Virus record (IMG/VR): IMGVR_UViG_3300046522_000744
Location: 1-45,268 of that record
DNA: 45,268 nucleotides
Source of the DNA: a virus
Strand: one strand, 5' to 3'
Shown here: piece by piece, positions 1 through 45,268 of the stretch
Position numbering within the stretch: position 1 is the stretch's first letter
How the letters are laid out: every line of letters starts with the position of its first letter
Notes under the pieces: generated by a model
Seen by the model: the letters and a program-made list of their open reading frames with translations, nothing else
Databases searched by the model: none
What the model was told of the DNA's origin: nothing
Made by a program: the position numbers and the translations under genes

Positions 1-228
1 AAAGCGCAGATCGGGCATGGAATGCACCGCCTTCACCGTCATCCATTTTCCCTCGAGGTGAATGACGCAGCTCCAGTTCCATGTCTGCCAGGGCTGGCCG
101 GTTTCTTCCTCGAGTTGCCCGATCGGAGTGTTGAACAGGCGGACGATGCCGATGTGCGCTTCAAGCCACTCGACGTGGATGAGTCCCGAGGGGCAGTAGA
201 AATGCTGATTGGTGACGCGCGACTCCAT
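1..228 (-). CDS. Partial CDS, protein of unknown function, C-terminus off the left edge
   Basis: Leftward reading frame open from an ATG at 228 to the window edge (76 codons, no stop). An in-frame TGA lies 18 nt upstream of the ATG and a GGAAG-like ribosome site sits just before it, so the start is well fixed. The protein begins MESRVTNQHFYCPSG and is rich in Trp, His and aromatic residues (WQTWNWSC, HLEGKWMTV), which reads like a folded beta-rich domain. I do not recognise the family. It faces away from the cassette array. It could be the resident gene beside the array or a reverse-oriented cassette gene. It does not resemble an integron integrase. Confidence 0.55.
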   Translation of the reverse strand, partial: MESRVTNQHFYCPSGLIHVEWLEAHIGIVRLFNTPIGQLEEETGQPWQTWNWSCVIHLEGKWMTVKAVHSMPDLRF

Positions 229-388
229 GCCTTCCGCCGCGCGTCAATCCGCAGGCACCGGCCATCGGGACCCAGCCGCGCAAAGCGGGCCACCAGTCGG
301 CATAATCCGTGTTCGTACCCGCTACGAGTCGGTCTAGACCGGGGGCGAGATTTCCTTGCTCAGATTGGCCGAAACTGCTGCCCTTTGC

Positions 389-450
389 ATATGCCGACTT
401 CGTGTTTGAGGTATATGCCGACTCTCTGCGGCTCAAAAGTGATGTTCGGC
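389..450 (+). other. Left boundary of the cassette array (attI-like site or end of a divergent attC)
   Basis: GTTCGGC at 444-450, followed by GAC, is identical to the R' end of attC sites further right (for example 896-902). The GTG start of the first array gene follows 18 nt later, as in the other cassettes. The sequence before it does not resemble the 130-bp attC family: the usual GAGCTTGGGG is absent. An 11-bp direct repeat, ATATGCCGACT, occurs at 389-399 and 413-423. In attI sites of known integrons, direct repeats next to the simple core bind the integrase, so this may be attI. I infer this; no integrase gene is visible to confirm it. Confidence 0.45.
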
Positions 451-467
451 GACTGAGCACATCTCCC

Positions 468-734
468 GTGAAAGCCCTCGTTAAGACTACTTCTCTTACC
501 GCGTTTCTCGCACTGATCGCCTATTCCCGGATCGCGTATGTGCAGCACTTCAAGGTTCACTCCAAGGAGGGTGCTCTCGGAGAGGCACTCGACCCGATCA
601 ACGGACTAGCACTGCTCTCGTTTTTCGGATTTGGCACTCTCACGGTCATCTTGCTTTGCGCCTGCCTCATCTGCGCGGTCATTCATTTTTGGCACCGACA
701 CCAACTGGCGACGCACTCAACTGCTCGGAACTGA
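468..734 (+). CDS. Cassette 1: small two-TM membrane protein, unknown function
   Basis: 88 aa from a GTG start 18 nt after the cassette junction. The reading frame is open further left, but the GTG is preferred because the first cassette base is at about 445 and because cassette 6 starts in the same way (VKPLAKRLLFYG versus VKALVKTTSLTA). Residues about 7-22 and 47-72 are hydrophobic and predicted to span the membrane. The C-terminus (HFWHRHQLATH) is His-rich. The stop falls 38 nt before attC1. No family recognised. No clear Shine-Dalgarno sequence is seen, which is common in cassettes expressed from an external promoter. Confidence 0.6.
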   Translation: MKALVKTTSLTAFLALIAYSRIAYVQHFKVHSKEGALGEALDPINGLALLSFFGFGTLTVILLCACLICAVIHFWHRHQLATHSTARN

Positions 735-772
735 TTTATGTTCTGTGTCACATCACTCCTGAACCCAACGTC

Positions 773-902
773 GCCGAACCATGCGCTGCAGCGAACTGCT
801 CCGGTCGGTCACAGCCGCTGCTCCCACCACCTTCGCCCCCAGCCGCCTTTCCGCAGCGGCTGCGCCCGCCCTCCGCAGTCGCTGAGCTTGGGGTCGTTCG
901 GC
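773..902 (+). other. attC site 1 (integron recombination site)
   Basis: 130 bp from R'' GCCGAAC (773-779) to R' GTTCGGC (896-902), which are exact reverse complements; the match extends to GTCGCCGAAC/GTTCGGCGAC. The L boxes are GCGCTGCAGCGA and TCGCTGAGC, pairing with one unpaired base, as expected for a bottom-strand attC fold. The inner arm CAGCCGCTGC pairs perfectly with GCAGCGGCTG. Strand exchange is expected between G and T of GTT (896/897). Confidence 0.85.
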
Positions 903-923
903 GACTAGCCACACGTCATCGGA

Positions 924-1334
924 ATGCCATTCAAGCAACGCCTCCTAATCTTCGCCTCGCTCTGGCTGCTCGCCGGTGTCGTATTCGCCATCTTCTCGGA
1001 GGGTAGCGTCGAGGCTGGCGACAGTGAGTTCCTAGCTCGGCTCCAACTCATCTATCTCGCACCTCTTATCTCTGCGATCGGCACCGCATTTACCCTCGCC
1101 CACCGCGAAGGCAGCGGGACTGTCGATGCCGCTTGGCAGCAGCGTGAGCATTATGAGGCGGTCGTTCGCTGGGCATTGGTCGCGGTATTCGTCATTCATG
1201 CCGCTATCGCACTCACACGGCAGACGAGGCGACAGTTCATCATCCTCTCGACCATTCAGGTTGTCTTTCTCGCACTCATCATTCCCTGCGTGCTCTACTT
1301 CTTTCACTACGAAGAGACTCACGGACATGGCTGA
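924..1334 (+). CDS. Cassette 2: four-TM membrane protein, paralogue of cassette 7
   Basis: 136 aa. Four hydrophobic segments: about residues 5-26, 43-60, 80-98 and 106-125. A polar loop in the middle contains AWQQREHYEAVV, and the tail ends in HYEETHGHG. The protein aligns end to end with the cassette 7 product (3996-4403): RLL..SLWLL, GDSEFL.RL, WQQREHYE, TRRQFIIL and HYE.THGHG are shared. The start ATG lies 22 nt after R' of attC1. Function unknown. Two diverged copies within one array suggest cassette duplication, or independent capture of relatives. Confidence 0.7.
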   Translation: MPFKQRLLIFASLWLLAGVVFAIFSEGSVEAGDSEFLARLQLIYLAPLISAIGTAFTLAHREGSGTVDAAWQQREHYEAVVRWALVAVFVIHAAIALTRQTRRQFIILSTIQVVFLALIIPCVLYFFHYEETHGHG

Positions 1335-1352
1335 TACTCCAATCGAACCGTC

Positions 1353-1479
1353 GCCGAACCAAGCGCTGCAGCGAACAGGCTCCGCGGTCACGGCACCTGC
1401 GGCAGACCACCGCCGTCGTTCCGCCCGCCGGCAGGTGCCGCGCCCGCTCCGCCTGTCGCTGAGCTTGGGGTCGTTCGGC
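1353..1479 (+). other. attC site 2
   Basis: 127 bp, R'' GCCGAAC (1353-1359) to R' GTTCGGC (1473-1479). The inner stem is CGGCACCTGC pairing with GCAGGTGCCG, a different stem sequence from attC1 but equally complementary. The conserved 3' flank GAGCTTGGGGTC precedes R'. It follows the cassette 2 stop codon by 18 nt. Confidence 0.85.
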
Positions 1480-1496
1480 GACTTAGCCGTTCACCC

Positions 1497-1967
1497 ATGA
1501 ACGCTCGCTTTATCGTCCTGTGCAGCGTGCTTCTCTTCACTCGGCCGTTTCTTCACGCTCAGGACGGTAGCGTTAAGTCTTTCCAGGCTCGCGAGGGTAT
1601 TCTCATCACCAGCAGTGCCACGCCCCGTGTCTTCGTCTTTCGCTGCGGAGACGCCGAGGAGCGTATTGAGCATGATCCTAGCCGCCACCTGCGAGCGTCG
1701 GGAGCCGAACTGAACTTCGATGTCATTCCCGGCCTAACACATCTTTCCGCCATCCTCACACCAAACGGACCTGACTTGCGCCCCGAGGACAAGAAGCTTG
1801 CCGAGGAACAACTCCCCAAGGAGGGCAGAGACAAGCTCCACGTCTTCAAAGGCGCTGACGGACGGCTCTTCTACCTTCCGCACGACGGACAGACGCCGGT
1901 GATTCGAGTCGATCTCGTGCTCAGCAACGACCGCAAAGTGACTCTTTGGAGCCGGAAGCAACAATGA
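1497..1967 (+). CDS. Cassette 3: exported protein of unknown function
   Basis: 156 aa with an N-terminal Sec signal peptide: MNARF, a hydrophobic core over about residues 5-19, then FLHAQ-DG, giving a plausible AxA-like cleavage near residue 21. The mature part is mixed alpha/beta with one Cys (FRCGDAEE) and a Lys/Glu-rich stretch around residues 100-115. It ends with VTLWSRKQQ 10 nt before attC3. Probably periplasmic or secreted. No family recognised. Confidence 0.65.
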   Translation: MNARFIVLCSVLLFTRPFLHAQDGSVKSFQAREGILITSSATPRVFVFRCGDAEERIEHDPSRHLRASGAELNFDVIPGLTHLSAILTPNGPDLRPEDKKLAEEQLPKEGRDKLHVFKGADGRLFYLPHDGQTPVIRVDLVLSNDRKVTLWSRKQQ

Positions 1968-1977
1968 CATCAACGTC

Positions 1978-2107
1978 GCCGAACCATGCGCTGCAGCGAA
2001 CTGCTCCGGGCGTCACAGCCTGTGCTCCCGCCCGCAGACCCGCCCCCGCCGCCTTTCCGCACAGGCTGCGCCGCCCTCCGCAGTCGCTGAGCTTGGGGTC
2101 GTTAGGC
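1978..2107 (+). other. attC site 3
   Basis: 130 bp, R'' GCCGAAC (1978-1984) to R' GTTAGGC (2101-2107). The outer pair is slightly mismatched (G opposite A), probably because R'' and R' came from different recombination partners. The inner stem CAGCCTGTGC pairs with GCACAGGCTG. L boxes are as in attC1. Confidence 0.85.
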
Positions 2108-2136
2108 GTCGCTACGCGCATCCTGTAACGAACGAT

Positions 2137-2502
2137 ATGGAAGAACCGAATTCGATGCCCTCTTTCTGGCATGGCATTGCTGAGGGTGGCCCGCTGGTCA
2201 TGGCTCTTTGCCTGTCCATGGTCATAAGCTTTTGCCTCGCGCTCGTGTTCTCATTCCGTCGTCCAGGCAGTGTCGCTGCTTTTGCGTGTTCAGGTGCTCC
2301 ATTCGTGTTCGGTGCTGCTGCGTTGTGGCTCGGCGTCGTTGGCGTTTTAGCCGTCATTTCCGGCGTTATGTATGAAGGCGGCACGGTCGAGAGGCTGCGA
2401 CTTGTGCAGCGTCCATTCTTCCTCGGCACTGGTCTTTCCTGCGTGGCGTTTATCGTCTATTCCTTTGCTCGTGCGCTCAACTCCAAGACCCGCAACGCCT
2501 AA
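2137..2502 (+). CDS. Cassette 4: multi-pass membrane protein, unknown function
   Basis: 121 aa with four hydrophobic stretches (about residues 19-39, 45-66, 67-77 and 95-112). The stop codon TAA (2500-2502) lies inside the R'' box GCCTAAC of attC4, so the cassette is maximally compact. An alternative in-frame ATG is seven codons in (MPSFWHGIAEGG). No family recognised; acts in the membrane if expressed. Confidence 0.6.
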   Translation: MEEPNSMPSFWHGIAEGGPLVMALCLSMVISFCLALVFSFRRPGSVAAFACSGAPFVFGAAALWLGVVGVLAVISGVMYEGGTVERLRLVQRPFFLGTGLSCVAFIVYSFARALNSKTRNA

Positions 2503-2626
2503 CCATGCGCTGCAGCGAACTGCTCCGGGCGTCACAGCCTGTGCTCCCACCCGCAGACCCGCCCCCGCCGCCTTTCCGCACAGGCTGCGCCGCCCTCCGC
2601 CGTCGCTGAGCTTGGGGTCGTTAGGC
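2497..2626 (+). other. attC site 4
   Basis: 130 bp, R'' GCCTAAC (2497-2503) to R' GTTAGGC (2620-2626), exact reverse complements. Inner stem CAGCCTGTGC/GCACAGGCTG, nearly the same sequence as attC3 and attC6. It provides the stop codon of the cassette 4 gene. Confidence 0.87.
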
Positions 2627-2651
2627 GACTTGCCACGCTGATTCTGCATTC

Positions 2652-3254
2652 ATGAGTAATCAAACGCCCGTCTTCTTTCCGCCTCCTCCGAAAGGTCCGC
2701 ATTGGACGGCGATCTTTGTTCCCATCCTAACCTTTGCATTGGGCTGCGGCTCGACGTGGGGCCTCCAATTCTACCAGCGACGCACACACGTTCAGGATGA
2801 ACTTCACAGCCAGCAGACTCGCGCCGCTGCCGAAACGGAGCAACAGACGCGAACGCGAGTTCGAGCGTCCGCCACAGAAGTCTGCCGACTTTGCAAAGAG
2901 TGGTATACACAGGTCGAGAAGATTTTGATCTACCAACGCTCTGGAACGCCGCCGCCCCTGAGCGATCCGGGCGTATGCGACTACGTGAACAACAGAATCA
3001 TTCTTCCCGACCTACTCTTCCACACAAGTTATTTGGCATCTCAACCAACCGCCAAGGCTTTCTCGCAGCAGGCGGACAAGTTCTTGTCGCTGTTGACTGA
3101 CTTCAAGCCCGACGACCGAACAAAAATTAGCAAATGCGAAGAGCTACTCCTTGGCATCACACAGAATAATAGCACTACCAAGAATATCGAAGCACTACGA
3201 GTGCAGTTGGATGGCCTCCTTCAAAACCTGAACCACGAGGCCGCAAAACTTTGA
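2652..3254 (+). CDS. Cassette 5: membrane-anchored protein with a long soluble domain
   Basis: 200 aa. A short Pro-rich N-terminus (FFPPPPKGP) is followed by one membrane segment (about residues 19-39), then a charged Gln/Glu/Arg region (residues 44-75) likely to form a helix or coiled coil, then a helical C-terminal domain. Cys residues occur at about 80 and 83 (CRLC) and 107. The ATG is 26 nt after R' of attC4. Function unknown; the topology suggests a single-pass membrane protein with a cytoplasmic helical domain. Confidence 0.65.
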   Translation: MSNQTPVFFPPPPKGPHWTAIFVPILTFALGCGSTWGLQFYQRRTHVQDELHSQQTRAAAETEQQTRTRVRASATEVCRLCKEWYTQVEKILIYQRSGTPPPLSDPGVCDYVNNRIILPDLLFHTSYLASQPTAKAFSQQADKFLSLLTDFKPDDRTKISKCEELLLGITQNNSTTKNIEALRVQLDGLLQNLNHEAAKL

Positions 3255-3307
3255 TTGTCGCTTTCGTCATCTATACTTGCTGTGTCCTCAGAACCAAATC
3301 CAACGTC

Positions 3308-3431
3308 GCCTAACCATGCGCTGCAGCGAACCGCTCCGTGCGTCACGGCACCTGCTTCCGCCGCCACCTTTCCCCCCACCATGCAGGTGCCGCGCCGCTC
3401 CGGCGTGTCGCTGAGCTTGCGGTCGTTCGGC
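3308..3431 (+). other. attC site 5
   Basis: 124 bp, R'' GCCTAAC (3308-3314) to R' GTTCGGC (3425-3431). The inner stem GGCACCTGC pairs with GCAGGTGCC, with a different loop (TTCCGCCGCC...) from attC2. The 3' flank reads GAGCTTGCGGTC, one base off the usual GAGCTTGGGGTC. Confidence 0.83.
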
Positions 3432-3445
3432 GATGCTCGCGTCCC

Positions 3446-3838
3446 GTGAAACCGCTCGCTAAAAGACTCTTGTTTTATGGAGCCCTTCTCTTTCTTCCGG
3501 GCATCTGGATTGGCAGCGAGGTTCTTTACGCCGTCCGCATTCGACCGGCTGGCATTCACACCGCGGCAGACCACTTTCGCCGTTTTGGCGAACCGCGATT
3601 CGTGTATGAGGTCGTCCGTGACGGCAGCACATATTACGAGTTCACAGGCTTATCTCCTGCGGCTCCACCATTGCTCGCCATGCCTTCTTCGGCACCAGCC
3701 TATATCTACGACCAGAAAGGCAGTTTCACAGATTGGTGCTCGGACCCCGGAGATCGGCCAGCTTATCGGCAGGCTTGGCCGAGGGTTTCCGACACGCGCC
3801 TCGACATTCAGACTGTGAGGCAACGCATTTCCCAATGA
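3446..3838 (+). CDS. Cassette 6: membrane-anchored protein of unknown function
   Basis: 130 aa from a GTG start 14 nt after R' of attC5. The frame is open further left, but that part is attC DNA. Residues 7-28 form one membrane segment or uncleaved signal (LLFYGALLFLPGIWIGSEVL). The rest is soluble, with EPRFVYEVVRDGSTYYEF suggesting a beta-sheet domain on the outer face. Stop TGA is 7 nt before attC6. The start resembles that of cassette 1 (VK.L.K..L). No family recognised. Confidence 0.55.
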   Translation: MKPLAKRLLFYGALLFLPGIWIGSEVLYAVRIRPAGIHTAADHFRRFGEPRFVYEVVRDGSTYYEFTGLSPAAPPLLAMPSSAPAYIYDQKGSFTDWCSDPGDRPAYRQAWPRVSDTRLDIQTVRQRISQ

Positions 3839-3845
3839 CCGCAAC

Positions 3846-3975
3846 GCCGAACCATGCGCTGCAGCGAACTGCTCCGGGCGTCACAGCCTGTGCTCCCACC
3901 CGCAGACCCGCCCCAGCCAGCTTACCGCACAGGCTGCGCCGCCCTCCGCAGTCGCTGAGCTTGGGGTCGTTCGGC
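3846..3975 (+). other. attC site 6
   Basis: 130 bp, R'' GCCGAAC (3846-3852) to R' GTTCGGC (3969-3975), exact reverse complements. Inner stem CAGCCTGTGC/GCACAGGCTG as in attC3 and attC4. L boxes GCGCTGCAGCGA and TCGCTGAGC present. Confidence 0.86.
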
Positions 3976-3995
3976 GACTAGCCGCACGTCCTCAA

Positions 3996-4403
3996 ATGCG
4001 ATTCCCGGAACGCCTCCTAGTTTATAGCTCGTTGTGGTTGCTCACCGGTCTGGTGTTCTCCCTTTTCGCAGAGCTTTCATTCGAGTTGGGGGACAGCGAG
4101 TTCCTCGGGCGACTTTCGCTCGTCTATCTCGCGCTCCTTATTTCTGCGATGGGCACAGCATTCACTTTGGTTCATCCACGCTTCGGCGCGGCCAACGTCG
4201 ATTGGCAGCAGCGCGAGCACTACGAGGGAGTTGTCTTCTGGCTTTTGCTCGCAGCCTTTGTCGTTCACGCGATTATCGCCCTCACACGGAAGACTCGGCG
4301 ACAGTTCATCATTCTCTCGGTCATCCAGCTTGTTGTCCTCGCATCCACCGTTCCTTGCGTCCTATACTTCTACCACTATGAAGCCACCCACGGACACGGC
4401 TGA
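3996..4403 (+). CDS. Cassette 7: four-TM membrane protein, paralogue of cassette 2
   Basis: 135 aa with four membrane segments at about residues 7-27, 42-59, 80-97 and 107-125. It is co-linear with the cassette 2 product (924-1334), with the same WQQREHYE loop and HGHG C-terminus but many conservative changes. The DNA between stop and attC is also related (CCAATCGAACCGTCGCCGAACC in both, in two blocks). Function unknown. Confidence 0.7.
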   Translation: MRFPERLLVYSSLWLLTGLVFSLFAELSFELGDSEFLGRLSLVYLALLISAMGTAFTLVHPRFGAANVDWQQREHYEGVVFWLLLAAFVVHAIIALTRKTRRQFIILSVIQLVVLASTVPCVLYFYHYEATHGHG

Positions 4404-4421
4404 TTCTCCAATCGAACCGTC

Positions 4422-4548
4422 GCCGAACCATGCGCTGCAGCGAACAGGCTCCGCGGTCACGGCACCTGCGGCAGACCACCGCCATCTTTCCACCCACCGG
4501 CAGGTGCCGCGCCCGCTCCGCCTGTCGCTGAGCTTGGGGTCGTTAGGC
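4422..4548 (+). other. attC site 7
   Basis: 127 bp, R'' GCCGAAC (4422-4428) to R' GTTAGGC (4542-4548). The inner stem is CGGCACCTGC/GCAGGTGCCG, nearly the same as attC2, consistent with cassettes 2 and 7 sharing an origin. Confidence 0.85.
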
Positions 4549-4555
4549 CACTGCC

Positions 4556-5491
4556 ATGCTCATTAGTTCTCTCGCCACCACAGAGGAGCAGGCACGCGCC
4601 CGCATGAATTGGATTCAGTGGAGCGCGCTGGCGACCCGAATGAAGCGTAAGGCGGCGATTTCCGAACTCGTTTTGCTTCCTCGCTTTCAAAACTACAAGA
4701 AGTCGAAGGTCTGTGATGATGTCACCCTAAAGCAATACCTCAGCAACGGATGGACAACAGAGGCATTACTCGTCCAAAACTACACATTCTTTAGCGGTGA
4801 CGCACTCAGGAACAGCTTAGTCTGGGCATTTCCTCAGGCATACTACTCCGTGTTTTCCGTGACACTCGCCTACTTCCAGATGTCCGGCTTTAGCGATGGC
4901 CAGACGCACGCGTCACTCATCCGAAAATTTGGCGACGAAGCCGATTTGGCACATTACCCGTGCTTAGTTTCATTCATCGCTTGCGGCGGCATCGAACACA
5001 AGCGCACCTTCAAGAACTGCAAGAAGACGCCCCTGCCTTCGCCCCTTCATTTCGACGATACTGATTCCGACGTGGTAGATACTCATATCGCCAGCCTTTT
5101 GAGCACTACACGTCAGTCCGACCTTCGGGACCGCCTGATAGACCGCAAACACAAAACCAAGTCAGGGAAGCCAAAGAAGAAATTCACTGAGGCCGAATAC
5201 GCGAGTGTCGGCAAGAACCTCGGACACACGTCGATTCTTAGCTTTCTGTATCGCAAGCGCATCAAGAGCAATTACCAAGATATTGATAGCATTCTTTCAT
5301 CTGAGCTGAAGGCAGAAGACATATTTCTGCGAGTGCTGCGTGTTGTTGATTGCATGCATGTTATCCACGAGGCATACATCGCTCGGGCGATTGGCGGCAA
5401 AGCCTACGAAGCCTTGCTCGATTCGCTCCCAACCGGGGTCACACACTTACCGAAGAAGCGCTTTGAGCACATCAAACCTACCGTGCCCTAA
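4556..5491 (+). CDS. Cassette 8: 311-aa soluble protein of unknown function
   Basis: The largest cassette gene, 311 aa, with no membrane segment. It is helical, basic and aromatic-rich. Notable stretches are YYSVFSVTLAYFQMSG (about residues 99-114), a basic hinge KHKTKSGKPKKKFTEAEY (about 200-217) and HTSILSFLYRKR. The ATG is 8 nt after R' of attC7; a second ATG (MNWIQW) lies 16 codons in. The stop TAA sits inside the R'' box of attC8. I do not recognise a family. The size and helical character would fit a HEPN-like or other effector fold, but no catalytic motif is visible, so I assign none. Confidence 0.7.
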   Translation: MLISSLATTEEQARARMNWIQWSALATRMKRKAAISELVLLPRFQNYKKSKVCDDVTLKQYLSNGWTTEALLVQNYTFFSGDALRNSLVWAFPQAYYSVFSVTLAYFQMSGFSDGQTHASLIRKFGDEADLAHYPCLVSFIACGGIEHKRTFKNCKKTPLPSPLHFDDTDSDVVDTHIASLLSTTRQSDLRDRLIDRKHKTKSGKPKKKFTEAEYASVGKNLGHTSILSFLYRKRIKSNYQDIDSILSSELKAEDIFLRVLRVVDCMHVIHEAYIARAIGGKAYEALLDSLPTGVTHLPKKRFEHIKPTVP

Positions 5492-5609
5492 CCATACGCT
5501 GCAGCGAACCGCTCCGCACGTCACGGCGGCTGCTTCCGCCACCGCCTTGCCGCCTACCATGCAGCCGCCGCGCCGCGCTCCGCGGTCGCTGAGCTTGGGG
5601 TCGTTAGCC
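5486..5609 (+). other. attC site 8
   Basis: 124 bp, R'' CCCTAAC (5486-5492) to R' GTTAGCC (5603-5609). The inner stem CGGCGGCTGC pairs with GCAGCCGCCG. The R boxes depart from the GCC(T/G)AAC/GTT(A/C)GGC seen elsewhere, but the L boxes (ACGCTGCAGCGA, TCGCTGAGC) and flank are conserved. Confidence 0.8.
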
Positions 5610-5626
5610 GTTGTTCGCGCACTCCG

Positions 5627-6127
5627 ATGAACGAAGAATTCTACAAAGAAGTCGGAACCAACTACCGCTTCTTTCTTGGTTGGCGCCACGCCACATTTGC
5701 AGGCAATCTCATCGTGCTCGGCGGAGCGCTCTCGCTGTGCATTTCTGCATACAAGGATGCTCGTGAACTGGTGTGGCTTATTCCGTTGTGTGCTTCTCCA
5801 GTCGGCGTGCTCTTCTGGATCATCGACGTCAGGAACCGGAATCTGTATCACGCCGCCATCCAAGCCGGTAAGACTCTTGAGGACGGCCAGAGAGGCTTTT
5901 ACACGCGCCTTGCGGACGACGTTATCCTGCCGCCCGGTCGGTCTCCATTCCGCAAGCTCACTCAGAGCGCCGCACTCAATATCGCTTTCCTTGGGTCGTC
6001 CCTTTTGCTCGTTGTCGTGTCCTTCGTTCTCGCACGAGTTACAGCGAGCACGACGACTCCAGCAGCGCAGTCAACCTCGGCGATGACTGCGCCGGCAACT
6101 CCCACTCCCGCACCTAAATCCAAATGA
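5627..6127 (+). CDS. Cassette 9: membrane protein with cytoplasmic loop, unknown function
   Basis: 166 aa. Two membrane segments near residues 24-40 and 46-65 form a hairpin. A polar loop follows (DVRNRNLYHAAIQAGKTLE..), then a third segment at about 118-138, then a low-complexity Ala/Thr/Pro tail. The loop after the helical hairpin is reminiscent of small SLATT- or RipA-type membrane proteins, but I cannot show homology. ATG is 17 nt after R' of attC8; stop TGA is 8 nt before the broken attC9. Confidence 0.65.
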   Translation: MNEEFYKEVGTNYRFFLGWRHATFAGNLIVLGGALSLCISAYKDARELVWLIPLCASPVGVLFWIIDVRNRNLYHAAIQAGKTLEDGQRGFYTRLADDVILPPGRSPFRKLTQSAALNIAFLGSSLLLVVVSFVLARVTASTTTPAAQSTSAMTAPATPTPAPKSK

Positions 6128-6134
6128 CCGAAAC

Positions 6135-6210
6135 GGCTAACAATGCGCTGCAGCGAACTGCTCCGCGCGTCACGCTGGCTGCTTCCGACACCGCCTTGCC
6201 GTCTGCCACC
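6135..6210 (+). other. attC site 9, truncated; probable left prophage boundary
   Basis: R'' GGCTAAC (6135-6141), L'' ATGCGCTGCAGCGAAC and the first inner arm CGCTGGCTGC are present, and the loop runs on to GTCTGCCACC. The partner arm, L' (TCGCTGAGCTTGGGG) and R' are missing. Homology to attC8 stops at about 6205-6212, and from there no further cassette features occur. The gene order changes to leftward phage genes, so this is the most likely left junction of the prophage. Confidence 0.7.
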
Positions 6211-6256
6211 GGATGCGCACTTTTGGAATATCCCAAATTTTTGCCCCCACCTAACA

Positions 6257-6285
6257 CCCGCGGCGCTCCGGAGAACGACCGCGGG
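6257..6285. terminator. Inverted repeat at the end of the phage late operon
   Basis: CCCGCGG (6257-6263) and CCGCGGG (6279-6285) form a perfect 7-bp stem around a 15-nt loop that itself contains CTCCGGAG. It lies just downstream of the last leftward late gene (stop at 6308), where a terminator is expected. No clean T-tract follows on the leftward strand, so factor-independent termination is uncertain. It may equally belong to the attachment region. Confidence 0.35.
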
Positions 6286-6307
6286 CGTCAAGTGAAATGA
6301 CCTCCGC

Positions 6308-6658
6308 TTATTCGCCGGGCGCGGTCTGAGCCGGCGCGGCCGGAGTTTCACCAGCGGGCGCGGTATTCGGGATGATATCCGCGAGCGCCTTCGATTTGGC
6401 TTCGAGGCGATCGAGCGTAGCCAGGCCTTCCGCCGTGAGCCGCTCTTCGCGCAGTTTGGCGAGTTCGGCGGTGATCTCCGTAGAGGCTTCGTTGAGGCCG
6501 GTTTCGACGGCCGCGAGACGTGTGTTGATGTTCATAGTGGTGGTGACGAGTTGGCTTAGTAGTTCCTCGATTCTGACGAGGGGCAGGCCTGCGTCCGGTG
6601 CGGACTTCAGCTCGACACTGGACGGGATGATGAACCGGAAATTAAAGTTGAAATCCAT
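6308..6658 (-). CDS. Small coiled-coil-like phage protein, last gene of the late operon
   Basis: 116 aa from ATG at 6658. The N-terminus MDFNFNFRFIIP is followed by a helical, Leu/Glu/Ala heptad-like region over about residues 27-90 (IEELLSQLV, LAAVETGLNEA, AELAKLREERL) and an Ala/Pro-rich tail. It lies 22 nt after the stop of the signal-peptide-bearing tail protein. Position and coil suggest a small tail-fibre accessory or chaperone, but this is inference. Confidence 0.55.
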   Translation of the reverse strand: MDFNFNFRFIIPSSVELKSAPDAGLPLVRIEELLSQLVTTTMNINTRLAAVETGLNEASTEITAELAKLREERLTAEGLATLDRLEAKSKALADIIPNTAPAGETPAAPAQTAPGE

Positions 6659-6680
6659 ATAGGACCTCGTGCGGACGCTA

Positions 6681-8636
6681 TTACGGCGTGCCCTGTTGGG
6701 TCGTGGTGATGGTGAAGACACCGCTATTATTCGTGGTGGCGTTAGTCCGGCTGCCGTCGGCATCGTCGGTCACGCGCATCACGCCTTCGCCGATGTCCAG
6801 CGCAGTGACCGCCGCGGCGCTACCGTTGATCGCGGTGACCAGCGCGTCGCGCAGATCATCGCCGACGACCGTCATGCTATCCACGTCGGCAACCAGCACG
6901 TTCGTCCCACCGACCGCCGGGGCTCCGGAGCCTCCATCGACGTTCCAGTAGAAGTTCCAGCGACCAGTGGCATCCCAGATCGACACATAGTCGCCATCGG
7001 CCAGGCTGGCGGCCGTCCAATCCGCGATCGTGGCAATCTCGGGCTCGCCCGCACCGCCACTCTGAATCCGCACCGCCCCGTTCGCGCCGCTGCCGAGATT
7101 ACCGTTCTGAAGCAAGGTCGCGCCGGCGTTTTCGATATCGAAGTCGCTCGCGCTGTCTTCACCGAGAAAGACGGAACCGACCACGCGGACCGTGCCACTA
7201 TCTCCGAGTTTCAGCGGCGCACGCGCGCTGCCACTCGGATCGAAAGTGACTCCCGAGAAGGTGACATCGATGCCGCCGGAAATATTCCAGATCTCGGTGC
7301 CTTCCTCCTGCTCGTCGGTGTAGCCGCGGATGCGACCCTGATTCCAAAACACTTTCCCCTGTGGATAAGTGAGATAGAACATCGCCAGCGGGTTTTCTTT
7401 CCCAGCCAGGTCCCACTCCAGGACGTTCAGATACACCTCGGCCAGGTCGGTCCCTTCGTAGGCACGCACGGAAAGCGGCGAACCATCGGAGCCGCCCTCT
7501 TCAAAGCCATCGAGCGCCTCGACCTTCTGCCCGGTGATGTAAACCTTGGTGACGGTGTTTTGCGGGGCGATGGCAAACCCCCCGAAAGTTTTCTGGAAGG
7601 TGAAATAAGTTTTGCCGCCGTGGCAAACGTTGGCCTTGCGATCGCCCTTGATGACGAGCGACTCGACCCACATGACCGCGCTGGCGACGTGGCTGGTGTG
7701 ATAGACCGGCTCCGAATGGCCGGCATGCAGCAGATCGCCCCGGAAATAGAAATCGCCGGTCGGCGTGGAGTTTACTTCGCCCCAGAGATTGTAGTCGTCG
7801 CCGTAAGACTTCGGGCAATGGATGAAGCCCTCACCATTGAGCCAGGCCCACGTCCATCCGCGGCACATCGACCTCGCCTCCTTTTTCAGGAACAGCCACA
7901 TGTGGCCGTTCTCCTGGATGGCGGCCGAGACCGTCGGACCACCGGTCGTGTTATTGTCCGTGGTCGTGTAGATCGAATCGAGTTCGACCACGACCGCAGA
8001 GCTGGAGTTGCGCACCGCGATCGCGCCACACCGGCTGTCGAATTTGTTCGGAGCCGAGGTGTCGTGGAAACTCAGCGTGCCGGCGCCGGAAACTCGATAG
8101 CTCATCGCCGCCGTGGCCACGGGCGGGCTGGCGGTGTTGCCGTCGTCGAAGATGCCCTGGCTGTTGAGCGTGTTACTCCGCGCGATCGTCGAACCTTCGC
8201 AGAGGTACCAATTCACGCCGTTGCGGGCGAGCGAGGTTGTGACGTTGTAGAGCCCCGGTGCGCGAACAAAGGCCAGTCCCCCACCGCCGGCCAGCTTCAA
8301 GGCTTCCGCCGCGGTGGCCGGGCTCGCGAAAGCGCGATTCGGATCTCCGATGACCCCAGCCGCGATGCCGTTGGTTCCGTCGATGAAAGCCGTCTTGGTG
8401 GCATTTCCGATGACGACTCCGCCGACCGAGATGGTGCCGGCCGCGGCGTTCAGCGAAGCGCCAGGGGCGAGCTCAAGCGTCTGTCCGCTCGGAACGGTGA
8501 AACCTTTGCTGATCGTGCTCCCGCTCGGATCGAGGGTGAGCGGGATGCGGCTCTGCGCGAAGGCCCCTGCGGGCGCCAGCGCGAGGAGCAACGCGAGGAC
8601 GAGTTTGAAAACGGTAGTCGGCATTGTGTGATTCAT
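6681..8636 (-). CDS. Large tail-associated protein with an N-terminal signal peptide
   Basis: 651 aa. ATG at 8636 follows the stop of the previous gene by 2 nt. Residues about 5-28 form a classical Sec signal (MPTTVFKLVLALLLALAPAGAFAQS) with an AFA-Q cleavage site; for brevity the motif core is LVLALLLALAPAG. The mature part is Gly/Ser/Thr-rich and beta-rich, with repeats such as GVTFDPSGS, VVGSVFLGEDSAS and LLQNGNLGSGANG typical of right-handed beta-helix tail-spike domains (about residues 60-520). The C-terminal 120 residues include FNFYWNVD-like and TAINGSAAA.. segments. Likely a tail spike or a phage-encoded exported surface protein. A Sec signal is unusual for a virion protein. Confidence 0.65.
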   Translation of the reverse strand: MNHTMPTTVFKLVLALLLALAPAGAFAQSRIPLTLDPSGSTISKGFTVPSGQTLELAPGASLNAAAGTISVGGVVIGNATKTAFIDGTNGIAAGVIGDPNRAFASPATAAEALKLAGGGGLAFVRAPGLYNVTTSLARNGVNWYLCEGSTIARSNTLNSQGIFDDGNTASPPVATAAMSYRVSGAGTLSFHDTSAPNKFDSRCGAIAVRNSSSAVVVELDSIYTTTDNNTTGGPTVSAAIQENGHMWLFLKKEARSMCRGWTWAWLNGEGFIHCPKSYGDDYNLWGEVNSTPTGDFYFRGDLLHAGHSEPVYHTSHVASAVMWVESLVIKGDRKANVCHGGKTYFTFQKTFGGFAIAPQNTVTKVYITGQKVEALDGFEEGGSDGSPLSVRAYEGTDLAEVYLNVLEWDLAGKENPLAMFYLTYPQGKVFWNQGRIRGYTDEQEEGTEIWNISGGIDVTFSGVTFDPSGSARAPLKLGDSGTVRVVGSVFLGEDSASDFDIENAGATLLQNGNLGSGANGAVRIQSGGAGEPEIATIADWTAASLADGDYVSIWDATGRWNFYWNVDGGSGAPAVGGTNVLVADVDSMTVVGDDLRDALVTAINGSAAAVTALDIGEGVMRVTDDADGSRTNATTNNSGVFTITTTQQGTP

Positions 8637-8638
8637 GG

Positions 8639-10381
8639 TCAGGCGACGAAGCCGGTGCGGCCCGCGACCCAGGCGGTGCCGTTGAAAGTGAAGTCTCCGC
8701 ACCACTTGGCGGCCGCGACCTGGCTGAGCGCGCTGGCGAGCAGCGTGCCACCGCTGGTGGCGTTGTGGATCTCGAGAGTGCGGTTCACGCCGCTGGAAAT
8801 TGCCGCCGTGACGAAAACTTTGTCGCCGGTGGTTCGTCCGGAAGTAGGCAACGCCACGGTGGCCGTGAAAGTGCCGCTGCCGTTGAGCGTCACGTCCGCC
8901 GTGTGGCTCATGCTGGTGGGCACGAGCGCCGTGTTGCCGGCAGAGCTGATCGCCGTCGCGGCTTCGTAGCTGCTGCTTCCACTGCCACCACCCGCACCGA
9001 CGCTCTGCAGTTTCCAGACGACCGCGTTGGTCGACGCATGATAATCGTCCGGCCGGATCACGTTCGGCGAAGATTCCGCGTCCGTTCCTGCCTCGAGGCG
9101 GAAAAACTTCAGCTCCCCGCCGGAGTGTTTGAAGACATGCAGGCCGAGTGCGCGGCCGACGGTAACGACAGAATCGAGGTCGCTTGAAGTGCCACCTGTG
9201 TAACCGGTCGTCGCGCTGAGATAACGCACGATCTGGCCGGGCGTCGGATAGTTCGGACTGAGCGTGGAGAGCAGCGCATCGAGGTCGATGATGTCCTTGC
9301 TGACGGTGACCTGTGTTTGCAGCACGGTCGCCGGATCTTCATCGGGAAAGGTGATCTGCAGCTCGAGCCTGGGAGAGAGCGTATCGCTGCCGGATTCGAG
9401 AAAGGCCCGGTAAAGCCCATCGCCATTGAGCCGCAATGTGCCCGTGACCGTCTTCGGCGCGAGCATGTCGATATCCACCGCCGTCATCTGCGTGATGTTC
9501 GTATCGGCGAGACCGCCAATGAACTCGACCTGGTAAGCGAGGCTCGCCGAACCGGTGACGGAAACTTTTCCGGAGCCGATGCTCGGATGCGCTTCGATGA
9601 TCGTCTGCAACTCCGCTGCCGTCGCTGTGACAGGGACGACAAACGTGCGAGAGACCGGGCTGCCTCCAATAACGACGGTGAGAGAGTAGGTGCCGGCATA
9701 AGTGCCGGCCGCGAGTGTAATGGTTTGGACTTCGTTATTCCCTGTGCCCCCGGCCTGCACCGTGGCCACGGTAACGCTTGGACCCGGACCCGATGTCCAG
9801 GAGTCGATCAGCGCGTAGGGGTTTTGCTTCAGTTCGACGATCCAGACTTCATTCGTGGTGGAGTCACCCGCGATCAGTTGAGCGAGCCGGATGTAGCTGG
9901 AGGGTTGCAGCCCGTTGGCGACCTGCGTGAAATTATCCTTCGCCCCGACGGTCGAGAAAGTGATGCGGAAGAAGTTCGCTTCCTTCGTGACCGTGGCGAT
10001 GCCGCCATCGCTGGTGATCGCCGCGTTGGCGTTGAGTGCGGTCTTCAGCTCATCTGCCGTGATGTCCCAATCGAGCGCGGCGAGGCCCGTGCTCGATCCA
10101 TCGTAAGCGATGCCAAAGGTACCAGCCACAGGCGCCAGGTCCGCTTGGCCGATTGCCAGGCGAATGCCGCCGGCGGCGCGGGCGTCCTCGAGATCGATGT
10201 CGTCCCAAAGCCGTGCCCCGCTGGCATTCGGCTGCACACAGCGCAGCGTGACCGGCATGCCGTCGTTGCGGATCAGCGTCGAGATCGAGCCGCGTCCGGA
10301 CGAAGAAAAAAGCGAGAGCAGGCCCTGCCGATCGGGCGCAGAAACATCGACGAGGAGATTGAGAGTCGAGAGCGCGGACAC
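8639..10381 (-). CDS. Phage tail structural protein (distal tail or fibre), 580 aa
   Basis: 580 aa, beta-rich, Ser/Thr/Gly-rich, no Cys except one near position 48 and one near the end. Two related repeats appear, DWDITADELKTALNANAAITS (in parts) and VTATAAELQTIIEAHPSIGS, each followed by a beta hairpin. These are typical of phage proteins built of repeated alpha/beta insertion domains. The C-terminal 150 residues (SYEAATAISSAGNTAL.., TLNGSGTFTATVALP) resemble a fibre tip. It lies between the Cys-rich proteins and the signal-peptide tail protein. Role inferred from position. Confidence 0.6.
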   Translation of the reverse strand: MSALSTLNLLVDVSAPDRQGLLSLFSSSGRGSISTLIRNDGMPVTLRCVQPNASGARLWDDIDLEDARAAGGIRLAIGQADLAPVAGTFGIAYDGSSTGLAALDWDITADELKTALNANAAITSDGGIATVTKEANFFRITFSTVGAKDNFTQVANGLQPSSYIRLAQLIAGDSTTNEVWIVELKQNPYALIDSWTSGPGPSVTVATVQAGGTGNNEVQTITLAAGTYAGTYSLTVVIGGSPVSRTFVVPVTATAAELQTIIEAHPSIGSGKVSVTGSASLAYQVEFIGGLADTNITQMTAVDIDMLAPKTVTGTLRLNGDGLYRAFLESGSDTLSPRLELQITFPDEDPATVLQTQVTVSKDIIDLDALLSTLSPNYPTPGQIVRYLSATTGYTGGTSSDLDSVVTVGRALGLHVFKHSGGELKFFRLEAGTDAESSPNVIRPDDYHASTNAVVWKLQSVGAGGGSGSSSYEAATAISSAGNTALVPTSMSHTADVTLNGSGTFTATVALPTSGRTTGDKVFVTAAISSGVNRTLEIHNATSGGTLLASALSQVAAAKWCGDFTFNGTAWVAGRTGFVA

Positions 10382-10396
10382 GCCGCTCGGGACGTG

Positions 10397-10885
10397 TCAA
10401 TCGCGAGCCACTGGCCTCAGAGCCCGCGGGAGGACGGCCAGAACGATGGCGGCGACGACCAGCAGTTCCGCGGCGCGCGGGCGAAACGGGAAGCGGCGCG
10501 CAGCGGCAGCTTCCTGCAGCCAGCCGACGATTTCGCCGCGGTGCTGCCACGACCAGACCGCGCCGGCGCGATCCAGCGTCCTTGCTCGGGAATTGCAGCG
10601 GCAGCTCTCCTCGGCGTGCCCAAGCCGCGCAAGGAGCGCCTTGAGAACCGTGCCGACCGGGGCGAGGCGTTTCGTTTTTCGCTTCGCATCGATGCGCGTC
10701 GGCGCCGCTGCGATCGGCGGCGGCGGCGCAGGCGTGGGATCAGGCTGCCCGGGCGCCAATCCATCCGATCGCTGGCAGACCCGTCTGCACAGGATTTCGG
10801 TCGGGTAGCCACGATAAAAGCCGAGATCGCAGCGGCCGGCGTTGGGTTTGTGACAGGCATGCCAGTGGGAGCATTGAACACTCAT
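10397..10885 (-). CDS. Cys-rich phage protein with C-terminal membrane segment
   Basis: 162 aa. The N-terminal region has Cys-His clusters (CSHWHACH, CDLGFY, CRRVC), a Pro-rich linker (about 48-60), then CRCNSRARTLDRAG, the helix EIVGWLQEAA and a hydrophobic stretch at about 139-155. The CxC..N..G...EI..WL pattern recurs in small genes next to tail genes of many prophages, function unknown. It overlaps the next gene upstream by 4 nt (stop/start at 10882-10885). A Zn-binding N-terminus is inferred from the Cys/His spacing. Confidence 0.6.
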   Translation of the reverse strand: MSVQCSHWHACHKPNAGRCDLGFYRGYPTEILCRRVCQRSDGLAPGQPDPTPAPPPPIAAAPTRIDAKRKTKRLAPVGTVLKALLARLGHAEESCRCNSRARTLDRAGAVWSWQHRGEIVGWLQEAAAARRFPFRPRAAELLVVAAIVLAVLPRALRPVARD

Positions 10886-11970
10886 GAGATTCGCAAAGTC
10901 ATCGGCTCTCCCTCCTCGCAGCCAAAGTATGTGTGGAGACCCGGCAGGAGCACTCCCTCCACCTTGCCCGCAGGCAGCTCAGGATTCCCACCGTCGGGAT
11001 CAATATCGAAAATTCCGTCGACCCCTGCATAGCCGCCGGCAATGTGGTCGTAGGCGTAGACCCAGAGCTGCCACTTGCCGGTGATCAGGCACGGCTCTGC
11101 TTCACCCACCTCGCAGGTGCGGCTGATGTAGTCCTCGCAGGGAAGATTCGCCCAGCTGAGCACCAACTGGAAGTCGCCCTCCTCGGGAGGGAGTGGGTCG
11201 TAGAGGAAGAAGTCGCATCTCCCTTCCTCCCCTCCCGTGCGCAGCGCGACCGCGATGCGAGAGTCCGGGCATTCCGGAACGGTGATGCCGTAGGCGCCCG
11301 CCATGAGCCCATCCGCGTAGTCCGACCAGCAGCAATCCGGACCGTGAACGAATTGCCCGCGGCATTCCGCGAGCTGGGTGCATTTAGTGCAGCGCGTCAG
11401 CTCTCGCTCGGCCTCGCCATCGACCGCCATCACCTTCAGCATGAAGTTTGGGATGCGATTGAGATAAGAGCAAAAGTCGGGGCGCCAGATGTGATCCACC
11501 GAGGTCATCAGAGCCTGATTGAAAGAACGGAAGACGCGCAGTCCCGGCGCATCCGTTTCGCCCCACGGACAATTTGTTGCCTCCGGATTTTCAACCCTCG
11601 CGAGAAACACCGGGGTTATTTCCGGCGGGCAACCCTCCTCCGCGATTTCCGTGGGCTGCGTCGCTGAAAACTCTTCCGGCGTGTGGCAGTCCGCCTCCCA
11701 GAACTCTTCCGGGTCGAGCGCGTAAAAATCGTAGGCGAGGGTTTCGCCCGGTCGAAGCTGCGCGAGCAATTCAGGAGGCGGGTCTGGCCACCGAAAACCG
11801 ATATCGAAGCCGTGAAATCTTGGCGGGCGATAATCGGTGTCCCCGTAGTATTTCGGGTAGCAGGGCGACTCGTTTGAAGCCAGGCAGATCTCCAAACCGA
11901 TGGCCTCGCAAAGGCAGCCGTTCGCGCAACCGCAGCAACTCCCAGGGCATTTCTGTTGGATGCGTCCCAC
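10882..11970 (-). CDS. Cysteine-rich structural protein of the tail module
   Basis: 362 aa with more than 20 Cys. The N-terminus CPGSCCGCANGCLCE looks like a metal- or disulfide-bound knot. Further pairs include CTKC and DCCWSDY. No hydrophobic segment or signal is present. It lies between the repeat-containing fibre gene and a second Cys-rich protein. Such Cys density in a cytoplasmically made virion protein suggests Zn binding rather than disulfides. Family not recognised; the tail role is inferred from context. Confidence 0.55.
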   Translation of the reverse strand: MGRIQQKCPGSCCGCANGCLCEAIGLEICLASNESPCYPKYYGDTDYRPPRFHGFDIGFRWPDPPPELLAQLRPGETLAYDFYALDPEEFWEADCHTPEEFSATQPTEIAEEGCPPEITPVFLARVENPEATNCPWGETDAPGLRVFRSFNQALMTSVDHIWRPDFCSYLNRIPNFMLKVMAVDGEAERELTRCTKCTQLAECRGQFVHGPDCCWSDYADGLMAGAYGITVPECPDSRIAVALRTGGEEGRCDFFLYDPLPPEEGDFQLVLSWANLPCEDYISRTCEVGEAEPCLITGKWQLWVYAYDHIAGGYAGVDGIFDIDPDGGNPELPAGKVEGVLLPGLHTYFGCEEGEPMTLRIS

Positions 11971-11973
11971 GGC

Positions 11974-13023
11974 TCAGGGCACGACTACTTTGCGGATGAC
12001 GTTCCAGTCTTCGGGCTCTCCTCCGACGCACACGCCTTCGAGCGTCGCCAGCTCCCAATCCCCGGACGAGTTATCTTCGAGAACTTTGATCTTCAGGTTT
12101 CGGACTTCGTAAACACCGCCTTCGGTACTGGAACCGAGCACCTTGATCCATTTATCCGTGCCTCCTGCGCCAGTGCCATTCGCGGCGGCCGTGATGCGAC
12201 CCTGCGCATCGACGGTGAGGTTGGTGTTTGTATAACTCCCCGCCGTCACGGCCGTGTTCGCCAGCTTACCCGCCGTGACGTTGCCGTCGGCGATCTTGTT
12301 CGTGGTGACCGCGTTATTCGCAATCTTCGCTTCGACCACGGCATCGGTCGCGAGCTTGGCCTCGGTAACAGCTCCGTCGGCGATCTTCGCTTCCGTGACT
12401 GCATCGTCCGCAATCTTCGCTTCCGTGACCGCCTCGTCGGCGATCTTCGCTTCGGTGACGGCCTCATCGGCAAGTTTGGCCTCGGTGACCGCTTCGTCCT
12501 CGATCTTCGCCTCGGTGACCGCTTCGTTCTCGATCTTCTCTTCGCTGACCGCCCCGTCCTGAATCTTCCCGGTCGAGACGCTGAGATTGGCGAGTTCGGT
12601 GTTGCCGACCACGCCGGGGTTGATCGTCCACAGCGTGCCGCTGCTGAAGACCGTGATATCGCCCTTGTCCCCATCCGCCAGCGTCGAGGCACGAATGTCG
12701 ATCGGCGCGCCGTTTGCGCCAGGCATGATGATGATACTGCTGTCGCCGGAGGTCAGCCGCGCATGGATGAAGCTTTCGCCATCGACATCCACCACCTCGA
12801 TGCCTTGGCCGGCGGCGATCGTGAGCGCACCCTCCGCGGCGTCGAGATTCAGCTTGAGCACGATCTTACCTTCCTGGACGACCAGCGCGCCGGCCCCGGA
12901 CGGACTGACCTGAAGATTGAGCAGCGCGTTGAGGTAACCGATCACCGAGTTCGCGGTGAGGGTGTGCAGCATCGTCGGCATCTGGCCTCGCACCAAGGGC
13001 CGGATGTATTCCACCCCAGCCAT
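11974..13023 (-). CDS. Tail fibre protein with 11 tandem decapeptide repeats
   Basis: 349 aa. Residues about 150-260 contain 11 tandem decapeptides of consensus AVTEAKIADE (variants TGKIQDGAV, TEAKLATDAV, TTNKIADGNV). This type of repeat is seen in phage fibre shafts. The N-terminal 120 residues include SIIIMPGANGAP and are likely the attachment domain. The C-terminal 60 residues (GTDKWIKVLGS...) are a globular tip. ATG at 13023 overlaps the preceding gene's stop. Confidence 0.75.
   Translation of the reverse strand: MAGVEYIRPLVRGQMPTMLHTLTANSVIGYLNALLNLQVSPSGAGALVVQEGKIVLKLNLDAAEGALTIAAGQGIEVVDVDGESFIHARLTSGDSSIIIMPGANGAPIDIRASTLADGDKGDITVFSSGTLWTINPGVVGNTELANLSVSTGKIQDGAVSEEKIENEAVTEAKIEDEAVTEAKLADEAVTEAKIADEAVTEAKIADDAVTEAKIADGAVTEAKLATDAVVEAKIANNAVTTNKIADGNVTAGKLANTAVTAGSYTNTNLTVDAQGRITAAANGTGAGGTDKWIKVLGSSTEGGVYEVRNLKIKVLEDNSSGDWELATLEGVCVGGEPEDWNVIRKVVVP
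12247..12576 (-). repeat. Eleven 30-bp tandem repeats coding the fibre shaft
   Basis: Eleven consecutive 30-bp units, in frame, encoding the decapeptides of the fibre shaft. On the + strand the recurring unit looks like CTTCGCTTCGGTGACGGC with drift. Central units are most alike and edge units diverge, the pattern expected from slippage or unequal recombination. Copy number could change without a frameshift and alter shaft length. Confidence 0.75.
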
Positions 13024-13655
13024 TACGGCGCGATGCCTCCGTAGACGCGCGGCTTCGAGCCGCCTTCCCGCAAGAGCTTGGTGATCCGTTCCCAGATGTT
13101 CCCCCGCCAGCGCCGCAACGTGGAATCATCGGCCGTCACAAAGCCGCCGTCCGAGGCGTAGGTGCCTCGTTGAAAGATCAGCCGGCGAGTGGATCCAATA
13201 CGGTAGCCGGACAGGATCGGGATCGTGCGCGGATCCGAAGCCAGGAAATACTCGTAACGCAGATAGGTCGTCGTGACCGCTGGCAGATTGACGACACGAA
13301 GAACTTCCTCTTCGTCCTCCAGCGTGTCCTGAAATTCGTAACTCGTCCCTTCCGCCTCAAAACGCGGATTGGGGATCGTGGCAAAGGTGCGTTCCCATTC
13401 GGCTACGTCGCCGCCGAGGATCGAAGGATCGCTTTCCTCGACCAGGATGGAGCCGAAGGGTCCGGCCGAATCGCGCGGCAGTGGCACCCAGAATCCGATG
13501 CGCTGCCACATCGGCTGCACATAGAGCATCGACTGCGTTTCGGTCAGCAACCGCGGCTTGAGCGGACCATGCGGCTGCGCGATCTCGAGGGAGTCGTCGT
13601 AATGCACGCCGCGCACACTTCGACTCGGCGTTCTGGCTTGTGATGGGCCGGGCAT
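13023..13655 (-). CDS. Minor tail protein (baseplate or tip), unknown family
   Basis: 210 aa, mixed alpha/beta, no Cys. Segments such as GFWVPLPRDSAGPFGSIL, EDEEEVLRVVNLP and YLRYEYFLASDPRTIPIL suggest a soluble tail-tip subunit. It lies between the gene following the tape measure and the fibre gene, matching the place of lambda M/L/K/I-type minor tail genes. Name not assignable from sequence. Confidence 0.5.
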   Translation of the reverse strand: MPGPSQARTPSRSVRGVHYDDSLEIAQPHGPLKPRLLTETQSMLYVQPMWQRIGFWVPLPRDSAGPFGSILVEESDPSILGGDVAEWERTFATIPNPRFEAEGTSYEFQDTLEDEEEVLRVVNLPAVTTTYLRYEYFLASDPRTIPILSGYRIGSTRRLIFQRGTYASDGGFVTADDSTLRRWRGNIWERITKLLREGGSKPRVYGGIAP

Positions 13656-13671
13656 GAAATTCGGCGCGGTG

Positions 13672-13935
13672 TCAGAGGTTCACGCCCAGGCGCTCTTTGA
13701 GAGTCGTGTGAATTTCCCCGAGCTTGTCGACCACGGGATCGGCAGCCTTCACGCCGTCACCGCCGCGGCCAGGCGCTTTGCGGTCGAGCAGCTCCTGCTG
13801 CTTTTTCGGACGCAGCTCATCCATGAAATCCTTGCGGTTGAAGTCCGCTTCCGACTGTCCGCCACGCCGCCGCAGATCTTCTTCCCGGGCGAAGCGAGCG
13901 CGCAGACTTTTCTCCTGGCGCTCACTGCGCCGCAT
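13672..13935 (-). CDS. Small Lys/Arg/Glu-rich protein overlapping the tape-measure end
   Basis: 87 aa from ATG at 13935, overlapping the last 14 nt of the tape-measure gene in another frame. Highly charged and helical (RSERQEKSLRARFAREEDL, MDELRPKKQQELL), finishing with VVDKLGEIHTTLKERLGVNL. It continues the coiled-coil character of the tape measure. It may be a separate small tail gene or a C-terminal extension reached by frameshifting. I see no convincing slippery heptamer, so a separate gene is preferred. Confidence 0.55.
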   Translation of the reverse strand: MRRSERQEKSLRARFAREEDLRRRGGQSEADFNRKDFMDELRPKKQQELLDRKAPGRGGDGVKAADPVVDKLGEIHTTLKERLGVNL

Positions 13936-15118
13936 CGGGTCCGCCCATCTTTTCGGCGACGAAATCATCTTCGGCCTTTTTGCGGGCCTCGGCGACGCGT
14001 TGTGCGGACGCGATCTTCTCCGCCTCTTCCTGGGCGAGCAGTTCCCGTCCTTTGTCCGCCAGTTCTCGCAGGTAAGCCTTATCCTCTTCCTTGCGCTTAT
14101 CCGCTTTGGCCGCCTGGTCATTGAGGAAGTCCTGCTTTTGCCTGGCCTCGAAGTCCTGCAGCTCCTTGATTTCTTCCCGCTTTTTCTCGGCCGCTTCCTC
14201 CTCCATGTCGGCAAGAGCGTCCGCGGCCTTCTGCTCAGCGCGCACCTGCTCCATGACGAACTTGGCGGCGTCGGTAGTCCGGTCGTCCCTCCGCTTCTTG
14301 TCGATCGCCCGCGCAGCTTCGGCCGTTTTCTTGATGTCGTCGCGCTCGGCGTCTTCCTTGATCGCGCGTTCGCGCGCCTGTTGCAGGCTGGAAAGTGGAA
14401 GCGTTCCTTTGGCCTGCAGCGCCTTGACGTCCTCCGAAAAATTCGCCGGGCCGTTGATGAGGCTTTTTGCCAGGTTCACTTTGAACCCGTTCTTGATCCG
14501 CTCGAGCCGATCGCCCAACGCATCGAGGACGGCGATATCTTCCTTGCTCAAGGTCTGCGCCTGGCGGCGCAATTCCCCGAGCGCTTCGGCTCCGGAATTG
14601 ATCCCCGCCGCCATCTTGAGCCCGGACTTGCCCAGCACGTCGAGGATGCCGGCGAGCCGTTCGGACGGGTCTTGCGCCTCGCCCGCCGAGGCCGCGATGC
14701 GCATGAGGATGCGATCCACGTCGCCGCTGCGCAGATCGTCCATCGTCACGCCGAGTTTGTCGAAGGTCTTGGCCAGGTCGTTGTTTCCCTCGCGCGCCGC
14801 CAGGGCGGTTTGGGAAAGTTTGCTCAGACCTTTGGCGACGACTTCCGAGCCGGCGCCGCTCTGGGCGAAAGCCGCGTTCAGCTCCTGCAGCGCGACGACG
14901 TCGACGCCGATCGCATCGCTGGCGTCCTGCAACTGCCCGCCGAGATCGAGGATCTCGCTGGCGAAGGCCGCGACGCCGGCGACCGAAAGTGAAATGCCGC
15001 CGATCGCAGCCAGTTCCGAGGCAACCGACTTGACGCCGGTCTTCGCCTCCCCCAGCCCCTTGCGAAAGCCAGCGGTGTCCAAGCCCAGTCGCGCGATGAT
15101 GGAGGCGTCCTGGCTCAT
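13922..15118 (-). CDS. Tail tape measure protein (short)
   Basis: 398 aa. Begins MSQDASIIARLGLDTAGFRKGLGEA, typical of tape-measure proteins (xIxARLGLDTAGFxKGL). A hydrophobic Gly/Ala segment lies at about residues 35-60 (ELAAIGGISLSVAGVAAFA), and long charged helices over 240-390 have Ala/Glu/Lys/Asp heptads. It sets tail length during assembly; at about 0.15 nm per residue, 398 residues predict roughly 60 nm. Overlaps the chaperone-like gene upstream by 4 nt. Confidence 0.85.
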   Translation of the reverse strand: MSQDASIIARLGLDTAGFRKGLGEAKTGVKSVASELAAIGGISLSVAGVAAFASEILDLGGQLQDASDAIGVDVVALQELNAAFAQSGAGSEVVAKGLSKLSQTALAAREGNNDLAKTFDKLGVTMDDLRSGDVDRILMRIAASAGEAQDPSERLAGILDVLGKSGLKMAAGINSGAEALGELRRQAQTLSKEDIAVLDALGDRLERIKNGFKVNLAKSLINGPANFSEDVKALQAKGTLPLSSLQQARERAIKEDAERDDIKKTAEAARAIDKKRRDDRTTDAAKFVMEQVRAEQKAADALADMEEEAAEKKREEIKELQDFEARQKQDFLNDQAAKADKRKEEDKAYLRELADKGRELLAQEEAEKIASAQRVAEARKKAEDDFVAEKMGGPDAAQ

Positions 15119-15747
15119 GGCAGTTCCTTCGCGGCCGCCGCGGTGTAGGCGTTGAGGCAGGCGCGTTCCGCGGCCGTGACGAGTCTGTTGCCAAAATCGG
15201 CTTTGGGATTCTCCTCACGCACGATCAAGCGCCAGAGCTGATCGAGCTGCGCAAAGGGGGTTTCCAGGGTCTGCGCCGGTGGCCATCCGTAGGCGAGGGC
15301 AAACTCGTGTGTGAGGCTCGCGAAATAACAGGTGATCGGCTCGCGCTCGGTTCGGGTCGAACTTGGCGGCCGATCCAGGCGCGCCCCTTCGAGATAGTCC
15401 TCGATCGCGTCGCACATTTGTTCGCCGTCCAGGTCGGCAACGCGCGCGCAGAAACTCTCGCGATCGGCGTCACTCTCCGCGCGGACAATCCACAGGAATT
15501 GCACGATGTGCTCGGACAAAACCGTGCCGCCGACGATGACCGGAGAACCGCAGGCCGAGAGCAGCAGCAAGTGACGCGGCCGATACTGCTGCACGGGGAT
15601 GCCGCAGATATCGAGAGGCACATCGAGGAAGGCGAGTTCGCGTCGGCGATGGGTTTCCGCGCGCGCCGCGGCCACGGCTTCGGGCAGGCCGGGGACCTGG
15701 TCGAGTTCGACCGGTATTGCTTTGAGATGACTATCGTCCTGGTCCAT
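15115..15747 (-). CDS. Probable tail assembly chaperone-like protein
   Basis: 210 aa. The core ICGIPVQQYRPRHLLLLSA..SPVIVGG..LSEHIVQFLWIV (about residues 48-90) resembles the domain found upstream of tape measures in many siphoviruses, where it precedes tape-measure assembly. The C-terminal third (FASLTHEFALAYGWPP.., NRLVTAAERACLNAYT) is helical. It lies directly before the tape-measure gene with a 4-nt overlap. No G/GT-type frameshift partner was found. Confidence 0.55.
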   Translation of the reverse strand: MDQDDSHLKAIPVELDQVPGLPEAVAAARAETHRRRELAFLDVPLDICGIPVQQYRPRHLLLLSACGSPVIVGGTVLSEHIVQFLWIVRAESDADRESFCARVADLDGEQMCDAIEDYLEGARLDRPPSSTRTEREPITCYFASLTHEFALAYGWPPAQTLETPFAQLDQLWRLIVREENPKADFGNRLVTAAERACLNAYTAAAAKELP

Positions 15748-15771
15748 GCGCGGAGTGCGCCGGGCCGGGCG

Positions 15772-16152
15772 CTAGGTAAAGCTCTTGGTGAAGGTGATCG
15801 AGAAGGTCGCCTCTCCGTCCTGAATCCAGGAGTCAGAGACGCTTTCCACTTTCCACGCGACCGGGCTGCCACCGCCACGGGGCAGCAGATTAAACTTCTC
15901 GTACTTCTTCGGCAGCTTCTGAGTCGAGGTCCCGAACTGACCAGTGGCCGTGCCGTTGTCGATCTGGTCGATGAAGACTTGTCCGTCCGGTACTCCGACC
16001 TCGTTCAAACGCACCAATTTATTCGCCGGATAATTGATGTTGATGTTTTTGAGGACGTAGTCGGCATTCGTGCCGGTAACGTCCTTCATCGTCGTTTTCT
16101 GGCTGCCGTACTGGACGCCGCCGTCTTGATGAGTTCCTGCGGGATCGGGCAT
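15772..16152 (-). CDS. Putative tail tube protein
   Basis: 126 aa from ATG at 16152 (MPDPAGTHQDGGVQYG). An alternative ATG at 16170 would add six residues and overlap nothing. Small, beta-rich, with INYPANKLVRLNEVGVPDG, SPVAWKVESVSDSWIQDG and ATFSITFTKSFT, i.e. alternating hydrophobic strands. It lies between the tail terminator-like gene and the chaperone-like gene, where the tube protein gene is expected. Shorter than lambda gpV. Assignment is from position and size. Confidence 0.5.
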   Translation of the reverse strand: MPDPAGTHQDGGVQYGSQKTTMKDVTGTNADYVLKNININYPANKLVRLNEVGVPDGQVFIDQIDNGTATGQFGTSTQKLPKKYEKFNLLPRGGGSPVAWKVESVSDSWIQDGEATFSITFTKSFT

Positions 16153-16198
16153 GGCCCGAGGTGGTGTCAATCAAGCGGCTCCACGCCGTCCGCGGCCC

Positions 16199-16681
16199 CT
16201 AGAGTTCCGGCCATGCCGTATCCCGGATGCAAACAGTGCCCGCAATTTGAATGATCGAAACGTCGGTATCGTCGCCGGTTTCGATCGAAGGAATGGTGCC
16301 CGCCTCTTGCCGCGCTGTGAGCACATGAAAAGGCATCAGGGCTTCCGTGAACGAATCGGTGGCGTACTGCGCGATGATGCGCACCCGCGCGCGCATGTGC
16401 CGGTGACTGTCCGGCCCGGCAGCGTCGCGCACTGTCACGACTTCGGCATCGAGGCGGAAAAACCAGGCATCGAGCCAGAATTGTCCGCGCCGATCCGGAC
16501 CGCGATGTCCGGTGGTAGCGCCGAGCGAACACTTGAGATTCACCAGCGGCACCACCAGGTCTTTGGGGCTCCGCTGTGGGTAGGCGCGCATCCCGTGCTT
16601 GCCGAGCACAGCTTCCCACGCGGTTTCCACGGCGGTTTCCACATCGAAAAGCGTTTCGAGATCGGGGGCGGCTTTGCTCAT
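16199..16681 (-). CDS. Tail terminator-like protein (gpU position)
   Basis: 160 aa, alpha/beta, with an N-terminal helix (DLETLFDVETAVETAWEAVL) followed by strands. The pattern resembles tail terminator proteins, which cap the tail tube. Order (joining protein, gp10/Z-like, this, tube, chaperone, tape measure) supports the role. ATG at 16681; 55 nt separate it from the preceding gene's stop. Confidence 0.5.
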   Translation of the reverse strand: MSKAAPDLETLFDVETAVETAWEAVLGKHGMRAYPQRSPKDLVVPLVNLKCSLGATTGHRGPDRRGQFWLDAWFFRLDAEVVTVRDAAGPDSHRHMRARVRIIAQYATDSFTEALMPFHVLTARQEAGTIPSIETGDDTDVSIIQIAGTVCIRDTAWPEL

Positions 16682-16736
16682 CCCCAGCGACCGACGTCAA
16701 CGCCAGCGGACATTTTTTCCCGGCTTTGTGCGCTGC

Positions 16737-17531
16737 TCACTCGGCCACGAAGATTCCAGGATAGCGTGCGGCGCGATAGGTGATATCCGCGAAGACATCG
16801 TGTTTGATGTCGTGTTGAAAGGCGCGGAGACGCTGCTGGATCGCGCCCTGCAGGATGGCCGCGCCATTGTAGCGGCGGATCAGGGCGCCATTCGTATTGA
16901 CCAGCTCGACGAAGCTCGTCGCGCCCTGCTGGACGAAGCGGCTGCGCGCTCCATCGTCGAAGGGCGTGGACGACTTCCGCACATAAACCGGCACTGCGGT
17001 CTTGAGCGGCGCGTTCACTCGCTGCGCAATCTGCACCCACGACTTTTTGAGAGCGCCGACGGCTTTCGCAGCCGCCTGTGCTTTCGGTTCGAGTCCTCCT
17101 GCGATGGAAGTCTGCAGCGCTCGCACGCGTTTCCCCTTTGCCCAATTGCCCGACTCAATGCGCTCCTGGGGAATGAAGACGCGCGCCCCAGCGCGGTTCG
17201 TTCCGACATACCATTGATGCCCGAGCCGACCGCCACGGGTGCCGGTGAGCGTTTGCAGGAACGGTCGCTCCGGCCGGCCGACGCGATTGTTGGGCGGGAC
17301 CAGGGTCCCCTTTTCGTCGACGTAACGCGAGGGCTTCATCACGCGCAGCGCAGCTTTGAATTGCGCGTCTTTGTAGTTGCCGGATTTCGGTCCGGGGCTG
17401 CGCGTGATGCAAATGCTCAGAACGTGCCCGGCCTGTTGCCCCAAGACTTCCTCGCGCGGTTTCCCGCTGATCTCGGTGAGACCCTGGATAAAGGCGTCGA
17501 AGCCGCGAGTGTCGAGTTCTGCAGCGTTCAC
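16737..17531 (-). CDS. Minor tail / head-tail connector protein (gpZ or HK97-gp10-like position)
   Basis: 264 aa. The N-terminus ELDTRGFDAFIQGLTEISGK followed by a basic middle (RSPGPKSGNYKD, RYVDEKGTL, RVGRPERPF) and a helical C-terminus is typical of the HK97 gp10/gpZ class of tail completion proteins. ATG at 17531, 20 nt after the preceding stop. Assignment by position and general pattern. Confidence 0.5.
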   Translation of the reverse strand: MNAAELDTRGFDAFIQGLTEISGKPREEVLGQQAGHVLSICITRSPGPKSGNYKDAQFKAALRVMKPSRYVDEKGTLVPPNNRVGRPERPFLQTLTGTRGGRLGHQWYVGTNRAGARVFIPQERIESGNWAKGKRVRALQTSIAGGLEPKAQAAAKAVGALKKSWVQIAQRVNAPLKTAVPVYVRKSSTPFDDGARSRFVQQGATSFVELVNTNGALIRRYNGAAILQGAIQQRLRAFQHDIKHDVFADITYRAARYPGIFVAE

Positions 17532-17550
17532 CCTGCCGCCCGCACGTCAA

Positions 17551-17871
17551 TCACTGGCCGTGCGTCGGCTTGAGATGCAGGCGCAGAAGCGGATCGGCCG
17601 GATCGTCCTCGATCACGAAGAGCTGCCTCTTTTTTCCGTCGAGCGTCACGACCAGGCGGTCGGCCAGCCGCAACCGTGAAAATTCCGTGCGCTTCATTTC
17701 AACGACCACGGAGCCTTCCGCCCAAAGGCCAGAGTCCCGCAGTTCTTTCGAGGCCAGAGAATTGCCGGCCACGCAGGTCGCCGTGAGACCGTTGTGCGCG
17801 ATGGTGGAAGGGGCTTCTTCAGCAACCTCATCAAAGCCTTCCTCGAAGATGTCCGAAAATTCGCCCATCAC
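17551..17871 (-). CDS. Head-tail joining protein, gpFII-like
   Basis: 106 aa. The opening MMGEFSDIFEEGFDEVAEEAPSTI and the beta-rich rest (EMKRTEFSRLRLADRLVVTLDGKKRQLFVI-EDDP; key points RTEFSRLR, GKKRQLFVI) follow the layout of lambda gpFII (FDNLF..A...A..T; RTDEVRQLRRGDTL). It would connect the head to the tail. Overlaps the preceding gene by 4 nt. Confidence 0.5.
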   Translation of the reverse strand: MMGEFSDIFEEGFDEVAEEAPSTIAHNGLTATCVAGNSLASKELRDSGLWAEGSVVVEMKRTEFSRLRLADRLVVTLDGKKRQLFVIEDDPADPLLRLHLKPTHGQ

Positions 17872-18083
17872 TCCGCGCCCATTTTTCTGCGCGGACCGCC
17901 CGGCACTGGCGCGGTGATTTCTTCGAGTTCCCCGAGCTTATCGCGGAGTTTCCGCAGCTCCACATGAGCGGCCGTCTTATCCCCGAAAACCTTGACCGTG
18001 CCATCGCTCCGGATCGCGATCTGCGCGATGTTGTGACCGGTGGCCGGCGCGTAACAGTTGAGGATCGAGGCGATCGGGCTCAT
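17868..18083 (-). CDS. Small phage protein of unknown function
   Basis: 71 aa. MSPIASILNCYAPATGHNIAQIAIRSDG begins with a short beta-like stretch and is followed by a helix HVELRKLRDKLGELEEI. Overlaps both neighbours by 4 nt (stop/start at 18080-18083 and 17868-17871), so translation is probably coupled. In the head-tail joining region; not recognised. Confidence 0.6.
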   Translation of the reverse strand: MSPIASILNCYAPATGHNIAQIAIRSDGTVKVFGDKTAAHVELRKLRDKLGELEEITAPVPGGPRRKMGAE

Positions 18084-18676
18084 GCCTCAACCTTGGCCTT
18101 GTCGAGCTTGACGTGCGGGGCCTGGGGTTGCGTCTCGACCTGCAGAAACTTCACCACCTCGAGGCGTTTGGCTGGGCTGTTCTTGAGCAGCCGATCGAGG
18201 ACATCCTGGAAGCTCTTGCACGGCTCGAAGGTCTCGAATCGATCGAACAACGTCGAGAAGTGATCGCCAGCCAGGCGGCGCGCTTCCGTCTCCCGCTCCG
18301 CGAAAAACTCCCGCAGTAACTTCGGCGAACCTTTCTTCACGCCTTTGGTCACGAGCCATTCCTTGTACGCATCCTTGGGGTAGAGATCGAAGGACAACGC
18401 TTTCTCAGTCGGCACCACGACGCTGCAAACGTGATCGTTGGCGTCGCCGTATTTCCCCGCAACCGCAGCGGCCAGGGCCACCCGCTCGGCCAGATCGAGA
18501 GTTTGATTGGCCCGTATCTTCTCCGCGATCGCAGCCGGCGCGCGCAAAAGGATCAACTCCCGCTTTTCGTCTTCCAACTTGGCCTGCAGAGCTTCCACCT
18601 GCTGCGTGTAGTGATGGATGCTGTAGACGATGGCGTCGCTTTCAGGCGACCGAATGATCTCAGGTTTTGCGGGCAT
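18080..18676 (-). CDS. Phage head-region protein of unknown function, 198 aa
   Basis: 198 aa from ATG at 18676. Helical and charged; a coiled-coil-like segment lies at about residues 24-45 (YTQQVEALQAKLEDEKRELI) and a second helical half at 105-170 (LLREFFAERETEARRLAG). It lies between the decoration protein and the joining protein, near the lambda FI position. A strong hairpin (18702-18739) precedes it. Function not recognised. Confidence 0.6.
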   Translation of the reverse strand: MPAKPEIIRSPESDAIVYSIHHYTQQVEALQAKLEDEKRELILLRAPAAIAEKIRANQTLDLAERVALAAAVAGKYGDANDHVCSVVVPTEKALSFDLYPKDAYKEWLVTKGVKKGSPKLLREFFAERETEARRLAGDHFSTLFDRFETFEPCKSFQDVLDRLLKNSPAKRLEVVKFLQVETQPQAPHVKLDKAKVEA

Positions 18677-18701
18677 GGTGGTGTGGTTGCGGAAAGGCCG
18701 C

Positions 18702-18739
18702 ACTCCGCGCCGGGTTCCAACCAAGGCCCGGCGCGGAGT
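18702..18739. terminator. Strong intercistronic hairpin between capsid and joining genes
   Basis: A perfect 13-bp inverted repeat, ACTCCGCGCCGGG (18702-18714) and CCCGGCGCGGAGT (18727-18739), with a 12-nt loop. It sits in the 113-nt gap between the decoration gene and the next late gene. No long T-tract follows on the leftward strand, so partial termination or mRNA processing is likelier than full termination. Either would raise capsid over connector output. Confidence 0.55.
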
Positions 18740-18789
18740 CCCTGCCTATGAATCAAACAAACTGCGGCGGGCGCGCTGGCCCGCGGAAT

Positions 18790-19197
18790 TCAGTAGAGCT
18801 TCGGACGAAGGCTGATCGTGAGCGACTTCGCGCTCATGTCGCCCGAGGTGCCGGCCGTCGTCGCCTTCACGTTCACGTAGCGGCCGACGGTCGGAGGCAG
18901 ACGAAACTTCACTTCCTGCGCGGCGATCGTAGAGCCAGTGCCGGTGATGGTCTTGGTGAGACCGGCCGACGTGGTCGGGGTAACGGCGTCGCCCGTCTGG
19001 ACAAGCAGGATCAGCGTGTCGGCGGTGTTTAGCTCCGAGCTGGTCAGCGCCGGGACTTCGACGACGAGTTCCACGTCCTTGACCGAAGAGCCGGCGGCGT
19101 TCCGATCGGAGGTGGCTCCGAGGTCGAAGTCGCTGCTCGTCACGGAACCATCGGAGGCCGTGAGCGCGCGGGTGAGTGTGATATTGAGGTCTTTCAT
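18790..19197 (-). CDS. Putative capsid decoration/cement protein
   Basis: 135 aa, nearly all beta: short strands alternating with Thr/Ser/Asp/Gly turns (SSDFDLGATSDRNAAG, VELVVEVPALTSSELNTADTL). The pattern of a strand ending in DLG, then long paired strands, resembles Bbp16-type capsid cement proteins. Gene order (scaffold, major capsid, small gene, this) also fits. No Cys, no signal. ATG at 19197. Confidence 0.5.
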   Translation of the reverse strand: MKDLNITLTRALTASDGSVTSSDFDLGATSDRNAAGSSVKDVELVVEVPALTSSELNTADTLILLVQTGDAVTPTTSAGLTKTITGTGSTIAAQEVKFRLPPTVGRYVNVKATTAGTSGDMSAKSLTISLRPKLY

Positions 19198-19221
19198 GAG
19201 GTGCGTCGTTCTTGGCAGCGC

Positions 19222-19437
19222 TTACTTTTTCGGGTCGTCCTTCGGCTTTTCTTCCTTGGCAGGTTTTTCCTTCTCGAAGGTTACGCAGCCGATCTTCGGT
19301 TCCTTCACGACCTGGCACTTCGTCACGACCGGCTCGCCGTCCTCGGGACCGATGTCCACGGTGCCGTCCTTGTGTTCCTTGAGCACGGCAAAGGGCTTCG
19401 GAGCCTGGTTTTCCTGATGGTAGTGGGCGACTTTCAT
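19222..19437 (-). CDS. Small Lys/Glu-rich protein downstream of the capsid gene
   Basis: 71 aa. A beta-like N-terminal half (MKVAHYHQENQAPKPFAVL, VVTKCQVV) ends with a charged tail EKEKPAKEEKPKDDPKK. It lies between the major capsid and decoration genes, 44 nt after the capsid stop. Similar small genes accompany this capsid type in many prophages. Function unknown. Confidence 0.55.
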   Translation of the reverse strand: MKVAHYHQENQAPKPFAVLKEHKDGTVDIGPEDGEPVVTKCQVVKEPKIGCVTFEKEKPAKEEKPKDDPKK

Positions 19438-19481
19438 GGTGTGAAAAAGTGGGCTTGCGGAGAGATGACGGACGCGCGGGC

Positions 19482-20603
19482 TTAGGACTCGATCGCGTCG
19501 GTGTTGAGGATGTTGTCGGACTCCGTGATCGGGATGCCGTCATACTCGCGCGGGCGTGGCGCGATGAGTTCCTGATTCGGGCGGGTTGTGCCCATGCCCA
19601 TCAAAGTGACCGTGCGGCTAGTCTGGAGCTGCGTGCAGGAGCGCTTGCTCATGAAGATGCGATCCGGGCGGAAGTTCGCCGGGAAGAGCTGCAGCGCGGC
19701 ATTGAGCTTCGCGTCGGTCAGGCCCTTGCCGCTATCTTCGGTCAGGTTGCAGATCCGGACGACGCTGTGCGCCGCGGCGGTCTGCAAACCGAGGTAACTC
19801 GAAAGCTCCGATGTGTACGCCCAGGCGGGCTTGTTATTGGCATCGAGGATCGTCTCGATGATGAAGTCAGGCAGTTCGATGATTCCGCCGGCGTTGCGCG
19901 CCCGGCCGGCTTTCAGCTCCACGAAATTTTCGCCGAACTTCACCAGGTAGACGCTGGACGCGGTCGTCGCAGTGGTGCCCGTCGCATTGTAGGTGAACGC
20001 ACCGCCGAAGGGAGTGAAGGCTTTCAAGCCAGGGAAACCCTTGGCGTCCGTGCTGACGCCATACCAGATCTGCGCACCGATGGTCTTGAGCCCGGCTTCC
20101 ATGACGCCCTTCGCTTCATACGCCTGATAACCAGCAGCGCCGCCGCGCTTCCAGTTGTCGGCGATGTGCTTGAACGCCTCGATGCGGCCGCCAAAACGGA
20201 AGCACTCGTGATCGATGAGTTTCAGCTCGCTCTTGCTCGGAGTGAAACCTTCGCCAGCGTGTGCAAAGACGACTGAAGGCCGTCCCGTGCGGTGGAGCGT
20301 CTGATAGTTGAGCTGGCCGAGACCGAGGTCTTCGACGGGAAACAGGCCCAGCTCTGGCGAGACATCGGTGAGGTCATCGATGATGCCGGCAACCGCGTCG
20401 TTCGAGTTCGCCTTGGCGAGATCGAGAAAGTTGAGGGTCGCCATGCCGAGCACCGGAAAGAGCGGAAGCGAGGATAGATCGCTGAGCACCGCGAAATGGG
20501 TGAGCTGCGCAACGACCGTGTCGCCGATGCACAGCGCGACAGCCGCGAAAAGAAGGACCGCGAAAAGGCCGAGGACGTTGCGGGCGGAATTGGAGAATCG
20601 CAT
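19482..20603 (-). CDS. Major capsid protein (HK97 fold expected), with unusual hydrophobic N-terminal extension
   Basis: 373 aa from ATG at 20603. A typical start for this capsid family, MATLNFLDLAKANSND, occurs internally at 20444 (320 aa). After it follow pattern elements of such capsids: TDVSPELGLFPVEDL, NYQTLHRTGRPSVVFA, and the P-domain-like C-terminal part with FRPDRIFMSKR and DGIPITESDNIL. The extra 53 residues contain a 20-residue hydrophobic stretch (NVLGLFAVLLFAAVALC) that looks like a signal or membrane segment. Either the true start is 20444 and the upstream part is a separate small ORF in frame, or a capsid precursor carries this extension. Neither ATG has a clear Shine-Dalgarno sequence. 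Confidence 0.75.
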   Translation of the reverse strand: MRFSNSARNVLGLFAVLLFAAVALCIGDTVVAQLTHFAVLSDLSSLPLFPVLGMATLNFLDLAKANSNDAVAGIIDDLTDVSPELGLFPVEDLGLGQLNYQTLHRTGRPSVVFAHAGEGFTPSKSELKLIDHECFRFGGRIEAFKHIADNWKRGGAAGYQAYEAKGVMEAGLKTIGAQIWYGVSTDAKGFPGLKAFTPFGGAFTYNATGTTATTASSVYLVKFGENFVELKAGRARNAGGIIELPDFIIETILDANNKPAWAYTSELSSYLGLQTAAAHSVVRICNLTEDSGKGLTDAKLNAALQLFPANFRPDRIFMSKRSCTQLQTSRTVTLMGMGTTRPNQELIAPRPREYDGIPITESDNILNTDAIES

Positions 20604-20638
20604 GGAGTGTTTTTTGGATTGAGCGTTGAGCGGAAAAA

Positions 20639-21196
20639 TTAAGCGGCTGCGGGCTTGGGCTGGCGGCTCTCGAGATAGGCGACGGCCTTGGCGCGGCCAG
20701 TCAGGTCGGACTTCCCGGCCTGCTTGCTGCCTTCCTCTTTGACGGCCGTGGTGAAAGGTGGGGTGAGACCGGCTTTCGCTGCGGTTTCGTTGGCTTTGGT
20801 TTGCGCGATCGCGGTTTCGCTCCGCGCATCGGTCGCAGCCTTTTCCGCCGTTGCTTTGGCCGTCTCTGCCGTGGTGAGCTTTCCCTGCAATTCCGTTTTC
20901 GCGCACTCGGCGGCACTGAGCTTCGTCTGCAGATCATTCTTCGCGGTCTCCGCCGCATCGAGTTTCGCCTGCAAATCCGCCTTCGCCTGTTCCCCGGCCG
21001 CCTTGGCGGTCTCGGCATCGACCTTGGCAGTTTCCGCCTTCGCCTTCTCGTCAGTCAGCTTTTGAATCGTGGCGTCGGATTCCTTCAACTTCGCGGTCAA
21101 CTCCGGAATCGTCAGCGCCTTGCCACTGCCACCTGCAGCGTCCTTTTCTGCGTTGAGAAAGTGGCGGGTCCAGGCGGGTGCAAAACGTGGGTTCAT
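20639..21196 (-). CDS. Capsid scaffold-like protein
   Basis: 185 aa from ATG at 21196. The central 120 residues are almost pure coiled coil with 11-residue-like repeats of Ala/Lys/Glu/Thr (AETAKVDAETAKAAGEQAK, LQAKLDAAETAK). It sits between the S49 protease and the major capsid gene, exactly where lambda Nu3 scaffold or protease fusions lie. The C-terminus KAVAYLESRQPKPAAA is basic, plausibly the capsid-binding end. Confidence 0.7.
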   Translation of the reverse strand: MNPRFAPAWTRHFLNAEKDAAGGSGKALTIPELTAKLKESDATIQKLTDEKAKAETAKVDAETAKAAGEQAKADLQAKLDAAETAKNDLQTKLSAAECAKTELQGKLTTAETAKATAEKAATDARSETAIAQTKANETAAKAGLTPPFTTAVKEEGSKQAGKSDLTGRAKAVAYLESRQPKPAAA

Positions 21197-21240
21197 AATG
21201 AAAAGTGAGCGCGTGCGCGGGAGTCTCGCTTTGCGGCGTG

Positions 21241-22107
21241 TCAATGGCCGGAGTAACCGACCAGCGAGAGCAGCGCCTCCATGGCGTCGGCCTTCGATCC
21301 GACCTGGTCGACCAGGCCGAGCGAGGCGGCTTGTTTTCCGCTGAACCATTGGCCGCGCATCGAGGACGCCTGCACCGACGGCCGGGCGGCGCTGACCATC
21401 GCGCGAAAGTCCGCTCCGAGGGATTGTGTGCGCTCGTTGAGGAAGGTGGCTTCCGGCAGGGTCATCGCGCGGTAGGGCGTGCCGCTGGCCTTCAGGTCGC
21501 CACTCGTGAACTGTTCCACTTTTACGCCGAAGCGTTCCAACATGCCGGCGATGTTGGTGAACGAAGAAATGGTGCCGATCGAGCCGACGATCGCGGAGGC
21601 TGAGGCGACGATGGCCGTCGCCTGCACCGAGAGAGCGTAAGCGGCACTCGCGCCGATTTGTTCGATCATCGCCACCACGGGTTTCGCCGCGGCGGCGTTG
21701 GCCACGGCCGCGGCTGCTTCTTCCATCCCGACGACCGATCCGCCAGGGCTGCCGACATCGAGCAGGATCCCGCGCACCGCTCCGTCCCTCGCCGCGTCGT
21801 TAAACTCGGCGATCAACGAATTGTAATCGGTCATGCCGAAGATCTGATCGATGCGCGCGAGGCCGCGCCCGAGCACGTCGTTCACATGGATCGTGGCGAT
21901 CCCGTTGGCATCCACCGCGTAGTCGCGACGGCCCACGATGAAATCCGCGAGCGAAAGATTTTCCTCCCGTGCAAGCGCCCCCTCGACGCCCGCTTCTTCG
22001 TTACGCGTAAGCCGCGCGAAAAATGGAGTTAGCCGGGCGAGAATGTTACCGAGCGCCGGTTCGTGGATGGCCAGCTCTTCGGTGGCGAGGATTTCGTGAA
22101 GTCTCAT
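21241..22107 (-). CDS. Prohead protease, S49 family (gpC-like)
   Basis: 288 aa. A ClpP/SppA-type fold: GILLDVGSPGGSVVGM (residues about 112-127), the nucleophile Ser in IGASAAYALS, GSIGTISS, and the catalytic Lys in GDLKASG. It processes the portal/scaffold/capsid proteins during head maturation. Start overlaps the portal stop by 4 nt (22104-22107). Lambda gpC equivalents lie in the same place between portal and scaffold. Confidence 0.9.
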   Translation of the reverse strand: MRLHEILATEELAIHEPALGNILARLTPFFARLTRNEEAGVEGALAREENLSLADFIVGRRDYAVDANGIATIHVNDVLGRGLARIDQIFGMTDYNSLIAEFNDAARDGAVRGILLDVGSPGGSVVGMEEAAAAVANAAAAKPVVAMIEQIGASAAYALSVQATAIVASASAIVGSIGTISSFTNIAGMLERFGVKVEQFTSGDLKASGTPYRAMTLPEATFLNERTQSLGADFRAMVSAARPSVQASSMRGQWFSGKQAASLGLVDQVGSKADAMEALLSLVGYSGH

Positions 22108-23681
22108 TTCGTTTCCTCGGTGTCTGTCTTCTTCTCGCCATCGGTGCCGCCCTTCTCATCCTGTTCCTTTTTGTCCGCCTCGTCCTTGATGAGAGCGGCC
22201 CCGGGATCGAGCGCGGTGAAGTAGGCGAACATCTCGGGCATGCCGGCGTCGTCGCACATCTTCTTCAGCGTCTTCATCTCGCGGATGCGCTGCTGCATTT
22301 GCGCGAACCAGTTTTGCCCACGCGCGTTGTAGTAGTCGCGGAGGTTGAGCTGCAGGCTGCGCAGTTTCTGGATATCGAGCGCGCCTTCGCGGCCGATATC
22401 GACCGTAAGGCGCGCGGGATATTGCCAGCCGACCTTTTCCCACCAGAGCGGATCTTTGCACGGGGCGAGTAGACCGTTCGCAATCCGCCATTCGATCACG
22501 CGGATCGCGGCCGGAGTGCAAAAGCGGTAAGCCAGGCCATCGGCCAGGATTTGGAAAAAGAGATCGGCCCGGCCGAGAATGAAGCGGGTATTGGCCCCGC
22601 CCAGGCTGCTCGGATCCCAAAAGAATTCCATCGGCACACCGGGCGCCAGGCACGCGTCGCGCAGCATCAAGTCCCGCACAAAGGGTGCAACCAGCGGACT
22701 CGGAGCATTGCTCGCGACCATCTTCACGTCCCCTTCCCCATCCACGTAGGCGATGCCGGCGCCGGCGTTGCGGCCGGCTGCCTCGAGTTCGACTGCGCCG
22801 TCGTCTTCGCCTGGTCGTGAAGACGCCGCCTTGATCGCGCCAAACGCGCCGCGCGTCGGTTTCTTCCCGATGTTCTTCATCACCAGGGCGACGAGCTGCT
22901 GAGCCTTCGCGCTGCGCATGGCGTAGTTGCGCAACTGATAGACATCGACCAGCGGATTGATGGCCTGAGCGAGCGGGGTCACTCCGCGCGGCTGGTTGGT
23001 CGCATGCGGACGATACCAGTGGCAGATCTCGCCCACGGGGACGGTCGCGAAGCTGTCGACCGCACCGGTGCGAACGAAATAATTCACGGGCTCGCCGTAT
23101 TGCCCGAGTTCCACGCCGTCGATGATCTCAGGCACTTTCGCCGGATTGCCGATGAGCGGCTTTTGCGATGGCGTGCGGACATCGTTCGAGTCGATTGCCC
23201 AAAAGCTCGGCGCGCCCTTCTCCCCTCCCCGTGGCGACGGCCAGCGCGGGTTTTCGACGAAGGCGGAAAAGAACTCGCCGCGCATGGTCCACTGCTCGAT
23301 CGCGTGGGCCTGCAGCTCGTAAAAGTTTCGCCGGGCGGCGATATCGCAACGGCTCGGGGTCAGTGCCCAATTCTCGAAATCACGCTCGGCGGCGAGATTC
23401 CACTCGTGATCTTCGGTCTCGAACTGGACCGCGATGCCTTTGCCGATGGTGTGCCGGGCGATGCCTTCGACCAGCTCTTTGACGAGCGCGAAGTTTTGCC
23501 AGAGCCACTCGGCCTTTTCATTGAGGGCCGTACGATTCCAGGCTGAGACGTAAAGCCGCGAATCCTGGGGCAGAAGGAAGCGCACATTGGCGCGGTCGAT
23601 CGACGTGGCGAGCGCGTCCTCAAAAGCGTTGCCGCCGCCAGAGCCGCCCATCATTCGCCGGATGAAATTTGGGAACTTCAT
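22104..23681 (-). CDS. Portal protein (lambda gpB family)
   Basis: 525 aa. Matches the lambda-type portal family: an N-terminal region with RNYAMRSAKAQQLVAL, conserved stretches ICHWYRP.....RGVTPLAQAINPL, and SLGGANTRFILGRAD near the C-terminal third. The C-terminus is acidic and Lys-rich. It forms the dodecameric DNA channel of the head. ATG at 23681 overlaps the preceding small gene by 4 nt. Confidence 0.9.
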   Translation of the reverse strand: MKFPNFIRRMMGGSGGGNAFEDALATSIDRANVRFLLPQDSRLYVSAWNRTALNEKAEWLWQNFALVKELVEGIARHTIGKGIAVQFETEDHEWNLAAERDFENWALTPSRCDIAARRNFYELQAHAIEQWTMRGEFFSAFVENPRWPSPRGGEKGAPSFWAIDSNDVRTPSQKPLIGNPAKVPEIIDGVELGQYGEPVNYFVRTGAVDSFATVPVGEICHWYRPHATNQPRGVTPLAQAINPLVDVYQLRNYAMRSAKAQQLVALVMKNIGKKPTRGAFGAIKAASSRPGEDDGAVELEAAGRNAGAGIAYVDGEGDVKMVASNAPSPLVAPFVRDLMLRDACLAPGVPMEFFWDPSSLGGANTRFILGRADLFFQILADGLAYRFCTPAAIRVIEWRIANGLLAPCKDPLWWEKVGWQYPARLTVDIGREGALDIQKLRSLQLNLRDYYNARGQNWFAQMQQRIREMKTLKKMCDDAGMPEMFAYFTALDPGAALIKDEADKKEQDEKGGTDGEKKTDTEETK

Positions 23682-23959
23682 GCCGAAAAGTCCGGAAGAG
23701 TGACCCCAGTCGCAGAACTGCCGACGCCGTCGGTTTCATCGAGCGCGCTCTGGCAGATGTCCGCCACCTGCACCGCATCGAGGCGGATCTCCCGCGAGAA
23801 GCTCTTGCCGTTGAGGCTGGCGTTATTCAGAGGGGCGAGCTGACCGCCGCCCTTGGCAATTTTCGCGAGCGCTTTGGCGAGCAGGGTTTCCACCCAGGCT
23901 CGGTTCTCGGCGCGGATCTGCGCCAGGCAAACGCGATGGAGTTGGACGCTGGGCGACAC
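23678..23959 (-). CDS. Small protein between the terminase and portal genes
   Basis: 93 aa. Helical start (MSPSVQLHRVCLAQIRAENRAWVETLLAKALAKIAKGGG; key: LHRVCLAQIRAENRAW), then GKSFSREIRLDAVQVADICQSALDET. Lambda gpW lies here, but this is longer and does not share gpW motifs. A head-completion role is possible by position only. ATG at 23959 follows a 24-bp palindrome region. Confidence 0.55.
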   Translation of the reverse strand: MSPSVQLHRVCLAQIRAENRAWVETLLAKALAKIAKGGGQLAPLNNASLNGKSFSREIRLDAVQVADICQSALDETDGVGSSATGVTLPDFSA

Positions 23960-23982
23960 GCCAGCGGGCGACTGTCAAAGCG

Positions 23983-24006
23983 CCATCGGCAACGCGTTGC
24001 CGATGG
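23983..24006. other. Perfect 24-bp palindrome upstream of the portal cluster
   Basis: CCATCGGCAACG (23983-23994) is followed directly by its reverse complement CGTTGCCGATGG (23995-24006). It lies in the 88-nt gap between the DUF3102-like gene and the portal cluster. Fully symmetric DNA of this length could be a protein-binding site, an RNA hairpin with a 4-nt loop, or a transcription attenuator. No T-run follows on the leftward strand. Confidence 0.6.
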
Positions 24007-24047
24007 TTTGGCTGATTCCCAGCGGGTTACGACTCTTGGAGTTGTGC

Positions 24048-24593
24048 TTAAACGGCGGAGAGCCTGGCTTGAGCGCGTTCGCGGATGCTGAGCAGCGGCG
24101 CGGTCTCGGCGAGAAAATTGCGGCACTCATCGACTTCCCACTCTTCCACCGGAGGGCCGCAGATCTTGAAACGAATGGAGAAGGGCAGCGAGGGCGCTGG
24201 CGTGGTGTGGTCGCTGGATTCGCGCGGCTTGAGCACGCCGAGCGCGACGAGGAATTCGTGCCGATCCGGGAATTTCTCGCAGGCGTGGTCGAACCCCCCG
24301 AGGCGCTCGATATCGCGGAAGACCTTTTTGTACGTCGTCGCCGTGCGGAGGCTGTAGCCGATGTGCTCGGCATTGCTCTCGAACCAGTCCGTAAAATCGC
24401 CGGTGAGCAGATCCTGCGTTTCGCAGAGCAGCCGGCCAGCCTCGTGCATGGAGCGTATGCCTTGGAAGGTCCAGGCGATGGCCCCGTCGCGCGCCTTGGC
24501 GACATCGTCTTCGATCGCGGCCAGGCGTTCGACGACTCGCAGTTCGACTACTTGCGCGACTCGCGCGGAAAGTGGGGCCGGGTTCAAGCTCAT
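24048..24593 (-). CDS. DUF3102-like protein
   Basis: 181 aa from ATG at 24593, overlapping the previous stop by 4 nt. The segment EAGRLLCETQDLLTGDFTDWFESNAEHIGYSLRTATTYKKV (key: EAGRLL, W, F, RTATTY) matches the DUF3102 pattern, a helical domain common in phages and plasmids. The N-terminus (LNPAPLSARVAQVVELRVVERLAAIEDDVAKARDGAIAW) is helical. Function unknown; association with DNA regulation is sometimes suggested for the family. Confidence 0.6.
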   Translation of the reverse strand: MSLNPAPLSARVAQVVELRVVERLAAIEDDVAKARDGAIAWTFQGIRSMHEAGRLLCETQDLLTGDFTDWFESNAEHIGYSLRTATTYKKVFRDIERLGGFDHACEKFPDRHEFLVALGVLKPRESSDHTTPAPSLPFSIRFKICGPPVEEWEVDECRNFLAETAPLLSIRERAQARLSAV

Positions 24594-25168
24594 GCGGGCA
24601 ACGGCAGTGTCAGCGCGAGACTGCGAACGCGCTGCCAGGCTCCCTCCCCCAGAAATGGCGCACGCTCGCGCTTGCGGCCGGTCGTGCGCTCCTGACAGCG
24701 CAACCGCGTTAGATCGCTCTTGCTCGATCGACAGCGCAGGCCGGTCGTTCTCTCGATCTGCCGGCGGATGGCGTGCGGCGCGGCCCGCGTGGTGAGGCCG
24801 TAATCGTTCGCGAGCTGCTGATCGCTCCGATGGTCGAGCCCGAGTTGTTTCAGCACACACGCGGCGCGCAAGGCGAGCCGCTGATTGCTTTGATCCTCGG
24901 CGATGTGGCGCATGCCCTCGACCAGTTCAGGATCGCTGCCGGCAGCCGGACCTCGGCGCTCGGCTTCCGCGACGTTCGCTTCTTTGAGCGCCTCGGCCAG
25001 TATGCCGGCGAACTGTTCCACGCGCTCGCGCGGCGTTCGCGGCAGCGGGCCCTGAAAAGCCGCGAGCTTTTCCTGGAACACGTCGGGGAGGGAGTCCAGC
25101 GCCTCGGCCATGTCCGGCCAATGCGACGCCAGGTGAGAATCTGCGAGATCGCGGTCACGCATGACCAC
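24590..25168 (-). CDS. Putative DNA-binding phage protein, 192 aa
   Basis: 192 aa, from MVMRDRD (second ATG two codons in). The N-terminal half is helical (FQEKLAAFQGPLPRTPRERVEQFAGILAEAL); the C-terminal half holds HTH-like helices (LGLDHRSDQQLANDYGLTTRAAPHAIRRQIERTTGLRC) followed by an Arg-rich tail. It overlaps the DUF3102-like gene. A DNA-binding role is inferred from the HTH-like spacing and basic tail; no family recognised. Confidence 0.5.
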   Translation of the reverse strand: MVMRDRDLADSHLASHWPDMAEALDSLPDVFQEKLAAFQGPLPRTPRERVEQFAGILAEALKEANVAEAERRGPAAGSDPELVEGMRHIAEDQSNQRLALRAACVLKQLGLDHRSDQQLANDYGLTTRAAPHAIRRQIERTTGLRCRSSKSDLTRLRCQERTTGRKRERAPFLGEGAWQRVRSLALTLPLPA

Positions 25169-25448
25169 GGAGGGATGGATTCAAGCGGCGGAGATAAAGC
25201 ATGGATTGGCGCATTTGGCAAAACACCCCGCAAAAAGAACGCCAGCGCTGGCCGCCGAAACGGGGCGCTGGCGTCTAGTGCCAAGCGGACCTGGTCCGGA
25301 GTCAATTCGTCGATGCACAGTTTACCGGCGGTTGAATACCAAGTCTCCCTTTCCTGGACGGCAGACGTCGGGCTCTCCCACCGGTGTCATGATCAATCCA
25401 ATACAAGCGATCGGAGGCTCTTCACGAGGCAGCGACCAGCCTGGAAAG

Positions 25449-25631
25449 ATGCAAATCGTCTACTACAACGGTCTTCGACCGGGCCAAATTCTTGCCCATG
25501 ATATGCGGACGAGGGACGGCACCATTGTTGCCACGGCCAACACACCATTGACCCCATTGATGGTGGCCAGGCTGCTTGAAGCCCGAGCCTCCGGCATGGT
25601 TCCGGGAGTATTGGTGATGCGCAGTAACTAA
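25449..25631 (+). CDS. Small rightward ORF with an HD-GYP-associated-like domain (possible moron)
   Basis: 60 aa from ATG at 25449, preceded by GGAAAG; an upstream ATG at 25389 would give 80 aa. Reads LRPGQILAHDMRTRDGTIVATANTPLTPLMVARLL, matching the short pattern (L.PG..LA.D...DG....A...LT...)  found beside or inside HD-GYP and response-regulator proteins. It is opposite in strand to the late genes and ends inside the terminase stop (tail-to-tail overlap at 25628-25631). Possibly acquired cargo that affects host signalling, which is inference. Confidence 0.5.
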   Translation: MQIVYYNGLRPGQILAHDMRTRDGTIVATANTPLTPLMVARLLEARASGMVPGVLVMRSN

Positions 25632-27814
25632 GCAGCTTCAGAGGCTTTGGCTTTGGCCTCTTCGGCGGCTCGCCGAACCGCGCGAATGGCATCGAGAAAC
25701 TCCTCGATGCGGCCCTGCAGCACGCGCTGCAGCTTTTCCATGTCGGCCAGGTGATTCCGCTTGGTCTTGGTCATCCACATCCGCTTGCCGTCCTTTTCCC
25801 CGAGGTACTCGTCGGTGAGATGATCCCGGTAGTTGCGGCAAATGTTGGTCGGCACCCACCAGTTGATGACGGTGCCGTGCGACTCGCCGTCCTTGATGCA
25901 ATCGAAAAACAGATTGGCGGCGAAGTGGTCGGACCAATACCAGACCAGGTCGAGTTTTTCGTCCATGACCTTGGTCACACGGATATCGTTGCCGCCGGTC
26001 TTGCTGGTGTCGCCACCTTTGCTCGGGCTGAGCCATTCGGTTTGCGTTAAACAAAAATCCCACACCGCCTGTTGCTCAAAGCCGCAATCGTAGAGGCCAG
26101 CGGTGACCAAATATTCGCGCACGGTGCCGTCTTCCCGCGTGAACTTGAACCGGCGCAAGTGGCCATTGGCATCGGGAGCGTGTCCGCACTTTTCCAAGAG
26201 CATGTTCCCGCTGGTCGCCTCGCCCCAATCGACCAGGGCGCTCCAGCTCGGCCAGTCCGGATGATCCCAGAGGATCCCGTGCGCGCGAATCCCATACCAC
26301 AGCTCTGTGCCCTGGCGATCGATCGTGACCGTGAGGATCTCGGCCTCGTAAGGCATCTGCCCCTGGACGTAACGCACCGGGCAGCGACCGATAACGCGAT
26401 CAAGGTCATCATCCTTGATTCCCGTGCCCTGGCGAACGAACGGCCGGCCGAGGGTGTAGACCCAGAACTTGATCAGTTTTCCCAGGTCGCCTTTCGCCTC
26501 GAGGAACTCGGCGGCGATGATGCCCCAGATCTCCCATGGGCTGTACCAGCTCCAGACGTGCGCGCTGATGTGCTCTTCCTCACCAGGCTGCGAAAGGTTC
26601 GCGGTTTCTCCGTCGTCGTCGACCGAGGCTTGCGCCTCCGGATTGTGCGCCATCCAGCGGTAGCGCGCCAGCATCCAGCCCTGTTCGATCTGCTCGATCT
26701 GTTTCTCACACCAGGCGCACTGGTAAGTTGTCCCGCGCCGCACGCCTTTCAGGTTCCAGCCGACGCGGGTCATTTCGGTGCGCGTCGGATCGTCGAGGCA
26801 CGGCCGTTCGTCCATGACGGCGAAGCGCTCGAAATTCGCCTGGCCCGTCACCTCTTCGCGCCACTGCGATCGTGGGCAGGGTTTACCTGAATCGTCCAGA
26901 ATAGGCGCCAGCTCCGGGGTGAACGGGACCTGCGTTTTCTCGGAAAAAAAAGTGAACCGCTGCCAGCCGGCCAGACGCACATCGTAGCTCAACGGTGACC
27001 AACCCGGCCGGCAGTCTTCATCCGCCGGCGGCTCAAAAACGATATCGCGGATCGTGCGCGTATTAGCGTCGGAGCAGTGGGGGCAAGGGAGGTAACAGTG
27101 GTGTTGTGTACCGCTGAGAAACTTCTGCCAGGTCGGACCGAACTCGCCCTTTTGCGGAGTGGAACCGCGGGCAATCAGCCGCGAGTTAGCAAAGAGTTTT
27201 GTGCGTGCCTCGATCTTATCGGTGCTCGCCGCATCGGCCTCGGTGCTGGTTCGGCAGGCATCCAGTTCATTCGTGAGTGCAAGTTCCGCGTTGAAGCCGT
27301 GGAGGTCTGCTTCTGCCCCCGATCCCACGATGCGCATGCGCTTTCCGCGGAAGTGCTTTTCCAGCGTCGTCCACGTCTTCTTCGTGATGATCGCCAGCGC
27401 TCGGACCGGTTTGCACTCCAGGAGGAAATCGTCCAACTCGTCGCGCACCAACTTGCGCGCGCTGTTCCGCGTGGGATCGAGCCACACCACCCAGCCGAAC
27501 CGCTCCGAAATCCAATACAGGACGAGGCAGATGAGGAAGAGCGTCTTGCCGGCGCGCGCGGAGCTGCAGAGCGTGAGGAAATGGACGTGGCGCTGCTGCA
27601 CCAAGTCGAACAGGCCGCGCATGATCGGGAAGCGGCCGGTGCGCATCTTCCCCGGGCTCGGTCCACCGCTGGATTCCGGGATGACACAGTTCGCGTCGAG
27701 CCAGCGCCACAGCCAAATGCGTGGCCGTGGCTTGAAGATGGCGCCAAGCATCCCGAGCAGCCAGGCGCGGGCATCGAGGAAGCCGCGCGTCGCGCGGTCG
27801 GGGATTGGAGTCAC
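25628..27814 (-). CDS. terL: Terminase large subunit, gpA type (TerL)
   Basis: 728 aa from GTG at 27814 (overlaps the previous stop, GTGA), beginning VTPIPDRATRGFLD. Shows gpA-family marks: SSARAGKTLFLICLV (P-loop-like Walker A SARAGKT, about residues 86-92), VVWLDPTRNSARK (Walker B region), the downstream Zn-ribbon-like CPHC and CAWC, and the nuclease-like EILTVTIDRQG.ELWYGIRAHG segment. It cuts and packages phage DNA with the Nu1-like subunit. An in-frame ATG further upstream (27916) exists but lies inside the preceding gene. Confidence 0.9.
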   Translation of the reverse strand: MTPIPDRATRGFLDARAWLLGMLGAIFKPRPRIWLWRWLDANCVIPESSGGPSPGKMRTGRFPIMRGLFDLVQQRHVHFLTLCSSARAGKTLFLICLVLYWISERFGWVVWLDPTRNSARKLVRDELDDFLLECKPVRALAIITKKTWTTLEKHFRGKRMRIVGSGAEADLHGFNAELALTNELDACRTSTEADAASTDKIEARTKLFANSRLIARGSTPQKGEFGPTWQKFLSGTQHHCYLPCPHCSDANTRTIRDIVFEPPADEDCRPGWSPLSYDVRLAGWQRFTFFSEKTQVPFTPELAPILDDSGKPCPRSQWREEVTGQANFERFAVMDERPCLDDPTRTEMTRVGWNLKGVRRGTTYQCAWCEKQIEQIEQGWMLARYRWMAHNPEAQASVDDDGETANLSQPGEEEHISAHVWSWYSPWEIWGIIAAEFLEAKGDLGKLIKFWVYTLGRPFVRQGTGIKDDDLDRVIGRCPVRYVQGQMPYEAEILTVTIDRQGTELWYGIRAHGILWDHPDWPSWSALVDWGEATSGNMLLEKCGHAPDANGHLRRFKFTREDGTVREYLVTAGLYDCGFEQQAVWDFCLTQTEWLSPSKGGDTSKTGGNDIRVTKVMDEKLDLVWYWSDHFAANLFFDCIKDGESHGTVINWWVPTNICRNYRDHLTDEYLGEKDGKRMWMTKTKRNHLADMEKLQRVLQGRIEEFLDAIRAVRRAAEEAKAKASEAA

Positions 27815-28185
27815 GCCTTGCGCGCTATCGTCAAATTCCCCACGCTGGCGAAATGCCGAGCATGGTCTCCCAGGGAGGTCTGTATCAAATCCCCTTCCCC
27901 ATCCCGAATGGCACAACTCCCCCAGGATGGCGGAAGCTCTATCATCCTGCAGGAAGGTTCAGCGAGCTGGGCGGCGGCCGCTTCGATTGGGTCTGCCAGG
28001 AATTTCAACGTCACCCCGACGTTGGCCGCTACGGCATCCGCTCGGTGCATGAATTGAAAAGGTCGTCGGTGGGGGCGACGTTTCTCGGCCGACATCGCGA
28101 AGATCGAACCGAGCGCATCTCGCTGGGGTTCCGCCGCAACTACTTTCTGGACGCTACCGTTTTCTGGGCTCCCGATATATCGCAC
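27811..28185 (-). CDS. Small protein between terminase subunits
   Basis: 124 aa from ATG at 28185, overlapping the small-terminase end by 32 nt. A second ATG at 28095 (MSAEKRRPHRRP) gives 94 aa. Ends TIARKA with stop at 27811-27813, sharing bases with the GTG of terL. The overlap pattern on both sides supports a real coupled gene. Rich in Ala and Arg with no recognised family. The + strand also has a long ORF here, judged a shadow. Confidence 0.5.
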   Translation of the reverse strand: MRYIGSPENGSVQKVVAAEPQRDALGSIFAMSAEKRRPHRRPFQFMHRADAVAANVGVTLKFLADPIEAAAAQLAEPSCRMIELPPSWGSCAIRDGEGDLIQTSLGDHARHFASVGNLTIARKA

Positions 28186-29248
28186 CTTCTACGGCCGGTG
28201 GCAGCTTCCGAGGCGCCGGCTTCGAACGTCGCTTCTTCTTCGTCTTCGATACTGCCGCGGCTTCTTGGTCGGGCGCTGGCGAAACTTCTCCGACCGACCG
28301 CCGTTTCGATTCCCGAGCAGCAGCCTGGTCCGTCACCTGCCCCGTGACTTCATCGGCCACGGCCGTGTCCGGAATCTCCTGCTCACGCCGGGCGTTCTGC
28401 AGCGCTCTCCTTCCAAGGTTACGCAGGGCCTGCGTGGCCACGGCGGCGATGAGCTGCCGCAAAGCGGCGCGATCCTGGCCGTCGAAGGTGACGAGCTTGA
28501 ACAGGCGTTCACTCTCTTCATCAAAGGGCAGCGCGGATAGCGCCTCCTGCACCGCGGCCTCACTCGTGAATCGGCCGGCCTGCAGGTCCGAGAGGTCAGC
28601 ATCGATTTCGTCGCGCAGACGATCTTCGATTTCCGCCACGTCGCGCAGACCTACCAGGTAACGCGCAACGCGGCCGGGAAATTGCGAGAGCTTGGTCTGG
28701 ATCGTGGCAAAGGTGGCTCCGAGCGGCATCTCCAGCTCTGTCGCGATGACCAGTGTGCCCTCTGTCACAAGGCGATCGACTTTTGCCGCTTCGTGCTTTT
28801 CGCGCAGCACGGCCTTTTGCCAGTCAGCCTGGCTGCCAGAAAGACGCGGCGGGTGGACGACGTCGCCGGAGTCGTCGCCTAATTCGTGCACGTCGTCGCT
28901 GGGGACGTTTTCCGCCGCTCGCTTGAGATTGTGGTCCACCATGAACCGCGACCAGGCGGCGACCTCTTTCCGGCCGTTTGCGCGGTCGCGTGGGCACTTC
29001 GCCTTGTAGCGCGGATCCTTTTTCCATTCCTGGATTGCGCGCCGCGTGGTCCCCAGGGCGAGCGCGAGTTCATCCCAAGTTTGCACAAAGCCGGTCGTGA
29101 CGCCCTCGGTGACATCGCCACCGGCCCGCGCCTTGGCGAGCAAGGCTTCTTCGCGCGCGGTGAGGGTTTTCCCGGCGTTGAGTTTGCGAATGACGTTGGC
29201 GAGTTGCTTGGTCTGGAGCTTGTCCAGATCTTCAGGCGTGAGCTTCAC
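28154..29248 (-). CDS. terS: Terminase small subunit, Nu1-like
   Basis: 364 aa from GTG at 29248 (MKLTPEDLDKLQTKQ). A helix-turn-helix around residues 55-80 (TWDELALALGTTRRAIQEWKKDPRYK) resembles the Nu1 DNA-binding domain. A middle helix (VLREKHEAAKVDRLVTEG..GATFATIQTKLSQFPGRVARYLVGL) fits the Nu1-type small subunit oligomerisation region. The C-terminus is basic (SKTKKKRRSKPAPRK). It recognises cos/pac DNA and recruits terL. Longer than lambda Nu1 (181 aa). Confidence 0.75.
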   Translation of the reverse strand: MKLTPEDLDKLQTKQLANVIRKLNAGKTLTAREEALLAKARAGGDVTEGVTTGFVQTWDELALALGTTRRAIQEWKKDPRYKAKCPRDRANGRKEVAAWSRFMVDHNLKRAAENVPSDDVHELGDDSGDVVHPPRLSGSQADWQKAVLREKHEAAKVDRLVTEGTLVIATELEMPLGATFATIQTKLSQFPGRVARYLVGLRDVAEIEDRLRDEIDADLSDLQAGRFTSEAAVQEALSALPFDEESERLFKLVTFDGQDRAALRQLIAAVATQALRNLGRRALQNARREQEIPDTAVADEVTGQVTDQAAARESKRRSVGEVSPAPDQEAAAVSKTKKKRRSKPAPRKLPPAVEGAIYREPRKR

Positions 29249-29606
29249 GCTCGCGCGGGGGCGTCAACTTTGGTCTGTCCCGAATGTTCTCGCCTTTTGC
29301 TTTCGGCGGGAAAAAGTCCCCGGCGTGATTTCGCCCGACGATCGTCAGATCGCTCTGCAAATCCTGCAGAGTGCGCATTTCGAGCCCACCGCGGCGAATC
29401 ATCTCATCGAGCGGGCGCTTGAAGCGGGCGGGTTTCTCGATCCTTTCCGGGCAATTTCGCCGAGTTCGAATAAGCGCTTTCCGAGTCTGAAAGGTTCGCG
29501 GCTGGCGATCGCGCTCGAGTGGACTGACAACGTCCCTCAATTCGGGAAGGCGCTCATCGAGGACTTCGAAGTGCTCCTCGTCGCAGCGCGATCGACCTGA
29601 CGACAT
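29232..29606 (-). CDS. Doubtful leftward ORF upstream of terS
   Basis: 124 aa, ATG at 29606, stop 29232, overlapping terS by 17 nt. The sequence is Arg-rich (SSGRSRCDEEHFEVL, RTRRNCPERIEKPARF, NHAGDFFPPKAKGENIRDRP). The opposite strand has a competing frame over 29323-29600 (VISPDDRQIALQILQSAHFEPT) that looks equally protein-like. GC at third positions is high in both, so I cannot decide. This stretch (29249-29727) has no other recognisable gene. Confidence 0.3.
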   Translation of the reverse strand: MSSGRSRCDEEHFEVLDERLPELRDVVSPLERDRQPRTFQTRKALIRTRRNCPERIEKPARFKRPLDEMIRRGGLEMRTLQDLQSDLTIVGRNHAGDFFPPKAKGENIRDRPKLTPPREREAHA

Positions 29607-29662
29607 GTGGAGAGCGGTGGCGACCGCTGGGTTGGAACATTTTAAATCTTCCGGTGTAAGCG

Positions 29663-29674
29663 TTTCCGCGGAAA
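29663..29674. promoter_or_regulatory. Palindrome upstream of the cargo module
   Basis: TTTCCGCGGAAA, a perfect 12-bp palindrome, 54 nt upstream of the DUF5131 start. TTGGAA (29632) with TGTAAG about 17 nt on gives a weak promoter candidate spanning it. A repressor operator for the rightward module is possible. Weak evidence on its own. Confidence 0.3.
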
Positions 29675-29727
29675 GTGTGCATCAATCTGAGCTTGCCTCC
29701 GAGACCTCAACCGATGCACCGTCAGCT

Positions 29728-30567
29728 ATGGGAAAGGACTCAGAGATAGAGTGGACGCATCACACGTTCAACCCTTGGTGGGGTTGTACGAAAGTATCGG
29801 CCGCCTGCACGAATTGTTACGCGGAGGTTTGGGCGAAGCGTGTCGGCAAAGCTGTTTGGGGTGCCAACGCTCCGCGGCGGACCTTCGGCGAAAAACACTG
29901 GCTCGAACCGACATTGTGGAACGACGAAGCACAGCGTCTTGGCCTGCGGTATCGCGTCTTTTGCGCTTCGATGGCCGACGTTTTTGAAGACCGGCGCGAC
30001 CTCGATGGGGAAAGAAATAAGCTTTGGACGCTGATTGATCAAACGCCCCACCTTGATTGGCTCTTACTCACGAAACGTCCTCACTCCGTGAAAGGGATGG
30101 TCCCGTGGAAAAGAAAGTGGCCGGCAAATGTCTGGATAGGCACTACCGTGGAAAATCAGTTTTGGGCTGCGCGCCGTTTGCCCCACCTTCTTCGGCTTCC
30201 CGCGGCAGTCCGGTTCCTCTCATGCGAACCGCTTCTAGGCCCCCTAGACCTTTCCAAGTGGGTAAACAAAAGGGGCTTTCGGCCGATCGATTGGATCATA
30301 GCCGGCGGTGAAAGCGGACCTCGCTCGCGGCCGATGCGACCGGCCTGGCTGCGCAACCTCCGCGATTACTGCGCTGACAAAACTATCGCCTTCCATTTTA
30401 AGCAGTGGGGCCATTGGATTCCGGAGGATCAATTGCCTAAAGCCGCTCCGGACGTGGCGACTTTACGAACAGATCCGGAACGAATGGTCGCTCTAGGGAA
30501 AAAAATTGCCGGTCGGGTTCTCGACGGCAAAACCTACGACAGCTTTCCTTTGGCCTCGGCCGCATAA
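29728..30567 (+). CDS. DUF5131 (Gp37/Gp68) three-Cys-motif protein, cargo gene
   Basis: 279 aa from ATG at 29728 (MGKDSEIEWTHHTFNPWWGC); the frame is open another 41 codons upstream, but the family normally starts at this point. The three-Cys motif WWGCTKVSAACTNCYAE (Cys-x6-Cys-x2-Cys) and the WTLIDQTPHLDWLLLTKRP, FLSCEPLLGPLDL and IDWIIAGGESGPRSRPM blocks identify the DUF5131 / phage Gp37-Gp68 family. Its Cys motif resembles that of radical-SAM-type proteins. It faces opposite to the flanking phage genes and is followed by tcmP after 7 nt. Confidence 0.85.
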   Translation: MGKDSEIEWTHHTFNPWWGCTKVSAACTNCYAEVWAKRVGKAVWGANAPRRTFGEKHWLEPTLWNDEAQRLGLRYRVFCASMADVFEDRRDLDGERNKLWTLIDQTPHLDWLLLTKRPHSVKGMVPWKRKWPANVWIGTTVENQFWAARRLPHLLRLPAAVRFLSCEPLLGPLDLSKWVNKRGFRPIDWIIAGGESGPRSRPMRPAWLRNLRDYCADKTIAFHFKQWGHWIPEDQLPKAAPDVATLRTDPERMVALGKKIAGRVLDGKTYDSFPLASAA

Positions 30568-30574
30568 AAGAGGT

Positions 30575-31477
30575 ATGGCCGAAGAAGTCCCCCCTCTGTT
30601 CGATCTCTCCGATTTTCCAATTCAGGAAAAGGAGGTGCAATTCAAACGAATTGAGGCGCCTGTCTGGACTGAAAACAAGGCGCAGCTCATCGCCAGATAC
30701 CTCCGGTACTTCGTGTTCATCACAAAACACGGGACTTACTTAGACGCGTTTGCCGGCGCCCAACAGTGCGACCATCCCACTAGTTGGGCTGCGCGGCTCG
30801 TATTGGAAAGCGAACCTAAGTGGTTTCGTGCCTTCGCACTCTTCGAGTTGGAAAAAGCCAAGTGGCCATCTCTAGAATCGCTTTGCGCCGAACATCACAG
30901 CGAGGAACACAAGCGATCAGTACGCTTTTTTCCGGGCGATATGAACGTGGAGATGACGAAGTTCCTGTCGGAAAATCCGATCCGTGCACAGGAAGCTACG
31001 TTTTGCCTTTTGGATCAGCACACTTTTGAGTGCGACTGGCAAACCGTCGTAAGTCTTGCTACGCACAAGCGCGAGGGACACAAAATCGAACTGTTCTACT
31101 TCTTAGCGCAGGGTTGGTTTGGTCGCGCAGTGGCTGCGCTCAACGACCGCGATATCAAACTGGCGAAGTGGTGGGGCAGTGACGGTTGGAAAGAACTACT
31201 TCAAACTGAGCCACACATCCGAGGTCAGATTCTCGCAAAGCGTTTCCAAAACGAACTGGGTTATGCGTACTCTTACCCATTCCCAATTTACGAGCACGAT
31301 GAAAAGGGCGGGCGGGTGATGTTCTGGATGGTTCACGCTTCGGACCATCCAGAGGCACCTAAGCTAATGTGGCGGGCGTACCGCAACGCGGTGGCAGCGC
31401 TTGAGCCAAAGGAACAGCTCGAGTGGGAGTTCGGTGGAAATGGAGACGGGCAATCAGTATGGAAGCCAGCAAAATAA
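30575..31477 (+). CDS. tcmP: Three-Cys-motif partner protein TcmP
   Basis: 300 aa from ATG at 30575 (preceding AAAAGAGG). The sequence KAQLIARYLRYFVFITKHGTYLDAFAGAQQCDHPTSW holds the TcmP hallmark (RYL..F....H..YLDAFAGA), a Rossmann methyltransferase-like start. The family regularly sits next to the three-Cys protein. The 7-nt spacing to DUF5131 shows one operon. The end is followed by a convergent leftward gene 30 nt away. Enzymatic activity unproven. Confidence 0.85.
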   Translation: MAEEVPPLFDLSDFPIQEKEVQFKRIEAPVWTENKAQLIARYLRYFVFITKHGTYLDAFAGAQQCDHPTSWAARLVLESEPKWFRAFALFELEKAKWPSLESLCAEHHSEEHKRSVRFFPGDMNVEMTKFLSENPIRAQEATFCLLDQHTFECDWQTVVSLATHKREGHKIELFYFLAQGWFGRAVAALNDRDIKLAKWWGSDGWKELLQTEPHIRGQILAKRFQNELGYAYSYPFPIYEHDEKGGRVMFWMVHASDHPEAPKLMWRAYRNAVAALEPKEQLEWEFGGNGDGQSVWKPAK

Positions 31478-31506
31478 GTACCTTTAGGTAGCCCCAGTTT
31501 CGGGCA

Positions 31507-32067
31507 TCAGAGGTCCAGATCAAGTTGCTGGTCGCTCCGGATTTCGCGGGCTCTGACTGCGTAAGGATCCCGCAGATCTGCCCGGTTTTCCAGCCGCGCC
31601 CCTTCCTCCCAGAAGTGTTTCCACGCACGTTTTGCGGCCCTGCCCCGAGCGGTGTGGCGATCGAGAGCGAAGTCGGGAATCTCCCGCTGCTCGCGGTGTC
31701 CTTCGTAGTGGACGATCAGCGCATGATCAACCAGGCGAGACTTGGCCGCGTGCGCCAGATACCAAACGGCGTGGACGAGGAAGAGCCGCTCCGGCGCGTG
31801 GCGCGAGTCGTTCTTCTTCCGCTGATCGCGCCAGGCATCGCGTAGGGTGGCCACCCGCACGCAGGCGTCCGGATCGGCGGGCCCCACGTCTTCGCTGGCG
31901 ATGATCTGCAGACGCTTGAAGACGTATTCGCCGAAACCGGCGAGGTCCAACTCGGTGGCCCAAAACAGCGCGTCGTCGGCGAGGCCTCGGCGGATGCACT
32001 TCTGCAGCGCGCTCGCGACCTCGCCGACCTTGTAACCGCCAGGGCTGATAACTTCGGCGAAGGTCAT
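31507..32067 (-). CDS. MgsA/RarA C-terminal-domain protein (separate gene)
   Basis: 186 aa from ATG at 32067, overlapping the AAA+ gene by 4 nt. VASALQKCIRRGLADDALFWATELDLAGFGEYVFKRLQIIASEDVG (key: SALQKCIRRG..DDALFW, YVFKRL, IIASEDVG) matches the MgsA/RarA C-terminal domain. A later EIPDFALDRHTARGRAAKRAWKHFWEEGARLEN matches its end. This domain supports tetramerisation and DNA-repair functions in RarA. Here it is its own gene, adjacent to a AAA+ partner. Confidence 0.85.
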   Translation of the reverse strand: MTFAEVISPGGYKVGEVASALQKCIRRGLADDALFWATELDLAGFGEYVFKRLQIIASEDVGPADPDACVRVATLRDAWRDQRKKNDSRHAPERLFLVHAVWYLAHAAKSRLVDHALIVHYEGHREQREIPDFALDRHTARGRAAKRAWKHFWEEGARLENRADLRDPYAVRAREIRSDQQLDLDL

Positions 32068-32777
32068 GCGGCCTGCCTCCGTTTCCGTGAATCTGCAAAT
32101 TGAGCAATTTCGCAAACTGCACGTTCCTGCTTGAGCGGTCTGGCAGCGGCCTGCACCGCAAGCAAAGCCTCGGCATCGTTGAACGCGGCACGGACGTTGC
32201 AGCCATCGAGCATCCCGTCGGGCACCGCGCCGCGCGCGATCGCCTCCGCCTGGCTTGCAGTGATGCTGAACCTTCCGACCAACTCGCGCGCCGTTTCCGA
32301 GGCTCCTGGAGCGTCTACCGGGAGGCGCACGAAGCGGGACTCGAGGCGTCCCTTGGTCAGCGCCCGAAGCTTCGCGAATTCGTTGGTCGTCGCGATCACC
32401 GCGTGAAACTTCGGCAAGGTGTCGAGGAAGGTGAGCATCTCGCTCATCGCCGAGCTGCTCGCCTGGTCGAGTTCATCGATCCGCTTGACCGTCCACTTCG
32501 AGAAGAGATTGCCGTAGCACGCTCGCTCGTGCCATTCGCGCACCAGATCGATGCCAAGGCTCTGGCCATTGACGGTCTCGATCGCGGCCGCGACATCGCC
32601 GGTGATTTCTCGCGCGAGCTGATCGGCCAGCGTGGTCTTGCCGGTGCCGGGGTCGCCATCGAAGAGCAGTCTAATTGGAGTGCTCTTGGCAGCCACAGCC
32701 CGCGCCGCACTCAAGACGAGTGCGGCGGGGCCGAAGAGCGCCGGTATAAAATCCGGCATATTTTGGCGATCCATCAT
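32064..32777 (-). CDS. AAA+ ATPase of clamp-loader/RarA type
   Basis: 237 aa from ATG at 32777 (AGGAGG lies at a good distance; a second ATG follows directly). Walker A GDPGTGKTTLA (about residues 41-51), a Walker B-like RIDELDQASS, sensor 1 ATTNEF and the arginine-finger-like stretch LESRFVRLP (SRF) are visible. The order resembles RFC small subunit / RarA / RuvB-type AAA+ domains. Its partner is the separate MgsA/RarA C-terminal protein. Role in replication or recombination restart is inferred. Confidence 0.8.
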   Translation of the reverse strand: MMDRQNMPDFIPALFGPAALVLSAARAVAAKSTPIRLLFDGDPGTGKTTLADQLAREITGDVAAAIETVNGQSLGIDLVREWHERACYGNLFSKWTVKRIDELDQASSSAMSEMLTFLDTLPKFHAVIATTNEFAKLRALTKGRLESRFVRLPVDAPGASETARELVGRFSITASQAEAIARGAVPDGMLDGCNVRAAFNDAEALLAVQAAARPLKQERAVCEIAQFADSRKRRQAA

Positions 32778-33139
32778 GCTGCCTCCTGGGCTAACGCCAT
32801 GACGTTGACCCGACTGGAAACCGGCGCGGGCAATGCGATCGGCTTGGCCGGCGCTGCAGGCGGCGGCAATTCCGGCCGCTCCTCGGCCAGGACCATCGCC
32901 GCGAATGCGAACGCGGCCGGCGTCGCGAAGATCTCGCGCGCGATCGGATCCCACGGCGCGACCGACTTCGAGTCCGCCCCGAACCGGAAGCGGTAAGTGC
33001 CGGTGCGTTTGCAAACGTAGATCTCGCCTGCGGCCCACTGCTCGAAGGCCGGGCGCAGAACTTCCAGGTGACGCGCTGCGCGCTGCAGGCGGTTGGCCCT
33101 GGCGATTGCGATGCTGCGGATTTGAGTGAGTGCGTTCAT
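32774..33139 (-). CDS. Hypothetical early protein
   Basis: 121 aa, MNALTQIRSIAIARANRLQRAARHLEVLRPAFEQW.., Ala/Pro-rich. It overlaps the AAA+ gene start by 4 nt. A central YVCKRTGTYRFRFGAD looks beta-like; the C-terminal half is a low-complexity Ala/Pro region. Translational coupling to the AAA+ gene is likely. Unknown function. Confidence 0.55.
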   Translation of the reverse strand: MNALTQIRSIAIARANRLQRAARHLEVLRPAFEQWAAGEIYVCKRTGTYRFRFGADSKSVAPWDPIAREIFATPAAFAFAAMVLAEERPELPPPAAPAKPIALPAPVSSRVNVMALAQEAA

Positions 33140-33168
33140 CGTTGGTTTCTCCAGTTCGAGGTTGCGAC

Positions 33169-34137
33169 TCAGGCGGTGAGCAGGGACACAGCCCGGCTTT
33201 TGATCTCAGCTCCGCTGCCAAAGAGCGTGCTGGCGAAACGCGTCTCGGTCGCGTCGCCGAGCTGCGTCTTGCCATAGGTGCGGTGGTGATCGACGAACTC
33301 CGTCACGGCGTTGAGCGCGTCCCATTTCGTGCGGCCGTGGTTGCCAGCGCCGCGCGTGAATAACGAGGCGATCTCTCCCCTCGCCTTCTCCGTGCGCGGG
33401 CTCTTCTCGCCGTCGCGGATCGGCAGGAGCTCTTCCGTGAAGTGCTGCATTTCACTGCGGGCAAACGGAGCCTTCGCCAATTCGCCAATGAGCAAGCCGA
33501 GCTGATCGAAGTAGCCGTAACTGATCTTGAGCGCGCGCTGCGCTTCGGCGACGCGCGCCTTGTAATTTCCGCGGTGGAGAATGCTGATCGTGTGCTGCGC
33601 GTTGCTCAGCGCAATGGAGAGAGTGTTCTGGCAAACGACGCGCGTGGTGACGTGCATCATCTTCAACGTGCTCGAGCCATCGTGCGACGTGACGAGGAGG
33701 ATGTTGCGTTCGAGTTCGTCGCCCTCGATGAAGAGCGCCTTGGGCAACCTGGCCATGATCCACACCCGACGGCCGCCGTGCAGCGCACCGGCCGTATCAT
33801 AGACCGCCTGGCCCTCGCCGACCACCGCGTCGAAGAACTCGAAGGCCTCGGCGTTCTGGATGGGATGATAGCTGTCCTTCATGATGGACAGCACGGCGCC
33901 AGTGTCCTCGCGCGCGATGGCTTTGTGCCCTGGGACGGCCGCGTAACGAGCGCCGCCGTTGCTCCAGGTGAAGACTTCGTTTTGCACAACCCGCCAATCG
34001 AGGTGCGCGGCGCGGAGTGCGTCGCGCGAGTTGAGCATGCCTTCGACCACTGTGCCGAGGCCGTGCCAGGGATTGATGCCGCGGCCGCTGAACATTTCTG
34101 CGCGGCCTTCCTTTGTGATGCTGAGTGCGTGTGACAT
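33169..34137 (-). CDS. DUF932 / phage-plasmid TIGR03299-type protein
   Basis: 322 aa from ATG at 34137 (a longer frame upstream is open but unlikely). The opening with NPWHGLGTVVEGMLNSRDALRAAHLDWRVVQNEVF (key: PWHGLGT, W.V) and IQNAEAFEFFDAVVGEG, LLVTSHDGSSTLKMMHVTTRVVCQNTLSIAL, GKTQLGDATETRFASTLFGSGAEIKSRA match the DUF932 family common on phages and plasmids. Function of the family is unknown. Upstream is a 172-nt region with a hairpin. Confidence 0.8.
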   Translation of the reverse strand: MSHALSITKEGRAEMFSGRGINPWHGLGTVVEGMLNSRDALRAAHLDWRVVQNEVFTWSNGGARYAAVPGHKAIAREDTGAVLSIMKDSYHPIQNAEAFEFFDAVVGEGQAVYDTAGALHGGRRVWIMARLPKALFIEGDELERNILLVTSHDGSSTLKMMHVTTRVVCQNTLSIALSNAQHTISILHRGNYKARVAEAQRALKISYGYFDQLGLLIGELAKAPFARSEMQHFTEELLPIRDGEKSPRTEKARGEIASLFTRGAGNHGRTKWDALNAVTEFVDHHRTYGKTQLGDATETRFASTLFGSGAEIKSRAVSLLTA

Positions 34138-34183
34138 GTTACTAAGTGGGCTGTTTGGTCGGTTGCCCTCTTCCGGTTTGGTT

Positions 34184-34215
34184 ATTGCCCGGCGAGAACT
34201 GCCCCGCCGGACAAT
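34184..34215. other. Inverted repeat in the leader of the DUF932 gene
   Basis: ATTGCCCGGC (34184-34193) and GCCGGACAAT (34206-34215) pair with one G-T-type mismatch around a 12-nt loop. It lies in the 172-nt gap (34138-34309), the largest in the left half of the early region. Nothing else supported is seen there. It could be a terminator for the gene to its right or an operator; no T-run is seen on the leftward strand. Confidence 0.4.
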
Positions 34216-34309
34216 GGGAGCTTCGTCACCGCACTTCGTGACGTCGCGCGAAACCAATCGTGCAGAAACTTTTCCTCACACCAGCAGGGCCGATGCTGGC
34301 AAGCCGCCG

Positions 34310-34675
34310 CTATTCCTCGGCCTGGTCACCGATGTCGCCCACTCCTGCAGGCGGACGCGTGGCGAAACGAAAGCGCAGCTCCGGGGAGTCAGAAGCATGG
34401 TGCTCCTGCTGCCAGCGCGCGTAGTCCTCGACCGTCAATCGGACACTGATGATCTTCGCGCCACGCTTGCGCAGCGAAATGATGACCGCTTTCGCCATGC
34501 GCTGTTGAAAGAGGAGCTTCCGACGCGGAAAGAAAAATCGGCTCGTTTCCTCATCGGTGAACTTTGCAACACGAACGGCCTGGCCGCGCAAATCTTTCAC
34601 GCCGGCAGCCGGTGCCGGAGGCAGCTCCCACGAAGGAAGCCACGCTTCAGCAGCGGCGGCGACGGTTTCATTCAC
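34310..34675 (-). CDS. Hypothetical early protein
   Basis: 121 aa from GTG at 34675 (MNETVAAAAEAWLPSW). A central basic region GRAKFTDEETSRFFFPRRKLLFQQRM and IISLRKRGAKIISVRLTVEDYARWQ look like an alpha/beta fold; ends DQAEE. No family recognised. It is 40 nt downstream of the next small gene. Confidence 0.5.
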   Translation of the reverse strand: MNETVAAAAEAWLPSWELPPAPAAGVKDLRGQAVRVAKFTDEETSRFFFPRRKLLFQQRMAKAVIISLRKRGAKIISVRLTVEDYARWQQEHHASDSPELRFRFATRPPAGVGDIGDQAEE

Positions 34676-34714
34676 GAGGCGCTTCTGCCGCGCCCCGCGG
34701 AAAATTTCAAGCGG

Positions 34715-34915
34715 TCACTCCACCTCAGGCACAAAGCCGATTCCACCACCGAGATCCCGCCATCGCTCCGTGCGGTTCCGCGACTTTGCGCGAAGTAGCA
34801 CCTGGACGACGCCTGTTTCCAGGATGGTGACTTTCGTGATCTCGTCGATGGTTCCGTCTCGGAAATAACGAACGAGCAGTGCGTCTGGCAGAGCCAGCGC
34901 TTTTTTGTTGGCCAT
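34715..34915 (-). CDS. Small hypothetical protein
   Basis: 66 aa, ATG at 34915. A basic, beta-rich small protein (KVTILETGVVQVLLRAKSRNRTERW). Flanked by other small early genes. No family recognised. Confidence 0.5.
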   Translation of the reverse strand: MANKKALALPDALLVRYFRDGTIDEITKVTILETGVVQVLLRAKSRNRTERWRDLGGGIGFVPEVE

Positions 34916-34963
34916 AGTTGGGTTGCGTTTTGGCCGGGTGCATCCCCCGGGTTGTTGGTTGAG

Positions 34964-35155
34964 TTACTCAGGCGGCGACGCTGGTGTCGTCGGCCCTCGA
35001 AATTTCTTCAGCTCTACAAACATCTCCTCTCCTCTGAGCTTGCCGACGATCGGCATAATCGCAGCGGGAAGCCATCCAGGACGCTCCTCGGCAAGAACAA
35101 CCAATGCCATCAGCAGGAGCTGGCGTTGGCCTTCTTCCAGTTCGATGGTCATCAT
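34964..35155 (-). CDS. Small hypothetical protein
   Basis: 63 aa, ATG at 35155 overlapping the next gene upstream by 4 nt. The N-terminal helix (EEGQRQLLLMALVVLAEERPGWLPAAI) is followed by a short basic region. Possibly a small regulatory or scaffold protein; no family recognised. Confidence 0.5.
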   Translation of the reverse strand: MMTIELEEGQRQLLLMALVVLAEERPGWLPAAIMPIVGKLRGEEMFVELKKFRGPTTPASPPE

Positions 35156-35418
35156 CCGTGAACCTTTCCGATCAGCCCCGCTAGGATCGCTTTCTTTCCC
35201 TCGCTGCGGTCCGACCGCACCATTGCCTTGCGCAGCTTCTTCATCGCGCGGCGCTCCAGAAAGTAGATGTCCTGGTGACGCACCTGGCCAGTGCCGTATC
35301 CTTCGTCGTTCAGCGCATTCACCACATCGGCAATCTGATCGAGCGTCACGCGTTGGTCAGGCTCGCGGACGGTCTCGATCAGTTCGAGGGCAAGGTCGAT
35401 GGCGGTGCCACGGATCAT
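35152..35418 (-). CDS. Small sigma-70-region-4-like protein
   Basis: 88 aa from ATG at 35418. The pattern VTLDQIADVVNALNDEGYGTGQVRHQDIYFLERRAMKKLRKAM ends with LERRAMKKLRKAM, resembling the region-4 helix IE.RAL.KLR of sigma-70 factors. No other sigma region is present, so a DNA-binding regulator that borrows the fold, rather than a working sigma factor, is more likely. Overlaps the previous gene by 4 nt. Confidence 0.4.
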   Translation of the reverse strand: MIRGTAIDLALELIETVREPDQRVTLDQIADVVNALNDEGYGTGQVRHQDIYFLERRAMKKLRKAMVRSDRSEGKKAILAGLIGKVHG

Positions 35419-35441
35419 GGTTCGCGTCGGTAGCAGGATGG

Positions 35442-35612
35442 TTAAAAATTTGCGGTACTCCTGGGACGTAAACCTTCGTGGGAGGGATAGCCTTGTTCGC
35501 GCTCGTACTGCTCCATTCGCGCGGATTCTTCTTCGTTGGTTTCGGCTGGCTCGCATCCGCCGAACAAGGTTAGGAACGCGACAGCGAGGGCGGCTGTAAG
35601 GAATTGTTTCAT
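35442..35612 (-). CDS. Small phage lipoprotein
   Basis: 56 aa from ATG at 35612. MKQFLTAALAVAFLTLFGGC is an N-terminal signal with a lipobox LFGGC at residues 16-20, giving a mature, acidic 37-aa lipoprotein. It lies beside the DNA-modification-like genes, on the same strand. Small prophage lipoproteins often act in superinfection exclusion or as lysogenic-conversion genes. An Rz1-like lysis role is also possible, but no partner is visible. Confidence 0.6.
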   Translation of the reverse strand: MKQFLTAALAVAFLTLFGGCEPAETNEEESARMEQYEREQGYPSHEGLRPRSTANF

Positions 35613-35617
35613 GGGTA

Positions 35618-36367
35618 TCAGAACGGCAGGTTTATCGTGATCTTCTGCACGCCGGCGTAATCGCGTTTGCGCGTTCCGCTGTGGCCACCGAAGCGAAAGA
35701 TGTCGCCCCACTTCCGCTGCAGCAGCGCGACATCGCGCTTCTCGGTGGCACCGGTTCGGAAGGCTGCTTGCCCTCCCCTGCCGGTGAACGTCTCGCGCTG
35801 GCAGAACGTGTAGCGGCAATCCTTCACGCAGAACCGGTGCTTGTGTGCGTTGGCGGCGGCGATATCGAAATCGTTCTTCGCGACGATGCGTTCGTCGAAG
35901 CGCAGGCCGTGGCCGCGCATGAAGCCCATCGCGCAGCCGTTGATGTAGCCGGTGAGCATGAACGGCTTCAGGCCCGTGTAGTAGCGCAGCGCGCCGTTGC
36001 TGGCTTCCCAGCCGAAGTAGAACGCACCCATGTCACGAGCCAGGCGCGCGGTGTTCGTGATGATCGCCTCGATGAGTTCGGGATCCCGAATCGTGGCCGG
36101 CTCGCCCTTCTCAACGAAGCAGCGCTGCACATTGAGGATATCGTCGTCGATGAAAACGAGAGCGTCGGCGTTGGAGGAACTGAGCAGCAAGTTCAGCTTG
36201 GGCGTGAGACCTTTCACCTTGTCGTCGTGCGCGACGAGCCGATCACTTCCGACGACTTTGGCGTATTCTTCCCACTGACTTTGAGGCACACACACGAGGG
36301 CGTTTGGAAGCAGTTTGTGCGTGGTCATCGTCGCCGCCCTGGACATCGAGGGAATGACGATTGTCAC
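35618..36367 (-). CDS. TAGT-like GT-A glycosyltransferase (phage DNA modification candidate)
   Basis: 249 aa from GTG at 36367 (VTIVIPSMSRAATMTTHKLLPNALVCVP). The start VTIVIPSMSR and a DDD-type motif in VFIDDDI (about residues 71-78), followed by an ASNGALRYY..LKPFMLTGYINGCAMGFMRGH segment, match the GT-A glycosyltransferase family known from TET/JBP-associated (TAGT) phage enzymes. The ParB-like gene sits upstream. Such enzymes glycosylate modified bases in phage DNA; here the acceptor modification gene is not seen. Confidence 0.6.
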   Translation of the reverse strand: MTIVIPSMSRAATMTTHKLLPNALVCVPQSQWEEYAKVVGSDRLVAHDDKVKGLTPKLNLLLSSSNADALVFIDDDILNVQRCFVEKGEPATIRDPELIEAIITNTARLARDMGAFYFGWEASNGALRYYTGLKPFMLTGYINGCAMGFMRGHGLRFDERIVAKNDFDIAAANAHKHRFCVKDCRYTFCQRETFTGRGGQAAFRTGATEKRDVALLQRKWGDIFRFGGHSGTRKRDYAGVQKITINLPF

Positions 36368-37070
36368 GGAGAGACTTGAGCGCTCGATCGAGAGCGATCG
36401 CGCGTCCCAGACCAACGCCGGTTTTTTTGTACGAGCGTTCCGGGACGATCCCGAGGAGGTTTTGGAGGAAGGCATATTCGGTAGCGTTGGTGGTGAAAAT
36501 GAGGACGTAATCGTAGCTCTCGCCGAGCTTGGCGGTGATGGGGAACTCGGCTTCCGGGATGTGCGATTCAGCGAGTAGTCGCTCAAATTCCTCCGGGGTC
36601 ACGGCCGCGAACTGCAAGTCGCCGGCGTCGAGTTCGCCGAGCAACTGGTTGAGCGCGTCCTTGTCGGTCTGCGCGAGTTTGGCGAGCTGGTTGTCGGCCG
36701 CCACGTCGCGCAGCTCCTCGGCACGCGAAGCGTAGTGCTGATTCTCGATCGGCACCGACCAGCCGCGGCGCCGCGCCATCTGAACCAGACCGTTGCCCTT
36801 CGTGATGCAACCGGAGAGCGTGGACCGCACGGCACAGCGACGGAAGCCGTTGCCAGTGATGACGGTCTCGTAGCGATCGAGCTGCGCGGCCGGATGGACC
36901 TGCGGATTCTTCGAGCCTGGCTGCTCGCTCCACAGCTTCAGATCTGCGGCCGGAACGATTTCGTCGAAGAGGCAGAAGACCGGGATGTCCCCGGCGTGGC
37001 CACGGGGTTTCGGCGCGCGCTTCGAGCCGCGCGGTTTGCGCGTTTCGTGGGAAGTTCGTTTTTTGGTCAT
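36243..37070 (-). CDS. ParB-like domain protein
   Basis: 275 aa from ATG at 37070 (MTKKRTSHETRKPRG). The N-terminus is basic; the ParB-like domain runs from about residue 45: KNPQVHPAAQLDRYETVITGNGFRRCAV (key: H..AQLD), then RAEELRDVAADNQLAKLAQTDKDALNQLLGELD, matching the ADN.L pattern of ParB-type domains. Its last ~125 nt (36243-36367) overlap the glycosyltransferase gene in another frame, a long overlap. Likely partner of the glycosyltransferase. Function inferred. Confidence 0.65.
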   Translation of the reverse strand: MTKKRTSHETRKPRGSKRAPKPRGHAGDIPVFCLFDEIVPAADLKLWSEQPGSKNPQVHPAAQLDRYETVITGNGFRRCAVRSTLSGCITKGNGLVQMARRRGWSVPIENQHYASRAEELRDVAADNQLAKLAQTDKDALNQLLGELDAGDLQFAAVTPEEFERLLAESHIPEAEFPITAKLGESYDYVLIFTTNATEYAFLQNLLGIVPERSYKKTGVGLGRAIALDRALKSLRDNRHSLDVQGGDDDHAQTASKRPRVCASKSVGRIRQSRRK

Positions 37071-37164
37071 GCGTATAAAAGTGCTGGGAGTCGCCAAGAC
37101 TGCTCCCAAGGGGGGTGGGGGTAGGAGACTCCTTCCGAGGGGGGCCTCTCAGTTATGAGGATTC

Positions 37165-38301
37165 TCATGCATGCGCTGTTTGTGTGGTTTCAGGCGTCTC
37201 ATTTCCGCGCAACTTTTCGTGTTCGCGCCAGTATCGGTTGCTCAGCCAAGCCCACCGGCGCTTGATCGGCTTCTCTTTGCTGCTCCTGGTCTTGGCGAAG
37301 TCCAGCGCCAGGCGCATGGCCCGGGCATCAGCCTCCACGTCGCGTTTCCAGCGCACTGCGAAACGCGCTTCGGTGCGTTGCTGACGATCCCAGGCATCGC
37401 CTTGGTCGAACCAGGCAAACACCTGCTCGAGCAAATGCTCATCGTCGGGATTGCTCACCGCTGTTCGCTCCCTTTCTCCGGCACATGCCGACGCTCTAGC
37501 GCTAGAGCGCTCTGCTTTGGCAGAGTGGTAAGGAGGAGCGTTGGAGCGCTCTGCGCGTACGCCTGCACGCATGAAGCAACTCGGTGTTTCACCGAGTTGA
37601 GGCGTTGACCGTTCTCGGTGTTTCACCGAGTTAGCATCGTAACTCGGTGTTTCACCGAGTTGCGCCAACTCCTCCCGATGGACCATGCGTTCGAGCATTT
37701 CGACGGGCAGGTTTCGGGTTGAGGGCACGTCATCGGGGTGCATTCCCCGAGCTTGCAAGAGACGCTCAATGTCACGTCTCCTATCGTCGCCGCGCAGCCC
37801 CGCCGGCGCTGGAGCCGTATCGCCCTCCCCGGCGGCGTTCTCCAGCGCCAGCGCGCGGCTTGCGGCCGCCTGTTCCGCGGACAGGGATTCGTCCGCGGTG
37901 TAGATCAGACGCTGTTGCTGGCTGCCGGGTTCGCAATTCACCCCGCCCACGTTCAACGCCCTCACTTCTGCTGTTACTCGCTCGAGTTCCCCCGCATCCA
38001 AAGTCAGCGGAGGTGTGACGAGCGTGGCATTGGGCAGAAAAATAAACCGACGTGCTCCTCTTTGCCGTCCGGACACTTGCAGCACTCCGGCTGCCGTCAA
38101 TGAATCGACGATCCTGCCCACATCGCCCACATGAATGCCGGAAAGAAAGGATAAGTGCGCGTAACGCATGGTCACGGCCATCGCTCCCCAACCGAACGAA
38201 AAATTCACGATCGCGCGCAGCACTCTTTTTTGTTGGCCGGAAAGTTCCCAGCTCTCGATCCTCTTGAGGCTCTCAGCGAGAAGAGGCAGAGCATCTCCCA
38301 C
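37165..38301 (-). CDS. Phage replication initiator-like protein (lambda O-type)
   Basis: 378 aa, ATG at 38301. The N-terminal winged-helix-like part (SGQQKRVLRAIVNFSFGWG...MRYAHLSFLSGIHVGDVGRIVDSLTAAGVLQVSGRQRGARRF) resembles the lambda-O-type replication initiator N-terminus. A 165-residue middle region is disordered and holds the coded iterons (LGETPSYDANSVKHRERSTPQLGETPSC). The C-terminus (FAWFDQGDAWDRQQRTEARFAVRWKRDVEADARAM) is helical. The origin inside the gene supports the assignment. Confidence 0.7.
   Translation of the reverse strand: MGDALPLLAESLKRIESWELSGQQKRVLRAIVNFSFGWGAMAVTMRYAHLSFLSGIHVGDVGRIVDSLTAAGVLQVSGRQRGARRFIFLPNATLVTPPLTLDAGELERVTAEVRALNVGGVNCEPGSQQQRLIYTADESLSAEQAAASRALALENAAGEGDTAPAPAGLRGDDRRRDIERLLQARGMHPDDVPSTRNLPVEMLERMVHREELAQLGETPSYDANSVKHRERSTPQLGETPSCFMRAGVRAERSNAPPYHSAKAERSSARASACAGERERTAVSNPDDEHLLEQVFAWFDQGDAWDRQQRTEARFAVRWKRDVEADARAMRLALDFAKTRSSKEKPIKRRWAWLSNRYWREHEKLRGNETPETTQTAHA
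37493..37661. other. Candidate phage replication origin: iterons and palindromes
   Basis: Inside the initiator gene. Three 21-bp palindromic iterons AACTCGGTGTTTCACCGAGTT occur at 37578-37598, 37612-37632 (two mismatches) and 37641-37661. Left of them are a 16-bp perfect palindrome GCTCTAGCGCTAGAGC (37493-37508) and a direct repeat GAGCGCTCTGC at 37505-37515 and 37544-37554. Lambda and P2-like phages put origins inside the initiator gene, so this is the likely ori. No AT-rich unwinding stretch is obvious right beside it. Confidence 0.75.
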
Positions 38302-38561
38302 TACAGCCCTCCTTTTTTCGGTTGAAGATGAATGTCCTTGAGCGCCGCTTGGACGCGGAAGATTTCGCCGAGCGTTTCGGGAGGCAGCGTCACTAGATCG
38401 TCACCGGCCAGACGCAGACTGCCATCCTCGTTAAAGAACGACACTTCCGCGCACTGCAGGCAGATCGAAATATTCCCCTCTCGCGATTTGTTTTTGTTGT
38501 CGCCGAGCGCGGTTGCGGTGTCGCAAACATAACCGCATCCGGGGCAGGAAAAATTCGCCAT
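38301..38561 (-). CDS. Small CPxCGY zinc-ribbon-like protein
   Basis: 86 aa, ATG at 38561. MANFSCPGCGYVCDTATALG ends with CLQC further on (Cys-x2-Cys ... Cys-x2-Cys, a Zn-ribbon-like arrangement), followed by an acidic region and a helical C-terminal half. It overlaps the initiator start by one base and the upstream small ORF stop. Unknown function. Confidence 0.6.
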   Translation of the reverse strand: MANFSCPGCGYVCDTATALGDNKNKSREGNISICLQCAEVSFFNEDGSLRLAGDDLVTLPPETLGEIFRVQAALKDIHLQPKKGGL

Positions 38562-38654
38562 CTATTTTCGCCTCCACAGTGGTTGCAGCTTCATGTTCAC
38601 AAAGGTCTGCCTGAGCCTTTCTACTGCGGTAACGAGAGCTTCCCGCAACATCAT
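38562..38654 (-). CDS. Tiny chained ORF (30 aa)
   Basis: 30 aa (MMLREALVTAVERLRQTFVNMK..). Its ATG (38654) overlaps the upstream stop (ATGA) and its TAG abuts the ATG of the downstream gene, the overlap pattern seen throughout this operon. Helical and basic. Could be a real translationally coupled small protein; function unknown. Confidence 0.4.
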   Translation of the reverse strand: MMLREALVTAVERLRQTFVNMKLQPLWRRK

Positions 38655-38965
38655 GACCAAAGGTGCGCGCCAGTCGCGTAGTCGCCGCTATTGAGTTTCT
38701 CGGCGCGTTGCCGAGCTTCAACCTCACTCAGATTGCCAACATAGACGTTCGGGACGTGGCCAGGGACGCATCGCATGATTGCCCAGCGGCCAGCGATCAG
38801 CGCATGCAGAGTCGCATTTGATGACGCTTGGGTGACGACGAGATACCTCGCAATCTTTCCGTCACTCAGCAGAGACAGGCATGGGGCGGCCGGCAGATTC
38901 GCCGGGATCGAACAGTCACAGACGCACAATTGCGCGCGTGTGGGAGGCGTGGTTGGTTCAGACAT
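38651..38965 (-). CDS. Hypothetical early protein with a gapped IR at its start
   Basis: 104 aa, ATG at 38965. N-terminus MSEPTTPPTRAQLCVCDCSIP, Cys-rich; two Cys pairs (CVCDC). No family recognised. The 17-bp repeat ACTTAA-5-TTAAGT (38967-38983) ends one base before the ATG, where it could block ribosome access or act as an operator. Upstream (38966-39115) no other gene is seen. Confidence 0.5.
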   Translation of the reverse strand: MSEPTTPPTRAQLCVCDCSIPANLPAAPCLSLLSDGKIARYLVVTQASSNATLHALIAGRWAIMRCVPGHVPNVYVGNLSEVEARQRAEKLNSGDYATGAHLWS

Positions 38966-38966
38966 T

Positions 38967-38983
38967 ACTTAATGGGGTTAAGT
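38967..38983. promoter_or_regulatory. Gapped inverted repeat immediately upstream of an early gene
   Basis: ACTTAA TGGGG TTAAGT, perfect 6-bp arms with a 5-nt gap, the same geometry as the operator at the lysogeny switch but with different sequence. It overlaps the expected ribosome-binding region of the 38965 gene. Repressor operator or translational control element. Confidence 0.4.
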
Positions 38984-38993
38984 ATTGAGATGG

Positions 38994-39028
38994 GCGGCGC
39001 GCGGCGGTCAGTAAACTCCGCGCGCCGC
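38994..39028. terminator. Strong GC hairpin in the early intergenic region
   Basis: GCGGCGCGCGG (38994-39004) and CCGCGCGCCGC (39018-39028) form a perfect 11-bp stem with a 13-nt loop. It lies in the 150-nt gap before the 38965 gene. No T-tract follows on the leftward strand, so attenuation or processing is more likely than simple termination. A second small repeat GCGAGG/CCTCGC lies at about 39080-39096. Confidence 0.5.
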
Positions 39029-39115
39029 AATTGGCTGGTTCCGCACATCTCTCGCAGGCGGATTTGCGTTCATAGGCTGGCGAGGCCCTGCCTCGCGATT
39101 GTTCGTTCCCACGGC

Positions 39116-39178
39116 CTAAGTGGTCAGCACCCCCTTTCTATTTTCGCTTTCCTCTCTAGGAAATTGGGCGGTTTTCAT
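39116..39178 (-). CDS. Tiny chained ORF (20 aa)
   Basis: 20 aa (MKTAQFPREESENRKGVLTT), ATG at 39178 overlapping the upstream stop (ATGA), stop TAG at 39116-39118. Basic/acidic mix. Could be a real small protein or a leader peptide in front of the hairpin region; weak evidence. Confidence 0.3.
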   Translation of the reverse strand: MKTAQFPREESENRKGVLTT

Positions 39179-39498
39179 GGGTTGAAATGTTCGCGGCTCG
39201 GATCGCCGTGCGGCCGGCGCCGACCGCTCGGGATGTGGCGATGCCAGCCACTGGGTTCAGTCCCCTGCTCGCCGTCCCATGCTTCAAAAGCGCGGAGGGC
39301 ATCAAAGGCGCTTTCGTAACACCACCGCTGATCATAACATTCCTCATCCCGACCAAGCAGGATCGCCCAGGTGTAGATGAACGGGCAGATCGCGATGTAG
39401 TGGCTTCCGTCCGGGCTCAGCTTCACTTCGGGGAAATAGCACAACGCCTCGCGGATCGTGGCGAGATCGAGCACCGGTGCTGCTAGGTCTGCGATCAT
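39175..39498 (-). CDS. Hypothetical early protein
   Basis: 107 aa, ATG at 39498 overlapping the next gene by 4 nt. MIADLAAPVLDLATIREALCYFPEVKL, several Trp and Cys residues (CPFIYTWAIL, CYDQRWCYES). A repeat of the 'start at 4 nt overlap' arrangement. Not recognised. Confidence 0.55.
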   Translation of the reverse strand: MIADLAAPVLDLATIREALCYFPEVKLSPDGSHYIAICPFIYTWAILLGRDEECYDQRWCYESAFDALRAFEAWDGEQGTEPSGWHRHIPSGRRRPHGDPSREHFNP

Positions 39499-39740
39499 GC
39501 CACCCTCCCGCGTTTGAACGTCTCACCATGAGTGGCCCCGGCGAGCATGAGCGAGAGCGGCCCAAATGGATTTTCCTCGGGGCATTCCGTGATGCCCGTG
39601 AGTCTCGGCGGCCGGCCACGGAAACGGCCACGCGCCAATTCGCGTCCCGTGGCGGCTGCTTCGTCGAAATTATCGCCATCGATCTCCTGGGCGAAGATCT
39701 CGCCGGTCTCCGGATCATGTGCGGTGACAAACCACTTCAT
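39495..39740 (-). CDS. Small hypothetical early protein
   Basis: 81 aa, MKWFVTAHDPETGEIFAQEIDGDNFDEAAATGRELARGRF. Beta strand then helix, compact. Overlaps both neighbours by 4 nt. Not recognised. Confidence 0.55.
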   Translation of the reverse strand: MKWFVTAHDPETGEIFAQEIDGDNFDEAAATGRELARGRFRGRPPRLTGITECPEENPFGPLSLMLAGATHGETFKRGRVA

Positions 39741-40384
39741 CCCATGGTCCTCCGGAATTGCTGGCCGACTGTAGCCGCTCGACCGATCTCGGCGTTGGCT
39801 CGCGTAATTGCGAGCGCGTTGTCCCTGGCTTCGTTTAGACTCCGCATCGCTTCTTCGCTGCCACCGGTATCCGGATGGGCTCGCCGCGCGAGTTCGCGGT
39901 AAGACTTCAAAATCATTGCCTCACCGGCGTTCACCACGATCTGCAGCACATCCCAGCAAGTCGCCTGAGTTTTTTCTGCCAGCGCCGTATATCCCGCGAA
40001 AGCCTGCTCAACGCTGCCCACGCCCCATCGTTCCTGTCCGCGCAACGCCTCTACGTGCTTAGCCACCGCCCACAGATTGCACTCCGGCTTGTTCCACTTA
40101 TCGCAGGCCAGCACGACGCGCCGCTTCCGCAGCGTGAAATATACCGCCACCCCACGATCCTTTGGTGCAGCCTGATTGGCGTAAGGCCGTCCATCGAGCC
40201 GCGTCTGCACGTTGGTTGAGACGACCGGATGCAACGCTCCGAGCAGCCGCAACTCGTGCTCGAGCATGTCGAGCGCTTGGGTCATTGAGACGCCGCTGCC
40301 GCGCGCGCCAAAGCGGGAATGCTGCGGAAATTGTGTCCGCGGCCAACCGGCCGGCCAGTGCAGCGGAAAACTCGGTTCGCTCAT
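39737..40384 (-). CDS. J-domain protein with phage-type N-terminal domain
   Basis: 215 aa from ATG at 40384. The C-terminal region SYRELARRAHPDTGGSEEAMRSLNEARDNAL contains the HPD tripeptide and flanking helices of a J domain (about residues 162-195), which stimulates Hsp70 (DnaK). The N-terminal half (SGVSMTQALDMLEHELRLLGAL, CDKWNKPECNLWAVAKHVEAL) is a separate domain. Such J-domain proteins recur in phage replication regions, probably recruiting host DnaK; this is inference from the domain. Confidence 0.8.
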   Translation of the reverse strand: MSEPSFPLHWPAGWPRTQFPQHSRFGARGSGVSMTQALDMLEHELRLLGALHPVVSTNVQTRLDGRPYANQAAPKDRGVAVYFTLRKRRVVLACDKWNKPECNLWAVAKHVEALRGQERWGVGSVEQAFAGYTALAEKTQATCWDVLQIVVNAGEAMILKSYRELARRAHPDTGGSEEAMRSLNEARDNALAITRANAEIGRAATVGQQFRRTMG

Positions 40385-40725
40385 CGCCGATCCTCCAGGG
40401 CAAAGGTTCGCTGCCGATCGAGCGCAAACCGTGCGGTGCCACGGAGGGCCGTACGCTTCGGCGCGCGCGTTTCGGGATCGCTGACGTCGACGGTCACTTC
40501 GCCGGCGCGGACGCAAAACCGCGTCTTCGAGGAAAGCGTCTTCACAGCGACGGACACTTCACTTCCGAGCGTGATTCGCGGCGGCGTTTCATAGCTATCG
40601 TCATCCTCGACCGACACCGCACCGCGTAGCGCGTTGAGCACGGATGAGATGCCTTTGTCCGAGCGAAGGATTATCTTCACCCCGCGATAATGTTCGTCGC
40701 GAATCGTGATGATCACGCGTGGCAT
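40381..40725 (-). CDS. Hypothetical early protein
   Basis: 114 aa, MPRVIITIRDEHYRGVKIILRSDKGISSVLNAL, ATG at 40725. Alternating strands with basic C-terminus. Overlaps the J-domain gene and the next gene by 4 and 13 nt. Not recognised. Confidence 0.55.
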   Translation of the reverse strand: MPRVIITIRDEHYRGVKIILRSDKGISSVLNALRGAVSVEDDDSYETPPRITLGSEVSVAVKTLSSKTRFCVRAGEVTVDVSDPETRAPKRTALRGTARFALDRQRTFALEDRR

Positions 40726-40946
40726 GATTCGAGTCCCTCCTCCGGTAGTTCCCTCGTCGGGAAGAGTTGTGCGGTTCCGGTCAACCCGCTGCCGAGCGCG
40801 ACGCGGTATAGCTCAGCGTGCCACATCGCCATCTCGATCGACACAGGCTCGGCAAAGCGAAGCCGGATTGGGCGGGACTCTCCATCCTTGGTTCTGAAAA
40901 ATCCCGACCAGGAAGCCGCCGGAACATTGGTGCCCACGATCGCCAT
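40713..40946 (-). CDS. Small hypothetical early protein
   Basis: 77 aa from ATG at 40946 (MAIVGTNVPAASWSGFFRTKDG). Likely beta-rich. Its ATG overlaps the previous stop (TAATG-like at 40946-40948). Not recognised. Confidence 0.5.
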   Translation of the reverse strand: MAIVGTNVPAASWSGFFRTKDGESRPIRLRFAEPVSIEMAMWHAELYRVALGSGLTGTAQLFPTRELPEEGLESCHA

Positions 40947-41524
40947 TACCCTCCCCCTTTCTCGAAAGGCACATCGAAGGCCGGATTGTTGCCGCGTTCG
41001 AGCACCTTCGCAAAAATCGGATCGTAAAAACCGAGGATCCCGATGAGGTCTTTGACCAACGCATGCGCCGTTTTTGCTGCCGCTCCAGCGTTGCTCGGAT
41101 GCCGCAAGGCGAGCTGCACCTGCGAGACCAGCACGAGCAACTTGACGATCGTGATGGAGATATCGACCCGCGCTTCGCCGAAATGGTTCGCTGCCGCGAA
41201 ATACGCTTCGCGGAGACCAGGCTCGTTGCGCTGCGCATCTTGCAGCCGGCGCGCGGCCAGGATGTCCAACGCCGGGCACTTCATTTCCTCGGCGAGTTGC
41301 GCATCGAGTTTCCGCACCGCATCGACCCATGCGATTCGCGTGGCCATCGCGGCCTCGATTGTGAGGGTTCCCTCAGTGACCGCGACCGCCAGGGTGATAT
41401 CCGCGTCAGCATTGATGAAGCGGATCAGATCTCGAGAGTGATCCGTGAGTGGCTGCACGGTGATGGGCAGGCGCGGCGTCTCCCAAAACACCGGTCCGGA
41501 GACATGGTCATTTTCCTCGATCAT
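40946..41524 (-). CDS. Hypothetical early protein, 192 aa
   Basis: 192 aa, MIEENDHVSGPVFWETPRLPITVQPLTDHSRDLIRFINADADITLAVAVTEG. Helical; ARRLQDAQRNEPGLREAYFAAANHFGEARVDISITIVKLLVLVSQVQLALRH suggests an alpha-helical bundle. Not recognised. Start overlaps the tiny ORF 41521-41568 by 4 nt. Confidence 0.55.
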   Translation of the reverse strand: MIEENDHVSGPVFWETPRLPITVQPLTDHSRDLIRFINADADITLAVAVTEGTLTIEAAMATRIAWVDAVRKLDAQLAEEMKCPALDILAARRLQDAQRNEPGLREAYFAAANHFGEARVDISITIVKLLVLVSQVQLALRHPSNAGAAAKTAHALVKDLIGILGFYDPIFAKVLERGNNPAFDVPFEKGGG

Positions 41525-41568
41525 AATTCGCCCTCAACTTTCTGTTCCATCATGGGTTCCGCGTTCAT
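41521..41568 (-). CDS. Tiny ORF (15 aa) in the early operon
   Basis: 15 aa, MNAEPMMEQKVEGEL, ATG at 41568 overlapping the upstream stop and stop overlapping the next ATG. Chained by overlaps on both sides; may be a translational-coupling stub rather than a working protein. Confidence 0.3.
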   Translation of the reverse strand: MNAEPMMEQKVEGEL

Positions 41569-41825
41569 CGTTTTGCCCTTCGCGCTTCATGCTCCTCGCG
41601 GGCCGCGATCCCCTTCGCTCGCTTCGCCTGGGCGATCTGCAGAGCCTCCTCGCGCGAACGCCGGCGTCCGTAGTAAACCTGCGCGTGGTTGCGCTGATAC
41701 CTCCGGCCGCGCCAGGAAACGGAAAAGCAAGGTAGCTGCTTGTCACCTTGCCGAACAAAAGTCTCCGTGATGCCGACGAACCCGGTGTTACTCGCCGCCT
41801 TTCGATTGCCGATTCTCACGCTCAT
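41565..41825 (-). CDS. Small AP2-like DNA-binding protein
   Basis: 86 aa from ATG at 41825. NTGFVGITETFVR....LPCFSVSWRGRRYQRNHAQVYYGRRRSREEALQIAQAKRA resembles an AP2-type domain (three strands then an amphipathic helix; basic). AP2 domains occur in phage-encoded regulators and HNH proteins. Overlaps both neighbours by 4 nt. Confidence 0.5.
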   Translation of the reverse strand: MSVRIGNRKAASNTGFVGITETFVRQGDKQLPCFSVSWRGRRYQRNHAQVYYGRRRSREEALQIAQAKRAKGIAAREEHEARRAKR

Positions 41826-42115
41826 GCCGGCACCTCGCTTTTTTCTGGCGGCGTCACCCGCATCCAATGGGTTACATCCTGCAGCTCGATGCGGTACCCT
41901 CCGGTACTTCTCCAATATTCCGGATTGCCCCCTTGCTCCCAATCACGGCGCGCAACAGCAATCCGATTCCACCGTGTCCAGATGAGCACTTCATCTTCGG
42001 GATCGTTTTCCTTCGTCCATTTGATCCAGCCTCCTTTTTCGGAGGCAACTGCAAGCGGCGCCGCCAGTGCGTTGTCACCGCTGGACTTAAACGATTCCTC
42101 AGCTATTTGGTTCAT
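41822..42115 (-). CDS. DUF551-like protein
   Basis: 97 aa, ATG at 42115. The stretch GGWIKWTKENDPEDEVLIWTRWNRIAVARRDWEQGG ... QDVTHWMRVTPPEK is laid out like the DUF551 family (WI....P.....VL......I...; THWM.LP.P), common in phages, unknown function. Moderately confident. Confidence 0.45.
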   Translation of the reverse strand: MNQIAEESFKSSGDNALAAPLAVASEKGGWIKWTKENDPEDEVLIWTRWNRIAVARRDWEQGGNPEYWRSTGGYRIELQDVTHWMRVTPPEKSEVPA

Positions 42116-42131
42116 CTTCTTCTTAGGGTTC

Positions 42132-42172
42132 TTGCCCCGGTTGCGTTCACAGCGCGCCGGGGCAATTTTTTT
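42132..42172 (+). terminator. Rho-independent terminator on the + strand
   Basis: TTGCCCCGG (42132-42140) and CCGGGGCAA (42157-42165) form a perfect 9-bp stem, directly followed by T7 (42166-42172). It is a terminator for rightward transcription only: on the leftward strand the hairpin is preceded, not followed, by a run of A. It lies in the 64-nt gap between two leftward genes, where it would block antisense readthrough toward the early promoter. Confidence 0.7.
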
Positions 42173-42179
42173 GGGTTAG

Positions 42180-42320
42180 TCAGTCACGGAAAACTTGGAT
42201 CCCGAGCCAGACGAGGATCGAAAGTACCCCCAGCGCGGCGCCGACGCACAGCAACACGAGTCCGCAACCGCCGCCTTCGTCCTCCCGCTCTTCATCGTCG
42301 TTGGGCAGCAGCTCACTCAT
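42180..42320 (-). CDS. Tiny single-pass membrane protein (46 aa)
   Basis: 46 aa from ATG at 42320, overlapping the upstream gene's stop (ATGA). Acidic N-terminus MSELLPNDDEEREDEGGG, then a hydrophobic segment GLVLLCVGAALGVLSILVWLGIQVF. Type I membrane protein or small holin-like candidate, but holins usually cluster with lysis genes and none is seen. It lies near the early promoter. Confidence 0.5.
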   Translation of the reverse strand: MSELLPNDDEEREDEGGGCGLVLLCVGAALGVLSILVWLGIQVFRD

Positions 42321-42637
42321 GCGGCTTGGGATTGAAGCATTTCGACGACGCGATGCGCTTGCACTGCCTCACCTTTCAGCCGCGCGGTGATCTGCCTGCG
42401 AAAGTAGCGGGGGTTAGACGCCCCGAGCGCCGTCGATTTCGTGAGCCGCCATTTTTTGTGATTCGCGTTCAGCGTCTCAGGTTGGACTTTGAGCATCCGA
42501 GCCGCCTGCCGAGGAGTGAGTACATCGAGACGTTCGGCTAATTCACCGCGGAGGAGTTTGCCTCCTTCGGCGATGAGCGCCGCCGTCACTCTTTCGAGGA
42601 TCAGACTCCGTTCTTCAGGACTCAGGTCGAGATTCAT
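42317..42637 (-). CDS. Excisionase/MerR-like helix-turn-helix protein
   Basis: 106 aa, ATG at 42637. Residues about 40-80 (LTPRQAARMLKVQPETLNANHKKWRLT..NPRYFRRQI) follow the MerR/excisionase HTH pattern (L....A..L.V...TL....) with a wing-like tail. Second gene of the leftward early operon. Excisionase role is inferred from position near the switch; a transcription regulator is equally possible. Confidence 0.6.
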   Translation of the reverse strand: MNLDLSPEERSLILERVTAALIAEGGKLLRGELAERLDVLTPRQAARMLKVQPETLNANHKKWRLTKSTALGASNPRYFRRQITARLKGEAVQAHRVVEMLQSQAA

Positions 42638-42650
42638 CGGCTCGAACCGG

Positions 42651-42842
42651 TCACGCCGCTTTACGTTCTGGCTTCGCGAGGGGACTCTTGAAAATTTCCT
42701 CGATCACCGGTAGCCCGCGCTCCAGCGCTTTGCGCATTGTGGTTGAGTCCGGTAGCCCAATCGCCTTCGCCACGCGCTTAATTTCGGAATCGAGCGTGCC
42801 GTCGATGCGAAGCGGTTTCACGATGTCTTTGGTCTTGGCCAT
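42651..42842 (-). CDS. Ribbon-helix-helix regulator (leftward)
   Basis: 63 aa, ATG at 42842. KPLRIDGTLDSEIKRVAKAIGLPDSTTMRKALERGLPVIEE fits a ribbon-helix-helix (Arc/CopG-type) fold: one beta strand, then two helices around the G..DST turn. The same motif, G..DST..R..L..GL..IE, occurs in the divergent regulator at 42920, showing the two are paralogues. First gene of the leftward early operon. Confidence 0.7.
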   Translation of the reverse strand: MAKTKDIVKPLRIDGTLDSEIKRVAKAIGLPDSTTMRKALERGLPVIEEIFKSPLAKPERKAA

Positions 42843-42849
42843 GCGCCGA

Positions 42850-42877
42850 TAAGTATAGATGTTCTATACCCAGTCAA
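42850..42877 (-). promoter_or_regulatory. Candidate leftward early promoter
   Basis: On the leftward strand TTGACT (42872-42877) is spaced 16 bp from TACTTA (42850-42855), with a 14-bp alternative TATACT at 42852-42857. The gapped operator (42853-42869) fills the space and overlaps the -10. Repression there would shut the leftward operon. Confidence 0.5.
42853..42869. promoter_or_regulatory. Operator-like inverted repeat at the lysogeny switch
   Basis: GTATAG ATGTT CTATAC, a perfect 6-bp inverted repeat with a 5-nt spacer. A further CTATAC half-site (42907-42912) in the same phase has a weaker partner GTGTAA (42896-42901), giving a second possible operator. Two facing RHH regulators flank the 77-nt intergenic region. 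Confidence 0.65.
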
Positions 42878-42885
42878 CAAAATTC

Positions 42886-42913
42886 TTGCCCTGCCGTGTA
42901 ATATCTCTATACC
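42886..42913 (+). promoter_or_regulatory. Candidate rightward promoter of the regulator operon
   Basis: TTGCCC (42886-42891) with a 16-bp spacer to TATACC (42908-42913), which overlaps the second operator half-site CTATAC (42907-42912). Drives the RHH-GYF gene pair at 42920. The A/T-rich -10 on a GC-rich background is the main support. Confidence 0.4.
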
Positions 42914-42919
42914 CGCGCC

Positions 42920-43249
42920 ATGCCCAAGAAGCGGAAGCCTCCCATGACGAAAGTCGTCCCGGTAAAAATGAGCGACTCCCTTTACGAACGCCTACAAACG
43001 GTAGCTGAGCTAGTCGGCGAGGCCGACAGCACAATCATCCGCCTTGTACTTCGTGCAGGCCTGGCGCAGATCGAAAAGGACAAGTATCAAGTTTTCAAAT
43101 TTGATCAGGATTTCAGCGAGGCCGGCGAGACGCGTGGTGCGGATGTGGACGACCTCTCTACAGACTCAACTCGCAACCTTCCCCCTCCGCTAGCACACCG
43201 AAGCCGAGCCCCAAGAAGCGACAAAAAATCCGCCAGTCCCAAATCATGA
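42920..43249 (+). CDS. Ribbon-helix-helix regulator (rightward), likely lysogeny repressor
   Basis: 109 aa, ATG at 42920 (another ATG eight codons in, MTKVVPVKM). The first 50 residues (TKVVPVKMSDSLYERLQTVAELVGEADSTIIRLVLRAGLAQIEK) make an RHH unit paralogous to the divergent gene. The tail is Ser/Arg/Pro-rich. Stop overlaps the next ATG (ATGA). In P22, Arc and Mnt are RHH regulators; this pair may work likewise as the repressor and its antagonist. Inference. Confidence 0.65.
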   Translation: MPKKRKPPMTKVVPVKMSDSLYERLQTVAELVGEADSTIIRLVLRAGLAQIEKDKYQVFKFDQDFSEAGETRGADVDDLSTDSTRNLPPPLAHRSRAPRSDKKSASPKS

Positions 43250-43944
43250 GCTACTTCGTTCATAGGAACGGCCAAACGATCGGCCCATATTCGCCCGACA
43301 ACATCGTCGTTATGCTCCGCGCACACCAGCTCGCGCTCGAGGACTTGGCTGTCGAGGAGGGCTGCGAAGACTGGCAGCCCCTAGGAGTGATCGTCGACCC
43401 GGCCGTCTTCGATCCACCCCCCCCTTCTAATAAGCCCGCGCATCCTCAGCCGGCTCGCCATTGTTCGCCCATCCCCGCATCGGCATTACGCGGCAGAACG
43501 CTTCCCACAAAGGCCGAAGTGACAGGTACGCGCACGGGCGCCTTTACGTGGGTGTTCGCTCTTTTTCTTAGCGTGATGCTAATCGGCTACATCGTGAATC
43601 TGGGGCAAGGTACTGATTTGATGGGTGTGGAGGAGCGCGCGCCGTGGAACGCGGGAAAGGGTTTCGTTTTGCAAGGCTTGAAGTCGCCAAGTTCTGCGAA
43701 GTTTCCGAGCGCCTACGATGGAAATGTGGGGTGGGATTCAATCGGTTCCGATCGCTGGGCGGTTTGGGGGTTCGTCGACTCGCAAAACAGCTTCGGAGCT
43801 ACCGTCCGAAATGAATGGCGCGCGGTCGTAGAACGCCGTGGCACAGACTGGCATCGTTTGTATCTTCGCTTGGGCGATCAGGAAGTTGGTGATCGATACC
43901 TATGGAGCAAAACGGACAGCTCGTCCTCGACCGCAGCGCGGTGA
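43246..43944 (+). CDS. GYF-like, membrane-anchored protein (lysogenic conversion candidate)
   Basis: 232 aa, ATG at 43246. N-terminal GYF_2-type domain (SYFVHRNGQTIGPYSPDNIVVMLRAHQL..EEGCEDWQPLG, residues 1-50), Pro-rich linker, one membrane segment at about 97-119 (FTWVFALFLSVMLIGYIVNL) and a C-terminal beta-rich domain with LKSPSSAKFP and WGFVDSQNSFGATVRNEWRAVVE. Expressed from the lysogen-side operon, so a role in superinfection exclusion is plausible. Function unproven. Confidence 0.65.
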   Translation: MSYFVHRNGQTIGPYSPDNIVVMLRAHQLALEDLAVEEGCEDWQPLGVIVDPAVFDPPPPSNKPAHPQPARHCSPIPASALRGRTLPTKAEVTGTRTGAFTWVFALFLSVMLIGYIVNLGQGTDLMGVEERAPWNAGKGFVLQGLKSPSSAKFPSAYDGNVGWDSIGSDRWAVWGFVDSQNSFGATVRNEWRAVVERRGTDWHRLYLRLGDQEVGDRYLWSKTDSSSSTAAR

Positions 43945-43951
43945 TCCGATT

Positions 43952-45268
43952 TTGAAGGCGCGAATTCCCGAGCAACTCATTGTCGGCACCCTTCGGTTCC
44001 GAGTCTATAAACTCGCGGACGATCGGTTAGCTTTCAGCTACAAACACGGCACAAAACGTGTCGTCGTGAAACGACGCGAACTTGATGATCTCCGGGCCGA
44101 GGCCGAACGCATAGCGACCGGTATTCTCAATGCCGAGACTGCTGCCATCGACGTCACCGCCGAAGATCGCCGCATATTCGTGGCCGCGCGCAACACACTT
44201 ATGCCGCTGGGTCTGCACGTAGATGCTGTCGCCCGTGACGTAGCCGCCGCGGCGCAGATCGCGCCAGGAGTATCGATCGCGGACCTTGCTCGAGCATACC
44301 AACGTCAGCGGCCGTCCGAGCGCGTCGGCGTGAAGGTTCACGCCCTCATCGTGGCGATCCAGGCGGAGAAAGATGAAGCTGACCTTTCTGGCCGCTGGAA
44401 GCGCGATGTGAAGAACGACCTCAAGTGGTTGGACGAAGCATTTGGCGAGCGGGATATCGCTGAGATCTCGTCGGACGAAATCTTAGATCGGCTGAGAGCA
44501 CTGCAGAAGGAAAGAGGCTTCGACTGGAAACGTCGAAATCACCTGCGGGACAAAGCCGTGCTGCTCTGGCTCTACGCCCAAGAACGGGAGATCCTGCCGC
44601 TCGATCGAAAGACGGCCGCGGAAATTGTCTCGCGCCTCCCGAAGCCACGACGCACCGCGAAGATTTCGACGTACAGTCCGACCGAAATGCTGGCGTGGAT
44701 CACAAACATTCGACCCAAATATCTCCCGTGGCTACTCGTTGGCGGGTTCAGCGGCGTACGCAGCGAGGAGATCGCGCCCGATCCTGAAAGCAATAAAGAC
44801 CCGCTTCGATGGGAAGATTTCAGATGGGAAAAGCGGTACATCTCGATTCGGCCTGAGACGGCAAAAGTCCGAGATCAACCCCGCCACGTTCCGATCTCCG
44901 ACAACCTGTTTGCCTGGCTGGAACCGTGGCATCACGCCACCGGCCTCGTGTGTGCCCCACCCCAGCCGAGCAGCAAAGAAACCGCGCGGCTCGGAAGGAT
45001 TACTGGCGCCGAGATAGATGGACGCTGGGTGCAGCTGAAGTGGAGGCCAAACGCTCTTCGACACACTTGCATCAGTGCGCTGCTCGGGTTGAGGGACGCC
45101 AATGGAGTGCAGATCAACAGCATCAGCCACGTCGCGGAAATCTGTGGCACCAGCGAGAAGAAAATCCGGACGAACTATTTGGAGCCGATGGATGCCGAAG
45201 AAGCAGCGGCGTGGTTCCAAATGATGCCGCCCCATCGCCCAGAAAACGTCCTCTCCCTGTTTGCTTAA
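43952..45268 (+). CDS. int: Tyrosine recombinase (phage integrase)
   Basis: 438 aa from TTG at 43952, preceded by GGTGA; the same frame is open further left (43838), overlapping the GYF-like gene by 107 nt. The C-terminal catalytic part has box-I Arg in GFSGVRSEEI, the Lys in ETAKVRD, a second Arg in PNALRHT and the Tyr in NYLEP. The usual His of HxLR is Asn (PNALR) and the second His/Trp is replaced near CGTSEKKIR. The typical verrucomicrobial style (..AEEAAAWFQMMP) is present. The window ends at its stop codon, so the right att site is outside. Confidence 0.85.
   Translation: MKARIPEQLIVGTLRFRVYKLADDRLAFSYKHGTKRVVVKRRELDDLRAEAERIATGILNAETAAIDVTAEDRRIFVAARNTLMPLGLHVDAVARDVAAAAQIAPGVSIADLARAYQRQRPSERVGVKVHALIVAIQAEKDEADLSGRWKRDVKNDLKWLDEAFGERDIAEISSDEILDRLRALQKERGFDWKRRNHLRDKAVLLWLYAQEREILPLDRKTAAEIVSRLPKPRRTAKISTYSPTEMLAWITNIRPKYLPWLLVGGFSGVRSEEIAPDPESNKDPLRWEDFRWEKRYISIRPETAKVRDQPRHVPISDNLFAWLEPWHHATGLVCAPPQPSSKETARLGRITGAEIDGRWVQLKWRPNALRHTCISALLGLRDANGVQINSISHVAEICGTSEKKIRTNYLEPMDAEEAAAWFQMMPPHRPENVLSLFA

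Follow-up and report, generated by a model that had tools for sequence, protein, structure and literature searches.

Prophage DNA joined to a truncated attC site: probable secondary-site landing of a tRNA phage, and attC use by a separate integrase clade in Verrucomicrobiota

We analyzed a 45,268-base virus record from IMG/VR (IMGVR_UViG_3300046522_000744; hereafter "the window," meaning this stretch of DNA over its full length), in which the ninth attC site of a cassette array is truncated and is followed directly by a genuine prophage. The phage end falls in the attachment (att) interval of a clade of phage integrases that use tRNA 3' ends. The account that we favor, with moderate confidence, is that a tRNA phage landed by means of its own integrase at a secondary site in the attC loop. 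A comparison with other loci further supports the conclusion that attC can be used as attB by tyrosine-integrase phages and islands in Verrucomicrobiota, through integrases of a separate clade that act at a different spot in the site.

The cassette array and the position of the junction

The left 6.2 kb of the record is a cassette array, in which alignment delineated 8 intact attC sites at 773-5609 (Table 1). Since 20% of the array consists of attC, a random landing in it would hit one about 1 time in 5, so that a single junction does not establish site-specificity. Of the ninth site, attC9, what remains is R'' (GGCTAAC, 6135-6141), the L'' region (CGCTGCAGCGAAC), and the first arm (CACGCTGGCTGC) together with its loop, whereas the second arm, L', and R' are missing. 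The remaining 5' part is conserved to the same degree as in the intact sites. Within the array, the cassettes at 924-1334 and 3996-4403 encode similar small membrane-type proteins, likely reflecting a cassette duplication.

Table 1. Features of the window (positions in the 45,268-base record)
Feature	Position	Strand	Basis or remark
attC 1, intact (R'' to R')	773..902	+	alignment
attC 2, intact	1353..1479	+	alignment
attC 3, intact	1978..2107	+	alignment
attC 4, intact	2497..2626	+	alignment
attC 5, intact	3308..3431	+	alignment
attC 6, intact	3846..3975	+	alignment
attC 7, intact	4422..4548	+	alignment
attC 8, intact	5486..5609	+	alignment; bottom strand folds into a long hairpin
attC 9, partial (5' side: R'', L'', first arm, and loop); putative host side of attL	6135..6209	+	alignment; end placed by the fixed loop of 12 sister attC
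Junction, probable crossover zone; GCCAC common to the attC loop end and the tRNA T-stem 3' strand	6205..6210	.	inference
Possible phage-borne tRNA-Arg-like acceptor 3' strand, discriminator, and CA (CGGATGCG CA)	6210..6219	+	comparison with Verrucomicrobiota tRNA-Arg genes; suggestive only
Prophage of about 39 kb, cut off at the right by trimming of the record	6210..45268	.	phage genes; partly collinear with a complete related phage (G014)
Tyrosine integrase (phrog_1)	43955..45268	+	family alignment shows conserved catalytic R, RH, and Y

The break was placed with a ruler consisting of attC sites that share the first arm of attC9, gathered from 40 genomes of one family. In all 12 attC of the same subfamily in these genomes, the loop has a fixed length of 22-23 nt from TTCC to GCAGCCAGC, and this geometry implies that DNA derived from attC9 stops at ...GCCAC (6209) and that foreign DNA begins at 6210. 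The position is uncertain by about 5 nt, since GCCAC may be common to both sides. The cut coincides with the boundary between loop and arm, and phage DNA follows with nothing in between. A naturally longer attC9 loop, which would include the GGATGC on the phage side, is unlikely given the fixed loop of the 12 sister sites. The preliminary description of this DNA had stated that attC9 keeps its 5' half without the second arm, L', and R', and that the lost part starts where the phage begins, at about 6205-6212; alignment to the 8 intact sites confirms the former, and the loop geometry agrees with the latter, the break at 6209/6210 lying inside that range.

On the phage side, the junction lies about 98 bases past the last phage open reading frame (stop at 6308). 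By synteny, it corresponds to the interval between the integrase and tail genes, where attP is located in the relatives G014 and G015 and in the prophage of G336.

The prophage and its record

Profile searches identified genes for a terminase, portal, SppA-type protease, major head protein, tail fiber, and tyrosine integrase to the right of the junction. The relative G014, with a 127-base terminal repeat, has a complete genome of about 40.8 kb; it shares the integrase and, between the SppA-type protease (at about 21 kb) and a point near 37 kb, is for the most part collinear with the window phage. With 39.06 kb visible, the window prophage is thus nearly whole. As had been noted earlier, the window ends at the integrase stop codon, but this is an effect of trimming of the IMG/VR record by a provirus caller: 4 other records (L147, L151, L152, and L181) are cut at precisely the same point, their integrase stop, and attR is lost from view through this way of trimming. 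Close copies of the window phage were not found in IMG/VR, and searches of the window yielded neither a tRNA nor an Rfam family above threshold.

The window integrase belongs to a clade that uses tRNA 3' ends

In the phylogenetic tree, the window integrase forms one clade (support 100/99) with those of G014, G015, G336, L142, L144, L145, and L146, to which it is 33%-38% identical. A tRNA 3' end lies downstream of the integrase gene in all 7 relatives with visible att DNA: at 60-600 bases past the integrase stop in G014, G015, and G336, with L142, L144, L145, and L146 providing 4 further cases. The G336 genome carries a complete prophage between 34-bp repeats (with one mismatch) of the 3' end of a tRNA-Leu gene, at 154.9 and 197.0 kb, with the complete tRNA-Leu at the integrase-distal end and the repeat at the integrase side. 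The layout of the window would be the same: its integrase-distal phage end lies where the clade relatives predict, and the integrase side falls outside the record. In contrast to these relatives, the window junction has attC9, not a tRNA gene, on its host side. Most Verrucomicrobiia integrases in a wider sample also adjoin a tRNA or tmRNA gene, and no attC of the window type was found in the flanks of the scanned Verrucomicrobiia integrase loci, nor any attC in the flanks of the scanned loci whose integrases are close to that of the window. One of the examined loci (L065, G006:C90, 3236-5636) contains 16 tRNA-like genes in 2.4 kb near a phage-type integrase.

The phage side of the junction itself is suggestive of the 3' end of a tRNA-Arg gene, judging from sequence resemblance. 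From 6210, the window reads CGGATGC, G, CA, and CTTTT, whereas tRNA-Arg genes of the matching class end in CGGATGC-A-CCA, CGGGTGC-G-CCA, and similar strings (that of L125 reads TTCCCACCGGATGCACCACTTTT). The acceptor-like 7-mer begins exactly at the break that was set independently by attC geometry, and a CTTTT-type run also follows the tRNA end in G336 and G015. The resemblance amounts to a short stretch of 7-8 nt in addition to the shared CCAC, and the discriminator G was not seen together with the exact window acceptor in any recognized tRNA-Arg gene. Acceptor 7-mers of the tRNAs match the window at 0.4% of positions; when a few positions of leeway are allowed, the tRNA-Arg match would arise by chance with a probability of about 2%, and of up to about 5% when one considers that some of the tRNAs were added to the set once the motif was known.

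A separate integrase clade at the attC L'' palindrome

Viral contigs were scanned for attC 3' and 5' motifs, which returned 5 records in all, one of which led to the locus L068, whereas the rest hold cassettes or arrays. L068 (G400; IMGVR_UViG_3300047678_000650) is a contig that encodes a portal, a major head protein, and a tape-measure protein and in which the integrase gene starts about 130 bases from an attC without R''; no tRNA piece was found by eye at this junction. The L197 integrase is 68% identical to that of L068, and its attC is broken at the same position. A genome search with the L068-type integrase added L223 (57%), L234 (73%), L254 (75%), and L255 (59%), of which L223 and L254 retain the part from L'' to R' beside the integrase gene, whereas L234 and L255 retain the R'' half. 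All breaks in this group lie at or beside the L'' palindrome, CGCTGCAGCG, in either orientation. These 6 attC cases group together in the tree (96/93), apart from the window clade, with L222 inside, so that 6 of the 7 sampled members are found at the palindrome. Upstream of the L222 integrase gene (G370:C85; 71% identical), no attC was found; its host side reads CTACTACAGCG, possibly another target. Relatives with about 45% identity are located at tRNA-Ser and tRNA-Asp.

One genome shows the complete arrangement on a single contig, where a whole integrative element of 25.8 kb occupies an attC (G316:C35:9731-35542; L260 and L261). The element lies between the two attC halves, with AAGTCGCCTAACCATGCGATGCAGCTA at the left end and TGCAGCTAACAGGCTCCGCC...TTCTCGTTAGGCC at the right end. 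An 8-bp core, TGCAGCTA, is present at both ends, and when the host flanks are joined, the empty site emerges as a canonical attC whose bottom strand folds. The cargo includes the phosphorothioation genes for DndA, DndB, DndC, and DndD. Both ends were seen in G316 only, the other 5 attC cases providing one end each. In G425, a major head gene lies near the attC-clade integrase, and the second end of this prophage was not found within 37 kb. The clade thus serves both phages (at least 2 members) and a defense island.

The window is not a further case of this kind. A break of the L068 type was considered for it and rejected, as the L'' palindrome is intact in attC9 (about 6146-6155), with the break at 6209, and the window integrase falls outside the attC clade in the tree.

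Explanations for the window junction

Under the reading that we favor, the junction would be an attL, formed when the integrase of a temperate phage recombined attP with attC9, the latter serving as a secondary attachment site that was split in two. The attP of this phage clade holds the 3' end of a tRNA gene, and the primary site of the window phage would be a tRNA-Arg gene. Crossover may have taken place at or beside GCCAC, a stretch that the phage would share with the attC loop at its 3' edge. The remainder of attC9 (GCAGCCAGCG..GTCGCTGAGCTTGGGGTCGTTRGGC) would then be expected beyond 45268, where attR would lie, following a tRNA-Arg T-arm that runs into CCAC. That the integrase catalyzed the event is what we infer from the phage-side break, which lies about 98 bases past the last gene and within the att interval; integrase action is therefore favored over random deletion and over chimeric assembly of the contig, since a random break would mostly have fallen in a gene. 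The 7-base T-loop, which would be the overlap in the window clade, has no match in attC9, and landing at a secondary site is known here from one event only.

The possibility that the window integrase has evolved for the loop/arm region of attC, making attC9 its normal attB, gains some weight from the position of the junction within an attC, from the demonstrable use of attC by the sister clade, and from the conservation of the loop edge, CCACC[AG]TGCAG, in many attC, which would provide a multi-copy target. We nevertheless regard such a dedicated attC phage as unlikely: all 7 clade mates with visible att DNA are at tRNA 3' ends, the scanned loci of integrases near that of the window all lack a flanking attC, the loop position differs from the L'' palindrome at which the attC clade acts, and the phage side of the junction resembles a tRNA end. 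An origin by assembly chimerism or later rearrangement, in which a phage residing in a tRNA-Arg gene elsewhere was joined to the array by a chimeric read or a deletion, accords with the single metagenomic record and the lack of a second copy in IMG/VR. The phage-side break, however, falls in the expected core, a span of a few dozen bases in a phage of about 39 kb, and the attC repeats and the phage have no long common sequence that could mislead an assembler, so that we give this origin a low probability.

The integron machinery itself offers another route, whereby IntI joined attC to a site in the phage or the phage took up part of an array, and phages can indeed carry cassettes and attC, as in Vibrio anguillarum (PMC9892861) and in 2 viral contigs described below (L067 and L107). 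The window break is in the loop rather than at R' or R'', and an intI gene was not noticed in the window. IntI cuts in R' (G/TT), so that the position disfavors it and renders this route very improbable. Arrays can also terminate in truncated attC sites, and attC9 could be such a natural, degenerate end, next to which the phage entered unrelated DNA. This reading is equally improbable, as no DNA at all separates attC9 from the phage, and the 5' part of attC9 is conserved as well as that of intact sites.

Integration of the phage into attC, as initially proposed, consequently stands insofar as a prophage end at the attP place lies inside an attC and an integrase-mediated event accounts for it best. 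The proposal that attC is the evolved attB of this phage was not supported, given the tRNA 3' ends used by 7 of 7 clade mates and the tRNA-Arg-like junction, whereas the suggestion that tyrosine-integrase elements, including phages, target attC turned out to be right for another integrase clade and another spot, the L'' palindrome. A wider proposal, that attC is a regular landing site of Verrucomicrobiota phages and islands, comprising the L''-palindrome clade and the window phage as an independent entry at the loop edge, is conceivable but doubtful.

Relationship to known systems

To our knowledge, the established attC-targeting elements are insertion sequences and group II introns only. Among the former, literature cited in PMC11187229 (Tetu and Holmes 2008; Post and Hall 2009) describes IS1111-attC insertion sequences as targeting attC. 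They resemble the window in being mobile elements inside an attC but have an RNA-guided DEDD transposase and subterminal inverted repeats and insert at one end of the site, whereas the window holds a 39-kb phage with structural genes and a phrog_1 tyrosine integrase, a content that speaks against an IS1111-attC element, with the break in the loop. Group IIC-attC introns, retroelements inserted at R'' into TTGT/T (PMC7923331), are likewise mobile elements in attC, but no group II intron RNA was detected in the window (no Rfam family above threshold). The prophage Va_90-11-286_p16 of V. anguillarum, whose excision borders at attC were attributed to integron activity, resembles the window in these borders but is flanked by 2 attC that share a 68-bp repeat and carries an integron, in contrast to the one attC split in its loop here (PMC9892861).

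Phages that integrate at tRNA 3' ends, such as mycobacteriophage Ms6, whose tyrosine integrase uses an attachment site in the T-loop of tRNA-Ala (PMC1762012), share with the window the integrase family, the location of its clade mates in tRNA 3' ends, and possibly the att site beside the integrase gene and a tRNA 3' piece at the phage end, and differ in having a tRNA gene rather than attC on the host side. The attC clade resembles the window in having a Verrucomicrobiota tyrosine integrase beside a broken attC, in phages as well, and differs in integrase clade, in attP being upstream of the integrase gene, and in the break at the L'' palindrome. In the open-access literature, we found no tyrosine-integrase phage or island that uses a single attC as attB, which is not proof of novelty.

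The window alone is a curiosity, and the attC integrase clade is the more general result. If attC serves tyrosine-integrase phages and islands in this manner, integron arrays would be docking sites for prophages and defense islands, every landing would break one cassette recombination site, which excision can restore, and phage integrase and integron competing for the same DNA would offer a testable case.

Cassettes and attC were also observed in viral contigs in other settings. A contig with a phage capsid gene (L067; IMGVR_UViG_3300047328_000087, 8783-9708) continues, right after a head-tail gene, into a cassette and an attC of the attC9 subfamily, an arrangement that represents either cassette capture by a phage or a chimera. 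An AT-rich viral contig of 51.7 kb (L107; IMGVR_UViG_3300046778_000197, 3400-4100) carries 2 attC with a small gene between them, a pair that resembles the attC clusters reported in lytic phages.

Follow-up and report, generated by a model that had tools for sequence, protein, structure and literature searches.

Facing ribbon-helix-helix genes as the probable lysis–lysogeny switch of an uncultured tailed phage

The window analyzed here, an IMG/VR record of 45,268 bases taken whole, contains two facing genes for ribbon-helix-helix (RHH) proteins, leftward L and rightward R. We conclude that the region is probably the lysis–lysogeny switch of a temperate tailed phage, in which R would shut the lytic promoter and L would shut R. 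This reading starts from observed or computed features, namely gene order, RHH fold (from homology and models), operators, the recurrence of the promoter layout, and the matching of strand residues within pairs. The initial annotation had already suggested a switch of RHH/RHH rather than CI/Cro type. This is also our best reading, given the recurrence of the layout in related phages, the sharing of the slot with HTH_3 repressors, an Imm_superinfect gene in one relative and the lack of a CI-type family among the 48 window ORFs scanned.

The gene content of the window includes terminase, portal, head protease and tail genes, with an integrase at the terminus (Table 1). Gene R heads a rightward module, whose last gene is the integrase. 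The coordinates, strands and 77-bp gap (42843-42919) initially given for the divergent pair are all correct, and the motif described as common to both proteins (G..DST..R..L..GL..IE) fits exactly in L (GLPDSTTMRKALERGLPVIEE) and in R (GEADSTIIRLVLRAGLAQIEK). From the direction of transcription, R belongs to the lysogeny side and L is the first gene on the lytic side, and we propose R as the lysogeny repressor and L as its Cro-like partner. The GYF_2 gene is proposed to be a lysogenic or exclusion gene, and the second leftward gene possibly encodes an excisionase-type protein. A tRNA scan found none.

Table 1. Features of the divergent region and its neighbors (window coordinates)
Feature	Position	Strand	Description
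Second leftward gene	42317..42637	-	106 aa; weak HTH (BldC-like) similarity, E 0.035, below cut-off
Gene L	42651..42842	-	63 aa RHH protein; heads leftward replication/packaging/structural gene set
Leftward -10 candidates	42850..42857	-	TACTTA (16-nt spacer) or TATACT (14-nt spacer); ambiguous
O_L (candidate operator)	42853..42869		perfect 7-3-7 palindrome GTATAGA-TGT-TCTATAC
Leftward -35 element	42872..42877	-	TTGACT (AGTCAA on + strand); from comparison of related regions
Rightward -35 element	42886..42891	+	TTGCCC; from TTGC spacing in related regions
O_R (candidate operator)	42896..42912		degenerate copy GTGTAAT-ATC-TCTATAC (GTGTAATATCTCTATAC), 3 mismatches; overlaps proposed R -10
Rightward -10 element	42908..42913	+	TATACC; 16-nt spacer; 6 nt ahead of R start codon
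Gene R	42920..43249	+	109 aa; N-terminal RHH domain (~residues 9-56), then low-confidence tail
Gene between R and integrase	43246..43944	+	GYF_2 domain (E 3.6e-8), hydrophobic stretch
Tyrosine-recombinase integrase	43952..45268	+	phrog_1, E 4.7e-10

Neither L nor R has an RHH Pfam match, and no window protein reached the curated Pfam or NCBIfam cut-off for RHH families. PHROG gave a weak match of L to a transcriptional-repressor phrog and weak Arc-like and CopG-like matches of R (E 0.02-0.35), and the best hint from the curated libraries was NCBIfam RelB-like (E 0.044-0.047, below cut-off). After addition of homologues, the R-family profile matched CopG-type chains (6iya, E 9e-4; CopG 1b01, E 0.0025), and the L-family profile matched SvtR (E 0.007) and also NikA, CopG, VapB and omega. 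The description of L and R as paralogues is borne out by comparison of the two family profiles (48 columns aligned, probability 96.8%, E 2e-10) and by a six-frame search of the record (E 6-8e-4, 36-38% identity), and not by direct BLASTP of L against R, which returned no match.

In the AlphaFold models (core pLDDT ~78-92 for both proteins), an extended N-terminal segment is followed by helices 15-28 and 32-51 in L, and by helices 19-32 and 36-62 in R, which is the RHH architecture of an N-terminal strand and two helices in ~45 residues. No strand is assigned in the models, because a lone monomer was modelled. Fold comparison of the two cores (Foldseek, VIA) returned mostly RHH chains, including Rv0298 and AtaR, at low scores (Foldseek E 0.1 or worse; best Z ~4-6). 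Taken together, the profile and AlphaFold comparisons indicate that L and R are both RHH proteins.

The occurrence of this layout was examined in a set of related records. Relatives of the terminase led to 4 integrase-bearing records, a search with an integrase profile returned 23 loci, of which 19 were in records not yet in the set, and a terminase profile gave 5 further integrase-bearing records; a second integrase profile returned only already-known records. Removal of 8 records lacking upstream DNA (L038, L041, L045-L048, L051 and L052) from the resulting 28 records plus the window left 21 that could be assessed, with L092 counted as its own record despite being near-identical to L091. Of the 21, 11 (the window, L031, L032, L033, L034, L039, L040, L042, L044, L049 and L089) have the facing layout, with an RHH gene toward the integrase and a small L gene toward the lytic genes. 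The phages other than the window that share it differ greatly in sequence. Both partners are RHH-supported in 8 of these 11, by sub-threshold family matches or by similarity to such proteins, weakly so in L040. For L032, L033 and L089, whose rows rest on chosen start codons, the support covers R only, and an RHH domain was not demonstrable in the L genes tried; the reference for L of L089 in the Pfam scan starts one codon after its ATG.

A lambda-type HTH_3 repressor occupies the R slot in 3 of the 21 records (L091, L092 and L056), next to the same integrase family. The HTH_3 genes of L091 (3344-3760) and L056 (4847-5227) pass the Pfam cut-off, and the L092 translation is the same as that of L091. 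One record (L054) has a lone RHH-like gene, judged by eye and without a Pfam match, and nothing was recognized in the slot in 6 (L043, L053, L055, L057, L090 and L093). The gene next to R varies among the phages, encoding a GYF_2, Imm_superinfect, zinc-ribbon or hydrophobic protein, or one of no family. In L042, R and the integrase are separated by a gene (5272-5727) for an Imm_superinfect superinfection-immunity protein (E 1.1e-12). We read R as a repressor because HTH_3 repressors share its slot and because this immunity gene adjoins R.

RHH profiles found no matches in 10 further terminase records. The L089 pair emerged only later, on reading of the ORFs, and the profiles therefore miss diverged pairs. 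Scans of viral contigs with single proteins (R, L, the integrase and a DnaJ-like protein) found no relatives, nor did two scans of genome contigs; a phage collection held no relatives of R or the integrase, and a plasmid collection none of the integrase. The integrase and zinc-ribbon proteins give an impression, and only that, of a verrucomicrobial host. In two of the related phages, the R side has a pair of adjacent RHH-like genes, at 8466-8879 and 8883-9074 in L034, and at 3888-4064 and 4061-4324 in L040. The L protein of L040 is nearer to the second of its R-side genes (43% vs 27% identity).

Two candidate operators lie in the gap (Table 1). The gapped inverted repeat initially reported as GTATAG-5-CTATAC is present and perfect, and had been understated, as the arms are 7 bp long and the gap 3 bp. 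What was called a second half-site (TCTATACCC, 42906-42914) is the good arm of the degenerate copy O_R. One operator had been placed over the leftward early promoter; O_L is located between the proposed L -35 element and the L start codon. TCTATAC occurs four times in 45 kb, three of them within the gap (0.39 expected; four reached in 0/100 shuffles), and a search for the 17-bp palindrome that tolerated at most 3 mismatches gave two matches in the record, both in the gap (0.07 expected). The palindrome alone is only mildly unlikely, since 38/2000 dinucleotide shuffles of the window gap give a perfect arm of at least 7. The three-fold repetition of TCTATAC in the gap is the stronger signal.

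The candidate operator sequence varies from phage to phage. Perfect palindromes were found in L042 (ACCATATACAA-C-TTGTATATGGT, 2/2000 shuffles), L033 (TGTCAAAGA-AAA-TCTTTGACA, 5/2000), L034 (GAAGACTTA-T-TAAGTCTTC, 10/2000) and L032 (CGGTAAC-CAGTA-GTTACCG, 93/2000). Those of L031, L044, L039, L040 and L049 were not significant in the shuffle test, the value for L049 being meaningless as no arm of 5 was found there. A perfect palindrome matched by <5% of shuffles is thus present in only 5 of the 10 operator regions tested (L089 left out).

Promoters had been proposed on both strands of the gap. Comparison of the related regions supports this for the -35 elements, while a strict sigma-70 scan returned no promoters and the leftward -10 is ambiguous. 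In 9 of the 11 related regions, all but L031 and L089, GTCAA (TTGAC when read leftward) is found at a distance of 31-37 nt from the L start. Shuffled sets reached at most 3 regions (2000 sets), and the best shared 5-mer of any kind in 300 shuffled sets reached 4 regions. In 5 of the 10 regions compared (L089 left out), the distance between GTCAA and the TTGC of the rightward -35 is exactly 13 nt. In the window, L042, L049, L039 and L031, where the rightward -35 is TTGAAT, a -10-like hexamer follows after 16 nt, and the R start after a further 6-7 nt. This short distance leads us to predict leaderless R transcripts; no Shine-Dalgarno-like sequence was seen ahead of R. By comparison, the L and R promoters are predicted to stand back to back, with their -35 elements close together. 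The divergent promoter core GTCAAC is also present in the HTH_3-type region of L091, consistent with an exchange of regulators in which the promoter frame was kept.

To compare the specificity of the paired proteins, the RHH core (41 residues) was aligned by hand, without gaps, for a small number of pairs. L and R of the same phage were more similar than re-paired proteins (mean score 28.3 vs 5.2, P 1/20000; 10 pairs, L089 left out). Asn11 of Arc is a base-contacting strand residue, and we take the alignment position with the largest within-pair excess, out of 41, to be its equivalent. Here, 7 of the 11 pairs have the same residue in both partners (1.9 expected, P 44/100000), as do 7 of 8 when only the better pairs are counted (P 0.00034), for a hypothesis formed after the residues had been seen. 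The residues in the 11 pairs are P/P, P/P, P/P, R/K, A/A, S/S, S/S, T/T, I/S, V/S and A/R. Strand positions 1, 3 and 5 showed no within-pair excess (5 vs 4.8 expected). Helix positions did show one (86 vs 58 expected), and common ancestry of each pair may therefore explain part of the matching. Because the strand residue matches within pairs even though the operators differ, the alignment suggests that L and R may recognize a common site, in the manner of CI and Cro.

These observations bear on an alternative arrangement, in which R is the sole repressor, and L is an RHH auxiliary (an excisionase-like protein or early-gene autoregulator) acting at other sites, so that the loop is not reciprocal. 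Such an arrangement would accommodate the L genes of L032, L033 and L089, which are not demonstrably RHH, and the leftward gene opposite the HTH_3 repressor of L091, which has no Pfam family. The matched strand residues, the similarity within pairs and the presence of a degenerate O_R over the R -10 argue against it, and we regard it as unlikely.

The reciprocal switch resembles lambda CI/Cro in its divergent repressor and anti-repressor genes, adjacent promoters and shared operators, here with the repressor on the integrase side. It differs in that L and R lack an S24 peptidase domain and, by Pfam, an HTH_3/XRE domain, which the same library detects in L091 and L056, and in that DNA would be read by a beta-sheet. 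RecA-stimulated self-cleavage is therefore not expected.

Mnt and Arc of phage P22 are both RHH proteins, encoded by divergent genes with overlapping operators. According to the P22 literature, they repress each other's expression (PMC11016777) and tune Ant (PMC11016777, PMC7549136, PMC2629481), while C2/Cro hold the primary switch (PMC11016777, PMC7549136). Our region resembles P22 immI in having a divergent pair of putative RHH repressor genes that flank candidate operators, and could by analogy be a secondary control locus, under an unrecognized primary repressor elsewhere in the phage. Many window ORFs are without a family assignment, and a novel repressor could have been missed because gene finding was heuristic. 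However, whereas immI controls the antirepressor Ant, no ant was found here among the adjacent genes or the 48 window ORFs scanned, in which 6 Pfam families were found, none of them an antirepressor, HTH_3, S24-peptidase or second-repressor family. Moreover, the pair is found where the integrase module meets the beginning of the lytic operon rather than in the late region, and CI-type repressors fill the same slot in related phages. A secondary role is accordingly improbable in our view. L and R show no close sequence similarity to Arc or Mnt.

Other RHH regulators differ from the pair in acting singly. F55 of SSV1 is likewise an RHH protein that regulates lysogeny, and it holds lysogeny at the early promoters and its own promoter in a CI-like manner (PMC9608457, PMC5569661). 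In these papers it is a single regulator acting on tandem direct repeats (ATAGATAG) at archaeal promoters, with no facing RHH partner described. Among solved structures, CopG, omega and SvtR are the closest by profile and rank among the closest by fold. They are single autoregulators (plasmid copy control, SIRV1), in contrast to the two facing paralogues found here. Searches of the open-access literature for phage lysogeny repressors of the RHH or CopG type (PMC9703825 and PMC8026635 included) turned up partition proteins of this fold, antitoxins and isolated mentions, and no description of a primary RHH/RHH switch in a tailed phage.

An antitoxin, partition or copy-number function (RelB/VapB/ParG/CopG type), with plain autoregulation, is very unlikely for either RHH protein or for both: the best curated hints are antitoxin-like (the RelB-like matches above, with Rv0298 and AtaR in the fold lists), phage-plasmids employ RHH partition proteins according to PMC8026635, and a ParB-like gene is present at 36243-37109, but no toxin or ParA/ParM family was found in 42317-42637, 43246-43944 or the integrase, the adjacent genes encoding GYF_2, the integrase or proteins with no match above cut-off, the variable R-neighbor gene belongs to a toxin family in none of the phages, and the divergent layout is unlike that of a toxin-antitoxin operon.

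For the reciprocal RHH switch, we propose the following mechanism. R, expressed with a membrane-type gene and the integrase, would act as the lysogeny repressor; as an RHH dimer, or pairs of dimers, it would bind the strong palindrome O_L and shut the leftward lytic promoter. It would also bind the weaker O_R over its own -10, limiting its own level. L, as the first gene of the lytic operon, would read the same half-site and shut the R promoter once lytic transcription wins. The simplest circuit would then consist of strong repression of L by R, weak repression of R by itself, and repression of R by L. In this scheme we infer DNA binding, mutual repression, the relative strength of the sites in vivo and the control of lysogeny. 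As there is no S24 domain, induction would need another route, which might be, for example, degradation of R via its low-confidence tail.

More tentatively, and with somewhat less than even confidence, we suggest a class of temperate phages in which the primary decision is made by two co-evolving RHH paralogues with matched DNA specificity and back-to-back promoters, possibly as mixed L-R dimers. Such a system would be the counterpart of CI/Cro, with beta-sheet DNA reading throughout. The half-site and one or two residues of the strand would for the most part define the immunity group, and the two regulators would be exchanged together with their operators as one cassette, for which HTH_3 repressors could substitute in the slot.

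The phage switches studied in bacteria mostly use helix-turn-helix repressors. A recurring RHH/RHH version, seen here in uncultured phages only, would, if true, mean that a circuit of mutual repressors does not depend on any one protein fold, and would supply naturally matched protein pairs and operators from which the RHH recognition code could be learned. How lysogens are induced when the repressor does not cleave itself would then become a question. The failure of both proteins to reach a curated cut-off would, moreover, account for the unannotated repressors of such genomes.

Several other genes of the window were observed. The rightward ORFs at the left end (309-5491) gave PHROG matches in 0 of 7 scanned. 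A glycosyltransferase ORF (35618-36586, minus strand) is similar to TAGT / beta-glucosyl-HMC-alpha-glucosyltransferase (Pfam E 1.8e-10, PHROG 4e-16), and is overlapped by the ParB-like ORF on the same strand; the two possibly form a DNA base-modification cassette. The DnaJ-like phage protein (39737-40516, minus strand; phrog_9210, E 1.7e-49) has relatives in phages of Synechococcus, Erythrobacter, Caulobacter, Microbacterium and haloarchaea.
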